From Terriglobus roseus (GTDB lineage: Bacteria > Acidobacteriota > Terriglobia > Terriglobales > Acidobacteriaceae): a stretch of DNA of 64,000 bases. Under the pieces are notes generated by a model that did no database searches, was not told where the DNA came from, and was given only the letters and a program-made list of their open reading frames with translations. Shown piece after piece: positions 1 through 64,000 of the stretch (the stretch's first letter is position 1; every line of letters begins with the position of its first letter). The stretch covers positions 930,001 to 994,000 of the forward strand of contig NZ_FNSD01000001.1 in the NCBI RefSeq assembly GCF_900105625.1. The letters run 5' to 3'. The position numbers and the translations under genes are program-made.

Positions 1-1
1 C

Positions 2-1360
2 AATCTTTGGCGGTCCGCCGCTGTGCTCTCCGTACTGACTGTTGCTACTACCGGCGTCTTTGCGCAGGCGGCCGCGCAGAAGACGATCGCGCTGGTGGGT
101 GGCATGCTCATCACCGGACGTGAAGAACTTCCCATCAACCACGCAACCGTCCTCATCCAGGGCAACCGCATCCTTGCCGTCGGTCCCATGGATCAGGTGA
201 AGATCCCTGCCGGCGCAACGGTGATCGACACGCATACGCAGACCATGCTGCCCGGCCTGATCGACACGCACGTCCACATGGTGCTGATCGGCCATGGTGA
301 CTACCCCACCTACTTCAAGTGGCTGGATAACCACCAGAAGGACTACCCGCTCAGCCGTATCATGGACATCTCGGCCGAGCAGTTGATCGATGCCGGGGTC
401 ACCAGTGCGGTGGACCTGGGGTCGCCGTTGCAGGACATTCTGGATCTGCGCACACGCATCAACAAGGGCATGCCCGGACCCCGTCTGCAGGTTAGCGGTC
501 CCTGGCTAACGCGCCACGTTGCCATCTTCCCGGACAACTATCAGCACAATGTCACTTCGCCGCAGGATGCTGCGGACTACGTAACGATGCTGGCGAACGC
601 CGGTGTGGATGTCATCAAGGCGCACTCCGGCCTGACGCGTGATGACTACTTTGCCATTGTGAAGGCTGCGCACGCGAAGAACATCAAGGTGCACGCCCAT
701 ATCTACGAAGAAGAGTCGGTGCGGAATGCCTTCGACGCCGGCGTAGACGTCATGCAGCACGTCGGTTCCGCCGGGCTGCCGCCTTACTCACCCGCCCTGC
801 TGAATGACCTGGCGCGTAGCGGCCGGCCTGTTGTGCCGACGGTGTATCACCGCGCCTGGCTGTATCCCGACACAATCCAGTTCCCCGAGCGCCTGGACGA
901 TCCGCAGTTCAAGGGAGAGCTGGGCGAGCCGCTCTACACCGAGATGATGAACTCGTTCAAGAACTTCCCGAGCTTGTCGTACTTTCAGCGCGTGGACCGT
1001 GAGGAGTTCTTTGGCGACAAGTCGATCCGGCAATGGATTGATAGCGGCACCGTCGTCGGCATGGGTACCGACAATGGAACACCCGCCAACTTCCACAAGG
1101 ACGCCCTGTGGCGAGAGATCAAGGTGTTCGTCGATCACGGCATGCCTCCCATGCGCGCCATCATTGATGCGACCCGTGTCAATGCGCGCAACATCATGGG
1201 CAACCGCGACCTTGGGACCATCGAGCCGGGCAAGCTGGCCGATATCATCGCCGTAGACGGCAACCCCCTCTACGACATCGCAGCACTCGGCAATGTGAAG
1301 GTTGTCGTGAAGGACGGCGTGATCTACAAAGGTGGACCGAAGGCGGAAAAAAACAAATAG
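2..1360 (+). CDS. Secreted amidohydrolase family protein (5' end outside window)
   Basis: Metal-dependent hydrolase of the amidohydrolase superfamily (imidazolonepropionase/prolidase-like group), probably periplasmic. The frame is open to the window edge and already reads through a hydrophobic signal segment ending VFAQ-AAAQ, so the true start lies before base 1; an internal GTG at 23 would cut the signal peptide short. Visible metal-site signatures are DTHVH (about residue 80 from the first visible codon), the HAH of VHAHIYEE, MQHVG and GMGTDNG, followed by the family's C-terminal strand with GTIEPGKLADIIAVDGNP. Substrate cannot be told from sequence. It is followed by a strong hairpin terminator and then by a LysR gene on the same strand, so it probably ends a separate transcript. 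Confidence 0.88.
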   Translation, partial: NLWRSAAVLSVLTVATTGVFAQAAAQKTIALVGGMLITGREELPINHATVLIQGNRILAVGPMDQVKIPAGATVIDTHTQTMLPGLIDTHVHMVLIGHGDYPTYFKWLDNHQKDYPLSRIMDISAEQLIDAGVTSAVDLGSPLQDILDLRTRINKGMPGPRLQVSGPWLTRHVAIFPDNYQHNVTSPQDAADYVTMLANAGVDVIKAHSGLTRDDYFAIVKAAHAKNIKVHAHIYEEESVRNAFDAGVDVMQHVGSAGLPPYSPALLNDLARSGRPVVPTVYHRAWLYPDTIQFPERLDDPQFKGELGEPLYTEMMNSFKNFPSLSYFQRVDREEFFGDKSIRQWIDSGTVVGMGTDNGTPANFHKDALWREIKVFVDHGMPPMRAIIDATRVNARNIMGNRDLGTIEPGKLADIIAVDGNPLYDIAALGNVKVVVKDGVIYKGGPKAEKNK

Positions 1361-1386
1361 TTCTCTTCACTAACAAAACGACGGAG

Positions 1387-1413
1387 CGGCGCCAGAGTGA
1401 TCTTCTGGCGCCG
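1387..1413 (+). terminator. Rho-independent terminator after the amidohydrolase gene
   Basis: Perfect 10-bp inverted repeat CGGCGCCAGA / TCTGGCGCCG around a 7-nt loop, then TTCT. It starts 27 bases after the stop codon. The U-tract is weak, but stem strength and position support termination. Confidence 0.7.
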
Positions 1414-1509
1414 TTCTACGTTTGACGCGAGGGCGCACCTGTCCTAAGCTTGGGTTCACCGAAACAAAATTTCAAACGACACAGTCACCCCAGTGCAATG
1501 GAGGCGGAA

Positions 1510-2463
1510 ATGGATTTCCGGATTCGGCAGTTGGAGTACTTCCTGGTTCTGGCTGAGAAGCTGAACTTCAGGCGGGCCGCCTTCGCCCTCGACATTGCGC
1601 AGCCCACGCTTTCGTTTCAGATCAAGTCGCTGGAAAGCTCGTTTGGCGTCAACCTGTTTGATCGCAGTCAGCGAGAGGTCCGGCTTACCGCGGAAGGTGA
1701 GCGCCTGCGCGACCACGCCCGGGCGATCCTGAGCCATGCTCGCCTCGCCATGAATTCCGTTCAGAACCAGACGAGCGCATCACTCACCATTGCCTGCGGA
1801 CCTGTTGGCCAGTACACCCTTCTGCCCCATCTGCTGCGCGAGTTGAAGGAACGGGCGCTCGATATTGCGCTGACCGTGAAATCCATGCCGCCCGAAAAGA
1901 TGAAACAGGCCGCCGCCGACGGCGAGGTCGACCTGTTGCTGATGACGCCGAACTGGCAGTTGGCGGGCATGGAATACCAGGCGCTGCGATCGGACCGACT
2001 GTCGGCTGTCTTGCCGGACCGTCATCCCGCGGTGCGGCGGGGCTGGATCACGCTGGAAGAATTCAGCCGTTCCCCCGTCCTGATCATGGCGGCTAAAGAT
2101 TGCGGCAAGCACCGTACCTTCGTCTCAGGCCTCTTCATGAAACAGCACCTGACGCCGGAACTGATGGAAGTGCCGTTCGTCGACGGTATTCACTTTGCCA
2201 TGGTGGCGGCAGGTCGAGGAGTCGCGCTTGCAGCGGGTTCCATTGCCAAGGCCAATTTTCCCGGCATCCAGTTCGTTCCGTTCGATCAGCCCATCCACAA
2301 CATGGAGCTGGGTATGATGTGGCATCCCGGCAACGAGTCCGCGGCTTTGAAGCCTTTCTTGAGCATGGTCGAAGATGTCGTCAGGTCCCAGGACGAAGCC
2401 GATCTTGAAGAGACGCTCGCGGCCCACCGCGCTGTGGAACGTCACGCCATCGCACTCGCCTGA
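1510..2463 (+). CDS. LysR family transcriptional regulator (copy 1)
   Basis: DNA-binding regulator of 317 residues, the usual LysR length. N-terminal winged helix-turn-helix at about residues 1-60 (AQPTLSFQIKSLE recognition region, then LFDRSQREVRLTAEG), followed by a periplasmic-binding-like effector domain. Open sequence extends upstream to 1450 and there is an ATG at 1498, but GGAGGCGG lies about 4 bases before the ATG at 1510, and the paralogue at 4606 starts with the same MDFRIRQL, so 1510 is preferred. It converges on the quinoprotein gene ending at 2480, with an inverted repeat between them. Effector and targets are unknown; the nearby quinoprotein or MFS gene is a guess. Confidence 0.92.
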   Translation: MDFRIRQLEYFLVLAEKLNFRRAAFALDIAQPTLSFQIKSLESSFGVNLFDRSQREVRLTAEGERLRDHARAILSHARLAMNSVQNQTSASLTIACGPVGQYTLLPHLLRELKERALDIALTVKSMPPEKMKQAAADGEVDLLLMTPNWQLAGMEYQALRSDRLSAVLPDRHPAVRRGWITLEEFSRSPVLIMAAKDCGKHRTFVSGLFMKQHLTPELMEVPFVDGIHFAMVAAGRGVALAAGSIAKANFPGIQFVPFDQPIHNMELGMMWHPGNESAALKPFLSMVEDVVRSQDEADLEETLAAHRAVERHAIALA

Positions 2464-2475
2464 GCACGATGGCGT
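2444..2475. terminator. Inverted repeat between convergent genes (possible bidirectional terminator)
   Basis: ACGCCATCG (2444-2452) is the reverse complement of CGATGGCGT (2467-2475). It overlaps the last codons of the LysR gene and reaches to just before the stop of the convergent quinoprotein gene. No clear U-run on either side, hence moderate confidence. Confidence 0.45.
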
Positions 2476-2479
2476 AACG

Positions 2480-4333
2480 CTATTCCGGTTCGAAGGCAAG
2501 TATCACGTTGCCGCGCAAGGGGCCGCCGAACAGGTCGGCATTGCCGGAGGTTGTGAAGAGCTTCCCTTCTGCAACCACTGCTCCCGCTGCTCCGCCGAAA
2601 CCGCCTCCTTTACCCTCAACACCGTTCACCGTCTTGAAGTTTGTGTTGGTGTCGAAGTTCCAGAGTGCGTGGCCGTCCGCAGTTGAGAACGCGTAGAGCA
2701 TGCCCATGTTCGAGCCTTCAAAGACGACGCCCGGCATGACGGTTGCGGGTGCAAGACTTGCGATGGCCGGTGTTGTGCGCCAGGCGATCTCACCGGTCAG
2801 CAGGTTGACCGCCCCCATCCCCGCACCGGCGCCGCCACGCGTGAGCGGGAAGTAAACCTGCGTATCGTCCGCAGCGGACCCCCACTGCATGCCACCTCCG
2901 CCTGCGTCGACACCCGGGCTCATTGGCCGCTTCCAGACAACGGCACCCTTCTTGTCAGGATCCAGCGCCCATCCGCTACCGTCCTTTTGCCCGATGACGA
3001 TGAGCGAGTGGCCATCCGCAAAGTTGCGCAGGATGGGCGCGTTGCCGAAGTCCACATCCGGGCCAAGCGGCGTGGGACAAGTTTCGGAGACGTTCTTCGT
3101 CGAGACGTTCGGACGATACTTGCCGGGGCAGTCGCGAACATAGCCATCATCAGCGCGCAGTTGGTTCTTCCAAAGACGTGCGCCTGTCTTCATGTCGAAC
3201 GCCATCACCGCGTCCGAGGTGTCTGCTGCGGGCATCGTGTACGCGTTGCCAGTCGCAACATAGACTGCGTTCCGCTTCAGATCGAGCGTCGGCGCGGACC
3301 AAAGACCTGCTCCCGCAGGTCCATAAAGTTGCGTGCCGATGGAGGTCACGGTCGTTGGCTTTGCCGGTTCGGCGATCGTGTAGGACTTCCACAGCAGCTT
3401 GCCGGTATCAGCGCGATAGGCTTCGATGGCGCCACGGAAGGTGCAGCACGGATACTTCGCGTTACCGCCACCGGACTCTTCCAGCGACGAAATGGGAACG
3501 TAAAGGATGCCCTTGTTCAGCACCTGCGCGCCGGTCAGGCGTGAAAGCCGATGCAGATCGGCGCGCACCGTCCAAACCAGCTTTCCCGTCGCAGCGTCGA
3601 TCGCGTAGAGATTGGCGCGGATGTCGCCGAAGAACGCGAGGCGCCGCCCCTTTCCCGCTGGGCTGAGCACGACCGGTGTGCGAACACCCGCATTGGCCTT
3701 GAACGACCAGTAGGCGCAGCCGGTCGAGGCATTCAGTGCATAGATGAAGCCGGTGTCCGAGCCGACAAAGACGCGGCCATCCGCGACCGTGGGCTGGCTG
3801 TACGCCGAGTTGCCGTTGGGAAACGCGAAGGCCCACTTCAGTTTCAAGTGAGGAACCTGATCAGCAGCCAGACCGGGCGTCGGCTGGTAACGAGAGTTCG
3901 TCTCGTCCACACCCCAGTTCGACCAGCTCGGAGCGCCGGAGGTCTTCCAGAGACCGCCCACGGGACATTGGCCGGACGGCATCGCCGACAGCTCGCCTTC
4001 GGCCGAGGAACCAAAGGGACGCCCTCCCACATACACAGACAGGATGCGCTTCTGCAGCTCGGTCATGCCGTCCGTAAACTTCGCCATGGTGCCATCACCG
4101 GTCAACGATTGCATCACCTGTTCCGGCGTGTACTTGTTCAAGGCATAACGATCCGGCGCTCCGCCCCGGGCGTTGTCGTGGCATGAGCTGCAACGATCCG
4201 AGAAGGTGTAAATGCCAAGGTTCGTTCCCTGCGCGTGTTTCAGCTCATCCGCGGCGGACTGACCCTGTGCGTGTACCAGCATGGTTGACAGAAGCGACAG
4301 GGCGGTCAGCATCCAGAAAGCAGGTTGTCTCAT
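2480..4333 (-). CDS. Secreted PQQ-binding beta-propeller dehydrogenase with cytochrome c motif
   Basis: Quinoprotein of 617 residues. Starting at 4333 (MRQPAFWML) gives a compact signal peptide ending MLVHAQG; an upstream ATG at 4360 would add nine residues before it. A c-type heme motif CSSCH follows at about residue 46, in a small cytochrome c domain, then repeated propeller blades of the PQQ type (for example WAFAFPNGNSAYSQP, VGSDTGFIYALNASTG, LYAIDAATGKLVW). Heme domain first and propeller second resembles polyvinyl-alcohol-dehydrogenase-like quinohaemoproteins, so oxidation of an alcohol or sugar in the periplasm with electrons passed to heme is likely; substrate unknown. Divergent from the second LysR gene, a typical arrangement for a LysR target. 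Confidence 0.85.
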   Translation of the reverse strand: MRQPAFWMLTALSLLSTMLVHAQGQSAADELKHAQGTNLGIYTFSDRCSSCHDNARGGAPDRYALNKYTPEQVMQSLTGDGTMAKFTDGMTELQKRILSVYVGGRPFGSSAEGELSAMPSGQCPVGGLWKTSGAPSWSNWGVDETNSRYQPTPGLAADQVPHLKLKWAFAFPNGNSAYSQPTVADGRVFVGSDTGFIYALNASTGCAYWSFKANAGVRTPVVLSPAGKGRRLAFFGDIRANLYAIDAATGKLVWTVRADLHRLSRLTGAQVLNKGILYVPISSLEESGGGNAKYPCCTFRGAIEAYRADTGKLLWKSYTIAEPAKPTTVTSIGTQLYGPAGAGLWSAPTLDLKRNAVYVATGNAYTMPAADTSDAVMAFDMKTGARLWKNQLRADDGYVRDCPGKYRPNVSTKNVSETCPTPLGPDVDFGNAPILRNFADGHSLIVIGQKDGSGWALDPDKKGAVVWKRPMSPGVDAGGGGMQWGSAADDTQVYFPLTRGGAGAGMGAVNLLTGEIAWRTTPAIASLAPATVMPGVVFEGSNMGMLYAFSTADGHALWNFDTNTNFKTVNGVEGKGGGFGGAAGAVVAEGKLFTTSGNADLFGGPLRGNVILAFEPE

Positions 4334-4605
4334 TTGGACAAAGCATAAGGCCGCATCCATCCATCCAGTGTTCGATTTCCTCTATCAGGCGTTACAAAAG
4401 CTTGATCGACCGTCATGTGGTTCATTTTGCTAACTATCCGAGTTTGCGACGAACCTGGCGATTCATCGCCTATTGACATTCCACGGCGTGCACTGCAAGC
4501 TGAAAACACCGCTCAAGAAGTTCCAATTACAGATGGCCGCTTGTCTCCGAAGCGCCCTCTGGCAGGCTTGTCTCCTTCCCTCACACGGATCCTGGTGAAC
4601 GCACA

Positions 4606-5574
4606 ATGGACTTTCGCATCCGGCAACTGCAGTGCTTCCTGACCCTTGCGGAGCTGCTGAACTACGGCAAGACGGCGCGCGTGCTGTACATGAGCCAGCC
4701 CACCATCACCTTCCAGATCCAGTCGCTTGAAGAGGCCTTCGGAGCAAAGCTGTTCGAGCGTGATCGCAAGCAGGTGCGGTTGACAGCGGCCGGTGAGTCC
4801 ATGCGCATCTACGCGCAGACCATCATGGACACGATCAGCGACGCGCGCGAACACCTGAAATCGTTGGCGGCACCTCGCAAGATTCGGATCACCTGCGGAC
4901 CGTCGGGCATGCTGGACCTGCTCCCTGCAGTGCTCCGTACGCTGGTCCGCTCCAATGCAGGTTTTGAGGTTGAGGTTGCGGACCTGACGACGGAAGAACA
5001 GATGGAACAGATGGCAGATCGGCGCATTGACGCCATGATCATGATGCCGTCGCTTCCCATTGCCGGCGTCCGCTTTGTTCCGCTATGCTCCTTGCCTTTA
5101 CGGATCCTTATGTCGCGGCGCAACCCGCTTGCTTCGCGGAGCTTTCTTTCCATCCGCGAACTCCATGGGGCGAACGTCATCGCATCGCGCCCGGAAGACT
5201 GCCGCTACCAGGGCCCCTTCCTCTCAAGCCTTTTCGCTCCCTTTGACGTGGTGCCCAGGCTTGTCCACGTTCCACAATCCTGCTCCGTCCAGTTCGCCTA
5301 CGTAGGAGCGGATGCGGGCGTGATGATTGCTCCCTACAGCGCAGGCTTCGCCGACCTTACGGATGTAGTGTCGATTCCGTTCCTGGAAACGCTGCCTGAA
5401 ATGGAGCTTGGATACAGCGTATTAGCCGAGAACAAGAATGAGGCATTGCCCATGTTCCACCAGATCCTGTCGCACTGTGCGTCCAAGCTACAGGGCGCGA
5501 CGCCGGCGGCAAAGGGAACGCGGTCCGAACGTTCGAGGCTGATTGAGTTCCCTCACCTGCGAGATGCTGTCTAA
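4606..5574 (+). CDS. LysR family transcriptional regulator (copy 2)
   Basis: LysR regulator of 322 residues with N-terminal helix-turn-helix (SQPTITFQIQSLEEAFG, LFERDRKQVRLTAAGE) and a C-terminal effector domain. It is clearly paralogous to the regulator at 1510: both start MDFRIRQL and share the LTCGPxG / IACGPVGQ strand at the start of the effector domain and DLL-type linker positions. The 272-bp gap to the divergent quinoprotein gene (start 4333) should hold both promoters and a LysR box, but I could not pick one site with confidence. It converges on the MFS gene ending at 5592. Confidence 0.92.
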   Translation: MDFRIRQLQCFLTLAELLNYGKTARVLYMSQPTITFQIQSLEEAFGAKLFERDRKQVRLTAAGESMRIYAQTIMDTISDAREHLKSLAAPRKIRITCGPSGMLDLLPAVLRTLVRSNAGFEVEVADLTTEEQMEQMADRRIDAMIMMPSLPIAGVRFVPLCSLPLRILMSRRNPLASRSFLSIRELHGANVIASRPEDCRYQGPFLSSLFAPFDVVPRLVHVPQSCSVQFAYVGADAGVMIAPYSAGFADLTDVVSIPFLETLPEMELGYSVLAENKNEALPMFHQILSHCASKLQGATPAAKGTRSERSRLIEFPHLRDAV

Positions 5575-5591
5575 GCAGGCTCCCGCGACGA

Positions 5592-6860
5592 TCAGACTCG
5601 CGCCGCTCTCAGCCGTTTCGGCGTGACCGCGATGCTGATCAGGCTGATGCAGCCGGCAAAGGCAACGTAGACAGCGGAGGACGCGATCGTCTCTGTGCTG
5701 GATGCAAGCGCTGCGTAGATTGCCGGTGCAAAGCCGCCGAACAACAACACACCAAAGTTGAAACTCGCGCCAACGCCACCAGCCCTGACGTGCGTTGGAA
5801 AGAGCATGGAGACGAACCATGCCTGCGGCGCGCTATACAACGCACTGAGGACGGTCAGGAGAGTGTAGGCAACAATCAGCGCCGCCCGGCTGCGGTAGAC
5901 ATCCAGCATGTGCAGCAAAGGCCAGATCGCCAGCAGTGTCGTGACGATGACCGCCGACATCCATCGCAGGCCATTCCGCGGTGTAACCAGGTTCGCGCTG
6001 AGAGGAACCAGCACCATACTGCTCAAGGCTGTGATCAACATCAACAGAGCGCTGGAGGCGATCGGGATGCCGAGCCGCGTTTGTGCGAAAGTCGGCAGAT
6101 AGACACGCAGATATATATTCGCTGAGAGCACCGCGGTGGATGCTGCAGCCACAGCGATGCGCTTGCCGTGATGCCGCAGGAGGTCGTGTATGGGATGCCG
6201 CACCGGCCGTGTATGCAGGAAGGCTTCGGTATCTCGCATGTGCTTTCTTAGATAAAGGCCGATCGGGGCCAGCAGCAGCCCCACGGCGAACGGCACGCGC
6301 CATCCCCACGCTGCCATCTGCGCGTTGCTCAGGCGTGATACCGCGAACATCACAATCGCCGTCAGCAGAGCTCCGAAACCCTGTGAAGCAAACTGCAGAC
6401 TGGCATAGAGCGACTGCTTCTGCAGCGGGGCGTTCTCGAGAAGATAGGCGGCAGTGCTGCCGAACTCTCCCCCCAGCGCCAGTCCCTGCAGAAGCCGCGC
6501 GCACAACAGCAACACAGGAGCCCAGATGCCGATGGTCTCAAAGGTTGGCGAGAAGACCAACAGGACGGTGCCCGCGAGCATCAGCGAGATCGATAGCAAC
6601 AGCGATGCGCGACGGCCTGCCCTGTCTGCATAGGCGCCCAGGACCAGACCGCCAAGGGGACGCACGATGTACGAGACACCGAACAGGCCGAAGGTAAGCA
6701 GCATCGATCCGCTGAAACGACCTGCGGGAAAGAACAGCCGGGACAATGTGACCGCGACAAATGCGTAGATGGTTACGTTGTAGAACTCAAAGCCATTGCC
6801 CACGCAAGCGGCCAACAACACAGGAAGACGAGTACGGGGCGAGTGATTTGCATCGGTCAC
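5592..6860 (-). CDS. MFS transporter, metabolite:H+ symporter-like
   Basis: Inner-membrane major facilitator of 422 residues with about 12 hydrophobic segments. The loop between helices 2 and 3 reads GAYADRAGRRASLL, the MFS signature, and LQGLALGGEFGSTAAYL is characteristic of the metabolite:H+ symporter group (shikimate, citrate or betaine carriers). The GTG at 6858-6860 is preferred over an upstream ATG at 6926, because AGAGGG lies six bases before it and the upstream stretch is a polar, arginine-rich tail. Downstream of and convergent with LysR copy 2. Substrate cannot be told; small organic acids are common in this group. Confidence 0.87.
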   Translation of the reverse strand: MTDANHSPRTRLPVLLAACVGNGFEFYNVTIYAFVAVTLSRLFFPAGRFSGSMLLTFGLFGVSYIVRPLGGLVLGAYADRAGRRASLLLSISLMLAGTVLLVFSPTFETIGIWAPVLLLCARLLQGLALGGEFGSTAAYLLENAPLQKQSLYASLQFASQGFGALLTAIVMFAVSRLSNAQMAAWGWRVPFAVGLLLAPIGLYLRKHMRDTEAFLHTRPVRHPIHDLLRHHGKRIAVAAASTAVLSANIYLRVYLPTFAQTRLGIPIASSALLMLITALSSMVLVPLSANLVTPRNGLRWMSAVIVTTLLAIWPLLHMLDVYRSRAALIVAYTLLTVLSALYSAPQAWFVSMLFPTHVRAGGVGASFNFGVLLFGGFAPAIYAALASSTETIASSAVYVAFAGCISLISIAVTPKRLRAARV

Positions 6861-7259
6861 CTTGATCCCTCTGACCGACCGGCCTCGGCCAGACGGGACT
6901 GTGCTTCCATGACGATCGGCATGCAAATGCTGATGTCGGACTCAACCCGCTCGATTCACAATGAACGCGCATGGTTTCCGAAAAGCGATGCTCGCATCGG
7001 CGACGATAGCAGCGCTTGATCGGTTCCTTCGCCTTTTCGATTGGACTCCTGGCAGGCGCCGCCCTATCCTCACTCTAATCACTTTCAGTTGCACTCCGAA
7101 CACTCCGACGCTACGGGACAGGTCGCGGCCCTCTCGTCCGTGGTCAACCTCGCGTGCGTAAGCCAGGGTGACAGTCGTGACCTTGTTGATCGACAGCATC
7201 CTGGCACACGGCCTTTCGCTACTTACATCTCAACGCATTCGCAATGAAGAGGTTTTCAA
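6861..7259. other. Intergenic region, 399 bp, divergent promoters expected
   Basis: Lies between the divergent MFS and metalloprotease genes. Short open frames on both strands lack ribosome sites and family resemblance. I see only AGAGG seven bases before the metalloprotease ATG; no confident promoter, operator or structured RNA. Confidence 0.4.
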
Positions 7260-9752
7260 ATGCAACAGAAGCGCACGCAAAGGAAGCTCGCCGGCATTGC
7301 GCTGTCGGCAGTCATGGCCTTGTCTGGTGTGGTGGCTCGGGCACAAGCGGGTCCTTCTCCGCTGGCAGCAAAGGTCGCCGGATTGACGCGGCTGGACGGC
7401 TACATCACGCTTTTCCTCGATCCCAGGGGTGACAAGACCTATCTGCAGATCGACAAGCTCGATCAGGAGATGCTGTACGAGCAGCAACTGACCGACGCCA
7501 TCGGCGAGTATGGTCTGGATCGTGGTGCCGTGTATCACCCGAATCTGGTTCAGTTTCATCGTGAAGGCGGACGCGTTCTGCTGAAGGCGGAGAATACCGC
7601 ATGGCGCACAGCCAGCAGCGTCCCGGAGGCGTCCGAAGCCGTAAAGCGTTCCTTCGGCGAATCTGTCATCGGAACCTTTCCCATCGTGGCCGAAGAAAAC
7701 GGATCTCTTCTGGTCGATGCCACGGATTTCTTTGTACGTGATTCGTTTGGCGTCACAGAGCGACTGACTTCCGCCAGGGAGGGTGCGTTCCGGCTCGATC
7801 CCACGCGGAGCGCGATCTATCGCGAACGGACACGGGCCTTTCCCAGGAACACCGAAGTGGAAAGCATGTTGACGTTCGTCAACCCGGAAGCACGCCGCCG
7901 CCCAATCTTTGATGGGGACGGTCAGCGGCAGGGCCTTGCCGCGGTCGTGCCAGACCCGCGCTTCGTGACGGTGCATGTGCACCAATCCTTCGTGGAACTG
8001 CCGCCCCTGGGTTTTCATACGCGTGAGTTTGATCCGCGCGCCGGATACTTCAACAGCGTGATCTACTTCGACTGGAATAAGCCGCTCGACCAGCCGCTGG
8101 ATACCCACCTGATGCTGCGCCACCGGTTGGAGAAGAAGAACCCTGGGCAGGCCGTCAGCGATCCTATCAAGCCAATCGTCTATTACGTGGACCGCGGGAT
8201 TCCCGAGCCGATCCGCTCCGCTATTGTGGAGGGTGCAAGCTGGTGGAACCAGGCCTTTGAAGCTGCAGGCTTCCACGATGCCTTCCAGGTAAAGCTGCTG
8301 CCTGAGGGCGCCGACCCCATGGACATCCGCTACAACATGATCCTGTGGGTCGAACGTTCGCAGCGCGCCTTTTCGAACGGTGCTGAAGTTATCGACCCGC
8401 GCACGGGCGAGATCCTGAAGACGGAGGTCTCACTTACGTCAGGACGCGAGCGCCAGCTCTTCCTGATGACGGAGTCCCTGCTTTCGCCGTACAGGAACGG
8501 CTCGAAGCCCGATCCGGCGCAGGAGAAGATGGTGCTTGCACGGATGCGACAACTGGCCGCACATGAGGTCGGTCATACCCTGGGCCTTGGTCACAACCAT
8601 GCATCCAGCAACTTCGGTCAGGGCGGCTCCGTGGAAGACTATCCCTTCCCCGACGTGCAGATTGACTCGAACGGCAAGCTCGACCTGTCGAAGGCCTACC
8701 AGCCCGGTATCGGCGAGTGGGACAAGGTCTCCATCCGCTATGGCTATAGTGAGTTTCCGAAGAGCAGCACGCCCGATCAGGAGAGGGCTGGTCTAAATAA
8801 GATCCTGGATGATGCCTACAAGAAGGGCATGTATTTCATCACCACGCAGGATGCCGGATCGATCGCTTCCATCCACCCGTATGCCAGCCAGTGGGACAAC
8901 GGCAAGAATGCCGTTGAGGAGCTTCAGCACATCCTGAAGGTCCGTGAAGTTGCACTGAAGCAGTTCTCCGAGGCGGCGATTCAGCCAGGTCGTCCGTGGT
9001 CACAGTTGGAAGACGTATATGTGCCCGCATACCTGTTCCACCGCTACCAGACTGAGACTACCGCGAAGCTCATCGCAGGCCTGGACTTCCGCTACTCCCA
9101 GCGTGGCGATGGCGAGATGGTCACCGCGTTTGTCAGTCCCGACGAACAGAAGAAGGCTCTCGCTGCAGTGCTGTCAACACTCGACGTAAAGCTGCTCACA
9201 GTGCCGGAAGCCCTGCTCAATCTGTTCCCGCCGCGTCCACCAGAGTATGGTCGCACGCAGGAGTCCTTCGTGGGCTATGACGGACCGGCATTCGACGCTA
9301 TTGGACCGGTTCGTGCGGCTTCGGATCTTACTCTCGATGCACTGTTCGAGCCCGGCCGTGTCAGCCGACTGGTGGACTATCACGCACGCGATGCCTCCAA
9401 TCCGAGCCTGAGCGATGTGGTCCGCGCCACCCTGCAGGCGACCGTCTATACGAGCCTGCACGATGGCCTGGAAGGCGAGACCCAGATCGCCATCAATGAA
9501 GCGGTCATCTCTCACCTGCTGACCGCTGCGGGCTCGTCCGCGGTGAGTCCGCTAGCACGGCAGATCCTTCGCCGTGAACTGGCTACCGCTCGCGAGTGGA
9601 TGACCCAGCACGCACCGGCAGCCAGTCAACCGGAACAGCAGGCGGCTTACGCGGGCTGGATCAGTCGCATCACGGCTGCAGACCGCGCTCCGGCAGACCG
9701 CCCCGAGACGAAACCGCTGCAGGAGCGTGTGCCTGAGGGAGCACCGATTTAG
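7260..9752 (+). CDS. Secreted zinc-dependent metalloprotease (DUF5117/DUF4953-type)
   Basis: Large extracytoplasmic protease of 830 residues. Residues 1-29 form a signal peptide (LAGIALSAVMALSGVVARAQA). A complete metzincin-type zinc site, HEVGHTLGLGHN, is near residue 435: three histidine ligands, catalytic glutamate and the glycine turn. The N-terminal half (KTYLQIDKLDQEMLYEQ, then VTVHVHQSFVELPP) and the C-terminal domain match proteins annotated as zinc-dependent metalloprotease with DUF5117, DUF5118 and DUF4953, frequent in Acidobacteriota and Bacteroidota; their substrates are unknown. AGAGG lies seven bases before the ATG. Monocistronic, with a terminator directly downstream. Confidence 0.92.
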   Translation: MQQKRTQRKLAGIALSAVMALSGVVARAQAGPSPLAAKVAGLTRLDGYITLFLDPRGDKTYLQIDKLDQEMLYEQQLTDAIGEYGLDRGAVYHPNLVQFHREGGRVLLKAENTAWRTASSVPEASEAVKRSFGESVIGTFPIVAEENGSLLVDATDFFVRDSFGVTERLTSAREGAFRLDPTRSAIYRERTRAFPRNTEVESMLTFVNPEARRRPIFDGDGQRQGLAAVVPDPRFVTVHVHQSFVELPPLGFHTREFDPRAGYFNSVIYFDWNKPLDQPLDTHLMLRHRLEKKNPGQAVSDPIKPIVYYVDRGIPEPIRSAIVEGASWWNQAFEAAGFHDAFQVKLLPEGADPMDIRYNMILWVERSQRAFSNGAEVIDPRTGEILKTEVSLTSGRERQLFLMTESLLSPYRNGSKPDPAQEKMVLARMRQLAAHEVGHTLGLGHNHASSNFGQGGSVEDYPFPDVQIDSNGKLDLSKAYQPGIGEWDKVSIRYGYSEFPKSSTPDQERAGLNKILDDAYKKGMYFITTQDAGSIASIHPYASQWDNGKNAVEELQHILKVREVALKQFSEAAIQPGRPWSQLEDVYVPAYLFHRYQTETTAKLIAGLDFRYSQRGDGEMVTAFVSPDEQKKALAAVLSTLDVKLLTVPEALLNLFPPRPPEYGRTQESFVGYDGPAFDAIGPVRAASDLTLDALFEPGRVSRLVDYHARDASNPSLSDVVRATLQATVYTSLHDGLEGETQIAINEAVISHLLTAAGSSAVSPLARQILRRELATAREWMTQHAPAASQPEQQAAYAGWISRITAADRAPADRPETKPLQERVPEGAPI

Positions 9753-9775
9753 ATCCTCTCATCCAAATGCTAAGA

Positions 9776-9803
9776 GGGGTGCAGCCACGCTGCACCCCTT
9801 TTT
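9776..9803 (+). terminator. Strong rho-independent terminator after the metalloprotease gene
   Basis: Perfect 10-bp stem GGGGTGCAGC / GCTGCACCCC with a 3-nt loop, followed by five T. It also separates the convergent diguanylate cyclase gene. Confidence 0.93.
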
Positions 9804-9825
9804 CGCAAGCGACCGTGACGAGAAA

Positions 9826-10953
9826 TCATCCAAGACGCGTCGAGTTTCGGCCTTCTTGCTTGGCCCGATAAAGAGCTTCATCTGCCCGGCGGATAAGTGT
9901 GGGGATCTCGTCGCCACGAAGCCTTGCCGTGAGGCCAACACTGACAGAAACCGTTGGGAGTCGAACCGTGACGCTGTGACGTATGCGCTCGGCTACGGTG
10001 AATGCCTCATGGGCGTTGGTTCCTGGCAACAGGATCAGGAACTCATCGCCGCCGAAGCGGCCCACGTAGTCATACGGGCGAAGCGAGGACACTGCGAGGC
10101 TGACAATCTCGCACATAATCCGGTCGCCTTCCGAGTGTCCGTCGGTGTCATTAATGCGTTTGAAGTGGTCGATATCGATCAGGCCCAGTACAAAGGGCTC
10201 GCCGTGGCGGCCGCTCCGTTCCATCTCTGCACGCAGGGCGCGTTCAATGCCGCGGCGATTCAACGCCCCCGTCAGGAAGTCGCGCTCGGCTTCGTCCTCA
10301 AGCTTGCCAACAAGTTCGTCGTTAAGCAGCAGGAAGAGGAAGAGGCCCGCCGCGATCACGAAGATCATGTAGAGAAAGAGCACGGACGATTGAATGAAAT
10401 CTGGCCGCATGTAGTCGGCCGGCGCCCCGGTCGCAAGTGTTCCGAGCGCCTGCCATAGAGCCACGACGGCGAACAGAAACATCACGCCGGCCAGAGCTCG
10501 TTGCGAACTGCGCCTGCCATGCCGCACAAGATCCAGTCCGATCAGAAGGCGAATGAGAAACCCATAAATCGCGAGGACAACGATGCGAGCCAGCATCGAA
10601 TCCCGGAACTCCGTAAAGAAGATGAGTAGAAGAAACGGGAAGACCGGAAGCGCCGCGATGAGCCTTCGATGTTTGGGAAGGACGAGATTCGCACGGACGC
10701 CAACTTGCAGCAGCGTCAGGAAGACGCAGACAAGAGTGTCGCCTACGACGACATTCAGAAACGTGTCCCACCCACCGTCGGCATGAACCAGTGCGAAGAG
10801 GCAACAACTCAACGCGCCAGCAAAAAACGCCGCGCAAAAATACCCGGCGCCCCTGGTGCCGCGATTCGTCAGCCGCACCCCGGCGAATGCACACGCCAGA
10901 AGCGTGGCCGCAGCGAAGAGGCAGAAAAGAATGGTTAGGTTGTCGAGGCGCAA
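9826..10953 (-). CDS. Membrane-bound diguanylate cyclase (GGDEF) with I-site
   Basis: Makes cyclic di-GMP from two GTP. The N-terminal half (about residues 1-205) has roughly six to seven hydrophobic helices with no recognised sensory domain; a GGDEF domain follows (DFLTGALNRRGIE, DIDHFKRINDTDGH, then GGDEFLILLPG near residue 299). The signature motif is intact. RPYD lies exactly five residues before it, which is the RxxD inhibitory site, so product feedback is expected. The first in-frame start I find is TTG at 10951-10953; ribosome-site support is poor, so the start is uncertain. It converges with the metalloprotease gene. Confidence 0.9.
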   Translation of the reverse strand: MRLDNLTILFCLFAAATLLACAFAGVRLTNRGTRGAGYFCAAFFAGALSCCLFALVHADGGWDTFLNVVVGDTLVCVFLTLLQVGVRANLVLPKHRRLIAALPVFPFLLLIFFTEFRDSMLARIVVLAIYGFLIRLLIGLDLVRHGRRSSQRALAGVMFLFAVVALWQALGTLATGAPADYMRPDFIQSSVLFLYMIFVIAAGLFLFLLLNDELVGKLEDEAERDFLTGALNRRGIERALRAEMERSGRHGEPFVLGLIDIDHFKRINDTDGHSEGDRIMCEIVSLAVSSLRPYDYVGRFGGDEFLILLPGTNAHEAFTVAERIRHSVTVRLPTVSVSVGLTARLRGDEIPTLIRRADEALYRAKQEGRNSTRLG

Positions 10954-11056
10954 ATGTTTTTCATTTCCACCTTGAGACTAATGCAATAAACCGGACACGG
11001 ATCGAACCCCGCTCGGGTCGAGCATGACCGTGATGGCATCTGTTTGAAATGCCTCC

Positions 11057-11104
11057 AAAAAAGACCGATGGGGAGCCACGCATCAGCGGGCTCCCCCATC
11101 GGTC
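11057..11104 (-). terminator. Rho-independent terminator after the pseudokinase-SPOR gene
   Basis: Read on the minus strand, a roughly 16-bp stem (GACCGATGGGG on one arm against its complement, one bulged G) is followed by six T. It lies 17 bases downstream of the stop codon at 11121. Confidence 0.85.
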
Positions 11105-11120
11105 TCTCTGTGGATGCCGG

Positions 11121-12509
11121 TCAGAAGTTACGAGCGTAGGTATCGCGGGGCAGCCCGACCTGTCGGGCGTGATTCCGAAGAGCGAGCGCGCTCACCGAAT
11201 CGGATGGACCGCCCAGGGCTACAAAGTAAGGCGCATGGCCAGTTGGCGAGAAGACCTGAGGCTGCAGGGCAACGTACTTGCGGCGCAGCTGCTCAGCCTT
11301 CGCCTGGGCCTGTTGCTCGTAGTTGTAGGTGTAGGCGATGACGTGCCAGCCGGCCTGCATGCCAGACGCAACCAAAGACTCCTGCGTAGGGCGACGCTCC
11401 GGTATTGCTGACGGCTTCGTCGCGGATGCTGCCCCCTTGCGCGGCAGAGCTGGCGCAGTCTGCCTCGATGCATTTTCGGCGACGGTCGTTTGCGCTGCAG
11501 CCGCGGGATGCTTCGTGTCGCGTGCGGTATTCCAGAGCACCAGACCAAGCATGGCTGCAGCAGTTCCGGAAGCAATCCACACCTTACGGCCGATCGGTCG
11601 AGCATTCATCGGCCGGAATCGCTGCAGGACGACTTCTCCGAGGGCCCCCATAGAGTTGCGCCGCTCGACCACGGGCAATACCATCTGCCCCACAGGTTTC
11701 GGCATACCCGAATAGACCGGTGTCTCGGACGCCTCATCGGTACGCATTGGAAGACCCGTTTCCCGAGGAAGCGTTGCTGCTGCAGCACCCGTCGTAATCG
11801 GCCGTGCCGCAGGCACCACAACGGGCGGCGGGTTCAGCATCGCCACCAGGCCCTCTGCCGTGAGCGTGCCCTCGAGGAGACGCGGGATGAGCTTGTCAAA
11901 AGGGCTCGGTAGCGGCGCGGGAATGGTGCCCTGCCAGTCCACCGTCAGGCAGCGAAGGAGCAGCAAACCCAGGTCATGAACATCAGCCTGCCGCAGCGCT
12001 TCGCGTGCCTCGGGCGTGTCTGCCTCAAAGTCACCGGTGCACTCTCGAGCGCAATCGCAACGGAGCTTTACGGTTTCGCCCATGGCGAAGACATTTGTTG
12101 CGTCGATGTGTTCGTGGACCAGGCCGGCGGCGTGCAGTGCGGCAAGCGCGCCTGCAACAGCTTCTGCGACATCCTTCGTCTCACCGCTCGAAAGCACGCG
12201 GTCGCGCAGGACGTCAGACAAGCTCTCGTCGATAGGTTCTATGAGGCAAAACGCAAGGGGGACGCTATCGTAGGTGGTTCGCCCCGTCTGCAAAATGCCC
12301 TGCAGATTTGGATGTGAGACGGCAGCGATCTTCGTCCAGCGACCAAGAAGCTCCGTCTCGTCAAAGTGCGCCTCCGTCAGCCGGAGGATGGCTGCCTGAC
12401 CTTCCGGAGTGGTCGTGAGAAAGAACGCGTTCCGGCCCTCGGAACGGTGGAGACGGCGCAGCGGATAGCCAGCCAGGGTGGTGCCTTCGTATTCAGTCCA
12501 CAGATGCAT
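11121..12509 (-). CDS. Pseudokinase - transmembrane - SPOR domain protein
   Basis: A 462-residue protein with three parts. Residues about 10-240 follow a Ser/Thr protein kinase fold, but key residues are gone: the HRD motif reads H-E-H (132-134), with I-D-A-T-N where L-K-P-x-N is expected, the usual VAIK lysine is replaced by arginine (AAILRL), and no DFG is seen. So it is probably catalytically dead. A proline-rich linker leads to one membrane helix at about 309-327 (WIASGTAAAMLGLVLW). A C-terminal SPOR domain at about 385-460 starts GWHVIAYTY and would bind denuded peptidoglycan in the periplasm. Start chosen at 12509, where AGGATCGAGA precedes ATG; an in-frame ATG at 12539 has no good ribosome site. 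Role unknown; a septum or cell-wall sensor is inference. Confidence 0.8.
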   Translation of the reverse strand: MHLWTEYEGTTLAGYPLRRLHRSEGRNAFFLTTTPEGQAAILRLTEAHFDETELLGRWTKIAAVSHPNLQGILQTGRTTYDSVPLAFCLIEPIDESLSDVLRDRVLSSGETKDVAEAVAGALAALHAAGLVHEHIDATNVFAMGETVKLRCDCARECTGDFEADTPEAREALRQADVHDLGLLLLRCLTVDWQGTIPAPLPSPFDKLIPRLLEGTLTAEGLVAMLNPPPVVVPAARPITTGAAAATLPRETGLPMRTDEASETPVYSGMPKPVGQMVLPVVERRNSMGALGEVVLQRFRPMNARPIGRKVWIASGTAAAMLGLVLWNTARDTKHPAAAAQTTVAENASRQTAPALPRKGAASATKPSAIPERRPTQESLVASGMQAGWHVIAYTYNYEQQAQAKAEQLRRKYVALQPQVFSPTGHAPYFVALGGPSDSVSALALRNHARQVGLPRDTYARNF

Positions 12510-12539
12510 AGGTCTCGATCCTGATTCTTCACTGTTCAT

Positions 12540-12957
12540 AATGCACGTTTTGCACCAAAACAATCGCTCAGGCGCAGTGCCGCTTTTTTGCGTTCTCGGA
12601 AGTATCAGGCCCAAGATTCAGGAAGATCCTGCCGTGCAGTCGCGAAAAATGTGGAAGAATTTCGGCATCCAGCAAGATACCTCTGGCGTGCGAGACGCAT
12701 CGATGGGTCGCTTGCAGCTGCCGGTGGATGCGTCAGATTGGCAGACGACTTTCTTCAACCTGACCCCGTTGTGGGAGTGTGAGCGTGCTTGGCGTGGCTT
12801 AGCTTGGGATTTGCACATGAAACAGCATTGAGTGGATGCCGAGATGGTCGATGACGGCTTACATGAATCGGATCGAACGAGAAAGAGAACCGTTCTCGTT
12901 TGCCCACAGTTGCCTCAGAATCATCACAGAGATTCGATCTTTTTTGCGTGAGGCGGC
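12540..12957. other. Intergenic region, 418 bp, between divergent genes
   Basis: Should hold promoters for the pseudokinase-SPOR gene (minus) and the PAS-GGDEF-EAL gene (plus). GAGG lies four bases before the plus-strand ATG at 12958. A 66-codon minus-strand frame (12618-12818) and longer plus-strand frames lack family resemblance and were not accepted. No clear operator or RNA structure seen. Confidence 0.35.
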
Positions 12958-15384
12958 ATGACATCCATGGAAAGCGGCCTTACAGGGGAAGAGGCGATCG
13001 CGCTGTTTGAGGACGCGCCGTGCGCCTACATCTTCACGGAGTTGACCGGGAAAATCCTGCGAGTCAACAACACCTTCGCCAATTGGGTGGGGCAGTCGAA
13101 GACCGCCCTGCTGATGATGAACGTGCAGGAAGTTCTGACGCCGGCCAGCAGGGTTCTGTACCACACCCACTACCATCCGCTGCTGCAACGTAACGGCTCC
13201 GTGAACGGCATTGCCCTCGATTTCCTGCAACCCAATGGGACCTCGTTTCCCGTTGTCGTTGCGTCTGTTTTGAAGGATGCTACTCCCCTTCTGGCAGCCC
13301 ATGTCAGCACTACCTTCGTTGGCATCGCGGAACGGAAACGCCACGAGCACCAGATGTTGGCAATGAAGCGGAAGGCGGACAGCCTGGCTGACCTGGTGCG
13401 ATTCTCTGACCGTGCCATCATCACCACATCCTCTTCCCTGACCGTTGAAACCTGGAACACTGCCGCGACCGCCTTGTTCGGCGACGTTCTTACGTCCGGC
13501 ATTCACGTGCACCAGCTCATGGCCGCGCAGGAGGTTGGGATTCTCTCCAACACTCTCCAGAGCGCGGTGCCTTCGGTCTTCGAAACCACGATGTCGCCGC
13601 CCCACCTGTGGCAGGTGAACGCCTATCCCATCTCGGAAGGCCTTGCCATCTTCTTCGCGGACATCACGAAGGAACGGATATGGCAGCGTGGGCTTGAGAC
13701 CGCGCACGAACGATTCAGCCTGGCCACGATGGCTACGACCGAGGGCATTTGGGATCTGGACTGTGCCAGCGGAAGCGTCTTCTACTCGGCACGATGGCGA
13801 TCCATCCTTGGCCTCCCTGCTAAGGAATTCGTCGGGACTATGGCGGACTGGATGGGAAGACTCCATCAAGCGGACGAGGAACGCGCTCGTGAAGCGTGGA
13901 AAGAACTACGGGCCAACGCCGACAGCAACTTCGAAATTGAACTGCGACACCGGCACGAGGACGGATCGTGGCGGTGGATTCTCTGCCGGAGCCTTTGCCA
14001 GAGGGATGCAAGCGGTCAGCCAACGAGGGTCACCGGCTCCATCAGCGACATCACCGCGCGTAAGATCGTCGATCCACTGACGAACCTGCACAATCGCCTT
14101 TCGCTCCTTGAGCGGCTCCAGTCGAGAATCGAGAACAAGCTGCTCCACGATCGCTGCTATGCGCTCCTGTTCATTGACCTTGATCTCTTCAAGCGGATCA
14201 ACGACAGCCTGGGGCATCTGAAGGGAGACGCTCTGCTGGTAGAGGTCGGCCGACGTCTTGAGGAAACGGTGAGACTGGTGCCGGGCAGTATCGTCTCGCG
14301 CCTGGGGGGCGATGAGTTTGTGGTCCTGCTGGGTGACGTCACGCATGAGGAAGACGCTCTGACCTACGCGTCGATGCTGGAGTATCTGCTCGAGATCCCG
14401 ATCGATTGTGAAGGACACGAAGTCTTTATCTCCGCAAGCATCGGCGTAGCGGTCGGGCACCCCGGCGACTACACCAGGGCCGAGCAGATGCTGGAAGACG
14501 CTGACGTCGCCATGTACGCGGCAAAGGCGAATGGCAAGGCCCAGTCCGCGACCTTCACCAAGCGGATGCGTTCTGAGGCAACCGCCCGACTGAGCGATGA
14601 GGCCGCCCTCCGCACCGCGGTCACGGAGCATCAGTTTGAGCTTTTCTACCAGCCGAGTGTCCACCTTAGCTCTGGCGCGGTGCTTGGCTTTGAGGCATTG
14701 ATCCGCTGGCATCACCCTTCTCGCGAACTGATGCTGCCGGCGGGTTTCATCTCACTGGCGGAAGAGACCGGCGCGATCCTGCAAATCGGACGGTGGGCTC
14801 TCGCCGAAGCGATACAGCAACTTGCGTCGTGGCGAGGTGACCAGCTTGTCTCGCCCACAGCCACCATTGCCGTCAACCTTTCCGCAAAACAGTTGAACGA
14901 TCCGCATCTGGTCGTAGATATCTGTCACCTCTTGAAAGCCGCCGGCCTACCCGCCGAGTGCCTTGTCCTGGAGGTCACTGAAAGCATGCTGATGGATGAT
15001 GCGGAAGGCGCTGTCACCATACTGGAGTCGATCGCCAGGGAGGGGATCGGACTCTACATTGATGACTTTGGAACGGGGTACTCCTCGCTAAGCTACCTGC
15101 ACCGATATCCGTTCCAGTGCCTGAAAGTCGATCGCTCCTTCATCATGCGCATGGAGGATCATCCTCAAAGCGTTACGCTTGTCTCCGCGATTGTCGCTCT
15201 GGGATCTTCGCTGGGCATGGCGGTTATCGCGGAAGGGGTCGAGACAGAGTCGCAAAGACTCCACCTGATCCGCATGGGATGCCAGCAGGCACAGGGCTTC
15301 CTGTTCTCTGAGGCGCTTCCTGCGGATGCGATAGCGAGAATGCTCTCCCAAGATCCTTCTTCGCAGCCGTATGCGCCGTGCTAG
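12958..15384 (+). CDS. PAS-GGDEF-EAL cyclic di-GMP protein
   Basis: Soluble signalling protein of 808 residues with no membrane helix. About residues 8-125 are a PAS domain (FEDAPCAYIFTELTGKILRV), 140-230 a degenerate second PAS, 240-355 a third PAS with its PAC end (ISDITARK). Then GGDEF at about 365-525 with intact GGDEF near residue 449, and EAL at about 545-800 with EALIRWHHP near 578, VNLSAKQL, EVTES, DDFGTGYSSL and AEGVE, so the phosphodiesterase residues look complete. No RxxD inhibitory site precedes GGDEF (VPGSIVSRL). Likely a bifunctional enzyme, or a phosphodiesterase with a regulatory GGDEF. It lies 2 kb from a separate membrane cyclase. Confidence 0.92.
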   Translation: MTSMESGLTGEEAIALFEDAPCAYIFTELTGKILRVNNTFANWVGQSKTALLMMNVQEVLTPASRVLYHTHYHPLLQRNGSVNGIALDFLQPNGTSFPVVVASVLKDATPLLAAHVSTTFVGIAERKRHEHQMLAMKRKADSLADLVRFSDRAIITTSSSLTVETWNTAATALFGDVLTSGIHVHQLMAAQEVGILSNTLQSAVPSVFETTMSPPHLWQVNAYPISEGLAIFFADITKERIWQRGLETAHERFSLATMATTEGIWDLDCASGSVFYSARWRSILGLPAKEFVGTMADWMGRLHQADEERAREAWKELRANADSNFEIELRHRHEDGSWRWILCRSLCQRDASGQPTRVTGSISDITARKIVDPLTNLHNRLSLLERLQSRIENKLLHDRCYALLFIDLDLFKRINDSLGHLKGDALLVEVGRRLEETVRLVPGSIVSRLGGDEFVVLLGDVTHEEDALTYASMLEYLLEIPIDCEGHEVFISASIGVAVGHPGDYTRAEQMLEDADVAMYAAKANGKAQSATFTKRMRSEATARLSDEAALRTAVTEHQFELFYQPSVHLSSGAVLGFEALIRWHHPSRELMLPAGFISLAEETGAILQIGRWALAEAIQQLASWRGDQLVSPTATIAVNLSAKQLNDPHLVVDICHLLKAAGLPAECLVLEVTESMLMDDAEGAVTILESIAREGIGLYIDDFGTGYSSLSYLHRYPFQCLKVDRSFIMRMEDHPQSVTLVSAIVALGSSLGMAVIAEGVETESQRLHLIRMGCQQAQGFLFSEALPADAIARMLSQDPSSQPYAPC

Positions 15385-15566
15385 GCGTCGACCACGCAAT
15401 CGATCGCTTGCATGCTCTATGAGAACTGGCAAGGCTGCCTTTGGGCCCGGCAACTTCGTACAGGAGGCCATTCGCCGCACGTTGATCGACCGGCTCTGAC
15501 GCTGCCCACACCGACCCGGAACCACTGCAAGCAGTGCATTAGTCTTGTCCTGAAGAAGGTACGCAC

Positions 15567-15746
15567 ATGAAGGCAACGATCGAAGGCAACGAGCTCGTCA
15601 TCCGAATTCAGCTACTCCCGGAACCCACTCGATCCAAGAGCGGCAAGACGATGCTGGTCGCCACCAGCGGTGGCAATGTCGTCACGGAAGCGATGGTCGA
15701 TGGAAAACCGATCACTGTCGGACTCAACGCCTACATCCCAAAGTAG
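15567..15746 (+). CDS. Small conserved-looking protein, 59 residues, unknown function
   Basis: Short gene with good signals: AGAAGG seven bases before ATG, then 59 codons and TAG. The product is soluble, with no cysteine, signal or membrane segment, and reads as a small beta-strand protein (MKATIEGNELVIRIQL, then SKSGKTMLVATSGG and KPITVGLNAYIPK). I recall similar short hypothetical proteins (MKATIEGNxLVIRI...SKSGKT...VGLNAYI) in unrelated bacteria, often near mobile DNA; this is memory, not a search. Flanked by about 180 bp and 410 bp of non-coding sequence, so it has its own transcript. Confidence 0.72.
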   Translation: MKATIEGNELVIRIQLLPEPTRSKSGKTMLVATSGGNVVTEAMVDGKPITVGLNAYIPK

Positions 15747-15983
15747 CCGCATCCAATCTCCATTCGACGGCCGGGATGGAAGGTGGGCCGCATGCGTCCG
15801 TATCCAGAGTCGAGCGTGCCGTTGACTTGACCGACAGTCGGCACGCAACCATCCGCCTCATGAGCGTGCTACCAGTGTCCCTTCCCCTTGAGGCCAGCGC
15901 GCCGTAACGAGCTTTTTCTTCTGTCACAGCAACGATGGAAGTGCCTACCCTGCGAGGGGTGGGTCGAAGCAGCCTGCTTCATT

Positions 15984-15997
15984 TTGAAACGTTTCAA
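15984..15997. promoter_or_regulatory. Perfect palindrome, LacI-family-type operator candidate
   Basis: TTGAAACGTTTCAA is a perfect 14-bp palindrome with a central CG, the form expected of LacI-family operators. It lies 54 bases upstream of the putative -35 of the TonB receptor gene. The LacI protein in this window seems to have a different target (see 43917), so the binding protein is probably encoded elsewhere. Confidence 0.55.
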
Positions 15998-16050
15998 TCA
16001 GCCCCGACTCCCAAACGCTCCCCGATGAAGCGCTTGCCCGATTTCTGTGC

Positions 16051-16080
16051 TTGACAGTGACGGCTTCTTCCCCGTAGTTT
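16051..16080 (+). promoter_or_regulatory. Putative sigma-70 promoter of TonB receptor 1
   Basis: TTGACA (16051-16056), 18-bp spacer, TAGTTT (16075-16080). The same boxes and spacing occur before the sugar-permease unit at 46521. An AAACGTTT core at 16101-16108, about 20 bases downstream, matches the centre of the palindrome at 15984 (9 of 14 positions over the whole site) and could be a second operator. Confidence 0.55.
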
Positions 16081-16157
16081 TGCCGCGCTTGGAATCACAA
16101 AAACGTTTCGTGGCGAAGCCGTCTCCCCCAGCCGGCTTTGTTTCTTTGAGGAGCTTT

Positions 16158-19100
16158 ATGAAGGCCAGATCAGTCACTTCGAAATCCAGAATTTACAGCC
16201 GGATGCGAACCTGCGCATGTGTCGCTGCATTCCCCATTCTGCCGCTTGCTGCGGCTGCCGTCCTGCTGATGCCGGCATCGTCGTATGCGCAGACAGCCGG
16301 CACCGCCAGCGTGCAGGGAACCGTGAAAGACCCTTCCGGCGCCGGCATTCCCAATGCGACCGTCGTGTTTCTGAGCACGGAAACCGGCACTCGGCGCGAG
16401 GTCAAGACTGCGAGTTCTGGCGACTACTCGCTGGCGAACGTCCCCGTCGGCGCTTACACGCTCAGCGTTACCGCACCCGGCTTCTCGGGATTCAAGCAGT
16501 CCGGCAGCCTCGAGGTTGGTAACAACGCCACGATTGACGCGCCGCTGACCATTGGCAGCGAAACACAGTTCGTGGAAGTGCAGACCGGCGCTGTTGCCCT
16601 GGAGACAGAAACAGTCAACTACAAGCAGGTTGTCGACCAGCAACGTATCAACGAGCTACCGCTGAACGGTCGCCAGGCAACGCAGCTTGTGCTCGTCACT
16701 GGCGGCGCAGTCACGTCTCCGGGCAATGACATGGTTGGCTCCAAGAACTATGCGAGTTCAACCGTGATCGCGGTGGCGGGTGGCCAGGGAAACTACAACA
16801 ACTACGTTCTGGATGGCGGCTATCACACTGATAACTTCACGAACGTTAATTTGCCATTCCCCTTCCCTGACGCATTGCGCGAGTTTTCCGTCGAGTCCAA
16901 CTCACTGCCGGCACGTAACGGCCTGCACCCCGGCGCGCTGGTCAACGCCGTGACAGTGTCGGGCTCGAACAAGTGGCACGGCTCCGTATTCGAGTTCATT
17001 CGCAACAACGTCATCAATGCCACGAACTTCTTCTCTGTTAATCCCACGACAGGTGCGCCAATCCGTGACTCACTGAAACGCAACCAGTTTGGTGGAACCT
17101 TCGGTGGCCACATCGTCAAAGACAAGCTCTTCTTCTTCGGCGGCTATCAGGGTACGCGGAATAAGCAGGTTGGCAACGCCACGAACTATTGCCTGCCCAC
17201 ACCGGCTGAACTTGCCGGCGACTTCAGCCAGATGGGCGGTGGCTGCGCGAAGAATGCCGCCGACGGCTCCAACCTGGTGAACCCGTCCAATGGTACGGCT
17301 ATCAGCACCACGCCCGGCTCAGCAAACTACCGCAAAGTGAATCCGGCGACTTACTCGCCGCAATCACTTGCATTCGTAAAATACCTGCCACTCGCGCAGG
17401 CGGACCAGTTCGGTCTTGTGAGCGTGGCTCTCCCTGCCAACAATCAGGAAGACCAATACGTTGGGCGAGTGGATTGGAATATTTCGCAGCGCCACATGAT
17501 TTACGGCCGCTATTACCTTACGAACTACAAAGCAGCGTCTTACTACTCGCCGACAAACATCTTGCTGACCACGACTGCAGGTAACGACGAGCGCGTGCAG
17601 ACTGCCACGATGGGCGATATCTTCAACATATCACCGACCATGGTGAATACCTTCCACGCAACCTGGGCGCGTCGCCGCGACACCCGTGGGCCAACAGCCG
17701 GTGGCATCAATGCTCGCACCCTTGGCGTGAACGTTTACACTTATGTACCGGTTGACTTCCGCCTGAGCGTCACCAACGGTCCTTCCGCTGGTTGCGGCAC
17801 CTGCTCGCCCGGCTTCTTCAACAGCAACAGCGAAGACTTCTCTGACGACATCGACTATCAGCGCGGCAAGCACGCCTTTGCCTTCGGCGCTGAATACATC
17901 CGCGCCGCGGATAACACCAACGCGGGGTATCTGCAGAACGGCCAGTACACCTTTAACGGCCAACTCTCCGGCGTAAATAACAAGAACGTCGGTGAGGGCA
18001 TGATTGACTTCCTCACGGGCCGCATGCAGAGCTTCGGCCAGAGCCGGTCACAGCAGACCGCTTTCCGAGAGAACATCTTTTCCGGCTACGCGCAGGACAC
18101 CTGGCACGTGAACAACATCATGACCCTCACGTATGGTCTTCGCTACGAGCCCATGCTCTTCCAGCAGGATAAGTTCGGTCGTGGCAGCACCTTCGATCAG
18201 GCCGCCTTCAACAGCAACACCCACTCAACGATCTATCCCAACGCACCTGCGGGCACACTCTATCCGGGCGATCCCGGTGTCCCTAAAAACCTCACGAACA
18301 ACCGGCTGAACAACGTCTCTCCGCGCGTTGGTATCGCGATCAACCCGCACCCGACAACGGTCTTCCGCGCAGGTGGCGCGGTCATGTATGACAGTCCAGC
18401 GCTTTATCTGAACCAGCGCCAGATCACAAACGCGCCATTCACCAACGAGATCGGCATCACTGGCAATCTCTCCTTCGCGGATCCTTACAACGGATATGCC
18501 GGTGGCAGCCCCTTCCCTGGTGTTTTCCCGCCGGATAAGACATCCGTCTTCCCAACACAGAGTGCCTACGTCATCATGAAGCGCGATGCTCGCACGCCGG
18601 CCATCTACCAATGGACAGCAAGCCTGCAGCAGGAGATCGGCAAGGGCTGGACGTTCTCTGCGAATTACCTCGGCAATCGCAACATCCACCAGTACATCGG
18701 TGTATACCCCAATCGCGCCGTCTACATCCCCGGAACGTCAACAGGCCGCGCGGGATCCTGCGGTGCGCTGGTGGCTCCGAATCTACCGGCCGCTGGCTCG
18801 CCTTGCTCCAGTACCGCATCGGCAAACGCCAACGCACGCACGCCGCTCTCCTTAGCAAACCCCGCGCAGGGCGCCTACTACACACAAACACTCACCGTCA
18901 TCGATGATCACGGCTACTCGAACTACAACGGTGGCATCTTCACCATTCAGCACCGCAGGGGTAACTTCAACTTCCTGGCGAATTACACCTGGTCGAAGTG
19001 CCTCGACCTTACGGATAACCAGGGAGACATTGCGCAATCGTTCCTGCAAAATTCCGGAAATCCGCGCGGCGATTACGGTGCGTGCGGCTTTGATGTGCGG

Positions 19101-19643
19101 CACATCGCCAACATCACCTTTGTCACTGAGAGCAAATTCAACAGCCTTCACGGATTCGCTGGAGCGCTCGTAAACGGCTGGCAAATCGCTCCCTTGATTC
19201 GTATGACCAGTGGACTCCCGATCAACGTGACGACCGGATCAGACGTCTCCCTGACTGGCCAGGGCCAGGATCGCCCCAATCTCGTCCCGAATGTTCCGCT
19301 CCGCACCAACGTCAAGGTGACCAGCCTTGCCGCGGGTGGTAACCGCTTCTACTTCAACAAGGCTGCCTTCACGGCAGCTCCGACCGGAACGTTCGGAAAT
19401 CTGCCGCGTAATTTCCTGCGCACTCCCGGCCAGTACAACATTGACCTGTCGCTCAGCCGTAATTTCAACGTCTATGAACGGCTGAAGTTTCAGCTCAGGC
19501 TCGAGAGCTTTAACATCCTCAACCATCCCAACTTCACCCAAACCGGTTTCACGACTGCGAATCCGAGCAGTTCGACCTTCGGTTACGCCAATACTGCGGG
19601 CGATCCTCGTATCTTCCAGGCCGCTGCGCGTTTCACCTTCTAA
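16158..19643 (+). CDS. TonB-dependent receptor with carboxypeptidase-regulatory-like domain (1)
   Basis: Outer-membrane transporter of 1,161 residues, Oar-like. A signal peptide ends at SSYAQ; residues about 45-130 form a CarboxypepD_reg-like beta-sandwich (GTVKDPSGAGIPNATV, then SLANVPVGAYTLSVT); a plug region follows (ELPLNGRQATQLVLVTGG), then a long barrel ending in an aromatic strand (FQAAARFTF). The ATG at 16158 is preferred over one at 16047 because TTGAGGAG lies five bases before it and it starts the signal peptide. It heads a carbohydrate cluster without a SusD partner, as is usual in Acidobacteriota. The ligand is unknown; an oligosaccharide from the polymer attacked by the neighbouring enzymes is inferred. 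Confidence 0.93.
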   Translation: MKARSVTSKSRIYSRMRTCACVAAFPILPLAAAAVLLMPASSYAQTAGTASVQGTVKDPSGAGIPNATVVFLSTETGTRREVKTASSGDYSLANVPVGAYTLSVTAPGFSGFKQSGSLEVGNNATIDAPLTIGSETQFVEVQTGAVALETETVNYKQVVDQQRINELPLNGRQATQLVLVTGGAVTSPGNDMVGSKNYASSTVIAVAGGQGNYNNYVLDGGYHTDNFTNVNLPFPFPDALREFSVESNSLPARNGLHPGALVNAVTVSGSNKWHGSVFEFIRNNVINATNFFSVNPTTGAPIRDSLKRNQFGGTFGGHIVKDKLFFFGGYQGTRNKQVGNATNYCLPTPAELAGDFSQMGGGCAKNAADGSNLVNPSNGTAISTTPGSANYRKVNPATYSPQSLAFVKYLPLAQADQFGLVSVALPANNQEDQYVGRVDWNISQRHMIYGRYYLTNYKAASYYSPTNILLTTTAGNDERVQTATMGDIFNISPTMVNTFHATWARRRDTRGPTAGGINARTLGVNVYTYVPVDFRLSVTNGPSAGCGTCSPGFFNSNSEDFSDDIDYQRGKHAFAFGAEYIRAADNTNAGYLQNGQYTFNGQLSGVNNKNVGEGMIDFLTGRMQSFGQSRSQQTAFRENIFSGYAQDTWHVNNIMTLTYGLRYEPMLFQQDKFGRGSTFDQAAFNSNTHSTIYPNAPAGTLYPGDPGVPKNLTNNRLNNVSPRVGIAINPHPTTVFRAGGAVMYDSPALYLNQRQITNAPFTNEIGITGNLSFADPYNGYAGGSPFPGVFPPDKTSVFPTQSAYVIMKRDARTPAIYQWTASLQQEIGKGWTFSANYLGNRNIHQYIGVYPNRAVYIPGTSTGRAGSCGALVAPNLPAAGSPCSSTASANANARTPLSLANPAQGAYYTQTLTVIDDHGYSNYNGGIFTIQHRRGNFNFLANYTWSKCLDLTDNQGDIAQSFLQNSGNPRGDYGACGFDVRHIANITFVTESKFNSLHGFAGALVNGWQIAPLIRMTSGLPINVTTGSDVSLTGQGQDRPNLVPNVPLRTNVKVTSLAAGGNRFYFNKAAFTAAPTGTFGNLPRNFLRTPGQYNIDLSLSRNFNVYERLKFQLRLESFNILNHPNFTQTGFTTANPSSSTFGYANTAGDPRIFQAAARFTF

Positions 19644-19658
19644 CCAGGAACACGTAAC

Positions 19659-19690
19659 GAAGGCGCGGGCCCCGGCTCGCGCCTTCCTTG
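19659..19690 (+). terminator. Terminator after TonB receptor 1
   Basis: GAAGGCGCGGGC pairs with its near-complement GCTCGCGCCTTC around a 4-nt loop, then CTTGT. The strong GC stem lies 15 bases after the stop; the weak U-tract may make it partial, leaving some read-through into the next gene. Confidence 0.65.
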
Positions 19691-19763
19691 TCCGCAACGA
19701 GAGACACGCTCAGCGCAATTCCTGAAATCCTGAACAAATCCCCACCGATCTATGGAGCAGACC

Positions 19764-21110
19764 ATGAGTGAGATAACCCGCCGCGGGTTCATGAAGCAGG
19801 CCGGTATTGCAGCAGCCGCAGCCACCGTCTGGGACGCCAAGAGCTACGCTGCAATCCTGGGCGCGAACGACCGTGTGCGCACCGCAGTAATCGGCGCTGG
19901 CGACCGTATGCGTTCCGCGCTGATCCCTTCTTTCCTGCAACACGCGAAGGAGATGAACTTTGAGTTTGTCGCTGTCTCAGATATCTGGAACAAGCGTCGC
20001 GAAGATGGCGCTGCATTCGTCAGCAAGAAGATGGGTGGCGGGAAGGTCGACGCGGTGCGCAACAACGATGAACTCTATGCACGAAACGACGTGGATGCCG
20101 TTCTGATTGCCACCGCCGATTTCCAGCATGCGATGCATGGCGTAGAAGCGGTGAACCATGGCCGTGATGCCTACGTCGAGAAGCCGATGGCGCACACCAT
20201 GAGCGATGCTCGCGCCATCCGCGATGCTGTCCATAAGTCCGGCAAGATCGTACAGATCGGCACGCAGCGCCGTTCGACACCGTCTTATCAGCGGGCCTAT
20301 GACTACATCCGTTCCGGTGAGTTTGGCGACATTGTGAACGTCGAGATGACGTGGAATGTGAATCAACCCGGTCGCTGGCGCCGCCCCGATGTTGTGCCTC
20401 TGTTGAAGGAGGCGGACACCGACTGGAAGCGGTACCTGGGCAATCAGCCGTTCGAGCCCTTCGATGCTCGCAAGTACCTTGAGTTTCGCCTGTTCTGGCC
20501 ATACTCCTCCGGCATTCCGGATCAATGGCTCGTACACCAGATCGATACCGTGCACTGGTTCACTGGCTATCCCCATCCCCGTTCGGTTGTTGCCAACGGC
20601 GGCATCTATGCGTGGCATGACGGTCGCCGCAACTGGGACACTCTTACCGCAGTCTTCGACTACGGCCCGCTGGACGACATGAACAAGGGTTTCCAGGTGA
20701 TCTACTCCTCACGACAGACGAACGAAGCGGGCGGCGTGAAGGAGATCTACCGCTCAGTCGGCGGCTCGCTCGACATGGACAAGCAACTGGTCACGAACGA
20801 GGGCGGTCTGACCGCGAAGTATGCTGCAGAGATGAAGATGCAGCCGCGACAGTTGAAGACCTTTTCCCTCGGTGACGTGGAGAAGGTCTCGAACGATGCC
20901 AACACCGGCGCCGATCCCCAGACCAGCGCCAATATGCGGAACTGGATGGAGTGTGTCCGCAACCGGAAGACGCCGAATGCCAGCGTCGATGCAGGCTATA
21001 GCCACTCGGTCGCGCTGTGCATGTGCATTGCCGCCATGCAGACCGGCGCGAAGGTCACCTTTGATGACAAGACGCAGCAGGTGGTCGCGGGAGGTAAGCA
21101 TGTCGGGTAA
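19764..21110 (+). CDS. Secreted Gfo/Idh/MocA family oxidoreductase (1)
   Basis: NAD(P)-dependent sugar oxidoreductase family, 448 residues. The N-terminus has a twin-arginine-type signal (TRRGFMKQAGIAAAAA), so it is exported folded, probably with bound nucleotide. The Rossmann motif reads VIGAGDR near residue 43; the family EKP motif is YVEKPMAHT, and the substrate domain carries DTVHWFTGYPHP. Start at 19764: GGAG six bases upstream and the twin-arginine motif at the right distance; an ATG at 19752 only adds four residues. The next gene starts 11 bases before this stop, so the two are translationally coupled. Exported Gfo/Idh/MocA proteins of this sort are known from sugar-processing loci, some acting as glycosidases or epimerases; specificity unknown. 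Confidence 0.9.
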   Translation: MSEITRRGFMKQAGIAAAAATVWDAKSYAAILGANDRVRTAVIGAGDRMRSALIPSFLQHAKEMNFEFVAVSDIWNKRREDGAAFVSKKMGGGKVDAVRNNDELYARNDVDAVLIATADFQHAMHGVEAVNHGRDAYVEKPMAHTMSDARAIRDAVHKSGKIVQIGTQRRSTPSYQRAYDYIRSGEFGDIVNVEMTWNVNQPGRWRRPDVVPLLKEADTDWKRYLGNQPFEPFDARKYLEFRLFWPYSSGIPDQWLVHQIDTVHWFTGYPHPRSVVANGGIYAWHDGRRNWDTLTAVFDYGPLDDMNKGFQVIYSSRQTNEAGGVKEIYRSVGGSLDMDKQLVTNEGGLTAKYAAEMKMQPRQLKTFSLGDVEKVSNDANTGADPQTSANMRNWMECVRNRKTPNASVDAGYSHSVALCMCIAAMQTGAKVTFDDKTQQVVAGGKHVG

Positions 21111-22131
21111 GTACACAGCGCTGGCAGTTCTAAGCGCTTCTCTCGGGCTCACTGCAGCGGCACAGGTCACCGTCACGCCGCATGAAGCGGACAGACGTAT
21201 CGATGTCACCATCGATGGCCATCCTTTCACCAGCTACATGTGGCCCACGAGCCTCGATAAGCCGGTACTGTATCCGCTGATCGCGCCCGATGGCACGACC
21301 GTTACGCGCGGCTTTCCATTGGAGCCCCGGCAGGGCGAGCGAGTCGATCATCCGCACCACGCTGGTGTTTGGTTCAACTACGGCAACGTCAATGGCTTTG
21401 ATTTCTGGAATAACTCCGGAGCAATTCCTGCGGCGCAGAAGCCAAAGATGGGTTCCATCCACCACACGCGTGTCGTCTCCACGAAGTCGGGCAAGCACGA
21501 GGGCGAGATCGTCACGGAATCCACCTGGACCGATAGCACCGGCGTCGATCAAATGAAGGAACTGACCCGCTATATCTTCCGCGACGAGAACGGCATGCGC
21601 TCAATCGACCGCATCGCCACCCTGACCGCACTCAAACCGGTGACCTTTCATGACGACAAAGAGGGCTTGCTCGGCATTCGCATCGCACACTTCCTTGAGT
21701 CGGCAACGGAAAAGGGCGGAGTATTCAACGACGCGTCGGGTCGTCCTACCAAGGTCGCTGAAGGAGATAACACTGGTGCGACGGGCGTCTATCGCACCTC
21801 TGCCGGCGTCACCGGCGACAAGGTGTGGAGCACGCGCGGCGCGTGGTGCTCGCTCACGGGAACCAGCCCTGAAGGCAAGACCGAGACGGTCGTCATCCTC
21901 GATAATCCAGCAAATCCTGGCTTCCCAAGTTACTGGCACGCTCGCGGCTACGGCCTGTTTGCCGCAAATCCGTTGGGTGACCACATCTTCGACCCGAAGG
22001 CGCCCGAGCACAACTTCACCATTGCGCAGGGACAGTCCGCAACGTTCCGATACCGCATCCTTCTGAATTCAAGCGCCATGACGCCGCAGCAAGTTGACGC
22101 TGCGGAAGCAGCCTTCGCGAAGGTAAAGTAA
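21100..22131 (+). CDS. DUF6807/PmoA-family secreted protein
   Basis: Product of 343 residues with an N-terminal signal peptide (MSGKYTALAVLSASLGLTAA). The body contains RQGERVDHPHHAGVWF and NGFDFWNN, the histidine-rich signature of the DUF6807 family, often named PmoA although it is not a methane monooxygenase subunit. Members occur in carbohydrate loci next to Gfo/Idh/MocA enzymes; the biochemical role is not established to my knowledge. The start at 21100 has GGGAGG eight to ten bases upstream and overlaps the previous gene by 11 bases; the frame is open much farther upstream, but that stretch is only the shadow of the previous gene. Probably works with the oxidoreductase before it. Confidence 0.87.
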   Translation: MSGKYTALAVLSASLGLTAAAQVTVTPHEADRRIDVTIDGHPFTSYMWPTSLDKPVLYPLIAPDGTTVTRGFPLEPRQGERVDHPHHAGVWFNYGNVNGFDFWNNSGAIPAAQKPKMGSIHHTRVVSTKSGKHEGEIVTESTWTDSTGVDQMKELTRYIFRDENGMRSIDRIATLTALKPVTFHDDKEGLLGIRIAHFLESATEKGGVFNDASGRPTKVAEGDNTGATGVYRTSAGVTGDKVWSTRGAWCSLTGTSPEGKTETVVILDNPANPGFPSYWHARGYGLFAANPLGDHIFDPKAPEHNFTIAQGQSATFRYRILLNSSAMTPQQVDAAEAAFAKVK

Positions 22132-22157
22132 GCGCAAGGATCTGAAATCGAGGTATC

Positions 22158-22197
22158 GCTTCGAAGGTGATTGCGAAGTGCGCAATCGCCTCGAAGC
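22158..22197. repeat. Long imperfect hairpin between DUF6807 gene and sugar dehydrogenase
   Basis: GCTTCGAAGGTGATTGCG (22158-22175) folds against CGCAATCGCCTCGAAGC (22181-22197), one bulge and one wobble, 5-nt loop. No T-run follows, so rather than a classic terminator it may be a processing or attenuation structure that sets the ratio of the flanking genes. Confidence 0.55.
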
Positions 22198-22224
22198 ATT
22201 CAGGTGGTGAGGTTGAACATCAGT

Positions 22225-23853
22225 ATGGAAACTTGGAAGTGCTCGCCCATGTCTTTGCTCAGAATGGTGGCTCTCGGATGTATTGCTTCAACTGCCTGCG
22301 CACAACAGGCTGCGCCCACCATCACGCTACAACTTCGCGACTATCTGACGCTGCCATCCGCAGAGAAGCTGGACCCCACCACGCAACAGCAGGGTGAGTT
22401 GTCACGCGTAAATTTCCTGCGCGAAGAGCCCGGTCCCGACCGGGGCCGCATCTTCCTCAGCAATCTGAACGGCCCCCTGTACATCCTCGACAAGAAGACC
22501 AAGGAACTGACGACCTATCTCGACTTCAATGGCCGTGATGGACGCAAGGGCATCTTCCACCGCCTGAACTTCGCGACCGGCTACCAGAGCGGGCTGATCA
22601 CGGTCCAATTCGATCCGGACTACCGGCACAACGGCAAGTTCTACACCATCCATATGGAAGACCCGAAGGTGGATGCTTCGGCTGTGCCGGACAATACAAG
22701 CGTGCCTGGACTCAACGTCACGGGCTACCAGGTCACTGCGCCCGTTCGCACCTCCGGTCCCGCGGAACGCGAGTGTGTGCTGATCGAATGGACCGATACA
22801 AACACCGCGGACAAAACCTTCCAAGGCACGGCGCGTGAAGTTCTGCGGATTCCCTATCTCGGCCATATTCACCCCATGGGCGACATCACCTTCAATCCCA
22901 CCGCACGCCGTGGTGATCCTGAGTGGCACGTGATGTACGTGTCGAGCGGCGATGGCGGATCGGGCGAGACACTGAAACCCATTACGCGCAACAACCCGCA
23001 GCGGCTGGACACCATGGTGGGGAAGATTCTGCGGATCATTCCGGATCTGACGGAGCAAACCAAGACAAGCAAGCTCAGCCCCAACGGTCGCTATCGTATC
23101 CCGGATGACAATCCATTCGTGAATACTGCCGGTGCCTACGGCGAGATCTGGGCGTATGGCCTGCGCAATCCTCACCGGCTTACGTGGTATGTCGATCCGC
23201 ATGGACGGAAACCATACCTCATCACGAATGTCATCGGCCTCGCCACGTGGGAGACCGTCGATATCATCCATAAGGGCGCGAATTACGGCTACTCAGAGCG
23301 TGAGGGAAACGAACACCTGAAGGCAAACAACCGTACGGAGCCCATCCCTGCGGACGACCGCATCCCCGTTCGCATCGGCGACGAGCCCGGCGCGGAGATG
23401 GTCAAGCCTACCTACCCGGTTCTGCTCTATCCGCATAAGGAAGGTGGGGGCGATGCCATCTCCAGCGGGTTCGTCTATGAGGGCAAGATCGCGGCGCTAA
23501 GGGGTAAGTTCCTCTTCGGCGACATCACCACCGGCCGTATATGGTGGGCGGATATTCATGAGATGATTGCAGCCGACGACGGCAATCCCGCCACCATGGC
23601 AACCATGCATCCCATCCAGATCGAGTACACCGACCCGCAGGGCAAGAGTCAGACCTACCCAAACTTAGCTCCGATCGTGACGGCGGCGTATCACGCACGT
23701 GGCGGTGTCGCCCCCTACATGCCTGGCTACGGCACACCGGTGGGCAAAGGTCGTGCGGATATTCGCCTGGTCATGGACAATGCCCAGAACATTTACATCA
23801 TCAGCAAGAGTGACGGCATGCTCCGCGCCGTGACGGGCGCCTCGGAAAAGTAA
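22225..23853 (+). CDS. Secreted PQQ-dependent sugar dehydrogenase (soluble GDH / sorbosone-dehydrogenase fold)
   Basis: Six-bladed propeller of the glucose/sorbosone dehydrogenase family, 542 residues, periplasmic. A signal segment MSLLRMVALGCIASTACA precedes AQQAAP. Typical blade motifs include VQFDPDYRHNGKFYTIH, LGHIHPMGDITFNP, MYVSSGDGG, WAYGLRNPHRLTW and GANYGYSEREGNEH. Oxidises aldose sugars with PQQ as cofactor; the exact sugar is unknown. The start is ambiguous between ATG 22225 and ATG 22249, neither with a strong ribosome site; the frame is open upstream to 22171. Lies 94 bases after the DUF6807 gene across a hairpin, so perhaps the same transcript. No PQQ biosynthesis gene is in the window. 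Confidence 0.85.
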   Translation: METWKCSPMSLLRMVALGCIASTACAQQAAPTITLQLRDYLTLPSAEKLDPTTQQQGELSRVNFLREEPGPDRGRIFLSNLNGPLYILDKKTKELTTYLDFNGRDGRKGIFHRLNFATGYQSGLITVQFDPDYRHNGKFYTIHMEDPKVDASAVPDNTSVPGLNVTGYQVTAPVRTSGPAERECVLIEWTDTNTADKTFQGTAREVLRIPYLGHIHPMGDITFNPTARRGDPEWHVMYVSSGDGGSGETLKPITRNNPQRLDTMVGKILRIIPDLTEQTKTSKLSPNGRYRIPDDNPFVNTAGAYGEIWAYGLRNPHRLTWYVDPHGRKPYLITNVIGLATWETVDIIHKGANYGYSEREGNEHLKANNRTEPIPADDRIPVRIGDEPGAEMVKPTYPVLLYPHKEGGGDAISSGFVYEGKIAALRGKFLFGDITTGRIWWADIHEMIAADDGNPATMATMHPIQIEYTDPQGKSQTYPNLAPIVTAAYHARGGVAPYMPGYGTPVGKGRADIRLVMDNAQNIYIISKSDGMLRAVTGASEK

Positions 23854-23867
23854 GCGTTGCAACCGCA

Positions 23868-23907
23868 CACGCTCGCGTCCGATTTCACGATATCGGATGC
23901 GGGCGTG
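23868..23907. terminator. Bidirectional hairpin terminator between convergent operons
   Basis: CACGCTCGCGTCCGAT (23868-23883) pairs with ATCGGATGCGGGCGTG (23892-23907), 14 of 16 perfect and the remainder G-U. It sits between the convergent sugar dehydrogenase and ThuA genes and overlaps the end of the latter. Confidence 0.7.
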
Positions 23908-24760
23908 GCGTGTACTGCGTCATTCCCATCGACCACTTCAACGCTTCCAGATACATGGTCTGAACCTCAGGCTTGTTCCATGCGGCAACCGGATGGCCGA
24001 AGGTGGAATAAAAGACATTCCCCTTGCCGTACTGTTTGGCCCAGGCCACGGGAAAATCCCCGTCGGTACGGTGCAGATCCTTCACCTTCAGGTCTAACTT
24101 CGCAGCGTCCAGCCGCGCCAGCACATCGACATCTTTGCGAGAGTAGGGCTTATCCGTCGCGACATAGATTTCGTCCTGGATGTAGAACTCTTTTGGAAAT
24201 TGTTTGAAACCAGGAAACGTTGGCTGCTCCACGATGATCGGTGCGTTGAATACGCCCCACGGATGATTGTCAAAGTAAGCGCCTAACATCTGTCCGTACT
24301 CCGGCCAGGAGAAGAACGCGTCAATGGCAGAATGAGCGCCGACGAAGCCCTTGCCATCGTCATGGATAAACGACAGCAGATCGCGCTTCTGATCCTCGCG
24401 CAGTTCTTCCTCGCCAAGACCGTAGAAGAATATCGCGTCGAAATCATTCAGGTTCTTCGCATTCGTTTTGCGTTCGCCGCCCGGGCCGTACTTACCCATG
24501 CCGTACACCGGTGACTTCGTGATGAGCTGCGTGTCGGTGTGGATATAAGTCTCAAAGAGACCTGTGGAAGTACCAAGATGTTCAATTGTCGCCAGCGCGT
24601 GCGACACCGAATCATGCTGATAAGCCGTATGCACATCCCCGATCGCGAGCACACGCTTCGGCCGTGGTGCCTGGCCCGCGAGCATTTGCGGCGCGGCCGC
24701 TGCGACTGCCGTGACAGCGCCCAATCCCTTCAGAAAACCACGTCGTGTCGATCCATTCAT
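23885..24760 (-). CDS. Tat-exported ThuA domain protein
   Basis: ThuA-like (type 1 glutamine amidotransferase fold) protein of 291 residues with a twin-arginine signal (TRRGFLKGLGAVTAVAAAAP). Characteristic parts are FDAIFFYGLGEEEL, KGFVGAHSAID and the histidine-containing end NVFYSTFGHP. ThuA proteins take part in disaccharide utilisation and are recurrent beside Gfo/Idh/MocA oxidoreductases; recent work links some to 3-keto-glycoside chemistry, not demonstrable here. The ATG at 24760 has GAAGGG seven bases upstream; an ATG at 24775 overlaps the previous gene's TGA but has AGAAGG directly adjacent. Last gene of the eight-gene minus-strand run. Confidence 0.88.
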   Translation of the reverse strand: MNGSTRRGFLKGLGAVTAVAAAAPQMLAGQAPRPKRVLAIGDVHTAYQHDSVSHALATIEHLGTSTGLFETYIHTDTQLITKSPVYGMGKYGPGGERKTNAKNLNDFDAIFFYGLGEEELREDQKRDLLSFIHDDGKGFVGAHSAIDAFFSWPEYGQMLGAYFDNHPWGVFNAPIIVEQPTFPGFKQFPKEFYIQDEIYVATDKPYSRKDVDVLARLDAAKLDLKVKDLHRTDGDFPVAWAKQYGKGNVFYSTFGHPVAAWNKPEVQTMYLEALKWSMGMTQYTPRPHPIS

Positions 24761-24771
24761 TGTGACGCCCT

Positions 24772-27240
24772 TCATCCTTCTGCAAGTTCACGGTACGCGG
24801 CGGTGACGTTATCGCTCGACACTCCGATCACCACCCTGGATTGGTGCTGAACAGTAATGCGAGCACGTCCATTCGCGAGCTGCACGACGCGCGATCCGTC
24901 TGGCGTACCGAGGTTGTCGATAAGCTTGCCATCGCCTGCAAGAGAGAAGCGTACGACAGCGCGCGAGTCCAGGCAACGCACACCCGCAGAATCTACCAGC
25001 TCCGCTTCCACAGTAGTCTTCCCCTGCCGCTTCGTGACGGTGCTCAACGACAGCTTTGCGGGCTTTGACCACGGACGCGTCTCGTAGCGAAAGCGCACTG
25101 TGTCTTCGAGAGCCTTCCCACCTTCGCGAGCTACCGCCCGCAATTCGTTCTGCCCCTCTGCAAATGCGATTTCCCAACGCAACCCGGCACAGGGGAAATC
25201 CTTCGGATCACGCTTCCGTTTGCCAACCGACTTGCCGTTCAGGAATAGCTCCACCTCGCCACAGTTGGAATACACGCGCGCCGTGCGCATCTGTCCAGCC
25301 TTGCCCCAGCGCACGGGAAAGCTGTGGCCATACAGGCGCAGCATAGGCTCCTTTGACCAGTAAGACTGGAAGACGTAATACCCTTCCTTGATCTGCATGT
25401 CCCGCGTGATGACACCCTTTTGATTCACACGGGGCACTGGATTCTCCACACGGAGGGGTGTCGTGAAGTCTTTGAAAACCCACTGCGCCGTGCCCGTAAG
25501 CCATGGAGTCGACTCGGATGTCTTGAGATACCAATCGAAGAGATCGCATGCGTAGGTTTCGCTCCACTCACCATCCTTCGCCATGCGTTGCGACCCGCCA
25601 GTAAGTTTGTAGTCGAGCCCTTTTTCCGCTGTTCCTTTACCTGTGGCAACAGTGCCAAGTGCAGGATCAGGATCTTCCGCATGACGGCCCGCGTGGCTGT
25701 CCGCACCCCACTCCATGTGGATGAAGTGCGGGACAGAGTTTCGTGCCTTCTCCAGCGACGCAGCATATTCTGTGTAACGTCCGCCGTACCAGCCGGCCCA
25801 GATCGATGGCGAGTAGACATCGGGAATGTCCCGCGCGAAATCGCAACGCCGGTATGAAGTAACACGCGACGGGTCAAGTTGATGCGCCAACTCATGTAAC
25901 TCCCGCATGTACCTGCGAATCGCGTCCCGATCCTCTCCATTAAGCTCACCAGGCCAGTCGTCCTCATTACCCAGGCCCCACATCAGCACGGATGGATGAT
26001 TGCGATGCTGATCGATCATGGCTGTGAGCGTGTCTTTGCCGTGTTGCTGGAACGAGGCCGTACCGACGCCGCTGCGGCACCAGGGCACTTCCTCCCATAC
26101 CAGCAGGCCGAGTTCATCGCATAGGTCGAGGACAAGCTGGGACTGCTGATAGTGCGCAAGCCGAATGAAGTTCGTACCCATCGCTTTAATCAGCCGGAAC
26201 TCTTCGCGTACCTGGTCAGCAGGGACCGCTGCGGCGTAGCCCGCGCCATCTTCATGACGATGTGTGCCGCGCAGCAGCAGACGCTTCCCGTTCAGCAGGA
26301 AAGGGCCGTGCACTTCGAACTCTGCATGTCGAACACCGAAGCGATGCGTCACAACCGACGTATCCGCCCCTGTACCCATGGTGACCTCACACTGGTAGAG
26401 TGTCGGACTCTCCGGCGACCAGACCTGCACGCCTGGGATCGTGAGTGTCGCAAGCTCGGCCTCCCCGTGCCAGGGCTTCTTGCTTACCTGCTGTTGCGCG
26501 ACCACCTTGCCGGAGGACTCCATGAACCGGATCGTGAACGGGATTGGCGCGGCCGCAGTGGCTTCATTGCCAGATAAACGCGCCGAAAGCGAAACAACAG
26601 CCGCTGTCTCTCCCGGCTTCCACACGGGCATGGAATGAATCGATTCAATCGCGAGCGCCGGCAGGTATACCAGGTGCACGGGCCGGAAGAGTCCACCATA
26701 GAGCGTGAAGTCGCTGAGATCCGATGGCATGCGGTCAAGATCACGCGCATTGCTGCAGTGCACGGCTAGCAGGGCATCCTTTGCGCCCTTCAACGCTTCG
26801 GTGATGTCGACGGCAAACTCGCTATAGCCTCCCTTGTGTCTGCCGACCATAGTGGTGCCGAGATAGACCTCGCTGGTCTGCGCAGCGCCTTCGAACAGCA
26901 GCATGGTGCGTCCGTTCCGATACGGATTCGCGTGCTTCAGCTTCATGCGATACCAGCCCGAGCCGCGATAGGCCGGCGAGTCAGGATCACAGGCGTCATA
27001 GTGATTGAAGCAGTGCGGCACCGTCTGCGGCTCCCAGGTGACAAGCTCCTCGCTGTGCCACACTTGCCACGGTTCCAACGGCCCCTGATAGAACTCCCAG
27101 TCCTTTTCGAGCTGGGTTACAGCAGGCGCCGTCGTCCTGGAAGGAGCCTCCAGCCCGGACGCCGCCAGCTTGGACGAGACCAGTGTCGTGGCGCAGAGCG
27201 CGGCGCTGCCAGCGAGGAAGGCGCGTCGTGTCGGGATCAT
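24772..27240 (-). CDS. Exported GH2 family glycoside hydrolase (beta-galactosidase/beta-glucuronidase-like)
   Basis: Retaining beta-glycosidase of 822 residues, normal for family GH2. An N-terminal Tat-type signal (PTRRAFLAGSAALCATTLVSS) is followed by the jelly-roll sugar-binding domain, an Ig-like domain (AHAEF/RFGVR region) and the TIM barrel. The proton donor is the glutamate of MLWGLGNEDD near residue 423, the nucleophile that of HMEWGADSHAG near 509. A C-terminal Ig-like DUF4982-type region follows. AGGAGA lies five bases before the ATG. It overlaps the downstream ThuA start at TGA/ATG. Galactosidase versus glucuronidase cannot be settled from sequence; the uronate-themed neighbours favour considering a uronidase. 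Confidence 0.9.
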   Translation of the reverse strand: MIPTRRAFLAGSAALCATTLVSSKLAASGLEAPSRTTAPAVTQLEKDWEFYQGPLEPWQVWHSEELVTWEPQTVPHCFNHYDACDPDSPAYRGSGWYRMKLKHANPYRNGRTMLLFEGAAQTSEVYLGTTMVGRHKGGYSEFAVDITEALKGAKDALLAVHCSNARDLDRMPSDLSDFTLYGGLFRPVHLVYLPALAIESIHSMPVWKPGETAAVVSLSARLSGNEATAAAPIPFTIRFMESSGKVVAQQQVSKKPWHGEAELATLTIPGVQVWSPESPTLYQCEVTMGTGADTSVVTHRFGVRHAEFEVHGPFLLNGKRLLLRGTHRHEDGAGYAAAVPADQVREEFRLIKAMGTNFIRLAHYQQSQLVLDLCDELGLLVWEEVPWCRSGVGTASFQQHGKDTLTAMIDQHRNHPSVLMWGLGNEDDWPGELNGEDRDAIRRYMRELHELAHQLDPSRVTSYRRCDFARDIPDVYSPSIWAGWYGGRYTEYAASLEKARNSVPHFIHMEWGADSHAGRHAEDPDPALGTVATGKGTAEKGLDYKLTGGSQRMAKDGEWSETYACDLFDWYLKTSESTPWLTGTAQWVFKDFTTPLRVENPVPRVNQKGVITRDMQIKEGYYVFQSYWSKEPMLRLYGHSFPVRWGKAGQMRTARVYSNCGEVELFLNGKSVGKRKRDPKDFPCAGLRWEIAFAEGQNELRAVAREGGKALEDTVRFRYETRPWSKPAKLSLSTVTKRQGKTTVEAELVDSAGVRCLDSRAVVRFSLAGDGKLIDNLGTPDGSRVVQLANGRARITVQHQSRVVIGVSSDNVTAAYRELAEG

Positions 27241-27286
27241 GCAGGTCTCCTATGGGTAGCTGTGGAGCGTTCAAACTAAAAGACAT

Positions 27287-28501
27287 TCAACCGCGCGCCC
27301 TATTGCCGAACCACAACAGCGGCTGACGTACGGGATAGTTACGAATGATCTCCGGATCGGTAGGATCGGCAGGCAGCGTCTTCCAAAGAGCGAGATAATC
27401 AGCGCGGCCGCAGGCAAGGCCGGTGAAGAGCAGTCCCGGTGAGCGCACCGGCCACGACTCGAAGTGCTGCACATCCTTCGTGTAAGGCCATGAGGACTTG
27501 TCCTTCAGATATGGATAAAGAAATGCAGCCCCCTTACAAATGCCCTGTCCCGTTGGCAGAGCGAAGGCATAGACATCCCTGCTGCTCTCCAGAAGGGACT
27601 GGCAGAGCATCGCCATGACATCGAAGTTGAAGATCGAATAGCCATAAGGCTTGGTGCGCGCGAGCTCCAGCGGAAAGCTGCCGTCAGGCGCCATCTGCTT
27701 CGTCAGGAAGATCGTCTCGTACTGCGTGCGCACTTCACTACGTGTGGCCTCATCGCCAATCAAGCGCGCGAATTCAGAAGCCTGCAGTGCCCAGCACACG
27801 GCGTGATTGTTTTTAGTGTCGCGCTCGGCGATCCCGAATGCGCTCGTCTTCATCCAGTGCAGATATTCGGCGAACCACGCGTGCAGTGCCTGCCGATCGG
27901 CCTTGCTCATGAAGGCAGGCGCGACCAGACTCGCCGCTCGTGCGACCTCCACCAGGTGCAGCGTATCGATGATGCCGAAGTTCCGTCCGGTGGACACGCC
28001 ATGGACTCCCTGCGAGAACTGCAGGTTTGGATTCATGCGCGTCGCTGGCGTGATGAACCATGCCCGCAGATGGTCGGCGGCGAGCGTGCCGTCGGTGCGA
28101 TTACCCGTCAACACCCACGATGCGGTTAGCGCCGGCATCTGGATCGACAGCCGAATCATCCGCTTGCGGTGTTCGTTGAAATTGCCCGGATTGCTCTCCC
28201 CGTCACGGTTCTTATAGGGCCCGTTTGGGTTCGCAGGATCGGGCCAGAAGTAATCGGCCTCTGAGAAGAAGTCGTGCGGTCCGCCCGGCGAACGAGGCGA
28301 GGTAACAGCGGTAATCGTCTCCGGCTTCTCCAGCCGGTAGCGGGCCGCTGCTGCCGTAATCCGATTCCGGTCGGTTTGTGCGACCAGATCGTAGCCCGCG
28401 TTGTGCTTTTGCGCGAACGCGCTCAGGGGTGTTCGTAGAGCAGCCGTGACGGCTGCGCCAAAGCAGAAGGTACGGCGACTCCACTGCGTTGAGGGATCCA
28501 T
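27287..28501 (-). CDS. Exported alginate lyase family protein (uronate polysaccharide lyase)
   Basis: A 404-residue secreted protein with a Tat-like signal (WSRRTFCFGAAVTAAL). The alpha/alpha-barrel of the Pfam Alginate_lyase type is shown by DYFWPDPANPNGPYKNRDGE, QGVHGVSTGRNFGIID and TKNNHAVCWALQ; NNH is the conserved asparagine-histidine pair of the active site. Such lyases (PL5, PL38 and relatives) cut uronic-acid chains by beta-elimination, giving products with an unsaturated uronate end. The GH88 gene three positions upstream removes such ends, which supports the assignment. Whether it acts on alginate, glucuronan or another polymer is open. The gap to GH2 is 46 bases; upstream lies a 152-bp gap that may carry a promoter. 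Confidence 0.82.
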   Translation of the reverse strand: MDPSTQWSRRTFCFGAAVTAALRTPLSAFAQKHNAGYDLVAQTDRNRITAAAARYRLEKPETITAVTSPRSPGGPHDFFSEADYFWPDPANPNGPYKNRDGESNPGNFNEHRKRMIRLSIQMPALTASWVLTGNRTDGTLAADHLRAWFITPATRMNPNLQFSQGVHGVSTGRNFGIIDTLHLVEVARAASLVAPAFMSKADRQALHAWFAEYLHWMKTSAFGIAERDTKNNHAVCWALQASEFARLIGDEATRSEVRTQYETIFLTKQMAPDGSFPLELARTKPYGYSIFNFDVMAMLCQSLLESSRDVYAFALPTGQGICKGAAFLYPYLKDKSSWPYTKDVQHFESWPVRSPGLLFTGLACGRADYLALWKTLPADPTDPEIIRNYPVRQPLLWFGNRARG

Positions 28502-28631
28502 GGAAAACCTGCTTCTTCAGGGGAGGGTGCTGCTTCCCTGCCGACGACGGGCCGGCAGCAGAGACGCAGACAGCAATGCCTGTGAAGTACAGATTCCCGA
28601 AATACATGGGCTTTATGAAGTAACTAACCGT

Positions 28632-28645
28632 TTGAAACGTGAGAG
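28632..28645. promoter_or_regulatory. TTGAAACGT half-site upstream of the lyase-GH2-ThuA genes
   Basis: TTGAAACGTGAGAG matches the palindrome before TonB receptor 1 (15984) at 10 of 14 positions, with one half complete, and CGTTTGAAACG (28629-28639) is itself an 11-bp inverted repeat. It lies 131 bases before the lyase start in the only sizeable gap of this run. Suggestive only. Confidence 0.3.
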
Positions 28646-28653
28646 AAGCGGCC

Positions 28654-29454
28654 CTACAGGCGTGGCAACGTGAGGCCGCCGTCCAGTACCAGCACGGCAC
28701 CGGGTGCGTAGGGCAGTTGGCCTGTCGCAAGCATCGCAACGGCGACGCCCACATCGTTGGGTGTGCCCCACCGCTTGTCCAAGAGCAGTTCGCCTTCGAT
28801 GAGTGCGTCGTATTTGCCTTTGACTCCCGCCGTCATGTCGGTCGCGATGACGCCGGGTTGCACCTCGTACACGCCGATGCCGAACTGCGTCAGTCGTGCG
28901 GCCCATAGCTTGGTCGCCATGGCGATGCCTGCCTTACTGATGCAGTAGTCGCCGCGGTTGACGCTGGCGACGGTGGCCGAGACGGAGCTAACGTTAATGA
29001 TGCTCCGATGCTCGCGTTCCTTTTCCTGACGGGAGATCATCCTCTTAGCCACGGCCTGTGTCAGGAAGTAGGGACCCTTCAAATTGGTACCAATCAGATC
29101 GTCGAAGCTCTCTTCTGTCGCTTCGAGGATGTCGGCGCGAACTCGTGGTGCGATGCCGGCGTTGTTGACCAGCACATCCACGCCACCAAAGGCCCCGTCA
29201 ATGGCATCCAGCATAGAGTGCCGCTCTGTCGCGCTGGAGACATCGGCTTGCTGATACTCCACGCGCTGCGTCGGGGTGATGAATGACTGCGCAACATCGA
29301 GCAGCGAATCCGCGACGTCGGCTTTATCGCGACGACCCGTGATGACGACGTCGAATCCGCTCGCCGCCAGGCACTTTGCGATGCCCAAACCGATGCCGCG
29401 TGTGCCGCCGGTAACCAGTGCGAGTTTGCCTGAATTGTTATTGCTGGTCGCCAT
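28654..29454 (-). CDS. SDR family NAD(P)-dependent oxidoreductase
   Basis: Classical short-chain dehydrogenase of 266 residues, cytoplasmic. The cofactor motif TGGTRGIGLG lies near residue 16, NNAG near 96, the catalytic serine in NVSSVSA, and YxxxK in YCISKAG. The closest named families are FabG-like ketoreductases and sugar dehydrogenases such as KduD. Lying next to GH88 and a uronate lyase, a role in reducing an uronate-derived keto sugar is a reasonable inference, but no KduI partner is present. AGGA is seven bases before the ATG, and the gap to GH88 upstream is 18 bases, so they are co-transcribed. Confidence 0.88.
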   Translation of the reverse strand: MATSNNNSGKLALVTGGTRGIGLGIAKCLAASGFDVVITGRRDKADVADSLLDVAQSFITPTQRVEYQQADVSSATERHSMLDAIDGAFGGVDVLVNNAGIAPRVRADILEATEESFDDLIGTNLKGPYFLTQAVAKRMISRQEKEREHRSIINVSSVSATVASVNRGDYCISKAGIAMATKLWAARLTQFGIGVYEVQPGVIATDMTAGVKGKYDALIEGELLLDKRWGTPNDVGVAVAMLATGQLPYAPGAVLVLDGGLTLPRL

Positions 29455-29472
29455 GCGTGTGTCCTGTCGATG

Positions 29473-30843
29473 TTAGAAAAACGTGTAGTACTTGTCTTCG
29501 GCCAGGCGAGACAGAAGGAGACCAAGCTCGAGCATGTGATAGTCACCCCACATGCTCGATTCGCCATAGGGAATCGCCGAGCCTGCAGGCACGTAGTCCC
29601 AGCCATTGGGACGGTGATAGATGCTGTGCAGCAGGATGCCTTCATGCTTTGGGGCCGTGGAAAGATACGGTTCCTGCAGCAGCGCCTTCGCGACCGTGAG
29701 ACCTGCCTGGAAATACTCCTTGCCTTCCGCACCCAGGGCACGGCCCAGACGCAGCAATCCCTGCGCGGCAATTGCGCTCGCCGAAGCATCTACTGGCTCG
29801 AATGCGTTAAAAGGATCAGCCGCCGCGGACTGCCAATCGCCGAGCTTATACAGGCTGGGTGCGCCTGTGTCCCAATAGCAGATACCATCGGCTGCAGTTC
29901 CCTGCTGCATATAAAAGTCACACGTTGCTTTCGCGGTGCGCGTCATCAGAGCGATCGCTTCCGCCCTGGTCATGACTCCCGTTGCAGCGAAGTCGACCTC
30001 TTCACGCGAGAGGACAAACTCAAGCTGCTCTGCGTAGCCCAGCATGGCCCATGCTAGGCCCCGGGTCCATGTGGTGAAGGGCGTATACCCCTGCTGCGTG
30101 GAGGGACAACGGAACGTGCCGCTCGCAGGGTTAAAGACTGCTTCGTGCACGGTTCGGCCGCGTAACTCCGGCGTGTCATAGATATCACGGCCTTCGCCGA
30201 AAAAGATGTTGTACTTTGACGACGTCTTTGCGTGGATCAGCATACGAGCGAGCAGGTTGATGGAGCGGTCTTGCTCGCCCAGCAGCGTGTGTCCGAGCGC
30301 GTGTGCGGCGCTGCAGATGCGAACGGTGCGCATGGTGTCGATGAAGAGCGAGTGCGATCCGTTGAAGGAATAGACGTAGCCGAGGCCCTCAGGGAGGTCC
30401 GTCCAGCGCGCGGCCTGCACGGCGCCGCTGGTCTTGATGGCGAGCTCGCAGAAGTTGAGCTCCCATTCATTCCGTTCGGTCTTCCCTTCCAGCATGAGGC
30501 GGCGAAGCTGGCCGTAGGTGGAGAGGTTATTGAAGCCGTGGTCATGCACGCCGGTGTGCGAGATGTGTTCCGCCATGTGGTGCAGGGTATTGTCGCGGCC
30601 GATGCGCAACATCTCCTGATCGCCCGTCATGTCATAGCAGAGGAGCGCGTTGCCGTAGGCGAAGCCCTGTGTCCATTGCGTCCAGTTGCGACCCTTGTAG
30701 ACGCCGGCTGCGGTGACTACGGGTGCGCCCATCTGCGGTGTCCAGCGGTCTGCGATGCGTGCTGTCTTCTCGGTCGCAAGCTCGAAGAGTCGCGCGAGTG
30801 GGGCAACAAGTTCGGAGGCCTTCAGTTCGTTCTGTATCTTCAT
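29473..30843 (-). CDS. GH88 family unsaturated glucuronyl hydrolase
   Basis: Intracellular hydrolase of 456 residues without signal peptide. It follows the (alpha/alpha)6 barrel of family GH88: NWTQWTQGFAYGN, the catalytic-type aspartate in HTGVHDHGFNN near residue 100, TRGLAWAMLGYAEQ, CYWDTGAPS and DASASAIAAQGLLRL. Members remove 4,5-unsaturated uronic acid from oligosaccharides made by polysaccharide lyases, by hydrating the double bond. This pairs with the exported lyase-like protein at 27287. Slightly longer than the usual 370-400 residues. AGGA is eight bases before the ATG. Downstream of the isomerase by 15 bases, in the same operon. Confidence 0.9.
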   Translation of the reverse strand: MKIQNELKASELVAPLARLFELATEKTARIADRWTPQMGAPVVTAAGVYKGRNWTQWTQGFAYGNALLCYDMTGDQEMLRIGRDNTLHHMAEHISHTGVHDHGFNNLSTYGQLRRLMLEGKTERNEWELNFCELAIKTSGAVQAARWTDLPEGLGYVYSFNGSHSLFIDTMRTVRICSAAHALGHTLLGEQDRSINLLARMLIHAKTSSKYNIFFGEGRDIYDTPELRGRTVHEAVFNPASGTFRCPSTQQGYTPFTTWTRGLAWAMLGYAEQLEFVLSREEVDFAATGVMTRAEAIALMTRTAKATCDFYMQQGTAADGICYWDTGAPSLYKLGDWQSAAADPFNAFEPVDASASAIAAQGLLRLGRALGAEGKEYFQAGLTVAKALLQEPYLSTAPKHEGILLHSIYHRPNGWDYVPAGSAIPYGESSMWGDYHMLELGLLLSRLAEDKYYTFF

Positions 30844-30858
30844 CTCAAATTTCCTGTA

Positions 30859-31671
30859 TTAGACCAGTGCGGTGAAACGCTCGACGACCTTAGTCAAGAC
30901 CTCATTGCCGGGCGTATCCCATAGCGCCTGGTTAAAGATCTCAACTTCAATGGGGCCGTTGTAGCCGGCGGCGTCGACGGCGAGGCGCAGTGCGCGATTG
31001 TCGATGACGCCATCGCCCATGACGCCGCGGCCCAGCAGCGTGTCCGGCAGCGGCACCAGCCAGTCGCAGGCGTGAAAGCCGAAGATGCGGCCTGCGGCGC
31101 GTTGGATCTGTTCAAAGACGGTGGGATCCCACCAGATGTGAAAGACATCGAGGATCAGACCCACTTCGTCCGCACTATAGGGCGCGGCCATGGCGAGTGA
31201 CTGGTCGATGGTGTTTAGGACAGATCGGTCGCCTGCGTACATGGGGTGCAGCGGCTCGAGGCCAATCTTGACGCCCTGTTCGCGTGCGTACGGCACCAGC
31301 TCCGCAAGACCGTCCGCGACCATCTGACGTGCGTCCGCGATGGGCACTTCCGTGGAGGCGCCGACGACCAAGACGAGCGAGTCGGCGTTGAGTTCCTTCG
31401 CTTCTTCAACTGCGCGGAAGTTGTCCATGATGCGCTCTTTGCGCTCGGCAGCGGAGGGCGCGATGAACATGCCGCCGCGGCAGACGCTGGAGACGTGGAG
31501 GCCCGCGTCGCGTACGTGTTGCGCGCTCTGCTGCAGGCCTGCCTCATGAATTTTGTGACGCCAGAGAGCGATGGAGGGAATGCCGTGGCGGACACAGCCG
31601 TCCACGGCTTCCTTCACACTCCAGTTCTGCACGGTGGCCTGGTTCAGGCTCAGCCTTTGGATATCGGCCAT
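30859..31671 (-). CDS. Sugar phosphate isomerase/epimerase family TIM barrel protein
   Basis: Xylose-isomerase-like TIM barrel of 270 residues, cytoplasmic. Metal-binding regions characteristic of the family are seen in LVLVVGAS, IGLEPLHPMYAGDR, VGLILDVFHIWWDP and FGFHACDW, and the final glutamate in GPIEVEIFN. The family includes inosose dehydratases, hydroxypyruvate and tagatose epimerases, and enzymes that act on 3-keto-glycosides, so function is not fixed. It is separated by only three bases from the stop of the Gfo/Idh/MocA gene, a pairing that often marks sequential oxidation and isomerisation of a sugar. Confidence 0.87.
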   Translation of the reverse strand: MADIQRLSLNQATVQNWSVKEAVDGCVRHGIPSIALWRHKIHEAGLQQSAQHVRDAGLHVSSVCRGGMFIAPSAAERKERIMDNFRAVEEAKELNADSLVLVVGASTEVPIADARQMVADGLAELVPYAREQGVKIGLEPLHPMYAGDRSVLNTIDQSLAMAAPYSADEVGLILDVFHIWWDPTVFEQIQRAAGRIFGFHACDWLVPLPDTLLGRGVMGDGVIDNRALRLAVDAAGYNGPIEVEIFNQALWDTPGNEVLTKVVERFTALV

Positions 31672-31674
31672 GCG

Positions 31675-32850
31675 TTACGCCTTCAGCACGTCTGCGTCTT
31701 TGATGACGGGGACGTCGAGCCAGCGACGCTCTGACCAGGACTTCAGGCCAAGTTCGGCAAGCTGTACGCCGCGTGCGCCGTCGACGAAGGTGTGCGGGAA
31801 GGGCGTGCCAAGTACAACATGCTTCAGGTAAAGCTCCCACTGCACTTTGAAGGCGTTCTCAAAGTTAGCGTTGTCGGGCACTTCCTGCCAGTGTTCGCGG
31901 AACTTGAAGGGGTTGGGCAAATCAGGGTTCCACGTGGGCTTGGGTGTGTTGACGCGGTGTTGCGTCTTACAGTCGCGCAGGCCGGCGATGGCGCTGCCCT
32001 CCGTGCCGTCGACGTGCAGGTTGAAGAGTTCGTCGCGATAGACGCGCGTGGTCCACGACGAATTGATCTGCGCAAAGATATCGCCTTCGAGCTGGAAGGA
32101 GCCGTAGGCTGCGTCGTCTGCCGTCGCCTGGTAAGTCTTGCCGTTCTCATCGACGCGCTGGGGGATGTGCGTGGCGCCCATGCAGGAGACAGACTGGACC
32201 GGGGCGAAGGTGTGATCCAGCACGTAACGCCAGTGACAGAACATGTCGAGAATGATGCCGCCATCCTCTTCCTTGCGGTAGTTCCACGACGGACGCTGCG
32301 CGGGCTGGCCACCCCAGTCGCCCTCGAAGACCCAGTAGCCGAACTCTCCACGTACGGAGAGGATGCGACCGAAGAAGCCGGAATCGATGAGGCGCTTGAG
32401 CTTGCGGACGCCGGGGAGAAAGAGCTTGTCCTGCACGATGCCCTGCTTCACGCCGGCGCTTGCGGCTTTCTTCGCGAGGCGCAGAGCGGACTCTACGGTG
32501 GTGGAGAGCGGCTTCTCGCAATAAACGTTCTTACCGGCGTCGATGGCCTGCGAGACGAAGGTTTCGCGGAGACCGGTGGTGCCGGAGTCGAAGTAGATCT
32601 CGTCTTTCTCGTCGCCGAGGCAGCGAGCGAGATCGGTGCTGTAGCGTGTCACGCCGTTTGCATCGGCGATAGCCTTAAGCTTTGCTTCGTTGCGACCGAC
32701 AAGAATTGGATCGGGCATCAACACAGTACCATCGCCGATGGGCAGACCACCGTTGTTGCGGATAGCGAGCACGGAGCGAATGAGGTGCTGGTTGAGGCCC
32801 ATGCGTCCGGTGACGCCGTTCATGATGATGCCGATGCGCTTCTCTTGCAT
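31675..32850 (-). CDS. Gfo/Idh/MocA family oxidoreductase (2), cytoplasmic
   Basis: A 391-residue NAD(P)-dependent oxidoreductase with no export signal, unlike the copy at 19764. The Rossmann start reads GIIMNGVTGRMGLNQ; the EKP motif is YCEKPLSTT near residue 114; the substrate-side histidine appears in DMFCHWRYVLDH. Probable role: oxidation or reduction of an imported sugar or uronate. It lies between the MFS transporter (gap 33 bases) and the TIM-barrel isomerase (gap 3 bases), so import, redox step and isomerisation are encoded in order. Confidence 0.88.
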   Translation of the reverse strand: MQEKRIGIIMNGVTGRMGLNQHLIRSVLAIRNNGGLPIGDGTVLMPDPILVGRNEAKLKAIADANGVTRYSTDLARCLGDEKDEIYFDSGTTGLRETFVSQAIDAGKNVYCEKPLSTTVESALRLAKKAASAGVKQGIVQDKLFLPGVRKLKRLIDSGFFGRILSVRGEFGYWVFEGDWGGQPAQRPSWNYRKEEDGGIILDMFCHWRYVLDHTFAPVQSVSCMGATHIPQRVDENGKTYQATADDAAYGSFQLEGDIFAQINSSWTTRVYRDELFNLHVDGTEGSAIAGLRDCKTQHRVNTPKPTWNPDLPNPFKFREHWQEVPDNANFENAFKVQWELYLKHVVLGTPFPHTFVDGARGVQLAELGLKSWSERRWLDVPVIKDADVLKA

Positions 32851-32883
32851 GTGCTGTTTGTCCTTATGCGAGTAATGCCGTGA

Positions 32884-34170
32884 TTATTTTGCGGAAGGCG
32901 TCTCGATGGCGAGCGCTTCGGGCGACGCCATGATGGTAGCGCGTGGCGCGCGAATTGCGTAGATCGCTGCTGCCCCGAGGAGTGCGGCACCACACATGAA
33001 CTTCCATGCAGGATCGTAGCTGCCGTAGCGATCGAAGATGCGTCCGGCGATCCATGGGCCCATCCACTGGCCAATGGAATAGCCCGCGATGATGAGTGCG
33101 AGAAGCTTGCCCAGCGACTTCACGCCGAAGCACTCCGCGGTGACCAGCGGGATGAGCATGTAGTCTGCGCCCATGGCGAAGCCGAACAGGACTGCGAAGC
33201 TGATTGCGGCTACCGGCTGGCGCGCTAGGAAGAGGATTGGAATGGCCGCGCCGAGCAGCGCATAGAAGAGCGTCATGGTGTTCTTCTTGCGGAAACGATC
33301 CGCGATATAGCCCACGATGACGCGTCCGCCGAGACTTGCGAGTAGCAGGATCGAAAGGATTCGCGACGCATTGACAGCCGAGTAACCGTTGCTGACCAGG
33401 AAGAAGATGAAGTGCTGGATGACCGCGTTCATCGCGCCGATGACGAGCGCCGATCCTGCGAGGATCAGCCAAAAGTTGCGCTCCCGCATGGCGGTGCCGA
33501 TCACACTGAAGACGCCGCCTGCTGCGGGTGGTTCCAGCGCAACTGGCGCGAAGGCCCCGTCGGGATGCAAACCCATGTCAGCCGGGGTAGAACGCGTGAG
33601 GAAAAGACCCACCGGGAAGAGCACAAGAAGGATGACGGAGCCGACAATCTCCAGGGCATGGCGCCAGCCAACCGTACGGATGAGCCAGTTGATGGTGGGG
33701 GGCGCTACCGCGCCACCGAGACCGAGGCCCAGGTACGCATAACCCATGGCACGTCCGCGACGCTCATGAAACCAGTGCGCAATGAGTACCTGGTTGGAGA
33801 TGGGGCCGGCGAGTACATAGCCGATGACCTCAACGATGCATAAGATCTGGTATTGCCAAAAATGATGCATGAAGCCCATGGCGATGAGTGGAAAGCCGAT
33901 GAGGCCTACACCGGAGAGAATGACGGCGCGAGCCCCGATACGGTCGATCAGAATGCCGGTGAGCAGACCAAAGGGCAGACCGACGATGAGGAATCCAAGC
34001 AGAAACCCCTGCGTGACCTGTCCGCGGTTGAAGCCGAGCGCCGAGACAAACGCAGGATAGAAGACTGGGAAGCCGTAGAAGATGACACCCACAGCCAAAA
34101 ACAGATTGAGAAACGCCGCAACGACGATCCACCAGCCGTAGAAGATCTTTCCGTTCACCACATTCGCCAA
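32884..34170 (-). CDS. MFS transporter (OFA/monocarboxylate-like)
   Basis: Inner-membrane carrier of 428 residues with about 12 helices. GILIDRIGARAVIL is the MFS loop motif; the N-terminus FYGWWIVVAAFLNLFLAVG and the pattern GFNRGQVTQGF resemble the oxalate/formate and monocarboxylate branch, which also takes sugar acids. Start: TTG at 34170 has GGAGA six bases upstream; another in-frame TTG at 34176 is directly adjacent to that GGAGA, and no in-frame ATG exists. First gene of the eight-gene minus-strand run, so its likely cargo is the uronate oligosaccharide or sugar acid handled downstream. Confidence 0.85.
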   Translation of the reverse strand: MANVVNGKIFYGWWIVVAAFLNLFLAVGVIFYGFPVFYPAFVSALGFNRGQVTQGFLLGFLIVGLPFGLLTGILIDRIGARAVILSGVGLIGFPLIAMGFMHHFWQYQILCIVEVIGYVLAGPISNQVLIAHWFHERRGRAMGYAYLGLGLGGAVAPPTINWLIRTVGWRHALEIVGSVILLVLFPVGLFLTRSTPADMGLHPDGAFAPVALEPPAAGGVFSVIGTAMRERNFWLILAGSALVIGAMNAVIQHFIFFLVSNGYSAVNASRILSILLLASLGGRVIVGYIADRFRKKNTMTLFYALLGAAIPILFLARQPVAAISFAVLFGFAMGADYMLIPLVTAECFGVKSLGKLLALIIAGYSIGQWMGPWIAGRIFDRYGSYDPAWKFMCGAALLGAAAIYAIRAPRATIMASPEALAIETPSAK

Positions 34171-34272
34171 GAGCAATCTCCATATTCGGCAGTCAGCAAA
34201 AGGCCGGGAGTACCGCTGCCCAGCCTCTTCATCGTCACTCGCAGAGTTTTGCCAACCACGCTAAGGCAAAAC

Positions 34273-34302
34273 CGGCAGCGAAGCCATGGTACTTCGCTGC
34301 CG
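34273..34302 (-). terminator. Terminator after TonB receptor 2
   Basis: Perfect 11-bp stem CGGCAGCGAAG / CTTCGCTGCCG with an 8-nt loop. On the minus strand it is followed by GTTTTG. It lies 21 bases past the receptor stop and before the MFS operon. Confidence 0.8.
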
Positions 34303-34322
34303 TTGGTAGAAGACGGTCCAAT

Positions 34323-37300
34323 TTAGAACAAAATGCGGCCGCCCACCTGGATGATGCGGTTATTACCAGACGTGCTGGTGACCTTGCCGTAGTTGGTGTT
34401 GTTGGCAACGGAGGTAGGCTGGCCGAGGTTGGTGAGGTTGAAGACGTTGGTGGATTCTCCACGGATCTGGAACTTGAGCCCTTCGCCATGGAGCGGGAAG
34501 TCCTTGAAGATGGAGGCGTCGATGTTGCGGTAGCCGGGGCTGTCGAGCGTGGATGCGCGGAAGTTGCCGAGGAGGCCAAGCGGGCCGACACCGGGGCAAC
34601 CTGCGTCCACACCGGGACGGCAGAAGGCCGAGGTATCGAACCACTGGTTCATGGCGGTTGCGCGCGAACCATTGTTGTCCAGGACGCGGGGTGTCTTGCC
34701 CGGGACGACGCTGACACGGTTGTTGCCGTTGCCGGAGAAGTAGTTGTCCACGCCGGTGGTGATGGTGAAGGGCTGGCCGCTGTTTGCAGTCCAGATGGCG
34801 GTGATCGTCCAGCCGTTGGCGAAGTAACGGACGGCATGGTTGAAGTTGTCGAAGTAGTCAGGCTTCCAGACGATGGTGGCCGTCATCATGTGGCGACGAT
34901 CCTGATCGGAACGCTGACGGGCCTCGAGCTGGGGATAGTTGTTGTCGACGAAGACGCCGTTCATGCCGCCCTGGTTGTTGAGGTTATTGCTCTGCAGCGT
35001 CTTGCTCCAGGAGTAGTAGCCGCGTGCGCTGACACGGTGGGTCAGGCGCTGTTCGACTGTTACCTGCAGGCCGTTGTAGTTGGAATTCTGGTTCGACCGG
35101 ATGATGTAGACCTGGCTGTATAGCGGATTCGCAGCGGAGGCCCCGAACTGCGAGTTCAGCGGACGGCGGTTGTTGACCGTGTTGCTGTTGTTGGCGTAGC
35201 CGCAGGCCTTGGTGAGATCCGTGCAACTGGCACCGCTGGTCCCCGCAGCCGTGATGTTGAACTGTGGACCGTTGATGTCGTTATAGAGCGGCAGCTTGCG
35301 GTTCAACGATCCGACGTAGTACGCGCTGATCGCGAGTCCCTTGGTCAGCTGGTGCTGGAAGCCTGCGTTGATCTGGATGGAGTATGGCCACTTGTAGTTG
35401 GGGTCGAAGGCCACGACCTGGTTCAGCGGCAGGAAGGTTACGTTGCCATCTCCCTTGTAGCTGAGTGCTGGATAGGGATTGGTTCCCGTCGGGAACTCCG
35501 TGGGATCGCCCTGATAGGGGTGCGTGAGCGAGACGACCTTGTTGTAGGTGTTGCGGACGGCGTACGGCGCAAAGTTGGATGGGAACTCCCACTCGTTGCC
35601 TGATATCCCGCCGAAGAAGAGGCCTGCGGCGCCGTGGAAGACCGTCGTCCCTCTGCCGCCCGGATCGTAGGCAAAGCCGAAGCGCGGCGAGAAGTGATTC
35701 TTCGGTGTGAAGACGCCACCGCGCGGCACGCCCGGGTCACCCGGAAACTGAAGGCCAACGGGTGCGAGCTGCGGGCCTGTCTTGCCGACGATGTTCACGT
35801 TGGGGAACGCATGCGACTGCGCGCCGGGAACGAAGTTTGTCTGGCGTGACAGGGGCTCGGTCGGTGCCTGCTGCCAGTCATACCGAAGTCCGAGGTTCAG
35901 CGTAAGGTTGCTGAGGATCCGCCAGTCATCCTGCGCAAAGACGCCGTAGTTGAAGTAGCTTGCGTTCGCATATAGGCCCGTGTCCTGGGCCATAGTGGCA
36001 GGGACGCCCGCCAGAAAGTCCGACAGACCATTGGTGGTGCGAGCGCCGGAAGCGCCGTTTGTGGTGGAGAAGGTGAAAACACCGTAGTTGGACAACGAGG
36101 TGAGCTGGAAGTCTTTCTCCAGACCTGCCTCACCACCGACGTAGAGAGAGTGCTTACCGCGGGTTGTCGCCAGCACGTCGCGCACGTTGTAGACGTTAGA
36201 ACCCGCTTTGGGACCGGTGATGGCCTGGCCGAGGGTGAAAGCCTCTACGCCGCCGACGGCGATCTGGCCGCGCGAGGGCGTGCCAACGACTCCGAAGTCT
36301 GAGCCGAAGTCGGCCAGGGTGCTGTTGCCCGGAACCGGGTTGCGGCCGCCGTTCTGGCGCGTGTAGCCGACGAAGAACTGGTTCACGGTACGGTCGCTTA
36401 CCGTCCAGGTTTCGCCAACATTCGCGTTCTGCTGCTTGTTCGCGTAGTCGGAATAGGACCAGGCCTGCGTAAAGGTGCTTGGAACGCTGCGAACCTTGTA
36501 GTCCAGCATGAAGTAGCTCAGCGTCAGACGGTGCTTTGCCGCGATCTGGTGATCGGTCTTGATCAGGTATTCGTTGTTCTGCTCCGGCAGCGGAGAACGT
36601 GTCCGGTAGGTGTACTGGGTGTCGCCAAACTGCGCGGGCTGCTGGGTGGGCAGATTTGCGCGGATGTACTTGAGGATATTGACGGCGGTGGGGTCTACCG
36701 TGGGTAACGTGTTGTTCGCATACGGGAGGCCAGTCGCCGGGTTGCAGACCAGGAAGTGTACCGCCGTGTTGGCTGCTGCCGTTGGCGTCGCTTTGCAGTT
36801 GGCCTGCTCGGCAGCCGTCGGGGTGTTCTCAGAGAAGTTGCCAGCCTGTTGCGCCAGGCTGGGCAGGCTGCCACTGTAGTTGCCGTACTGGATGAAACGG
36901 AATGCTGCGGCGCTGGCGAAGAAGAAGTCCTTGTCATGCCGGATGGGGCCGCCCACCGTTCCGCCGAAGCGGTGCTGGTTGTAAGGGTTCTTGCTGCCCT
37001 GAAGGTGGGTCGTCGCGTTAAAGTTACGCGACCGGTAGAACTCGAAGGCCGATCCGTGGAACTTGTTCGTACCGCTCTTGGTGATAACGCTGACCACGGC
37101 AGACGAATACTTGCCGAGCTGGGCACTGTAGTTGTTCGTCACCACGTTGAACTGGCTGACGGCATCCGGGTTCGGCACCGCGTTGCCGCTGTTGCGCAGG
37201 CCGGTCATGTTCAGACCGCCGTCCAGGTAGTACGAGGTCTGCCCCACCAGGCTGTCCGCTGCGCCATTGACGAGCACGTGCAGTTCCTGGAATCCGAGGC

Positions 37301-37817
37301 TGTTGGACGTCTGCACGCTCTGAACACCAGGTACCAGTTGCAAAAGGCGGGTCACGTCCCGGTTGATCAGGGGCAGATTGTCGATCTCGACGTTGTCGAC
37401 CGTGTTGCCCAGAGTGGAGTTGCCAATGTTGATCAGGGGGACGTCGCTGCTGACGTTGACGGTGTCCGCGGCGCCGCCAATCTCGAGGGCCAGGTTCACC
37501 TCTGCGTTCTGCATGACGGAGAGAACGACCCCGGAGCGCTCCAGTGTTTTGAAGCCGGCCGAACTGACGGTGATCTTGTAGGGTCCAACCGGCAAAAACT
37601 CTACGTGATAGCTGCCGTCTTCCTTGGCAGTGATCTTGCTGCTGAAGTTCGTTTCCGTCTGCGTGAGGGTGATGCTGGCGTTCGGGATCGCGGCGCCGGA
37701 AGCGTCGCGGACAACGCCGAACATGGTCGCGGTACTAAGCTGTGCGGACGCGGCCCCGCCGGCGGTCGCGCAAAGCACCAGGGCAGATGCTGTCCCCAGG
37801 ATTCTGTTGATCTTCAT
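34323..37817 (-). CDS. TonB-dependent receptor with carboxypeptidase-regulatory-like domain (2)
   Basis: Oar-like outer-membrane receptor of 1,164 residues. A signal peptide ends at GGAASAQ; the CarboxypepD_reg domain covers about residues 28-115 (GVVRDASGAAIPNASI, then EFLPVGPYKITVSSAG); the plug has ELHVLVNGAAD and SYYLDGGLNMTG; the barrel ends NRIIQVGGRILF. The ATG at 37817 has GGAGAG eight bases upstream and starts the signal peptide, whereas an upstream ATG at 37880 would bury it. Divergent from the membrane-anchored regulator at 38103. Only distantly similar to receptor 1. Substrate unknown. Confidence 0.93.
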   Translation of the reverse strand: MKINRILGTASALVLCATAGGAASAQLSTATMFGVVRDASGAAIPNASITLTQTETNFSSKITAKEDGSYHVEFLPVGPYKITVSSAGFKTLERSGVVLSVMQNAEVNLALEIGGAADTVNVSSDVPLINIGNSTLGNTVDNVEIDNLPLINRDVTRLLQLVPGVQSVQTSNSLGFQELHVLVNGAADSLVGQTSYYLDGGLNMTGLRNSGNAVPNPDAVSQFNVVTNNYSAQLGKYSSAVVSVITKSGTNKFHGSAFEFYRSRNFNATTHLQGSKNPYNQHRFGGTVGGPIRHDKDFFFASAAAFRFIQYGNYSGSLPSLAQQAGNFSENTPTAAEQANCKATPTAAANTAVHFLVCNPATGLPYANNTLPTVDPTAVNILKYIRANLPTQQPAQFGDTQYTYRTRSPLPEQNNEYLIKTDHQIAAKHRLTLSYFMLDYKVRSVPSTFTQAWSYSDYANKQQNANVGETWTVSDRTVNQFFVGYTRQNGGRNPVPGNSTLADFGSDFGVVGTPSRGQIAVGGVEAFTLGQAITGPKAGSNVYNVRDVLATTRGKHSLYVGGEAGLEKDFQLTSLSNYGVFTFSTTNGASGARTTNGLSDFLAGVPATMAQDTGLYANASYFNYGVFAQDDWRILSNLTLNLGLRYDWQQAPTEPLSRQTNFVPGAQSHAFPNVNIVGKTGPQLAPVGLQFPGDPGVPRGGVFTPKNHFSPRFGFAYDPGGRGTTVFHGAAGLFFGGISGNEWEFPSNFAPYAVRNTYNKVVSLTHPYQGDPTEFPTGTNPYPALSYKGDGNVTFLPLNQVVAFDPNYKWPYSIQINAGFQHQLTKGLAISAYYVGSLNRKLPLYNDINGPQFNITAAGTSGASCTDLTKACGYANNSNTVNNRRPLNSQFGASAANPLYSQVYIIRSNQNSNYNGLQVTVEQRLTHRVSARGYYSWSKTLQSNNLNNQGGMNGVFVDNNYPQLEARQRSDQDRRHMMTATIVWKPDYFDNFNHAVRYFANGWTITAIWTANSGQPFTITTGVDNYFSGNGNNRVSVVPGKTPRVLDNNGSRATAMNQWFDTSAFCRPGVDAGCPGVGPLGLLGNFRASTLDSPGYRNIDASIFKDFPLHGEGLKFQIRGESTNVFNLTNLGQPTSVANNTNYGKVTSTSGNNRIIQVGGRILF

Positions 37818-37865
37818 GGTTGGCTCTCCAAAGGCAATCGGTTCGCCCGCCAGAGCGCCATCACT

Positions 37866-37876
37866 GCAAAATTTGC
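37866..37876. promoter_or_regulatory. Small palindrome upstream of TonB receptor 2
   Basis: GCAAA-A-TTTGC, a perfect 5+1+5 palindrome, 49 bases before the receptor ATG in the 285-bp divergent gap. A plausible binding site for the neighbouring regulator; no second copy seen in the gap. Confidence 0.3.
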
Positions 37877-38013
37877 GCAACGGTCGGGGTTACTGGCAGG
37901 CGGGTGGCACTTCGCGGAAGGCGTACAAAACGTACGAGTAAGCCTGTCCATTACGCCAAACACCCTCTGCTCCGGCACAGTGAGGGGGCAAGTGACTCAC
38001 CGTTTGTCCCGCT

Positions 38014-38041
38014 TTGACACGTCGCGGGGTTGATCTACTCT
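38014..38041 (+). promoter_or_regulatory. Possible promoter of the membrane-anchored regulator gene
   Basis: TTGACA (38014-38019), 16-bp spacer, TACTCT (38036-38041), 61 bases before the ATG. The -35 box is ideal, the -10 box poor. Confidence 0.4.
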
Positions 38042-38102
38042 GCTCGCGCACAGAACGGTCATGTGCAAACGCCTGCCGCTTTGGCTATGATGGTGCCCGC
38101 CG

Positions 38103-39344
38103 ATGGTCATACAGAAGACAGATCGCGAACTTTGGGCGCCGGAGACGGACGCAGACCATAAATTCGTCTGGGCCGAGTTGGAAGGCGTACTGCACAGCCC
38201 CCAGTTTTCCAACAGCAAGCGGTATCCCGCCTTCCTCCGTTACGTCGTCGCACAGACGCTGGAGGGTCACGGTCCTCAGATCAAGGAACGGACGATCGGC
38301 ATCGAGGTCTTCGGCCGTCCAAGTGACTACGACACCAATAACGACACGGTCGTGCGGTATACGGCGGGTGAAGTCCGCAAGCGCCTGGCGACTTATTTCC
38401 ACGACCACGAAGACGCCGCGCTTGAGATCACCATCCCGCACGGGTGCTACGTTCCGGAGTTTCACCGCGCGATCGAGGCGGTTCCCATTGCTGAGGCCGA
38501 CGTTATACCAACGTTTGGCACGGTGACGACACCGCCGTACCCTGCCCTGACGTTACCCGCCGCAGCTCTCGTGGCGTCATCCGCACAGTGGCGGCGGTCG
38601 CTGCCGCTCTATGTATTACTTACGGTGATCGGCTTGGGACTCGGCCTGGCCATGGTCAGCCGTCGCGTTCAGGCTGCGCGAACCTCTGCGGTGGATCGTT
38701 TCTGGTCACCAGTGCTGCATGATCGCGGGACACCCCTGCTCGTGCCGGGGGTGGTCGTGTACTCGCCGAATCCATACTCCGGCACGGAAACTGCCACGAA
38801 AGAAGCCGAGTACCCCTTTGTCTCAGTCCAGGTCGCCGCGGCAACCGCGCGAATGAGCGGACTGCTGCAGAAGAATGGCAGCAGCTACCAGATGCAGCCG
38901 GCGAACACGACCACTCTGAGTGAACTGCGCGACCGTTCCGTCATCCTGATCGGCGCTTACAACAACCCATGGACCAGGCGCCTGCTTCAGGACACGCACT
39001 ATCGACTGGATGTCCCAACCACACCGGCCATCCTGAGTTCGTCGGATCCGCAACAGCATTGGCAGCGCGACCATACTCTGCCGTATGCCGCGTCCGATGA
39101 CTATGCCCTTCTGGGCCGCTTCCGGGATAAGACCACCGGCAGCCTGATCGTGGTGGTTGCTGGTCTCGGCCGCAATGGGACCGAGGCAGCCGCAGAGTTC
39201 CTGACGGACCCGCAGTACATGGCGGAGCTGGAAAAACGGTTGGGCAAGCCCATCGGCGATCAGAATATGGAAGCCGTGCTGAAAATCAGCGTTGTCGATG
39301 GCAAGACCGGCGCCCCATCGCTGCAGGCCGTGACCGTCTGGTAG
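38103..39344 (+). CDS. Membrane-anchored protein with putative N-terminal DNA-binding domain
   Basis: A 413-residue protein I cannot name exactly. Residues about 20-120 carry the pattern SKRYPAFLRYVVAQTLEGHGPQ, KERTIGIEVFGRP, DTVVRYTAGEVRKRL and YFHDH, an N-terminal module I know from many Acidobacteriota regulators that join a predicted DNA-binding domain to a membrane helix. One helix follows at about 160-182 (LPLYVLLTVIGLGLGLAMVS). The C-terminal half, outside the membrane, has no domain I recognise, but blocks such as GTPLLVPGVVVYSPNPYSG and VAGLGRNGTEAAAEFL suggest a sensor that binds something. Divergent from TonB receptor 2, which it may control. The start has no good ribosome site. 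Confidence 0.72.
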   Translation: MVIQKTDRELWAPETDADHKFVWAELEGVLHSPQFSNSKRYPAFLRYVVAQTLEGHGPQIKERTIGIEVFGRPSDYDTNNDTVVRYTAGEVRKRLATYFHDHEDAALEITIPHGCYVPEFHRAIEAVPIAEADVIPTFGTVTTPPYPALTLPAAALVASSAQWRRSLPLYVLLTVIGLGLGLAMVSRRVQAARTSAVDRFWSPVLHDRGTPLLVPGVVVYSPNPYSGTETATKEAEYPFVSVQVAAATARMSGLLQKNGSSYQMQPANTTTLSELRDRSVILIGAYNNPWTRRLLQDTHYRLDVPTTPAILSSSDPQQHWQRDHTLPYAASDDYALLGRFRDKTTGSLIVVVAGLGRNGTEAAAEFLTDPQYMAELEKRLGKPIGDQNMEAVLKISVVDGKTGAPSLQAVTVW

Positions 39345-39376
39345 ATGCTGCACGTCCGCCGCTGAGCGAATGCCCT

Positions 39377-41602
39377 CTACTCAACGACTCTAGGACGATA
39401 GTTGTTGCCCCACTGCGATGGCCGTGCGCCCATGACGAAATGCAGCGTGCCTCCCGCCTGGATTTGCTCCCAGGTGAGAACCGGCTTCTCCAGCGACGTG
39501 CCGTTCAATGAGGCGGACTTGATATAGACGTTCGTCTTTGAGTTGTTCTGAGCGGTGACGGTGAAGGTCTTGCCGTTCGCCAGCCTCAGGCTTATGTGCG
39601 GATAGATCGGCGAACCAATCATGTAGTCGCCGCTTGCCGGGTTCACGGGATAGAAGCCGAAGGATGTGAAGAGTAGCCACGCGGACATCTGGCCGCAGTC
39701 ATCGTCACCATCCAGACCACCGGGTCCGCTGCTGTATTCCTTCGCGGCGATCTCGCGCACCATGGCCTGTGTCTTCCAGGGCTGGCCTGCGAAGTCATAC
39801 AAGTAGCCGTAGTGGTGACTTGGCTCGTTCTTGTGAACGTTGTGGCCACCCTCGAAGTGCTTGTCGAGTTGCGATGCGTACTTCTGCGGGCCACCCATCA
39901 GGCGCATCAGACCGGCCTGATCGTGAAACATGCTGAAGGTGTAGACCCACGCATCGCCCTCGGTCCAACCCGATACGGAGCGATTCTCGTTCGTGTCCTC
40001 GCTGCCGCCGATGGGTGCCCACTTGCCATCGCTGGTGCGAGCATTCATTAAGGAAAGCGCAGGGTTGAAGAGGTGCTCGCCGTTGAGCGACCGATGCAGG
40101 AAGAACTTGTAGTCGTCGGTCTTGCCGAGTGCATGCGCCACCTGCGCCACGCACCAGTCGTCATAGCTGTCCTCCAGCGTGCGGCTGGCGGCTTCGTCTG
40201 TCTTGTCCGTGGGGATGTAGCCGAGCGTCTTGTAGTACGTCAGGCCCGCACGCGCTTCGTAAGGCGTGTGCTCTTCCCTGTCCAGCCAGCGGCGCGTGGT
40301 ATCGCCATCGGGAGGAGACATAGCATCTTTATAGACCGCCTTCCACGCCAGTTCACGATCGAAGCCGTGGAAGCCTTTGCGGATGGCTTCTGCCACAAGC
40401 GAGTCAGCATGTGTGCCGATCATGATGTTGGTGTAGCCCGGGTTCGGCCACTTCGGCATCCATCCGCCTTCTTTGAAGTTCTGCAGCAGCGCGGTGATCA
40501 TCCCGTCCACACGCTCCGGCGCGAGAAGCGTGATCAGGCTGTTCTCGGCACGGAAGGTGTCCCAGATGGAGTAGGCGGTATAGCTCTCGCCGGTATGAAT
40601 CGTGTCGTCGAAGGCGCTGTAGTAACGGCCATACTCTGAGAACTGCCGCGGGTACAGCAGAGCGTGGTACATCGCGGTGTAGAGCATGGTCTTGTCGCTG
40701 TCACTCGCCGTCACCTGCAGACGTTGCAGCTTGTCATTCCACTGCGCACGCAGCTTGCGCTGCGTTGCGTCGAAGTCCCACGTGGGGATCTCGCGCTGCA
40801 GATTTTCGCGGGCCTGGTCGATGCTCAGGAACGAGGTGCCGACCCGCATCTCAACTTCCGACCTGGGTGCGAACTCGACGTACGCGCCACGGTAGGCGTT
40901 GGAGTCGTTCTCGCCGTAGGTCTTGCCTGCGCGCGGCACCTCACGGAACTGCACAACGAAGTACCCCTTGAACGACGGCAGCGCGGCTGCGCCCTTGTCC
41001 GGCCCCAGGTGCGCATCCATGCGATGCGGGTTGTAGCCCGTGATCTCATGCTTCTGTAAGTCGACTTTGGCAGAGCCGTTGATTCCGGGCCGTGAAGCTT
41101 CGACGAGAATTCGCGCAACGCCCGTCTTCGGAAAGCGAAAGCGCATTAATGCGGCGCGGTCGCTGCCCGTCATCTCCGCATGCAGGGACGAAGCAAGCGT
41201 GACGGCGTAGTAGTCCGGCCGGGCTGTCTCGTCTTCGTGGCGAAAGGCGACGGCGCGCTCTTCCGGCCTGGTGCGAAGTGCACCGGACTGCGGCACGATG
41301 GTGACGTAGCCATAGTCGCCCATCCACACGGCGGGCTGGTGTGTGCCGATGAAGCCGCTGATGGTCTTATCGTCGTAGTTATACGACGTGATGCTGATCT
41401 TGTTCTGCCGGGTCTGCGCGACCCAGCTGGTCATGCCGAAGGGTGCCGTCACAAAAGGCATCGTTGCGCCGTAGCCGATGGCGCTCTTCTGTGTCCCGAT
41501 CAAGGGATTCACATACGAGACAGCGTCACGCTGTGCTGTGACAGCAACGGCTGCGCCGCGTGCGCTGAGCACGAGCAACAAAAGGCAAAGAGCTTTCTTC
41601 AT
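39377..41602 (-). CDS. Secreted GH92 family alpha-mannosidase
   Basis: Glycoside hydrolase of 741 residues with a signal peptide (MKKALCLLLLVLSARGAAV). GH92 features: VSYVNPLIGTQ at the mature N-terminus, FVTAPFGMTSW, MGDYGYVTIVPQ, then the catalytic domain with TAYSIWDTFRAENSL, NRSVSGWTEGDAWVY and GLDGDDDCGQMSAW, the calcium and acid/base region. GH92 enzymes are exo-acting, calcium-dependent, inverting alpha-mannosidases. ATG 41602 has GAGG about seven bases upstream; an upstream start at 41638 would put residues before the signal. It follows the phospholipase C gene by 71 bases on the same strand, so mannose removal from a mannosylated inositol lipid is a testable idea; N-glycans or mannans are the conventional targets. 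Confidence 0.93.
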   Translation of the reverse strand: MKKALCLLLLVLSARGAAVAVTAQRDAVSYVNPLIGTQKSAIGYGATMPFVTAPFGMTSWVAQTRQNKISITSYNYDDKTISGFIGTHQPAVWMGDYGYVTIVPQSGALRTRPEERAVAFRHEDETARPDYYAVTLASSLHAEMTGSDRAALMRFRFPKTGVARILVEASRPGINGSAKVDLQKHEITGYNPHRMDAHLGPDKGAAALPSFKGYFVVQFREVPRAGKTYGENDSNAYRGAYVEFAPRSEVEMRVGTSFLSIDQARENLQREIPTWDFDATQRKLRAQWNDKLQRLQVTASDSDKTMLYTAMYHALLYPRQFSEYGRYYSAFDDTIHTGESYTAYSIWDTFRAENSLITLLAPERVDGMITALLQNFKEGGWMPKWPNPGYTNIMIGTHADSLVAEAIRKGFHGFDRELAWKAVYKDAMSPPDGDTTRRWLDREEHTPYEARAGLTYYKTLGYIPTDKTDEAASRTLEDSYDDWCVAQVAHALGKTDDYKFFLHRSLNGEHLFNPALSLMNARTSDGKWAPIGGSEDTNENRSVSGWTEGDAWVYTFSMFHDQAGLMRLMGGPQKYASQLDKHFEGGHNVHKNEPSHHYGYLYDFAGQPWKTQAMVREIAAKEYSSGPGGLDGDDDCGQMSAWLLFTSFGFYPVNPASGDYMIGSPIYPHISLRLANGKTFTVTAQNNSKTNVYIKSASLNGTSLEKPVLTWEQIQAGGTLHFVMGARPSQWGNNYRPRVVE

Positions 41603-41673
41603 CAGGTGCCTCACGGGCAAGACTGCGCCCTGCTCCACCCTCGCGGACAGAGCAGGACGAATCTACAGGATTG

Positions 41674-42837
41674 TTACGGGTGATGCTGTACCGATGGCTT
41701 GCCGGCACTCTTCGCACCGGGCTCAAGCAGGTCTTCCTTGCACGTCTTAGGCGCACTGATGGGATTGCAGCGAACGGGCATGCCGTCCGGGAATCCGACG
41801 GAATATCCACTCCAAACGGATGGCTCGGAGAGCGGATAGTCCGTGCTGATCATGGTGGCACCGCTGCTCAGAACTTCATCACGGCGGGTGGTGTTGTTGT
41901 CACGCGCAGCAACCGTCCCTTCGTCTGTGCGTGTGCGCACGATGAAGCCCTGCTTAATGACAGCATCGATCTCTGCCTGTGTACCGCCGTTCATCTCCAC
42001 AAAAGCGGCATCGGGCTCGCTGGGAATGGCGTGGGTAAACAGCACGCGACCCTTGAGGTTGGGATGGCCTTCCAGGTAGACCGGGCTCGCGTTGCGTTGA
42101 TCCATCAGGAAGATGACCTTGCCGCGCGACTCAGCCAATGTGGGCCAATGGCCGGCGAGAACAGCTTCGCGCAGCGTGGGATAGGAGCCTCGCACCTGGT
42201 CCGGAAGGATCATCTCCTTATCGGAGAAGACAGAACGAATTTCCTTGTCGAGCGCGTCGAACTCAGTCTTCGTCCAAAGCGGAACATCCACGCCGCCGGG
42301 CATGTTGCTCTTGCCGCTCTTATTCTCAATCAACAGAAACAACGGCACATGGTTCGGGTGCGCCTTGGACCAGTCACGCACTTGCTTCAGGCACTCCGTG
42401 AAGAGCGGGCAGGAAGACCGCTGATTCAGATCCTGCACATGGATCACCTTGATGCCGGGCTTCTCCATCTCGTGCTTCGGGTCGAAGTACGGATCTTCCG
42501 GCAGTCCCTTTTCCTTGGTGATGCGAAGGATGCTGGGATGTGCGAAGCGACCACCCTGCGGATCCGGGAAGACATCGATCTCGAGCTGGCGCACACCACC
42601 GTCCAGTTGATTGGCAAGCGACTTGTGCGAGTATTCCAGCGACTCGTACGACTTCGGCTTCACGGACTTGAGGTACGCAGCTTCACTCGGAGCAAAGCCC
42701 AGGTTGTAGCTGTTGTGCGATCCGATGACCTGGATCTGATTCAGCTTGAGCGTCTTGTCCTGCTGCGCGGCGTCCTGCTTGCTTTGTGCGGGTAATGCTG
42801 CGGCCACGGCCATTACTGCAAGTGCGAATAGCTTCAC
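41674..42837 (-). CDS. Secreted Ca2+-dependent phosphoinositide-specific phospholipase C
   Basis: Product of 387 residues with a signal peptide (LFALAVMAVAAALPAQS) when started at GTG 42837, which has AGAAGG ten bases upstream; the frame stays open to 42894. The family (PI-PLC-C1 type, first known from Streptomyces) is shown by QIQVIGSHNSYN with the catalytic histidine, DGGVRQLEIDVFPDP with acidic metal ligands, FAHPSI, VIHVQDLNQRSSC and LFLLIENKSG. These enzymes split phosphatidylinositol into diacylglycerol and inositol phosphate. Next to it lie a myo-inositol oxygenase (upstream) and an alpha-mannosidase (downstream), which fits use of the inositol head group. An inositol phosphatase, needed to link the two steps, is not in the window. 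Confidence 0.88.
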   Translation of the reverse strand: MKLFALAVMAVAAALPAQSKQDAAQQDKTLKLNQIQVIGSHNSYNLGFAPSEAAYLKSVKPKSYESLEYSHKSLANQLDGGVRQLEIDVFPDPQGGRFAHPSILRITKEKGLPEDPYFDPKHEMEKPGIKVIHVQDLNQRSSCPLFTECLKQVRDWSKAHPNHVPLFLLIENKSGKSNMPGGVDVPLWTKTEFDALDKEIRSVFSDKEMILPDQVRGSYPTLREAVLAGHWPTLAESRGKVIFLMDQRNASPVYLEGHPNLKGRVLFTHAIPSEPDAAFVEMNGGTQAEIDAVIKQGFIVRTRTDEGTVAARDNNTTRRDEVLSSGATMISTDYPLSEPSVWSGYSVGFPDGMPVRCNPISAPKTCKEDLLEPGAKSAGKPSVQHHP

Positions 42838-42922
42838 GGGAACTTGTCCTTCTACTGCGAATTGGGAGAACGCGGAGCGAACGAGCTGCTCCACGCGCTA
42901 GTCTGCACGGCCAAGGTTAAAA

Positions 42923-42935
42923 GATGACTGTCATC
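42923..42935. promoter_or_regulatory. Palindrome upstream of the phospholipase C gene
   Basis: GATGAC-T-GTCATC, a perfect 6+1+6 inverted repeat, 86 bases before the phospholipase start, between it and the oxygenase terminator. A possible operator; differs from the LacI-type sites at 43917 and 46500. Confidence 0.4.
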
Positions 42936-42953
42936 GCTGGGAACATCGGGCGC

Positions 42954-42982
42954 CAAAAAGCCCCGACAAAAATCGGGGCTTC
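42954..42982 (-). terminator. Rho-independent terminator after the inositol oxygenase gene
   Basis: On the minus strand, AAGCCCCGA / TCGGGGCTT forms a 9-bp stem with a 6-nt loop followed by TTTTT. It lies 23 bases past the oxygenase stop, so the phospholipase C gene needs its own promoter or read-through. Confidence 0.92.
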
Positions 42983-43004
42983 CGGCGATGCGTACCGACC
43001 GTAC

Positions 43005-43868
43005 TTACCAGGCGAGCTTCTCCGGGAAGAACTCCGCGAACAGATCGTCGTAGTACGGCTTCAGTTCGGCCAGGTTCGGCTTGGTGTGGCCCTTCGAGTA
43101 CAGGTCGTACGGGTTGAACTTGAGCACGGACGGCAGCATGGCACGGTCCTGCTCGTTGCACAGATGGTCATACGCTCCGTGGCGGTGCCACGCGTAGAAC
43201 GAGTGGTAACGCAGCATGTAGAGCGCTTCCATCGGCAGGTAATTCTTCATGACTTCGTAAATGTAGCCGTCATGGCCGAAGCTCATCTTGACCTTGTCCA
43301 GACCGCAGTTCGGCTCGTAGATGCCGTACTTCGTCTGGAACACCGGGTTGTTGTAGTCCGGGTTGGCCTTGAAGTACTCCGGGAAGACCACCTGGTCGGA
43401 ATACGCGCAGCCAGTCGGAAAGGTGTCGCCCACAACGCCCCACTGCGGTTCACCGTAAAGGCAGAGACACTTGCCCAGGTCATGCACGAAACCCGTTGCG
43501 ACCATCCAGCGCGGCTCGTTGTTCGCGCGCATGGCTTCGGAGGTCTGCAGCAGGTGCTCCATCTGCGTGAGATCCGTATCGGGATCGCTGTCATCGACGA
43601 GGGTATTGAGGAACTCTGCGGCTTCCCAGATGCTTTTCATCCCGCGCTTCAGGCCGAAGTATTCCTTCTCCTTGCCTAGGACGTACTCATGCGTCTGGAA
43701 CTGGTGGTTCAGGCGATAGAACTCGGCCACACCGGGGTTCGCCTCAGCGTCGTACTGGCGGAACTCCGTCTCGGTCTTGCCTTCCTTGTAACGACCTTCC
43801 AGAAACTCATCCCACTCATCCATATCCCCGAGAGGGTTATGTGCCGGCGTCGCAACTGCTGTGCTCAT
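43005..43868 (-). CDS. myo-Inositol oxygenase (MIOX)
   Basis: Converts myo-inositol and O2 into D-glucuronate at a mixed-valent di-iron centre. The 287 residues match the animal enzyme in length and order, and every iron ligand is in place: H105 in EHLLQTSEAMR, H129-D130 in FVHDLGK, H199 in MSFGHDGY, H222 in RYHSFYAWH and D255 in FNPYDLYSK. GEPQWGVVGDTFPTG is the signature substrate loop. Cytoplasmic, no signal peptide. Bacterial MIOX is uncommon compared with the inositol dehydrogenase route. The gene has its own promoter with an operator-like palindrome over the -10 box, lies directly after a LacI gene, and ends at a strong terminator. Confidence 0.96.
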   Translation of the reverse strand: MSTAVATPAHNPLGDMDEWDEFLEGRYKEGKTETEFRQYDAEANPGVAEFYRLNHQFQTHEYVLGKEKEYFGLKRGMKSIWEAAEFLNTLVDDSDPDTDLTQMEHLLQTSEAMRANNEPRWMVATGFVHDLGKCLCLYGEPQWGVVGDTFPTGCAYSDQVVFPEYFKANPDYNNPVFQTKYGIYEPNCGLDKVKMSFGHDGYIYEVMKNYLPMEALYMLRYHSFYAWHRHGAYDHLCNEQDRAMLPSVLKFNPYDLYSKGHTKPNLAELKPYYDDLFAEFFPEKLAW

Positions 43869-43916
43869 GGCGAAACTCCTTCAATGCCCCGGCGGGGCGG
43901 CGTCACCCGGGTGGCT

Positions 43917-43932
43917 TAGTTAGCGGTAACTA
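43917..43932. promoter_or_regulatory. LacI-type operator O1, at the myo-inositol oxygenase promoter
   Basis: TAGTTAGCGGTAACTA: 14 of 16 positions palindromic around a central CG, resembling the GTTACCGGTAAC operators of LacI-family gluconate/sugar repressors. It overlaps the -10 box, so bound repressor would block transcription. A near-copy (13 of 14) lies at the permease promoter (46500). The LacI gene between the two sites is the obvious candidate binder. Confidence 0.75.
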
Positions 43933-43958
43933 TACGCAGACTGAAGAATCATTCGCAA
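43929..43958 (-). promoter_or_regulatory. Promoter of the myo-inositol oxygenase gene
   Basis: On the minus strand TTGCGA (43953-43958), 18-bp spacer, TATAGT (43929-43934), 60 bases before the oxygenase ATG. The -10 box lies inside the operator at 43917. Confidence 0.6.
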
Positions 43959-43992
43959 GCATTTCCACAAATTATTTAGGCGAGGTTTTTCT

Positions 43993-45003
43993 CTACGAAA
44001 GGACAGTAGATTCACGCTGAATCAGCCGCGGCTCCAGCAAAACGCTGCTTGCCGCAAGTTCTGGATTCGCAACGAGTTGCAGAGCCAACTCACCTGCCCG
44101 GGCGCCAAGCTGCTGCGTATCGTGGTCGATTGAGCTGAGTGGCGTCTTCAGGTAGGTGGCGTACCGCATGTTGCCGCAGCCGACGAAGGCGACATCCTGC
44201 GGAATCTGAAGACCAGCCTCACGCGCGGCCTCCATAGCACCAATGGCCGTCAGATCGTTGTAGCAAAACACGGCATCCGGACGAGGCTGCGCCTTCAACA
44301 GCTGCTGCATAGCGGCATGACCCTGGCTGTCGCCAGTCTCTTCGAACCGTTCCAGCGTCAGAATAATGCTTTCGTCGACTGGCAAGCCGCTCTTCGCCAA
44401 CGTGTCCCGATAGCCGCGCATGCGTTCCAGCGATGGACTCATATCGCGGCCGCCGATATGGGCGATCCGGTGACGGCCAATGTCGATGAGGTGCTGCGTG
44501 GCCATGCATCCGGCCTTGTAGTCGTCCGACCCTACAAAGTGCGCGGCCAGGTACGGAAAGTTGCGGTCGATCAACAGGTAGGGCGTGCGCTCGTCGCCAA
44601 GTTCGTAGAAGCTCTTGAGCTTTGGCTGGCATGACGCAATCAGCAGAACATCCACGCCGCGGCTCATCAGCGTGCGAATCTCCTGCTGTTCAATCTCCGG
44701 ACTCTCTTCCGAGGATGCGATCAACAACGCCCGCTGGCTGGCGCGCAGCACGCCGGAGAGCGACTTGGCGAACTCCGCGAAGAAGGGGTGGACGAGATCC
44801 GGCACCACGAGACCCACGGTGAACGTCTTGCCGCTTGCGAGTCCACGGGCAAGCATGTTGGGCTGATACTTCAATTCCGCCATGCGCTTGAGCACGCGCG
44901 CGCGGGTCTTCTCACTGATGTCGGAATTACCGCGCAGTACCTTCGACACCGTGACGGTGGAAACGTTCAGATCGCGAGCGATATCTTTGAGCCGGACAGC
45001 CAC
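43993..45003 (-). CDS. LacI family transcriptional regulator
   Basis: Repressor of 336 residues, the standard LacI length. N-terminal helix-turn-helix and hinge: VRLKDIARDLNVSTVTVSKVLRG, then YQPNMLARGLASG; the periplasmic-binding-like effector domain follows (TVGLVVPDLVHPFFAEF, VLLIASCQPKL, FVGCGNMRYATYLKTPLSSIDHD). The start is GTG at 45001-45003 with AGGAGA four bases upstream. It lies between the permease gene (gap 65 bases) and the oxygenase gene, same strand. Two matching palindromes at the promoters of those genes make it their likely repressor, with the inducer perhaps inositol, glucuronate or another sugar. Confidence 0.94.
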   Translation of the reverse strand: MAVRLKDIARDLNVSTVTVSKVLRGNSDISEKTRARVLKRMAELKYQPNMLARGLASGKTFTVGLVVPDLVHPFFAEFAKSLSGVLRASQRALLIASSEESPEIEQQEIRTLMSRGVDVLLIASCQPKLKSFYELGDERTPYLLIDRNFPYLAAHFVGSDDYKAGCMATQHLIDIGRHRIAHIGGRDMSPSLERMRGYRDTLAKSGLPVDESIILTLERFEETGDSQGHAAMQQLLKAQPRPDAVFCYNDLTAIGAMEAAREAGLQIPQDVAFVGCGNMRYATYLKTPLSSIDHDTQQLGARAGELALQLVANPELAASSVLLEPRLIQRESTVLS

Positions 45004-45068
45004 ATGCTCTCCTGGTACGAGTGCGATGCTGCCAGTCTATCTTCCTGCCGCAGCCCCGTCAGACGCCA

Positions 45069-46280
45069 TTACGAGAAGCGCGTCTGACGATGCAGCCGAT
45101 AGGTGGCATAGCCAAGGCTGCCGAACAGGATGGCCACCAGGATGGCGATCCAGCGGTAGTTCATGGCAAAGGGAGGCACGACCGCTCGCGACCCAAGGAA
45201 GATAAAGAACCCCGTGGCAACGATCACGATGGCATAGTCCCACCAGCGTTTGCGCTCCGAGCGATCTCCGAATTCATCACCGGCCTGCGCCAGCAGCGTC
45301 TCGCGATAGTCCAGGCCGTAGCGCGAGCACTCGCGTTCCAGTGCGCGATTGCGCGACGAGTGTTCATTGACCGACGCCTTGGCCGTGCTGATAAAGAGCG
45401 CACCAAGGATCATGATCACGGATCCGCCGGCAACCAGCAGCTTGTGCTGCAGATCCGCGTGAGCAAGTTCGCCAAAGACCAGCGCGCCCCACGCCAGCCC
45501 CCAGAGCTGATTCGTATTCGACAACGGGATGCCGCGGCCGATGCCGACATACTTCGTCGCAAACTGTTGGAACAGATCGCCGATGACCCAGACGAACCCG
45601 CCAAGGAACAGCCAGAACACCATGGAACTGCTGTGCGCCAGTTGGAAGGCAGAGGAATGTCGACCGCCATCCAGCGTCCAGGTGAGCAGGAAGACCGTGA
45701 GTAGTTCGCCCACGGTGAAAGCCGTCACAAAGGACAGCGGATTCATGCCGCTCAGATACGCCTTGCGATACGGCACATACATGGTGCCCCACATAAAGCT
45801 GGCGCCAATGGCCGCGAGCACGCCGCCGAGCGCGTTGTGCCCTGTCGCCGTTACGCCGCCGTGGATGGTGCTGAAGCCAAGCATGATCGCGGCCACAACG
45901 ATGCAGGTTCCACCAAGTACGACCTTGGTGATCGTTTTGCCGTCGGCGCCCTGCAGCTCGCGGAAGAGCAGGCGCCCCCACAGCAGGCCGATGAGGGAAT
46001 TGGTATTCCACATCGGAAAGGCGATGGCCAAACCGACGTCGCGAATCGCAAAGACGGTAAGCGTGTTCGCCACAGCCCACAGCGCTCCTGCCAGCAGCGC
46101 CCAAACCAGCAGGTGCTTGCGCGCCATCAGATCACGGAAGACGTAGCTCGTCCCCTTCAGCAGGGTTGGGAAGGTCCACCGCGCGGTGAAGACGCCGGCC
46201 ACCATGCAGAGCGAGATGGCGAAGGGCGAGAAGCCCGCCGTAACCAGCTTGGTAGGCGCTTCCGCCGCACCAAGCCACAC
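45069..46280 (-). CDS. Sugar permease of the drug/metabolite (RhaT/GRP) superfamily; start uncertain
   Basis: Inner-membrane carrier of at least 403 residues with ten or more helices (LLAGALWAVANTLTVFAI, PMWNTNSLIGLLWGRLLF, MWGTMYVPYRKAYL, LSNTNQLWGLAWGALVFGE). The layout resembles the rhamnose-proton symporter and glucose/ribose porter families. A polar segment (about residues 298-338) and two extra helices extend the C-terminus. The first usual start, GTG 46280, falls inside helix 1; in-frame sequence SLHGLGVLCGLTAG just upstream completes that helix, but no ATG, GTG or TTG occurs there, so initiation at a rare codon (ATC 46382 or CTG 46355), a frameshift or a sequence error must be considered. 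The LacI gene follows. Inositol or a sugar is the likely cargo, by context. Confidence 0.85.
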   Translation of the reverse strand: MWLGAAEAPTKLVTAGFSPFAISLCMVAGVFTARWTFPTLLKGTSYVFRDLMARKHLLVWALLAGALWAVANTLTVFAIRDVGLAIAFPMWNTNSLIGLLWGRLLFRELQGADGKTITKVVLGGTCIVVAAIMLGFSTIHGGVTATGHNALGGVLAAIGASFMWGTMYVPYRKAYLSGMNPLSFVTAFTVGELLTVFLLTWTLDGGRHSSAFQLAHSSSMVFWLFLGGFVWVIGDLFQQFATKYVGIGRGIPLSNTNQLWGLAWGALVFGELAHADLQHKLLVAGGSVIMILGALFISTAKASVNEHSSRNRALERECSRYGLDYRETLLAQAGDEFGDRSERKRWWDYAIVIVATGFFIFLGSRAVVPPFAMNYRWIAILVAILFGSLGYATYRLHRQTRFS

Positions 46281-46381
46281 ACCTGCCGTCAGGCCGCAGA
46301 GAACGCCCAGACCATGCAGAGAATTTGTTTTCGAAGATGAAGACTTGGTCGCCAGCGTCTTTGCCCGTTCGCCTGAGAAGA

Positions 46382-46471
46382 TTAGTGAAGCACGATGAGC
46401 AACGCAATACCGAGGCCGAGTACAACGACGGGAATCCAGAATTGCGCGTCCGTGAGGATCGCCTTTGCCAT
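46382..46471 (-). CDS. 29-residue hydrophobic peptide ahead of the permease gene
   Basis: ATG (46469-46471), 29 codons, TAA. The product is one predicted membrane helix: a short polar N-terminus MAKAILTDAQFW, then IPVVVLGLGIALLIVLH. It is the first ORF after a good promoter and the operator at 46500; the ribosome site is weak (GAGTAAG, seven bases before ATG). Its TAA directly precedes the stretch where the permease must start (TAATC), so coupling is possible. Small single-helix proteins are known to accompany some transporters, but I recognise no named family. A non-functional leader is the alternative. Confidence 0.55.
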   Translation of the reverse strand: MAKAILTDAQFWIPVVVLGLGIALLIVLH

Positions 46472-46499
46472 GTTGTTCTTACTCAAGCACTGCTCCCGC

Positions 46500-46513
46500 G
46501 TTACCGCTTACTA
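46500..46513. promoter_or_regulatory. LacI-type operator O2, upstream of the peptide-permease-lacI unit
   Basis: Minus strand TAGTAAGCGGTAAC differs by one base from the first 14 bases of the O1 site at 43917 (TAGTTAGCGGTAAC). It lies just downstream of the -10 box at 46521, where a bound repressor blocks transcription. Suggests that the LacI protein controls its own unit as well as the oxygenase gene. Confidence 0.7.
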
Positions 46514-46520
46514 CGCCGCC

Positions 46521-46550
46521 AAACTAGGCGTTCTCCGAAAGGCTTGTCAA
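46521..46550 (-). promoter_or_regulatory. Promoter of the peptide-permease-lacI unit
   Basis: Minus strand TTGACA (46545-46550), 18-bp spacer, TAGTTT (46521-46526), 50 bases before the small ORF. Identical boxes and spacing to the promoter at 16051. Divergent from the Rieske gene at 46595. Confidence 0.7.
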
Positions 46551-46594
46551 GGCCGATTATCCATTACCAGCATCAGAATGCCTGAGGTCACTTC

Positions 46595-46918
46595 TTGATC
46601 GTAAAGCTTTGTGCTGCGGAAGATCTGCCGTCCACCGGCGAATTGAAGTCCTTCCGCGGCGGAAACAATTTCGAGATCTGCGTCGCGCAACTGGAGCGCG
46701 GCGAACTTGTCGCCTTCGACAACCGCTGCCCGCACCAGGCTGCACCTCTCTCCGCCGGCCAGATGGAAGGCTGCCGCGTGATCTGTCCGTACCACGCGTG
46801 GAGCTGGGATGTCACCACCGGCAAGTCGGACAACGCGGCCGACCCGGACCTGCCCCGCTACGAAGTGAGGCGGTACGGCGACGAGGTGTTCATTCAGCTT
46901 CCGTCGGCCCCCCGTTGA
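46595..46918 (+). CDS. Rieske [2Fe-2S] ferredoxin-like protein
   Basis: Small electron-transfer protein of 107 residues, cytoplasmic. The two cluster-binding pairs are CPH (in DNRCPHQAAPL) and CPYH (in VICPYHAWSWDV), the CxH...CxxH arrangement of Rieske ferredoxins and NirD-like subunits. The start is TTG at 46595: GAGGT lies seven bases upstream, a stop codon in the same frame sits at 46583, and no ATG is available in between. Its partner oxygenase or reductase is not evident; the inositol oxygenase nearby is di-iron and needs no Rieske donor for turnover, so co-location may be chance. Divergent from the permease unit. Confidence 0.85.
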   Translation: MIVKLCAAEDLPSTGELKSFRGGNNFEICVAQLERGELVAFDNRCPHQAAPLSAGQMEGCRVICPYHAWSWDVTTGKSDNAADPDLPRYEVRRYGDEVFIQLPSAPR

Positions 46919-47700
46919 AGTGACAGACGAAGCGGAGGAGTCGATCAGGCGTCGTGACCATGGAGGAAGCAGTCGAGTCCTTCCCTCACCTCTTGCCGGT
47001 TTGCGAAGACAGGACTCACGGCTCGATCTCTATGATCAGACGTATCAGAACTACCTGGAACTGATGAGAGGGTACGAACCTCCGCATTGCGCGCATCGGG
47101 TTTGAGCACACCATCGCACTGCTTACGGGACAGGCTGAGTCATCCCGTGGCGCGCAAGTCGACAAGGGGCCGGTTCATCGAAGTTGTGGTCAACTTCTGA
47201 ACCTTCGCAATGACACACGATCAAATTTTCCGGTGGCCACGTGTCGTCGCAAGTCTCCGGGTTTGCGTCACGAGAGGGCGGCCGCTGACCGGCCAGCACC
47301 ACCTGAAAACGATCATGGTCGTTGAGGGCCCCACAGCCTTTGCACGTGATTCCAGCGGTGCACACCAGCCGGCAGCCGTGAGTCCCACCAAAGCGCCCTG
47401 GACCATGAATTCCAAATAGGTTGTCTGCGATTTCCCTTTATTAACGGGCTTTTCTAAGTTATTTCCAGCCTTACTTCCCTGCATTTTTGACGAATTATCT
47501 ACAACCTTAGAGTCAGGTTCGCGGAGAATATTTCAGAATTCCCGGCATTTCACATAACCCTTTTGTGAACCGTAAAAAGAGTGAGCAATATTGCACATAT
47601 CGCATTTGATGGCTCCCCTAGTTTTTTAGGTAGGTAAGAGCGGTCCCCCATGCGACGGGAGGAAATATCTCCTGAGCAGCTTCGGACGTTCGAGGTCATC
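46919..47700. other. Long intergenic region, 782 bp
   Basis: No convincing gene. A 61-codon GTG-start frame at 46920-47105 has no ribosome site or family resemblance. Composition changes to AT-richer after about 47400, where the promoter of the following lipoprotein gene should lie. Noted structures: a 6-bp inverted repeat ACGGGA/TCCCGT (47125-47148), palindrome GCAATATTGC (47585-47594) and a CCTA-TTTTTT-type small hairpin near 47615-47630. GAGG lies five bases before the ATG at 47701. Confidence 0.45.
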
Positions 47701-50553
47701 ATGCGGAAATGTAGCAAGAGTATTGCCTTGGTTGCAGCACTGGTTCTGATGTTGTTTGTTGCGGGTTGTGGACAGGAAACTGTCAACGTCCCGGACACAA
47801 CTCGCCCGACTGTGACCTCAACGTCCCCAGCGCAAGGCGCAACCGGTGTTGCCGTCAGTTCCCAAGTCACCGCAACTTTCAGCAAAGCGATGACTCCCGC
47901 ATCGATCAACGGAGCCTCCTTCTTTCTGGCAGGTCCCGGTGGAGCGCTCGTCCCCGGCACTGTGTCGTATGCATCCGCTACATCTGTGGCAACTTTCGTT
48001 CCGTCAGCTAGTTTGCTGACCGGCACAACTTATACCGTAACGATCACCACGGCAGCCACAGATACCGCATCGCCGGTGAACTCGTTGCTCGCGAATTATG
48101 TCTGGACATTCACGACTGCCGCGACAGCGGCTCAGGTCGTCCCGACGGTAACTGCCACCACGCCCGCGAACAATGCGACCGGTGTGAGCACCGCATCCGT
48201 CTTGACCGCAACGTTCAGCACTGCGATGAATGCTGCCACGGTGAATGCTTCGAGCTTCCAGGTTACGGCCGGTGGACTCGCTGTCACTGGCACAGTGTCG
48301 TACGCAGGGACTGTCGCGACCTTCACGCCAGCAGTCGCTCTCAACACTGGCACGACCTACGTAGCCAGGATCACCACGGCAGCGCAATCGGCGGCTGGAA
48401 TACCGCTCGCCGGCGCGTACGTCTGGTCATTCACAACAACTGCTCCTGCTGCAGGACCGATCGTTGTCTCCACGGTTCCCCTCAACAACGCAACCGGCGT
48501 GCCACTAGCGCAGTCCCTGAGCGCGATGTTCAGCAAATCGATGAATCCGTCGACGCTGAATGCCAATACCTTCAAGCTCTCTGGCCCGCTGGGAACAGTT
48601 GTCAACGGAACGGTATCGTATGCGACTGGTACGAGCATCGCGACATTTGTACCGGCTGGAGCGTTGCTTCCAAGCACGACGTACGTGGCAACCATCACCA
48701 CCGGCGCGCAGGACACCACCGGCACGGGACTCGCAAGCAACTACGTGTGGGTCTTCCGCACAGTACCTGCCCCCACGCCACCAACGGTCATCTCGACAAG
48801 CCCCGCAAATAACGCCGCAGGCGTTGCCGTAAATCAGAGAATAACTGCCAGCTTCAGTGAAGCGATGAATCCTGCAACGATCAGCGGCACCACGTTCACA
48901 CTGACGTCGCCAGGCGGCATTGCGGTGGCCGGTGCGGTGACATATGTCGCAGCCGGATCAACCGCGGTCTTTGTCCCGACTGTTGCACTTATCCCAGCGA
49001 CAACCTATGTAGGCACCATCACCACCGGCGCACAGGATCTCCTGGGCGTGCCACTCGCAAGCAAGTACGTCTGGACGTTCACAACAGGCGCTGCAGTCGA
49101 CACCACCAAGCCGACCGTAATCTCTACCATCCCAGCGACCAATGCGACGAATGTGCCAATTAACCAGGCCATTAGCGCAGCGTTCAGCGAAGCAATGGAT
49201 CCGACGAAGATCACTGCCACGACGTTCACCGTCACTGGTCCTGGCGCCACGCCAGTAGCGGGGTTGGTAACTTACGCCGCAGTCGGTAACACAGCCACAT
49301 TCAAGCCAACAGCATCACTTTCATCTGGAACTCTCTTTACCGCCACGATCACGATGGGTGTTACCGATCTTGCTGGAAACACACTGGCCGCTGACTACGT
49401 CTGGACATTCACCACAGGCGCAGCGCCTGACACAACGTCTCCCACCGTCACACTCACGAGCCCGACGAATAGCGCAACTGCTGTTCCTTTGTCTCAGACC
49501 GTGAGCGCGACATTCAGCGAAGCAATGGATCCGCTCACGCTCACTACGGCGACCTTCACAGTCGCTACAGGCGGCGGAGTGAACGTCGCTGGCACCGTAA
49601 CTTACAACCCACTTACGCTCATCGCGACACTGACACCTTCTGCGCCGCTGACTGCCGGTACTTCCTACGTCGCCACGGTGACAACGGGTGCGACCGATCT
49701 TGCGGGTAATCCGCTGGGTGCGGGAATGGTTCCAAACCCATGGACCTTCTCAACCGGCGCGGTCATCGTGCCTCCTCCAGTGAACCTCGGAACAGCATCA
49801 CTCTTCGGCGGCTTCGGAGGCGGTGCCGGCATGACGAACCAGGGAACCTTGACGATCATCAACGGCAACATTGGTACAACCGGTGTCTCCACGCTGATCA
49901 CAGGCTTCCATGACAACACGCCCAACTGCGTATACACGGAAACTCCTCTCAACGTCGGCCTGGTCAACGGAACCATTGACACAGCCGCGCCCCCACCGAC
50001 GGTTGGATGTCCCAACGAAGGAACGGCAGCGACTGCAGCCATCGCACTTCAGGCCTCTCAGGATGCCGGAACAGCGTATGCCGCACTTGTCGCCTTCCCA
50101 AATGGACTGGACGTCTCGGTCTGCGCTGGTTGTGGTGGTGGATCAGCTGGCGAGTTAGGCAATCGTGTCCTGGCTCCCGGTATCTACAAGTCCGCACCCG
50201 GCAGCTACGGCATCACGCAGGGCAACCTGACGCTCGATGCACAAGGCGATCCGAATGCGTTCTGGGTCTTCCAGATGTCGACTACCTTGACCGTTGGTAC
50301 TCCCGGTGGACCCCAAAGTGTCCTGCTGGTAAATGGAGCGCAGGCAAAGAACGTCTTCTGGCAGGTGGGAACAGCAGCAACCATCAACGGCATCGTAGGC
50401 GGAGGCACGATGACTGGCACTGTGATCTCACAGGCCGGCATCTCGGTCTCGACCGCTGGAGTCGCAGCAGTCACCACCATCAACGGCAGAGCGCTGGTAC
50501 TTACTGGACCAGTCACCCTTGTCAACACCGTCATCAACGTCCCTGCTCAATAA
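47701..50553 (+). CDS. Lipoprotein with six Ig-like (Big_5) repeats and an ice-binding-like DUF3494 domain
   Basis: Surface protein of 950 residues. A lipoprotein signal with lipobox LFVAGC puts the cysteine near residue 23. Six repeats of about 105 residues follow, each opening with a PTVxSTxPANNATGV-like strand, then FSxAMNPxTI, and most closing with YVWTFTT: the bacterial Ig-like Big_5 family. The last 230 residues (LGTASLFGGFGGGAGMTNQG, TIINGNIGTTGVSTLITGF, APGIYKSAPGSYGITQGNL, DPNAFWVFQMSTTLTVG) match the DUF3494 ice-binding-like fold. Function may be ice binding, adhesion or matrix attachment; the ice-binding surface cannot be judged by eye. ATG 47701 has GAGG at five bases; the upstream ATG at 47650 would hide the signal. 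An OmpA-family gene follows. Confidence 0.88.
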   Translation: MRKCSKSIALVAALVLMLFVAGCGQETVNVPDTTRPTVTSTSPAQGATGVAVSSQVTATFSKAMTPASINGASFFLAGPGGALVPGTVSYASATSVATFVPSASLLTGTTYTVTITTAATDTASPVNSLLANYVWTFTTAATAAQVVPTVTATTPANNATGVSTASVLTATFSTAMNAATVNASSFQVTAGGLAVTGTVSYAGTVATFTPAVALNTGTTYVARITTAAQSAAGIPLAGAYVWSFTTTAPAAGPIVVSTVPLNNATGVPLAQSLSAMFSKSMNPSTLNANTFKLSGPLGTVVNGTVSYATGTSIATFVPAGALLPSTTYVATITTGAQDTTGTGLASNYVWVFRTVPAPTPPTVISTSPANNAAGVAVNQRITASFSEAMNPATISGTTFTLTSPGGIAVAGAVTYVAAGSTAVFVPTVALIPATTYVGTITTGAQDLLGVPLASKYVWTFTTGAAVDTTKPTVISTIPATNATNVPINQAISAAFSEAMDPTKITATTFTVTGPGATPVAGLVTYAAVGNTATFKPTASLSSGTLFTATITMGVTDLAGNTLAADYVWTFTTGAAPDTTSPTVTLTSPTNSATAVPLSQTVSATFSEAMDPLTLTTATFTVATGGGVNVAGTVTYNPLTLIATLTPSAPLTAGTSYVATVTTGATDLAGNPLGAGMVPNPWTFSTGAVIVPPPVNLGTASLFGGFGGGAGMTNQGTLTIINGNIGTTGVSTLITGFHDNTPNCVYTETPLNVGLVNGTIDTAAPPPTVGCPNEGTAATAAIALQASQDAGTAYAALVAFPNGLDVSVCAGCGGGSAGELGNRVLAPGIYKSAPGSYGITQGNLTLDAQGDPNAFWVFQMSTTLTVGTPGGPQSVLLVNGAQAKNVFWQVGTAATINGIVGGGTMTGTVISQAGISVSTAGVAAVTTINGRALVLTGPVTLVNTVINVPAQ

Positions 50554-50671
50554 CGATCCAGAACAGAGGCTGGCCACTTCGGCAGCCTCTCCTCTGGCCG
50601 TTAGTCCGCCCCTAGAAACCAAGCAGTGAACCGTTCGTGACCGTTGCAATGTGCAGTCCAGGAGACTCAGC

Positions 50672-52468
50672 ATGACTCGCAAATTCCACTTCTCGGCAGG
50701 CGTAGCTATCGCCACCGTTCTCGCCGTACCCGCCTGCTTATCGGCACAGACACGCATGGAAGAAAAGAAGGACTACCCCAAGTCCGAGCTATTTGTTGGC
50801 TACTCCTACCTGCGGGCCGTGCCCACCCTGGCAGACGGGAACCGCCTGGTCACCCTGAACGGCGGATCCACCTCTCTGGCCTATAACTTCACTCGCCACT
50901 TCGGCCTTGTGACTGACTTCAGTGGATACGCTGATTCTGAACTTCGGCTCTCGGGTCCGGGCGCCATCCCCACGCGCATCGCCGACTCGTCGGGCTCGGT
51001 CTACAGCATGCTTTTCGGACCACGCTTCTCTTTCCGTGCGAAGCACTTCACACCCTTCGTCCAGGTGCTTGGCGGCGGGGCCTATGCCACTGCGGTCACA
51101 CTGAAGAACTGCACGACTGCATGCACCCCTCTGCCGGAACAGGGTTCGTTTGCGATGACAGCAGGCGGTGGTCTCGACGTCAATGTGTCCAGACATCTGG
51201 CGATACGCGCGGTGCAGGCGGAATACCTGATGACGCGCTTCGCGAACACCACGACGGCGGTACGAAGCACACAGAATGACATGCGCCTTTCTGCCGGCCT
51301 TGTCTTCCGTTTCGGCAGCCATCCGGCTGCACTGCTGCCGCCGAATCGCGCGCCACTGTCGGCATGTTCTGTCGACAAGTCGTTCCTCTACAGCGGATCG
51401 GATGCCATCGTGGCAGTTCATGCCAAAGGTGTGGATGCCGACAATGACGCCCTGACGTACGCGTGGACTCCGACTGATGGCACGTTGACCGGAACCGGCG
51501 CAGACGTGAAGTGGGATCTGACAGGGGCGCCGGTCGGATCCCACATCGTCAAGCTGAAGTTGGATGACGGACGCGGTGGATCTTCGGACTGCGCTGCAGA
51601 AGTCGTCATTGCCGCTCCGCTGAACCGTTCGCCCTCGCTCTCCTGCTCCATTGCTGAGAATGCGCTTGAGGCAGGGCAGTTGGCACACCTGACGGCAACC
51701 GGATCGGACCCCGATGGCGATCCGCTGCAGTACACATGGACGACCAGCTATGGCGCGATCCGCGGAACCGACTCTGCCGTTCTGTTGCAGACGGACCCCA
51801 CGATGGACCACGCCTACGCGGTTCACGTACAGGTGATGGACGGACGCGGTGGAAGCAGCGACTGCTCCATGAACTTCAGCGCACAGCGCTCGCAGGCGGT
51901 CGTGAAGCTTGAGGAGCGTCTGTCGCTCCGCAGCATTTACTTCCCGACGGCAGAACCAACGGTGGCACAACCGAGCCGTGGTCTGCTCGCCAGTCAGCAC
52001 AGTACGTTGCTTTCGCTGGCAGCGGACTTTAGCCAATACCTGAAGACCCAGCCCACCGCTCACCTGATTCTTGAGGGCCATGCGGATCCGAGAGGCTCAG
52101 CCGAGTACAACCAGAAGCTCTCGGAACTGCGAGTGGCGCTAACGAAGGAATACCTCGTCGCACACGGCATCGCAGCGGAAAGCATCGACATCAAGGCGCG
52201 TGGCGACCAGCAGAACCTGACCGATGGCCAGGTGAAGGATGCCATCCTTCGCACGCCGGAACTCAGCGAGGAAGCGAAGAAGCGTCTGCTCCTGAACATG
52301 AAGACGATCATTCTCGCCAGCAATCGCCGGGTTGACGTGACTCTGAGCACGACCAATCAGCACTCCATCCGTCAGTACCCTTTCAACGCGTCGGACTCAA
52401 TGACGCTGTTGAGCGAACAGAGGCCGGGGACGCATTCAGCCCGGGCTCGCGCCGCTGTGAAGCGGTAG
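50672..52468 (+). CDS. OmpA family outer-membrane protein with Ig-like middle domains
   Basis: A 598-residue protein anchoring outer membrane to cell wall. The signal peptide (ATVLAVPACLSAQ) leads into an eight-stranded OmpA-like barrel over about residues 30-215 (ELFVGYSYLRAVPT ... AGLVFRFGSH). Two Ig/cadherin-like repeats follow (PNRAPLSACSVDKS; LNRSPSLSCSIAEN), both with LKLDDGRGGSSDC / VQVMDGRGGSSDC. The C-terminal OmpA domain at about 430-560 has LILEGHADPRGSAEYNQKLS, SELRVALTKEYL and IDIKARGDQQ, the peptidoglycan-binding signature. GGAG lies seven bases before ATG 50672. The 118-bp gap to the preceding surface lipoprotein gene suggests shared expression. A near-perfect terminator follows. 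Confidence 0.92.
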   Translation: MTRKFHFSAGVAIATVLAVPACLSAQTRMEEKKDYPKSELFVGYSYLRAVPTLADGNRLVTLNGGSTSLAYNFTRHFGLVTDFSGYADSELRLSGPGAIPTRIADSSGSVYSMLFGPRFSFRAKHFTPFVQVLGGGAYATAVTLKNCTTACTPLPEQGSFAMTAGGGLDVNVSRHLAIRAVQAEYLMTRFANTTTAVRSTQNDMRLSAGLVFRFGSHPAALLPPNRAPLSACSVDKSFLYSGSDAIVAVHAKGVDADNDALTYAWTPTDGTLTGTGADVKWDLTGAPVGSHIVKLKLDDGRGGSSDCAAEVVIAAPLNRSPSLSCSIAENALEAGQLAHLTATGSDPDGDPLQYTWTTSYGAIRGTDSAVLLQTDPTMDHAYAVHVQVMDGRGGSSDCSMNFSAQRSQAVVKLEERLSLRSIYFPTAEPTVAQPSRGLLASQHSTLLSLAADFSQYLKTQPTAHLILEGHADPRGSAEYNQKLSELRVALTKEYLVAHGIAAESIDIKARGDQQNLTDGQVKDAILRTPELSEEAKKRLLLNMKTIILASNRRVDVTLSTTNQHSIRQYPFNASDSMTLLSEQRPGTHSARARAAVKR

Positions 52469-52511
52469 AGTCCTTCGCGCTTCACGGCGCGTGGGATGAA
52501 GCCAAGTAAGC

Positions 52512-52562
52512 AAAAACGAGCCGGCAGACTGAACCCAAACGTTCAGTCTGCCGGCTTCCTGT
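52512..52562. terminator. Strong hairpin terminator after the OmpA-family gene
   Basis: Perfect 16-bp stem AGCCGGCAGACTGAAC (52519-52534) / GTTCAGTCTGCCGGCT (52541-52556) with a 6-nt loop. It is followed by TCCTGTT on the plus strand and CGTTTTTG on the minus strand, so it can work both ways. Confidence 0.9.
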
Positions 52563-52668
52563 TATGCTCCCTAAACAACACATGGGTGAAATGCTCGCGC
52601 TGAACAGCTCCTGCGGGATCTGTTCACGATATGCCTTCGTGATGAATCCTCGACACGAAAGCACAGCA

Positions 52669-53316
52669 ATGGCGACTCCGGAGTTTGACCCAGCCCAGTT
52701 CCTCGCAGTTGCAGGAGTCGGTAGAAAGCTAGTCCAGGTAAAGGCTGGGCAGGCCCTTTTCACCCAGGGTGATGATGCGAACTGCGTCTTTTACATCCAA
52801 AAGGGCCGGTTCAAGATCACGGTCATCTCGAACGCAGGCAAGGAAGCGACCATCACGCTGGTCGGCGCCGGTGAGTTTGTCGGCGAAGAGTCCATCATTT
52901 CGATCCCAGGCCAAAGGCTGGCGACCGCGACGGCCATTACTTCATGCCTTGTCATGAAGATCCAGCGACTGGATATGATCCGCTCCCTGCGGGAAGAGTC
53001 GCAGCTCTCCGACATGTTCACTGCCCTGCTCCTGCGGCGGAGCATGCGCACGCAGGCTGACCTGGTCGATCATCTGTTCAACTCCAGCGAAAAGCGCCTC
53101 GCGAGAATCCTGCTGCTCATGGCGGAGTTCGGCAAGCCTGACGATCAGGAGACGCTCATCCCGCAGATCACACAAGAGACGCTCGCCGAGATGATCGGAA
53201 CCACGCGCTCCCGCGTCAGCTTCTTCATGAACAGGTTCCGTAAGATGGGCTTCATCGACTACGACGGGCGCATCACCGTCCATAAGACGCTTCTGAATGT
53301 GATCCTTCACGAATAG
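52669..53316 (+). CDS. Crp/Fnr family transcriptional regulator
   Basis: Regulator of 215 residues (from 52669). The cyclic-nucleotide-binding-like beta-roll covers about residues 20-125 (VKAGQALFTQGDDANCVFYI, then GRFKITVISNAGKEATITLVGAGEFVGEE); the dimer helix and winged helix-turn-helix follow (PQITQETLAEMIGTTRSRVSFFMNRFRKMGFIDY). No Fnr-type cysteine cluster, so it is not an iron-sulfur oxygen sensor. The frame is open to 52564, but that start would fall directly behind the terminator stem at 52519-52556; ATG at 52642 or 52669 is likelier, both with weak ribosome sites. Targets unknown. Confidence 0.88.
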   Translation: MATPEFDPAQFLAVAGVGRKLVQVKAGQALFTQGDDANCVFYIQKGRFKITVISNAGKEATITLVGAGEFVGEESIISIPGQRLATATAITSCLVMKIQRLDMIRSLREESQLSDMFTALLLRRSMRTQADLVDHLFNSSEKRLARILLLMAEFGKPDDQETLIPQITQETLAEMIGTTRSRVSFFMNRFRKMGFIDYDGRITVHKTLLNVILHE

Positions 53317-53425
53317 AAGCAAATGGACTCACGCGCTCCGATCGATGACTGCCCACCACTGAAAGCTTCGCGACGCCGCGAAGCGAACATACGGCGAATA
53401 TGGCAGACTAGTGTGGAGGTCTGCT

Positions 53426-53554
53426 ATGCGTTTTACGGGACAGTCAGCTGATACGAAGTCGACGCGCGTCGTTTTGACGCAAAGCTTCCTACGTCCTGAC
53501 AAGGTCGAACCTCGCGGACTGATTCCCGTAGACATCGGACAGCGCAATGCCTGA
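53426..53554 (+). CDS. 42-residue ORF overlapping the start of dinB
   Basis: Short ORF with an excellent ribosome site: GGAGG six bases before ATG. It encodes MRFTGQSADTKSTRVV..., a basic, soluble peptide without cysteine or membrane segment, and ends at TGA 53552-53554, eight bases inside the dinB coding sequence, in another frame (AATGCCTGA). dinB has no ribosome site of similar quality just before its ATG, so dinB translation is probably coupled to this ORF. I recognise no family; it may be a small protein or a leader whose translation opens dinB. Confidence 0.6.
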   Translation: MRFTGQSADTKSTRVVLTQSFLRPDKVEPRGLIPVDIGQRNA

Positions 53555-54689
53555 TCCGGAATCGATGCAGGAGGGCGTTCGCACTCCCGGTACGCGCAAG
53601 ATCGTCCATGTCGACATGGATGCCTTCTATGCGTCGGTGGAACAGCGCGATGATCCCACATTGCGTGGGCGTCCGGTCGTGGTGGCGTGGAAAGGTCTGC
53701 GGTCCGTGGTCTGCGCTGCCTCTTACGAAGCGCGTCGATTCGGTATCCGATCCGCAATGCCCGCTGTTCGCGCGGAAAGACTCTGCCCCGGCGCGGTCTT
53801 TCTACCGCCCGACTTCTCTCGCTACAAGGCAGTATCGCAAGCAGTGCGCGCCATCTTCGAGCGCCACACCGACGCCATCGAACCACTCTCACTGGACGAA
53901 GCATATCTCGATGTCACGACGAACAAGACTGCCCTTCCAACGGCGACCTTAGTCGCGAAAACAATCCGTCAGCAGATTCGCGAGGAGCTGCATCTCACCG
54001 CTTCGGCGGGGATCGCGCCAAACAAGTTTCTCGCGAAGATTGCTTCTGACTGGCGCAAGCCCAATGGGCAATTCGTTATTCAGCCGCACGAGGTGCAGAA
54101 CTTTCTACAGGCGCTTCCTGTCGGCCGGATTCCCGGCGTGGGCAAGGTGACAGAGGCGCGCATGGCGCAGGCAGGCATCAAGACTGTGGGCGATATCTAT
54201 GCCATGAGCCTGCCCACGTTGCAAGAGCACTTCGGAAGCTATAGCGTGCGCCTCTACGAACTGGCGCGTGGCATCGACCACAATCCGGTCGTCTCGAACC
54301 GCGTGCGTAAGCAGGTTTCGGCAGAAGACACCTTCGCGGAGGATCTGCCGCTGAATGCCCTTGTGGGGCACGTGCGTCGATTGGCAGAGAAGGTATGGAA
54401 GGCTTCGAACAGCAATGCCCGTCGTGCGAAGACGATCGTGCTCAAGCTCAAGACCAGGGAGTTTACTTCCCTGACCCGAAGTCTGACACCGCGCACTGCC
54501 ATTGCAACGTGCGAGGATCTGACCGCTATCGCCCTGCGTCTTCTCGATCGAGTCGACTTGCCTGCGGATCAGCTCTACCGTCTTGTCGGGGTCGGTCTAT
54601 CCAACTTCGAAGCAAAAGACGATATCGCGCAGGATTCGAGCCTCGCTGAGGCTGAGGCAAGCGAGTTTCTGCTGCAGCCGCCGGCGTAG
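53547..54689 (+). CDS. dinB: DNA polymerase IV (Y-family translesion polymerase)
   Basis: Error-prone DNA polymerase of 380 residues. The catalytic core is intact: VHVDMDAFYASVEQRDD with the first metal ligand, SYEARRFGIRSAMP, LSLDEAYLDVT with the paired acidic residues, and LTASAGIAPNKFLAKIASDWRKPNGQ; helix-hairpin-helix GRIPGVGKVTEARM; then the little-finger domain ending at GVGLSNF. The C-terminus (SSLAEAEASEFLLQPPA) does not show an obvious beta-clamp-binding QLxLF motif. Start at 53547 overlaps the 42-codon ORF before it. No LexA-type box could be assigned upstream. Confidence 0.95.
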   Translation: MPDPESMQEGVRTPGTRKIVHVDMDAFYASVEQRDDPTLRGRPVVVAWKGLRSVVCAASYEARRFGIRSAMPAVRAERLCPGAVFLPPDFSRYKAVSQAVRAIFERHTDAIEPLSLDEAYLDVTTNKTALPTATLVAKTIRQQIREELHLTASAGIAPNKFLAKIASDWRKPNGQFVIQPHEVQNFLQALPVGRIPGVGKVTEARMAQAGIKTVGDIYAMSLPTLQEHFGSYSVRLYELARGIDHNPVVSNRVRKQVSAEDTFAEDLPLNALVGHVRRLAEKVWKASNSNARRAKTIVLKLKTREFTSLTRSLTPRTAIATCEDLTAIALRLLDRVDLPADQLYRLVGVGLSNFEAKDDIAQDSSLAEAEASEFLLQPPA

Positions 54690-54747
54690 ACGCCTGCAAA
54701 GACGGGGCCTCTGACACCCCCTTCTTTCTGTCTCTGCGGGTCGCTTT

Positions 54748-56202
54748 CTACTGCCATCCACCGCCGAGTGCACTGTAGAGCTGGACCAGCGTCAGCGCTT
54801 CGTTCTGCTGGGCACTGATCAGATTCAGTTGCGCGTTGAACAGGTTCGTGTCTGTTGTCAGTACTTCCAGGTAGGCGGTTGCGCCACCCTGGTAGCGCAG
54901 ACGTGCCAGGCGCGTTGCGTCCTTTGCCGCGAAGACCAGCTTGTCCTGTTGCTCCCGCGTTACGCGTGTTTTATTCACCGCGACCAGAGCATTGGAAACA
55001 TCGCGAAGACCAGTCAGAATTGCGCGCTGATAGGTAGCAATCAGCTCGTCCTTCTGCCGCTTGGTGAGCTCATACTGACCTCGGATCTTGCCACCGGCAA
55101 AGATCGGTTGTGCCAGCGAGCCCAGTCCGTAGATGGTTCGACTGCTCGGGTCAAACAGATTGGAGAAGTCGCTGCCGCCCGTACCACCCGAGGCGCTGAT
55201 GGAGAGCTGCGGGAAGAATTGTGCCTTCGCCGCGCCGACCTGCGCGTTGGCTGCTTTTAACTGCGCCTCAGCCTGCTGAATATCTGGGCGACGTTCCAGT
55301 AGCTGGGATGGCAGACCGACCGGCGGGTTCTCCGGCGCAGGCTGCAACGCATTGGGGTCCACGTGCTGCAACTTACCGGGAGCCTGTCCCAGTAAGAGTT
55401 GCAGGCTGTTCTCGGTCTGCTGGATCTGCTGCTCCAGAACCGGGATCTGCGACGTTGCGGTGTAAAGCAACTGTTCCGCCTGCCGCAGATCGCTTAAGGG
55501 AGCGGAACCTCCATTGGTCAGCTTCGTCGTAAGGTCCACCGACTGCTGCCGCGTGTCCCGTGTCTCTTTAGCGACCTCCAACTGCAGATCGAGTGTGCGG
55601 AGCTGGAAGTACGTTGTGGCCACCTGTTGGACCAGCGACAGGCGTACGGCCTTCTGAGCCCATTCCTGGGCCAGCAATGTGTCACGCGCAGCTTCGGTCT
55701 GTTTGCGGTAGAGCCCCCAGAAATCGGGGGTCCATGCCGCCGACAGGTTGATGGAACCCGCCGTCAGCGTGGTGGCGCCTGACGAGTCAGAGGTTCCGTT
55801 CGAATTGGTGCCGAATGTCTGTGACAACGATCCGGGCAATGTTGCACCAAGGCCCGTACCGCCTACGTTCACAGTCGGGAACTGCGACGCGCGACTGATG
55901 CGTACCTGCTGCTGCTGCTCAAGCACACGCTCGGCTGCAATCTTCAGGTCGTAGTTGTTCGCAAGCGCCTGGGTGATCAGCGCCTGCAGTTCCGGCTGTT
56001 TGAAGACAGCGCTCCACTGCTGATCGCCAAGCGATCCCTTGGGATCACTTGAGATCGCAGCATCGTCCGCGCCGCGGAATGCCGGTGGTGCCGGCACCTG
56101 CGGGCGTGTGTACTTCGGGCCCACATTGCAACCTGCCGTCGTCAGCACGGCGAGCAGGCCCAGGGTGGTCACACCCCTTCGTGAAAAGTTTGAGTTGCTC
56201 AT
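54748..56202 (-). CDS. RND efflux outer-membrane factor lipoprotein (NodT/OprM family)
   Basis: Outer-membrane channel of 484 residues for a tripartite pump. A lipobox (LTTAGC) at the N-terminus is followed by VGPKYTRPQVPAPPAF, the family hallmark, two TolC-type repeats with long alpha-helical hairpins (QPELQALITQALANNYDLKIAAERV and PLSDLRQAEQLLYTA), and ERRPDIQQAEAQLKAANAQVGAAKAQFFP. Its ATG overlaps the stop of the inner-membrane pump gene by four bases (ATGA). Third gene of the operon. Confidence 0.94.
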   Translation of the reverse strand: MSNSNFSRRGVTTLGLLAVLTTAGCNVGPKYTRPQVPAPPAFRGADDAAISSDPKGSLGDQQWSAVFKQPELQALITQALANNYDLKIAAERVLEQQQQVRISRASQFPTVNVGGTGLGATLPGSLSQTFGTNSNGTSDSSGATTLTAGSINLSAAWTPDFWGLYRKQTEAARDTLLAQEWAQKAVRLSLVQQVATTYFQLRTLDLQLEVAKETRDTRQQSVDLTTKLTNGGSAPLSDLRQAEQLLYTATSQIPVLEQQIQQTENSLQLLLGQAPGKLQHVDPNALQPAPENPPVGLPSQLLERRPDIQQAEAQLKAANAQVGAAKAQFFPQLSISASGGTGGSDFSNLFDPSSRTIYGLGSLAQPIFAGGKIRGQYELTKRQKDELIATYQRAILTGLRDVSNALVAVNKTRVTREQQDKLVFAAKDATRLARLRYQGGATAYLEVLTTDTNLFNAQLNLISAQQNEALTLVQLYSALGGGWQ

Positions 56203-59200
56203 GCGTGACCTTCCTGTGGCTTCAACTCTGTGTCGTGTTCCGGCTCATGCTTTGAATCCATCGTGGTTCCCTTGCCGCCCTTGCCGAACCGGTGCGAGAT
56301 GTACTCGACCACGGCAAAGGTCACGGGCACCATCAGGATGCCGAGGATCGTCGCCAGCGTCATGCCGCCGATCACCACGGTTCCCAGGATGCGGCGCGAA
56401 ACCGCACCCGAACCCGATGCTGTCCACAAGGGCAAGCAACCGAAGATGAACGCGAACGCGGTCATCACGATGGGTCGGAAACGAAGCCGTGCAGCACCCA
56501 GCGCAGCTTCACTGATGCTCTGCCCGTTCTTGTAGTTCGCCACGGCAAATTCCACGATCAGGATGGCGTTCTTCGCGGACAGACCAATCAGCATGATGAG
56601 ACCGATGGTTGCGAAGATGTCGTTTTCCAGCGATCGAATGCTTAGTGCAAGGTACGCACCCAGAATCGCGACCGGTGTGCTGAGCAGTACGCTGAAGGGC
56701 AGCGTCCAGCTCTCATACAGCGCCGCGAGAATCAGGAAGACGAAGACGATCGAGATACCGAAGACGACCCATGTGGGAACGCCCTTCTCCGCCGCCTGCT
56801 CCTGGAAGCTCATGCCGCTGTAGGTATAGTTCATGCCGTCCGGCATGGACTTTGCGAACGTCTCTTCCAGCGCCTTTCGGACCTGCCCGCTGCTGTAACC
56901 GGGGGCACCCGTCACGTTCAACTGCGCCGCGTTGTACTCGTTGAAACGCATCACGAACTCGGGCCCATTGATCTTTCTCGTATGCACCAGAGAGCTCAGC
57001 GGCACCTGGCTGCCATTCGCACTGCGTACATAGAACTGACCAATGTTATCGATGTTGGTACGTGACGTTCCCTCAGCTTCAACGTAGGTCTGCCACTGGC
57101 GGCCAAACCGGTTGAAGTAATTCACAAGGTAGCCGCCCATAAAGGTCGACATGGTGTTGTAGACCTGCGACAGATCTACCTGCTGCTGGATTGCCTTTTC
57201 CTTATCCACGTCCGCATACAACTGCGGCACCGCGGGCAGGTAGGACGGAACCGCCGATAGAATCTCAGGACGCTGCTTCAACGCCCCCAGGTAGGCATAC
57301 AAGTTTTTCGTGAGGAAATTCGCGTCGTCGTTGCCCGACTGATCCTGAAGGATCATCGTCACGCCGCCCGAAGTTCCGATGCCCGGAATGGCTGGCGGAG
57401 GAAAGCTGAAGGCAAGACCTTCACCCAGTCCACCCAATTCCTTGGTTACGTTGCCAATGACGCCGTCAATCTGTTCCTGTGCCGCCTTGCGATCTTCCCA
57501 GGGTTTCAGTGCGATGAAGAAGAAGGCAGCATTGGTGCTCTGCGTCTGCGTCAACAGGCTGAAGTCATTCACCTGTACCACGCCAGCGATACCGGGCGTG
57601 TTGAGCAGCATCTTCGTCACCTTCAAGCCGGCGGCATCGGTACGCTGTTCACTTGCCGAGTCGGGCAATTGCATGGCCGCGAAGAGGTAGCCCTGGTCTT
57701 CCTGTGGGATGAAGCCACCGGGTAGCCGGGCCCCCATGAAGACGGCGACTGCTGCGATGATGACAAGCGCCACCATCGTCATACCCGACTTATGCACCAG
57801 CACGCTGGACGTCGAGACGTACGATTCGGTGGTCCGGCCGAAGATGCGGTTGAACCAGTCGAAGAAGCGGCCCAGCAGGCCCGGCTTCTTGTTCTTGTCC
57901 TTCGGCTTCAGCAGCAACGCCGACAGGGCTGGGCTGAGTGTCAGCGCGTTGAATGCGGAAATCAGCACCGAGATGGCGATGGTCACAGCGAACTGCTGGT
58001 AGAGACGTCCCGTAATGCCGGGGATGAACGCCGTTGGGATGAACACCGCGGCAAGGATCAGTGCGATCGCCACGACCGGGCCACCCACTTCTTCCATTGC
58101 CTTGATGGTTGCGTCCTGAGGGTTCATGCCCTCTTCCAGATGATGTTCGACCGCTTCCACCACGATGATGGCGTCATCGACGACCAGGCCGATCGCGAGC
58201 ACAAGTCCGAAGAGCGACAGCGTGTTGATGGAGAAGCCGAGGAGCGGGAAGAAGATGAAGGTACCGATCAGTGAGACCGGCACAGCCATCAACGGAATCA
58301 GCGTGGCGCGCCACCCCTGAAGGAAGATGTACACAACCAGGATCACGAGCGCGAGCGCAATCACCAGCGTTTCGGTGATCTCATGAATACCCGCAGTCAC
58401 CGCGAGCGTGGTGTCCAGCGGAATCGTGTACTGCATGCCAGCCGGAAAGCCCTTCTGCAGGACCTGCATCTTGGCACGTACGAGCTTCGCGGTCTGCACG
58501 GCGTTGGAACCGGGCAGCTGGTACACGGCCATCATGCCGGCGGGTGCGCCGTTGTAACGAGCGTTCAAGCCATACAGCTGCTCGCCCATCTCAATCCGCG
58601 CGACGTCACGCAGATGAAGCACGCTGCCATCTGCATTGGCACGGACGACGACCGCGCCGAATTGCTGCTCGGTAACGAGTCGGCCCTGCGTCTGCACCGT
58701 ATAGGTGAACTGCTGGCCGCCGGGTACGGGTTCGCCGCCGATCTGTCCGGCAGGATTTACATTGTTCTGCGTCTGCAGCGCCGCGATGACATCGCTCGCC
58801 GTGACACCCAGGGTGGAAAGCTTATGGGGGTCAACCCATATACGCATGGCGTACTGGCCACCGAAGACCTGCACACGGCTGACGCCGGGTACGCGGGTAA
58901 GCTCGTCCTGGATCTTGATGATCGCGTAGTTGCTCAGGAACAACTGGTCATACTGGTTGCTCGGCGAGTTCAAACCCACCAGCATCAGCGGGGACGTCAG
59001 TGCCTTCTGCACTGTCAGACCTGCCGTCTGCACCTGCGCCGGCAACTGAGCCTGCGCCTGTGACACACGGAGCTGCGACAGAATCTGGTCAGTGTCCGGG
59101 CTGGTCTTGACGTCAAAATCTACAAACAGCTGGGTCTGCCCGTTGTTGGCATTCATGCTGTACATGTAGATCATGTTGTCGACGCCGTTCATCTGCTGTT

Positions 59201-59396
59201 CCACAGGCGTGGCAACGGCAGCAGCAAGCGTCTTTGCATCAGCGCCCGGGAACGTCGCCGTGACCAGAATTTCAGGCGGAACGATATCGGGATACTGCGA
59301 AGTGGGCAGGCTCACCAGTGACACGATGCCGATGATGACGGTCAGGATCGCGATCACGATGGCCACAATGGGCCGTCGAATAAAGAACTTTGACAT
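56199..59396 (-). CDS. RND efflux pump permease, HAE1 (AcrB-like) family
   Basis: Proton-driven inner-membrane pump of 1,065 residues, full length for HAE1 transporters. The N-terminus MSKFFIRRPIVAIVIAI gives helix 1; the porter domains follow (FPGADAKTLAAAVATPVEQQMNGV); the proton-relay aspartate pair is in GLVVDDAIIVVEAVEHHLEEG near residue 410; the second helix bundle ends near 1,035. Substrates are probably hydrophobic toxicants or antibiotics but cannot be predicted. It starts two bases after the stop of the adaptor gene and overlaps the outer-membrane factor gene, so the three are one transcript. Confidence 0.96.
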   Translation of the reverse strand: MSKFFIRRPIVAIVIAILTVIIGIVSLVSLPTSQYPDIVPPEILVTATFPGADAKTLAAAVATPVEQQMNGVDNMIYMYSMNANNGQTQLFVDFDVKTSPDTDQILSQLRVSQAQAQLPAQVQTAGLTVQKALTSPLMLVGLNSPSNQYDQLFLSNYAIIKIQDELTRVPGVSRVQVFGGQYAMRIWVDPHKLSTLGVTASDVIAALQTQNNVNPAGQIGGEPVPGGQQFTYTVQTQGRLVTEQQFGAVVVRANADGSVLHLRDVARIEMGEQLYGLNARYNGAPAGMMAVYQLPGSNAVQTAKLVRAKMQVLQKGFPAGMQYTIPLDTTLAVTAGIHEITETLVIALALVILVVYIFLQGWRATLIPLMAVPVSLIGTFIFFPLLGFSINTLSLFGLVLAIGLVVDDAIIVVEAVEHHLEEGMNPQDATIKAMEEVGGPVVAIALILAAVFIPTAFIPGITGRLYQQFAVTIAISVLISAFNALTLSPALSALLLKPKDKNKKPGLLGRFFDWFNRIFGRTTESYVSTSSVLVHKSGMTMVALVIIAAVAVFMGARLPGGFIPQEDQGYLFAAMQLPDSASEQRTDAAGLKVTKMLLNTPGIAGVVQVNDFSLLTQTQSTNAAFFFIALKPWEDRKAAQEQIDGVIGNVTKELGGLGEGLAFSFPPPAIPGIGTSGGVTMILQDQSGNDDANFLTKNLYAYLGALKQRPEILSAVPSYLPAVPQLYADVDKEKAIQQQVDLSQVYNTMSTFMGGYLVNYFNRFGRQWQTYVEAEGTSRTNIDNIGQFYVRSANGSQVPLSSLVHTRKINGPEFVMRFNEYNAAQLNVTGAPGYSSGQVRKALEETFAKSMPDGMNYTYSGMSFQEQAAEKGVPTWVVFGISIVFVFLILAALYESWTLPFSVLLSTPVAILGAYLALSIRSLENDIFATIGLIMLIGLSAKNAILIVEFAVANYKNGQSISEAALGAARLRFRPIVMTAFAFIFGCLPLWTASGSGAVSRRILGTVVIGGMTLATILGILMVPVTFAVVEYISHRFGKGGKGTTMDSKHEPEHDTELKPQEGHA

Positions 59397-59398
59397 GC

Positions 59399-60667
59399 TT
59401 ACCTCCCCGCGCCGGCGGAACCTGCATCGGGATCCGATGTGGGGGCAGACTCTGCTACTGCCGCGTGCGGGCTGACCGGCATGCCATCCTTCAGCTTCTG
59501 CAACTGATCCATAATTACGCGGGTCCCAGCGGGAACACCGCTCTTCACCACAACGTTCTTACCCGTCTCATCGCCCAGCGTTACGTTCACCACGTGAACC
59601 TTGTTGTCACCCGACACGGTGTAAAGCTGCTTCTGTCCCTGCAGGTCCATAACGGCAGCCTGCGGCACCGTAAGGGCACCATGAACGACCTGGGTATCTG
59701 CTGAGACGCGACCGAACTGACCGGGGCGCAGAACATTGCCGGGATTCGGGAACGTCGACGCGATGCGGATGGCACCGGTCTGCTGGTTCATCTGCCGGTC
59801 CACGAACAGGATGTGACCCTTGTGCGGATACGCCGTGCCGTCAGCCAGCGTGAGTGTCAGTGGCAGGTTTGCAGCGCCCTTCAACAGGTCACCTCTGCCA
59901 CCCGTTGCACGCTTCGTCAGCCCCAGGTACTCCGCATCGCTGATGGAGAAGTACACCTTGACCGGATCAAGCTGGGAGACAGATGTCAGCACGCTTTGCG
60001 CATTGACCAGGTTACCTACCTGCGTTGTTGCAGTACCTGCAACACCGGAGATCAACGACCGAACCTGCGTAAAGCCAAGATTCAACTTCGCCGTCTCAAC
60101 CTGAGCCTCGGCGGAAGCGATCTGAGCCTTCGCGGCTTCCACGTTTGCCTGCTGCGCTGCCAATTGCTGCTTGTCGTTGTCCAACTGGCTCTGAGCAATC
60201 GCGCGTTGCTCTGCCAGAGGGGCGTCTCGGTTCACATTGATTTGTGCCAGGCCGAGGTTCGCCTGCGCCTGAGCGAGAGCTCCCTTGGCCTGACCGACCG
60301 CGCCCAGTGCCTGATCGACCAACGCCTGGAAGGGCCGGGGATCGATCTGGAAGAGGACCTGGCCCTTCTGCACCACGGAACCTTCGCGGTAGTTCTGCTT
60401 GACCAGGTAGCCGCTTACCTGCGGCTGAATCTGCGCGTTCACAAAGCCATCCAGCGTTCCGACCCACTGGTTACCGAGGGCGACGTCGCTTTGCTGAATC
60501 GTCACAACGGAAACTGGCATGGCGCCCCCTGCGGCCGGAGCGGCTGGCGCCTTCTGGTCGCAACCAGAGAGCCAGAGAGTGCCCAGCACAAGCGTTGTCA
60601 GGCCAGTCGCCTTCAACACCGTGGGCATTTTGGTTTGGGGCCGACGGGCGGCAGCGGACACGGTCAT
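59399..60667 (-). CDS. RND efflux periplasmic adaptor (membrane fusion protein)
   Basis: Adaptor of 422 residues joining pump and channel. Lipoprotein signal with cysteine in LWLSGCDQK (lipid anchor); lipoyl-like barrel halves (VNAQIQPQVSGYLVKQNYREG); a long coiled hairpin rich in A, Q and L between about residues 120 and 200 (LAQAQANLGLAQINVNRD, DKQQLAAQQANVEAAKAQI); then the beta-barrel (DPVKVYFSISDAEYL) and the membrane-proximal domain. GGAGG is six bases before the ATG. First gene of the pump operon, 74 bases from the divergent TetR gene. Confidence 0.95.
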   Translation of the reverse strand: MTVSAAARRPQTKMPTVLKATGLTTLVLGTLWLSGCDQKAPAAPAAGGAMPVSVVTIQQSDVALGNQWVGTLDGFVNAQIQPQVSGYLVKQNYREGSVVQKGQVLFQIDPRPFQALVDQALGAVGQAKGALAQAQANLGLAQINVNRDAPLAEQRAIAQSQLDNDKQQLAAQQANVEAAKAQIASAEAQVETAKLNLGFTQVRSLISGVAGTATTQVGNLVNAQSVLTSVSQLDPVKVYFSISDAEYLGLTKRATGGRGDLLKGAANLPLTLTLADGTAYPHKGHILFVDRQMNQQTGAIRIASTFPNPGNVLRPGQFGRVSADTQVVHGALTVPQAAVMDLQGQKQLYTVSGDNKVHVVNVTLGDETGKNVVVKSGVPAGTRVIMDQLQKLKDGMPVSPHAAVAESAPTSDPDAGSAGAGR

Positions 60668-60700
60668 TCAATTCCTCCAGCATTTGGGGGCGCGATTAAA

Positions 60701-60716
60701 TACATACACGCATGCA
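60701..60716. promoter_or_regulatory. Operator-like imperfect palindrome between pump operon and tetR gene
   Basis: TACATACACGCATGCA: 10 of 16 positions symmetric (T-CAT-C--G-ATG-A). The TACATAC half resembles operators of TetR-type efflux repressors. It lies 25 bases before the TetR start and 34 before the adaptor start, where one site could repress both directions. Confidence 0.5.
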
Positions 60717-60741
60717 TCTTTCATGAGATTCTTCTGGGGCG

Positions 60742-61389
60742 ATGCTGGATTCAACCCATTACACCGATTTACCTCAGGACCTTCACCTCAGAGAAGGACG
60801 CACGCAGGAGCGATCGCTCCTCACAAGGCAGCAACTCATCGACGCAGCGCGTCAGGTCTTTGCACGCGACGGGTTTGAAAAGGCGAGCATTCATGACATT
60901 TCGTCGCTCGCAGGCAAGACCCGCGGAGCCTTCTACACGCACTTCGAAGGCAAGGAAGATGTGTTTTTCGCCATCTTCGAGCAGTACCTCGCAGACGGCC
61001 AGGAACAGTTCCGGCAGCGCCTTCAGGATGCGCACACCCGCGAAGAACGCATCGCCGCGCTGGCTGCACACCTTGTGGACATCGTGGAAGATAAAGAGCG
61101 CTCCCTGCTTGCCCTTGAATTCAAGATGTACGTGCTTCGTCATCCTCAAGACCAGCCACGACTGACGGTTCTTCATGCTGCCGTCTGTCGCCGCGGCTGC
61201 AGCACGCATGTTGAAGAGTTACTGCCCGAACTCTTCCTGCCGGCTGGCTCTATCGAGAACCGGCGACAGGTGGCGCAGATCGGAGCGATTGTGGATGGCC
61301 TTGCGCTGAACCGGCTTTTCGATCCGGGCAGCCTGGACACCGAGACCCTGCTTACGCAGGCCTCGGCTGGCATACAGGCACTCATGTAG
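60742..61389 (+). CDS. TetR/AcrR family transcriptional regulator
   Basis: Repressor of 215 residues. N-terminal helix-turn-helix: TRQQLIDAARQVFARDGFEKASIHDISSLAGKTRGAFYTHFEGKEDVF (read in pieces at about residues 28-75), the AcrR/TtgR-like signature; the C-terminal ligand domain is alpha-helical with cysteine pair CRRGC near 150. Divergent from the RND efflux operon with 74 bp between start codons and a palindrome in the gap, the standard layout for local efflux control. The ribosome site (CTGGGGC) is modest, so the start may be slightly later. A small hairpin (AGCGCTC/GAGCGCT) follows the stop. Confidence 0.93.
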   Translation: MLDSTHYTDLPQDLHLREGRTQERSLLTRQQLIDAARQVFARDGFEKASIHDISSLAGKTRGAFYTHFEGKEDVFFAIFEQYLADGQEQFRQRLQDAHTREERIAALAAHLVDIVEDKERSLLALEFKMYVLRHPQDQPRLTVLHAAVCRRGCSTHVEELLPELFLPAGSIENRRQVAQIGAIVDGLALNRLFDPGSLDTETLLTQASAGIQALM

Positions 61390-61569
61390 CGCTCTTGAAT
61401 CGAGCGCTCACCTTAACAAGAGTCGAAAAAGAATCGGGACTACGCTCCCTTGCCTTGGCTCGAGGAACACAAACACGCAATCGCCGCCCCGCTTCTAAGG
61501 CAGCCATGCTTAGATTAGGTGTGCGGATAAAGCAGCGATGCCACGCCAGACGCTGCACCTAGAGCAAAC

Positions 61570-62814
61570 ATGAAAACAGTAAATAAATCACGGAAGTTGG
61601 ATCACGTCCTGTACGACATTCGCGGCCCCATTATGGACCGTGCCAGGCAAATGGAAGATGAAGGGCAGAAACTCATCAAGCTCAACATCGGCAACCTGGC
61701 TGTGTTCGGCTTCGATGCGCCCGAAGAAGTGCAAGTGGACATGATTCGGAACCTTCCGAACTCGGCAGGTTATTCCGACAGCAAAGGCATCTTCGCCGCT
61801 CGCAAAGCGGTCATGCACTACACGCAGACGCAGGGCGTGCAGGGTGTCACACTGGAAGATATCTACCTGGGCAATGGCGCGTCTGAATTGATCGCCATGG
61901 CTGCGAACGCGCTGCTGGATGACGGCGATGAGTTGCTGCTCCCTGCTCCTGACTATCCGTTGTGGACGGCCGTCACCAGCCTGTCAGGTGGTACGCCTGT
62001 GCATTACGTCTGTGATGAGGCAAACGGTTGGCACCCCGACCTGGACGACATTCGCTCGAAGATCACGCCGCGCACCAAGGGCATCGTCGTCATCAACCCG
62101 AACAACCCCACAGGCGCGGTCTATCCAGACCACGTGTTGCAGGAGATCGTGACCATCGCCCGCGAACACGGACTGGTCATCCTTGCAGATGAGGTCTATG
62201 ACAAGGTTCTTTACGACGACATCCGGCATACCGCGCTGGCAAGTCTTTCGACAGATGTCTTGACCTTGACCTTCAATTCCCTCTCCAAGAGCTACCGTGC
62301 CTGTGGTTATCGCGCCGGTTGGATGGTGGTCTCAGGCAACAAGGCGGTTGCGGCCAACTACATCGAAGGCTTGAACATGCTGGCGAACATGAAGCTGTGC
62401 GCCAACGTGCCGGGCCAGTGGGCGATCCAGACCGCGTTGGGTGGCTATCAGAGCATCAACGACCTGGTGCGTGAAGGTGGCCGGCTGCGTCGTCAGCGCG
62501 ACCTGGCCTATGAACTGCTCTCGGCGATTCCAGGCGTCACCTGCGTCAAGCCACAAGCGGCGCTCTATATGTTTCCGCGGCTGGATCCTAACGTCTATCC
62601 CATTCAGGACGACCGCAAGTTTCTGCTGGAACTGCTGGAAGCCACGCGCGTGCTGGTGGTCCAGGGGACAGGCTTTAACTGGTCGCGATCGGATCACTTC
62701 CGCATCGTATTTCTGCCACATGAGTCCGACCTGCGAGAGGCCATTGGCCGCATCGCAAAATTTCTCGCGGATTATCGCGAAAAATACTCGACGGATCCAG
62801 TCGCGCTCGCGTAA
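61570..62814 (+). CDS. alaA: PLP-dependent aminotransferase, AlaA type
   Basis: Class I/II aminotransferase of 414 residues, cytoplasmic. It has the features of the glutamate-pyruvate transaminase AlaA group: LDHVLYDIRGPIMDRA at the N-terminus, LNIGNLAVFGFDAPEEV, YSDSKGIFAARKAV, the cofactor region INPNNPTGAVYP, ADEVYDKVLYDD, and the Schiff-base lysine in FNSLSKSYRACGYRAGW. Likely makes alanine from pyruvate and glutamate. Monocistronic, with about 180 bp of non-coding sequence upstream (no site recognised) and 265 bp downstream. The ribosome site is weak. Annotation as AlaA rests on overall pattern, hence the symbol is tentative. Confidence 0.88.
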   Translation: MKTVNKSRKLDHVLYDIRGPIMDRARQMEDEGQKLIKLNIGNLAVFGFDAPEEVQVDMIRNLPNSAGYSDSKGIFAARKAVMHYTQTQGVQGVTLEDIYLGNGASELIAMAANALLDDGDELLLPAPDYPLWTAVTSLSGGTPVHYVCDEANGWHPDLDDIRSKITPRTKGIVVINPNNPTGAVYPDHVLQEIVTIAREHGLVILADEVYDKVLYDDIRHTALASLSTDVLTLTFNSLSKSYRACGYRAGWMVVSGNKAVAANYIEGLNMLANMKLCANVPGQWAIQTALGGYQSINDLVREGGRLRRQRDLAYELLSAIPGVTCVKPQAALYMFPRLDPNVYPIQDDRKFLLELLEATRVLVVQGTGFNWSRSDHFRIVFLPHESDLREAIGRIAKFLADYREKYSTDPVALA

Positions 62815-63079
62815 ACACGACGGGCGCGCTGGGCGTGTCTCACCGATTCCGGAGAGCTGCCGGTTTTAGCGGAGTCGTGCGGGAATTGCAGTGGTTCCGA
62901 CCGAATCTGGCGATCAGGCTCGCGATCTTTCCTTCGCCCGCGGAGTGCTTGACTGGCGCTCGCCAGGCCTCGGGTGCGTACTGTTGGCGAAAATACGTGA
63001 TTTCCGACTCACTCAAGCTGTAAAGTTTATGGCGCGAGCGATTTGTGCAGGAAAACTGCAGAACAAGTCCGGAGGGCAA

Positions 63080-63598
63080 ATGCAGACGATCAAGGTAAAC
63101 GGCAAGATGCGCGAGGTGAAGTCTTCGCAGGACACACCGTTGCTTTACGTCCTGAAGGACGAGTTGTCCGTCTCAAGTCCCCAGTTTGGCTGCGGGCTGG
63201 CCCAGTGCGGTGCGTGCTCCGTCCTGCTGGACGGTAAAGAGATAAGGTCCTGCATCACCCCCGTCTCGCAGGCTGCAGGCAAGGAAGTCACCACGATCGA
63301 AGGGCTGCCAGAGCGCTGGGCCAAGCATAAGAAGACGTCCACGACACCGGGCCTCCTTCACCCCGTTCAAGAGGCGTGGATTGAGCAACAGGTCCACCAA
63401 TGTGGCTTTTGCCAGAGCGGCATGATGATCAAGGCCACGGAGCTATTGGAGAGCAAGCCAAAGCCGACTCTGGATGAGATCAAAGAGGCCTTCACGACCT
63501 CGGGACCGTCGCCGCACCTGTGCCGCTGCGGAACCTATCTCGCGATCGTAGACGCAGTTCGACATGCCTCGACTCTGATGACGAAGGGACAAGCCTAA
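63080..63598 (+). CDS. [2Fe-2S]-binding small subunit of a molybdenum hydroxylase (isoquinoline 1-oxidoreductase alpha-like)
   Basis: Iron-sulfur subunit of 172 residues. The plant-ferredoxin-like cluster motif is in FGCGLAQCGACSVLLDGKEIRSC near residue 40-60, the second cluster in HQCGFCQSGM and HLCRCGTY near 110-150. Both are complete. Electrons pass from the molybdopterin subunit through these clusters to an acceptor. GGAGGG lies three to five bases before ATG 63080; the frame is open upstream to 62891, but that part is not protein-like. The stop overlaps the next start (TAATG), so the large subunit is coupled. Confidence 0.93.
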   Translation: MQTIKVNGKMREVKSSQDTPLLYVLKDELSVSSPQFGCGLAQCGACSVLLDGKEIRSCITPVSQAAGKEVTTIEGLPERWAKHKKTSTTPGLLHPVQEAWIEQQVHQCGFCQSGMMIKATELLESKPKPTLDEIKEAFTTSGPSPHLCRCGTYLAIVDAVRHASTLMTKGQA

Positions 63599-64000
63599 TG
63601 GAACAGCTTCTGGAAGCACTGACAGGGGAAGTCTACGGAGCGCAGCCCGAGGCTCTGACATCGGACGTTTACGGAGCAAAGCTGACACGTCGTGGCTTCG
63701 TCAAAGCGGGCGGCGCTTTGGTGGTGGGCTTCGGCCTACTGCGCGGCGGCGTTGCCAGGGCAGGCACCGGTCGTGCCGACGGGAATGCTTTTGATCCCGG
63801 TCTGCCGCAGTCATGGATTGAAATCCATCCGGACAACACGGTGCTCTACCGCACAGGCAAGAGCGACTTTGGCCAGGGAACCATCTACACCGCATACAAG
63901 CAGATCATCGCGGATGAACTCGACGTCAGCTTTGAAGCCATCACAACGGTTGTCACCGCCGATACCGACACCACTCCCGAAGGTGGCGGTACCTTCGGTC
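63598..64000 (+). CDS. Molybdopterin-binding large subunit, IorB-like (3' end outside window)
   Basis: Start of the catalytic subunit of a xanthine-dehydrogenase-family enzyme; 134 codons are visible, open to the window edge. ATG 63598 overlaps the previous stop (TAATG). The N-terminus carries a twin-arginine signal (TRRGFVKAGGALVVGFGL near residues 30-50), so the complex is exported folded, as in isoquinoline 1-oxidoreductase and related aldehyde dehydrogenases. It continues with SWIEIHPDNTVLYRTGKSDFGQG and TDTTPEGGGTFG, the first molybdopterin-domain strands. Substrate unknown. Confidence 0.9.
   Translation, partial: MEQLLEALTGEVYGAQPEALTSDVYGAKLTRRGFVKAGGALVVGFGLLRGGVARAGTGRADGNAFDPGLPQSWIEIHPDNTVLYRTGKSDFGQGTIYTAYKQIIADELDVSFEAITTVVTADTDTTPEGGGTFG

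Follow-up and report, generated by a model that had tools for sequence, protein, structure and literature searches.

A putative LacI-controlled gene set for feeding on inositol phospholipids in Acidobacteriaceae

Here we describe five neighbouring genes in a window of 64,000 nucleotides (the whole stretch of DNA analysed) which, at odds of roughly two in three, form the core of a LacI-controlled regulon for feeding on inositol phospholipids in Acidobacteriaceae. The genes encode a sugar permease, a LacI-family regulator, a myo-inositol oxygenase (MIOX), a phosphatidylinositol-specific phospholipase C (PI-PLC) and a GH92 alpha-mannosidase-family enzyme (Table 1). PI-PLC recurs beside MIOX in relatives, and a shared operator-like sequence ties some PI-PLC operons to MIOX even where the two are unlinked.

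Results

All five genes lie on the minus strand, and profile matches bore out the families assigned to them in a sequence-only reading. The same reading had credited the MIOX with all iron ligands. Six residues (H105, H129, D130, H199, H222 and D255), which we take to be the iron ligands of the mammalian enzyme, align and show no variation among 76 distinct MIOX sequences, the window's included. Solved structures are available for relatives of this enzyme (2ibn, 2huo), and its predicted reaction is the conversion of myo-inositol and O2 to D-glucuronate, an oxygen-dependent route familiar mainly from animals, plants and fungi.

Table 1. Features of the locus and their coordinates in the window
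Feature	Position	Strand	Evidence or remark
GH92 alpha-mannosidase-family enzyme, predicted secreted	39377..41602, ORF to 41638	-	likely ATG at 41602
PI-PLC, Ca2+-dependent, predicted secreted	41674..42837, ORF to 42894	-	likely GTG at 42837
Intrinsic terminator-like hairpin, MIOX/PI-PLC gap	42950..42979	-	stem GCCCCGA/TCGGGGC, then TTTTT
Myo-inositol oxygenase (MIOX)	43005..43868	-	PF05153, 340 bits (cut-off 25), profile search
Predicted LacI operator GTTAGCGGTAAC, palindrome GTTANCGNTAAC	43919..43930		exact match
Sigma-70-like promoter TTGCGA-18-TATAGT upstream of MIOX	43929..43958	-	consensus match
LacI-family regulator	43993..45003	-	PF00356/PF13377
RhaT/GlcU-type permease	45069..46280	-	PF06800 (Sugar_transport), 48 bits (cut-off 26.3), profile search
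Weaker operator-like site GTTACCGCTTAC	46500..46511		1 mismatch; between permease and divergent Rieske gene
Rieske ferredoxin, divergent from permease	46595..46918	+	PF00355, 64 bits

The PI-PLC matched PF16670 over positions 1-329 of 329 in a profile search (452 bits, cut-off 29.9), resembles parts of 3h4w and 5fyo, and is predicted to act on phosphatidylinositol. The GH92 protein exceeded the cut-offs of PF07971 (551 bits against 24.6), NCBIfam aman2_put (TIGR01180; 557 against 249.6) and PF17678; its nearest solved structures are 2wvy, 7zgm and 6f8z, and it carries the TEGDAW and GDDDCGQMSAW motifs, presumably the acid and base motifs of the family. Both enzymes had been described as secreted, and both indeed have starts that look by eye like signal peptides (MKKALCLLLLVLSARGAAVA for GH92, and VKLFALAVMAVAAALPAQS for PI-PLC read from the GTG at 42837). 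The T. roseus PI-PLC gene begins at the matching position in an alignment of nine relatives, and T. roseus has an 88% identical GH92 gene in the same place. T. roseus DSM 18391 (L032) shares the gene order seen here.

The permease, a predicted importer of inositol, scored 41 bits with TIGR00776, under its cut-off of 319.6, and a search by sequence found no solved relative. The Rieske gene occupies the same place in four other loci (L032, L034, L059 and L060) and may encode an electron donor or be a member of the regulon. On the other side of the locus, a regulator-like gene (38103-39344) is distantly related, at 22-41% identity, to a gene adjoining 14 PI-PLC loci; it was not counted in.

The neighbourhood, whose lack in relatives would have told against the sequence-only reading, proved to be conserved: the genera Terriglobus, Edaphobacter and Granulicella have loci that keep PI-PLC and MIOX together. 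In 11 of 27 named loci PI-PLC lies downstream of, and on the same strand as, MIOX, and in 9 of these 11 a TonB receptor gene lies in between. The family sample of 150 genomes contains MIOX in 51, PI-PLC in 26 and both in 21, per-genome association tests of this kind ignoring relatedness; by genus, all 11 genera with PI-PLC fall among the 20 with MIOX (66 genera). The converse is not the rule, since 45 of the 50 MIOX loci of the family, some of them cut by contig ends, show no PI-PLC within 10 kb, so that MIOX probably also serves free inositol.

The predicted operator, a palindrome with a central CG, is shared by the upstream regions of MIOX, permease and receptor genes. Around the MIOX start it is present exactly in 37 of 73 distinct loci; as a background, 270-bp segments drawn at random from these loci contained it with at most one mismatch in 95 of 9480 cases. 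Two-mismatch matches in the window are about as frequent as chance predicts (12 against 11.7 expected), and therefore only sites with at most one mismatch were used. In the window the exact site shares two bases with the −10 box predicted for MIOX; the promoter is the only such site found at 39000-47000, where shuffled sequences average 2.3, so it represents no enrichment. In 13 of the 50 loci a LacI homologue scoring above 430 bits is encoded no farther than 8 kb from MIOX; its presence correlates with the operator, which is found in 11 of these 13 loci vs. 6 of 37. We predict that LacI binds this operator and is released by inositol or a product.

The sequence-only reading had placed a terminator between MIOX and PI-PLC. 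The hairpin is there and folds (MFE −32.4, z −2.27), even though a simple terminator scan missed it, and since PI-PLC and GH92 sit behind it, the pair need not be expressed together with MIOX in this strain. The terminator would suit an arrangement of two independent neighbours, where the permease, LacI and MIOX handle free myo-inositol and the PI-PLC-GH92 pair separately scavenges phosphate or mannose, adjoining them by chance in this lineage. Consistent with such an arrangement, 30 of the 50 family loci have kept a permease homologue no more than 3 kb from MIOX and only 5 have PI-PLC within 10 kb, and at the 1% level no operator lies directly before PI-PLC (0 of 70 upstream regions) or GH92 (0 of 40), the window's included. 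However, the MIOX-linked PI-PLCs occupy two places of the PI-PLC tree with the same partners recurring in both, the receptor mostly lies in between, and it is the receptor that the operator precedes: in MIOX loci, 17 of 24 regions before the receptor of a receptor-PI-PLC unit have it at the 1% level, although only 4 of 18 do away from MIOX. Moreover, two unlinked receptor-PI-PLC operons (L117, L118) bear the exact operator at −46/−47; at another locus (L141) the operator has one mismatch and LacI itself adjoins PI-PLC. The two tree places and the operator on unlinked PI-PLC operons argue against chance adjacency as the full account, and we regard two independent units as unlikely.

For the fate of glucuronate, the genome encodes a uronate isomerase, UxaC (G000:C1:2740167-2741480; 563 bits vs. 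an equivalog cut-off of 387; nearest solved structure 2q01), with a UxaE-family protein nearby, while mannonate dehydratase UxuA had no match in this genome. UxaC is present in 49 of 51 genomes with MIOX vs. 40 of 99 without it. No operator was found in the UxaC promoter of this genome; a hint of such control comes from a relative (G137), in which a one-mismatch site lies 72 bp upstream of UxaC. The UxaC of a further relative (at L145) was left out of the comparison, its strand being ambiguous. Of the canonical Iol pathway, IolD was searched for over this genome and stayed below its cut-off (best score 272 bits vs. 715). Mutual exclusion of MIOX and Iol was considered as well: IolD occurs in 2 of 51 MIOX genomes vs. 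17 of 99 others, which is weak per genome (p 0.02) and absent per genus (p 0.74), and is therefore not used as support.

Mannosidase and phospholipase are linked far more often than chance predicts: in 10 of 39 places a GH92 gene is found near PI-PLC, vs. 1.1 expected, and the two are fused into one protein in four genomes. In a further set of 20 GH92s selected for resemblance to the fused one, 10 have PI-PLC linked or fused to them and 1 lies in a MIOX locus. At the position of HKNEPSHH in the window type, the fused type reads TNEPGF. By a hand count, only 5 of the 24 genomes with known positions have the window type no farther than 10 kb from MIOX or PI-PLC, and 19 have it away from both. 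The earlier proposal of a locus for feeding on (mannosylated) inositol phospholipids is thus supported in part: PI-PLC and MIOX are conserved together, they share a predicted operator, and GH92 is linked to PI-PLC or fused with it, whereas for the window itself it is plausible, though unproven, that GH92 acts on a mannosylated inositol lipid.

An alternative role for the extracellular enzymes would be the dismantling of GPI-anchored mannoproteins or fungal mannan, where mannosidases would strip mannan, PI-PLC would cut GPI anchors, and inositol catabolism would be secondary. GH92 is a general alpha-mannosidase family; at two loci (L139, L140) genes for a GH38 alpha-mannosidase and a TonB receptor precede the fused gene, L140 having a PC-PLC-like gene close by as well, and the stretches examined around the four fused genes contain no MIOX. 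Set against this, some PI-PLC operons are tied to MIOX by the operator, and GPI heads would not yield free inositol for MIOX because they retain glucosamine on the inositol. We consider this explanation improbable for the locus.

Neither a receptor nor a phosphatase is encoded at the locus itself. TonB receptor genes, present in relatives, are absent between or beside the locus genes here and in T. roseus; two receptors elsewhere in the window (16047-19643, 332 bits; 34323-37880, 275 bits) were rejected, as they score far below the receptors of MIOX loci (1886-2254 bits) and the L164 receptor (1980). A profile search revealed no phosphatase among the five genes and two scanned neighbours, so the gap noticed earlier at the inositol-phosphate step persists at the locus. 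Elsewhere the genome encodes one inositol-monophosphatase-family protein and a candidate for the step, an exported-type metallophosphoesterase. The latter adjoins PI-PLC in some relatives and is paired here with a TonB receptor, the pair having no operator in the search made. It has an RRxF-type start and calcineurin-like motifs, its model is nearest to acid sphingomyelinase/SMPDL3A, its likeness to SpdA is slight (30.7 bits vs. a cut-off of 400), and a search by sequence found no solved relative. A PHP-type protein at L144 also scores with CehA/McbA metallohydrolases, which makes its role as a phosphatase a guess. That PI-PLC and phosphoesterase merely win phosphate from lipids, carbon being incidental, would fit the two unrelated hydrolase kinds (calcineurin-like and PHP/CehA-like) found between receptor and PI-PLC, but is very unlikely, as the LacI operator and MIOX go with part of these units and glycerol-kinase-type genes, with GlpD-like ones, lie near MIOX in four loci (L043, L044, L047 and L074).

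Discussion

The regulon proposed here starts from gene content, conservation, operator-like sites, fusions and co-occurrence as they are observed, and from these we infer every activity, ligand and direction of flow. PI-PLC would cut off the head group outside the cell, presumably as inositol 1,2-cyclic or 1-phosphate, and GH92 would strip alpha-mannose from mannosylated heads, a step that could be required, since the inositol 2-OH is the group through which PI-PLC attacks. The exported metallophosphoesterase could then take the phosphate off the head, and a TonB receptor would carry the product across the outer membrane. Once imported by the permease, inositol would be opened by MIOX to D-glucuronate, which UxaC would pass on, with LacI lifting its repression of MIOX and the permease when inositol or a product appears.

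A bolder version, which we advance tentatively and at less than even odds, is a dedicated bacterial pathway for eating mannosylated inositol lipids such as fungal mannosyl-inositol-phosphoceramide or actinobacterial phosphatidylinositol mannosides. There the mannosidase, fused to PI-PLC in some species, would first uncover the inositol 2-OH, and the head would be dephosphorylated, imported and burned via MIOX under one LacI regulator.

Inositol lipids are widespread in fungi, plants and actinobacteria. Those of the inositol-phosphoceramide series are reported to make up 5-10% of fungal membrane phospholipids (PMC12942302). In the titles and abstract openings of the open-licence literature, to which the search was confined (subscription papers and preprints being outside its scope), we found no paper with this gene combination and no account of inositol-lipid recycling by soil bacteria. 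If a common family of soil bacteria indeed has a PI-PLC-phosphoesterase-receptor-MIOX regulon, the recycling enzymes could be named, MIOX would gain a role in bacteria, and an unrecognised inositol importer would be predicted; the natural GH92-PI-PLC fusion offers a substrate question open to direct testing.

The bacterial Iol operon (inositol 2-dehydrogenase, IolG/E/D/B/C) likewise serves myo-inositol catabolism with a dedicated regulator and importer, whereas here a di-iron oxygenase would open the ring to glucuronate instead. The eukaryotic MIOX pathway has the same enzyme family and ligands, but here the oxygenase is bacterial, is linked to lipases, and its glucuronate is expected to pass via UxaC/UxaE. 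For instance, Cryptococcus neoformans is described as using inositol as a sole carbon source through MIOX (PMC2584100). The Botrytis PLC that degrades plant GIPC (PMC11496612) is also a phospholipase C acting on an inositol-phosphate head, that of sphingolipids, but is fungal, and the portion of text examined mentions no MIOX/GH92 locus. The PI-PLCs 3h4w and 5fyo are related to the window's enzyme over about 100 residues. In contrast to both (we take 3h4w to be the Ca2+-dependent PI-PLC of Streptomyces), the PI-PLC described here belongs, in relatives, to a receptor-phosphoesterase-MIOX set and is fused to GH92 in four genomes. Finally, the GH92/GH38 alpha-mannosidase PULs of Bacteroides have the TonB receptor and GH92 in common with these loci, which sometimes include GH38 as well, but in the bacteria studied here PI-PLC is encoded within the same locus or even the same polypeptide.

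Gene content and conservation of the MIOX locus

Profile matches showed that the permease, the LacI regulator, myo-inositol oxygenase (MIOX), Ca2+-dependent PI-specific phospholipase C (PI-PLC) and a GH92 alpha-mannosidase are all encoded on the minus strand of the window (G000:C1:930001-994000 of this 4.81-Mb genome), just as the sequence-only reading proposed. They are transcribed in the order RhaT/GlcU-type permease, LacI, MIOX, PI-PLC-C1 and GH92. Among solved structures, the window MIOX is matched by the inositol oxygenases 2ibn and 2huo; its closest named relative found is that of Terriglobus roseus DSM 18391 (96% identity). Six positions, which we take to be the iron ligands, did not vary among the 76 distinct MIOX sequences compared, of which the window's is one, in agreement with the complete ligand set claimed before. 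The PI-PLC (preferred start, GTG at 42837) is similar to 3h4w over part of its length, the GH92 resembles proteins deposited as alpha-1,2-mannosidases, and both have signal-like N-termini as judged by eye. The terminator said to separate MIOX from PI-PLC is indeed present 3′ of MIOX. The divergent Rieske ferredoxin could supply electrons to MIOX. Elsewhere in the window lies a separate catabolic run, in which likenesses to IolG and IolO score far short of the cut-offs.

PI-PLC lies downstream of MIOX on the same strand in 11 of 27 named MIOX loci; by hand count, a TonB receptor stands between them in 9 of these 11, and the full permease-LacI-MIOX-receptor-PI-PLC order is kept in 7. Optional members are a metallo-beta-lactamase-fold protein 5′ of MIOX, a KduI/IolB-family protein 3′ of MIOX and a calcineurin-like phosphoesterase 5′ of PI-PLC. 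Among 150 sampled family genomes, MIOX was found in 51, PI-PLC in 26 and both in 21 (per-genome counts, uncorrected for relatedness); per genus (66 genera), all 11 PI-PLC genera fall within the 20 MIOX genera. In 50 analysable family MIOX loci, some of which end at contig ends, PI-PLC was within 10 kb of MIOX in 5, the permease within 3 kb in 30 and LacI within 8 kb in 13. MIOX-linked rows occupy two places in the PI-PLC tree. One is a clade formed by loci of the Edaphobacter/Granulicella type; the other, with weaker support, contains L034, L153 and L161 besides the window and T. roseus. The link thus arose or was kept more than once.

Features of the window and of related loci
Feature	Location	Strand	Remark
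Permease	window 45069-46280	-	
LacI regulator	window 43993-45003	-	
MIOX	window 43005-43868	-	
PI-PLC	window 41674-42837	-	
GH92	window 39377-41602	-	
Exact predicted operator	window 43919-43930		overlaps predicted -10 box by two bases
Rieske ferredoxin	window 46595-46918	+	divergent from permease; likewise in L032, L034, L059, L060
Separate catabolic run	window 29473-37880	-	sub-cut-off GH88 match, xylose-isomerase-like TIM barrel, Gfo/Idh/MocA oxidoreductase, MFS-like transporter (assigned by eye only), TonB receptor
Own-genome phosphoesterase	C1:3869863-3870819		
Uronate cluster (L128)	G000:C1:2731000-2750999		uronate isomerase, GntR regulator, UxaE-family epimerase, nickel-dependent putative hexonate epimerase; two large TonB receptors alongside
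Metallo-beta-lactamase-fold protein	L036, L038-L042, L068, L156		immediately upstream of MIOX
Three consecutive DUF3738 proteins	L043:13204-16268	+	between PI-PLC and TonB receptor
GH92-PI-PLC fusions (two genera)	L139:9026-12454	-	
	L140:7961-11344	+	
	L170:293-3760	+	
	L171:7881-11291	-	
Split PI-PLC	L189:11.4-12.6 kb	-	two neighbouring frames beside fused-type GH92
Phosphocholine-phospholipase-C-like	L140:11535-13064		by PI-PLC; 558.6 bits (cut-off 580)
	L143:10730-12184		by PI-PLC; 552.9 bits (cut-off 580)
Operator-like site, one mismatch	L146:3444-3455		72 bp 5′ of a relative's uronate isomerase gene

Predicted LacI operator

Searching the regions 5′ of locus genes for palindromes with CG at the centre yielded GTTANCGNTAAC as the predicted operator. 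In the region from -150 to +120 around the called MIOX start, 37 of the 73 distinct loci have an exact copy and 39 have a copy with no more than one mismatch; one mismatch or fewer is reached in 95 of 9480 random stretches of equal length from these loci. The operator tracks LacI in the sampled family loci (11/13 with LacI vs. 6/37 without, p 2e-5). Overlap with a -10 box, as at the window copy, is a usual position for a repressor; the promoter-like site there is the one in 8 kb, and shuffles give 2.3 such sites, so that the promoter assignment is a guess. Another operator-like site, with one mismatch, occupies the interval that separates the permease from the divergent Rieske gene.

In relatives, the operator is also found 5′ of the TonB receptor that belongs to the PI-PLC unit: among receptor rows, 17 of 24 from MIOX loci (some genomes' rows counted twice) and 4 of 18 away from MIOX (L117, L118, L141 and L112) reach the 1% level. 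In L117 and L118, from two genomes of the window's genus, an exact copy stands at -46/-47 of a receptor-PI-PLC operon distant from MIOX, the L117 operon including the phosphoesterase; in L141, LacI adjoins PI-PLC and the site has one mismatch. This suggests that PI-PLC is tied to MIOX in trans. Against such a tie stand the MIOX terminator, the absence of the operator at the 1% level upstream of PI-PLC (0/70 rows), of GH92 (0/40 rows) and of most receptors outside MIOX loci (14 of 18), and the lack of a site at the own-genome receptor-phosphoesterase pair.

Linkage and fusion of GH92 and PI-PLC

The family sample contains 39 places with a full-length PI-PLC, and GH92 lay near 10 of them (about 9.5 kb each side, less at contig ends), where 1.1 would be expected from GH92 gene number and genome sizes, clustering of carbohydrate genes being ignored. 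In G145 and G057, the two form a single protein (1142 and 1127 residues) adjoining a GH38 alpha-mannosidase and a TonB receptor, which precede the fusion gene in L139 and L140. Two further long frames from the fused-GH92 search, in G492 and G458 of a second genus, also proved to be fusions. The fused PI-PLCs form one clade (support 100/98), which fits one fusion event.

Among the 20 genes most similar to fused GH92 from genomes not examined before, PI-PLC was adjacent or fused in 10, including two fusions whose long frames were visible beforehand and one PI-PLC broken over two frames; MIOX lay near one more (L172, LacI-MIOX-phosphoesterase-GH92). The split PI-PLC of L189 is either a sequencing error or a pseudogene. 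By hand count, 8 of 16 fused-type GH92 genes in genomes with known PI-PLC positions were linked; the 8 unlinked ones include that of the own genome. In a tree of 19 GH92 sequences, mostly from PI-PLC/MIOX loci, three clades have members that lie beside PI-PLC or MIOX, the window's clade doing so in T. roseus, G373 (L153, MIOX-GH92-LacI-receptor-PI-PLC) and G131. Genes of this clade were within 10 kb of MIOX or PI-PLC in only 5 of 24 genomes with known positions (hand count), including the window itself and two at 8.7 and 9.9 kb. Thus, the GH92-PI-PLC link is strong family-wide but modest for the window gene. The conserved adjacency looked for is seen for PI-PLC with MIOX in some relatives and for GH92 with PI-PLC, less so for the window's GH92 clade.

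Candidate phosphatase and downstream genes

The inositol-phosphate phosphatase had been noted as missing. The own genome does encode a candidate, a homologue (66% identity) of the relatives' phosphoesterase, which directly adjoins a locus-type receptor (1980 bits; L164); this pair is set apart from the MIOX-PI-PLC-GH92 part. Close homologues (at least 60% identity) occur in 10 of 26 PI-PLC genomes. An RRxF-type start and what we take to be metallophosphoesterase motifs characterize the family, which is weakly like a 2′,3′-cyclic phosphodiesterase (30.7 bits, far below cut-off); its predicted model (mean pLDDT 74) is nearest acid sphingomyelinase and SMPDL3A (TM about 0.5, 13-15% identity). A PHP-type protein occupies the phosphoesterase slot in L143 and L144 and adjoins PI-PLC in L114 (family scanned on L144).

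Uronate isomerase is present in 49/51 MIOX genomes vs. 40/99 others (per genome, relatedness uncorrected) and in 19/20 MIOX genera vs. 17/46 others. The own enzyme scores above the equivalog cut-off; UxuA had no match in the own genome. Glycerol-kinase-type and GlpD-like genes near MIOX in L043, L044, L047 and L074 (in L047, the kinase above cut-off and GlpD below) would be expected if diacylglycerol is also used. The phosphocholine-phospholipase-C-like genes by PI-PLC hint at wider phospholipid degradation.

Discussion

Judging from gene content and predicted sites, a regulon that would convert inositol phospholipid heads to glucuronate accounts for most of the observations. Mannosylated inositol lipids are an attractive putative substrate, because the inositol of PI mannosides and of fungal mannosyl-inositol-phosphoceramide bears alpha-mannose and PI-PLC requires a free 2-OH. 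No paper on this 2-OH requirement was found in the open-licence literature searched. Plant GIPCs may be a further candidate, since their degradation by a fungal PLC is reported (PMC11496612). For the fused loci, GPI-mannoproteins would fit at least as well as mannosylated lipids.

We file the locus as a putative catabolic regulon whose substrate and route of entry are unusual. MIOX, PI-PLC, GH92 and the other parts are members of known families, and bacterial MIOX activity is described for the Flavobacterium johnsoniae enzyme in a yeast screen (PMC12076931). As far as the open-licence literature searched shows, the regulon, its predicted operator, the receptor-phosphoesterase-PI-PLC module and the GH92-PI-PLC fusion are new.
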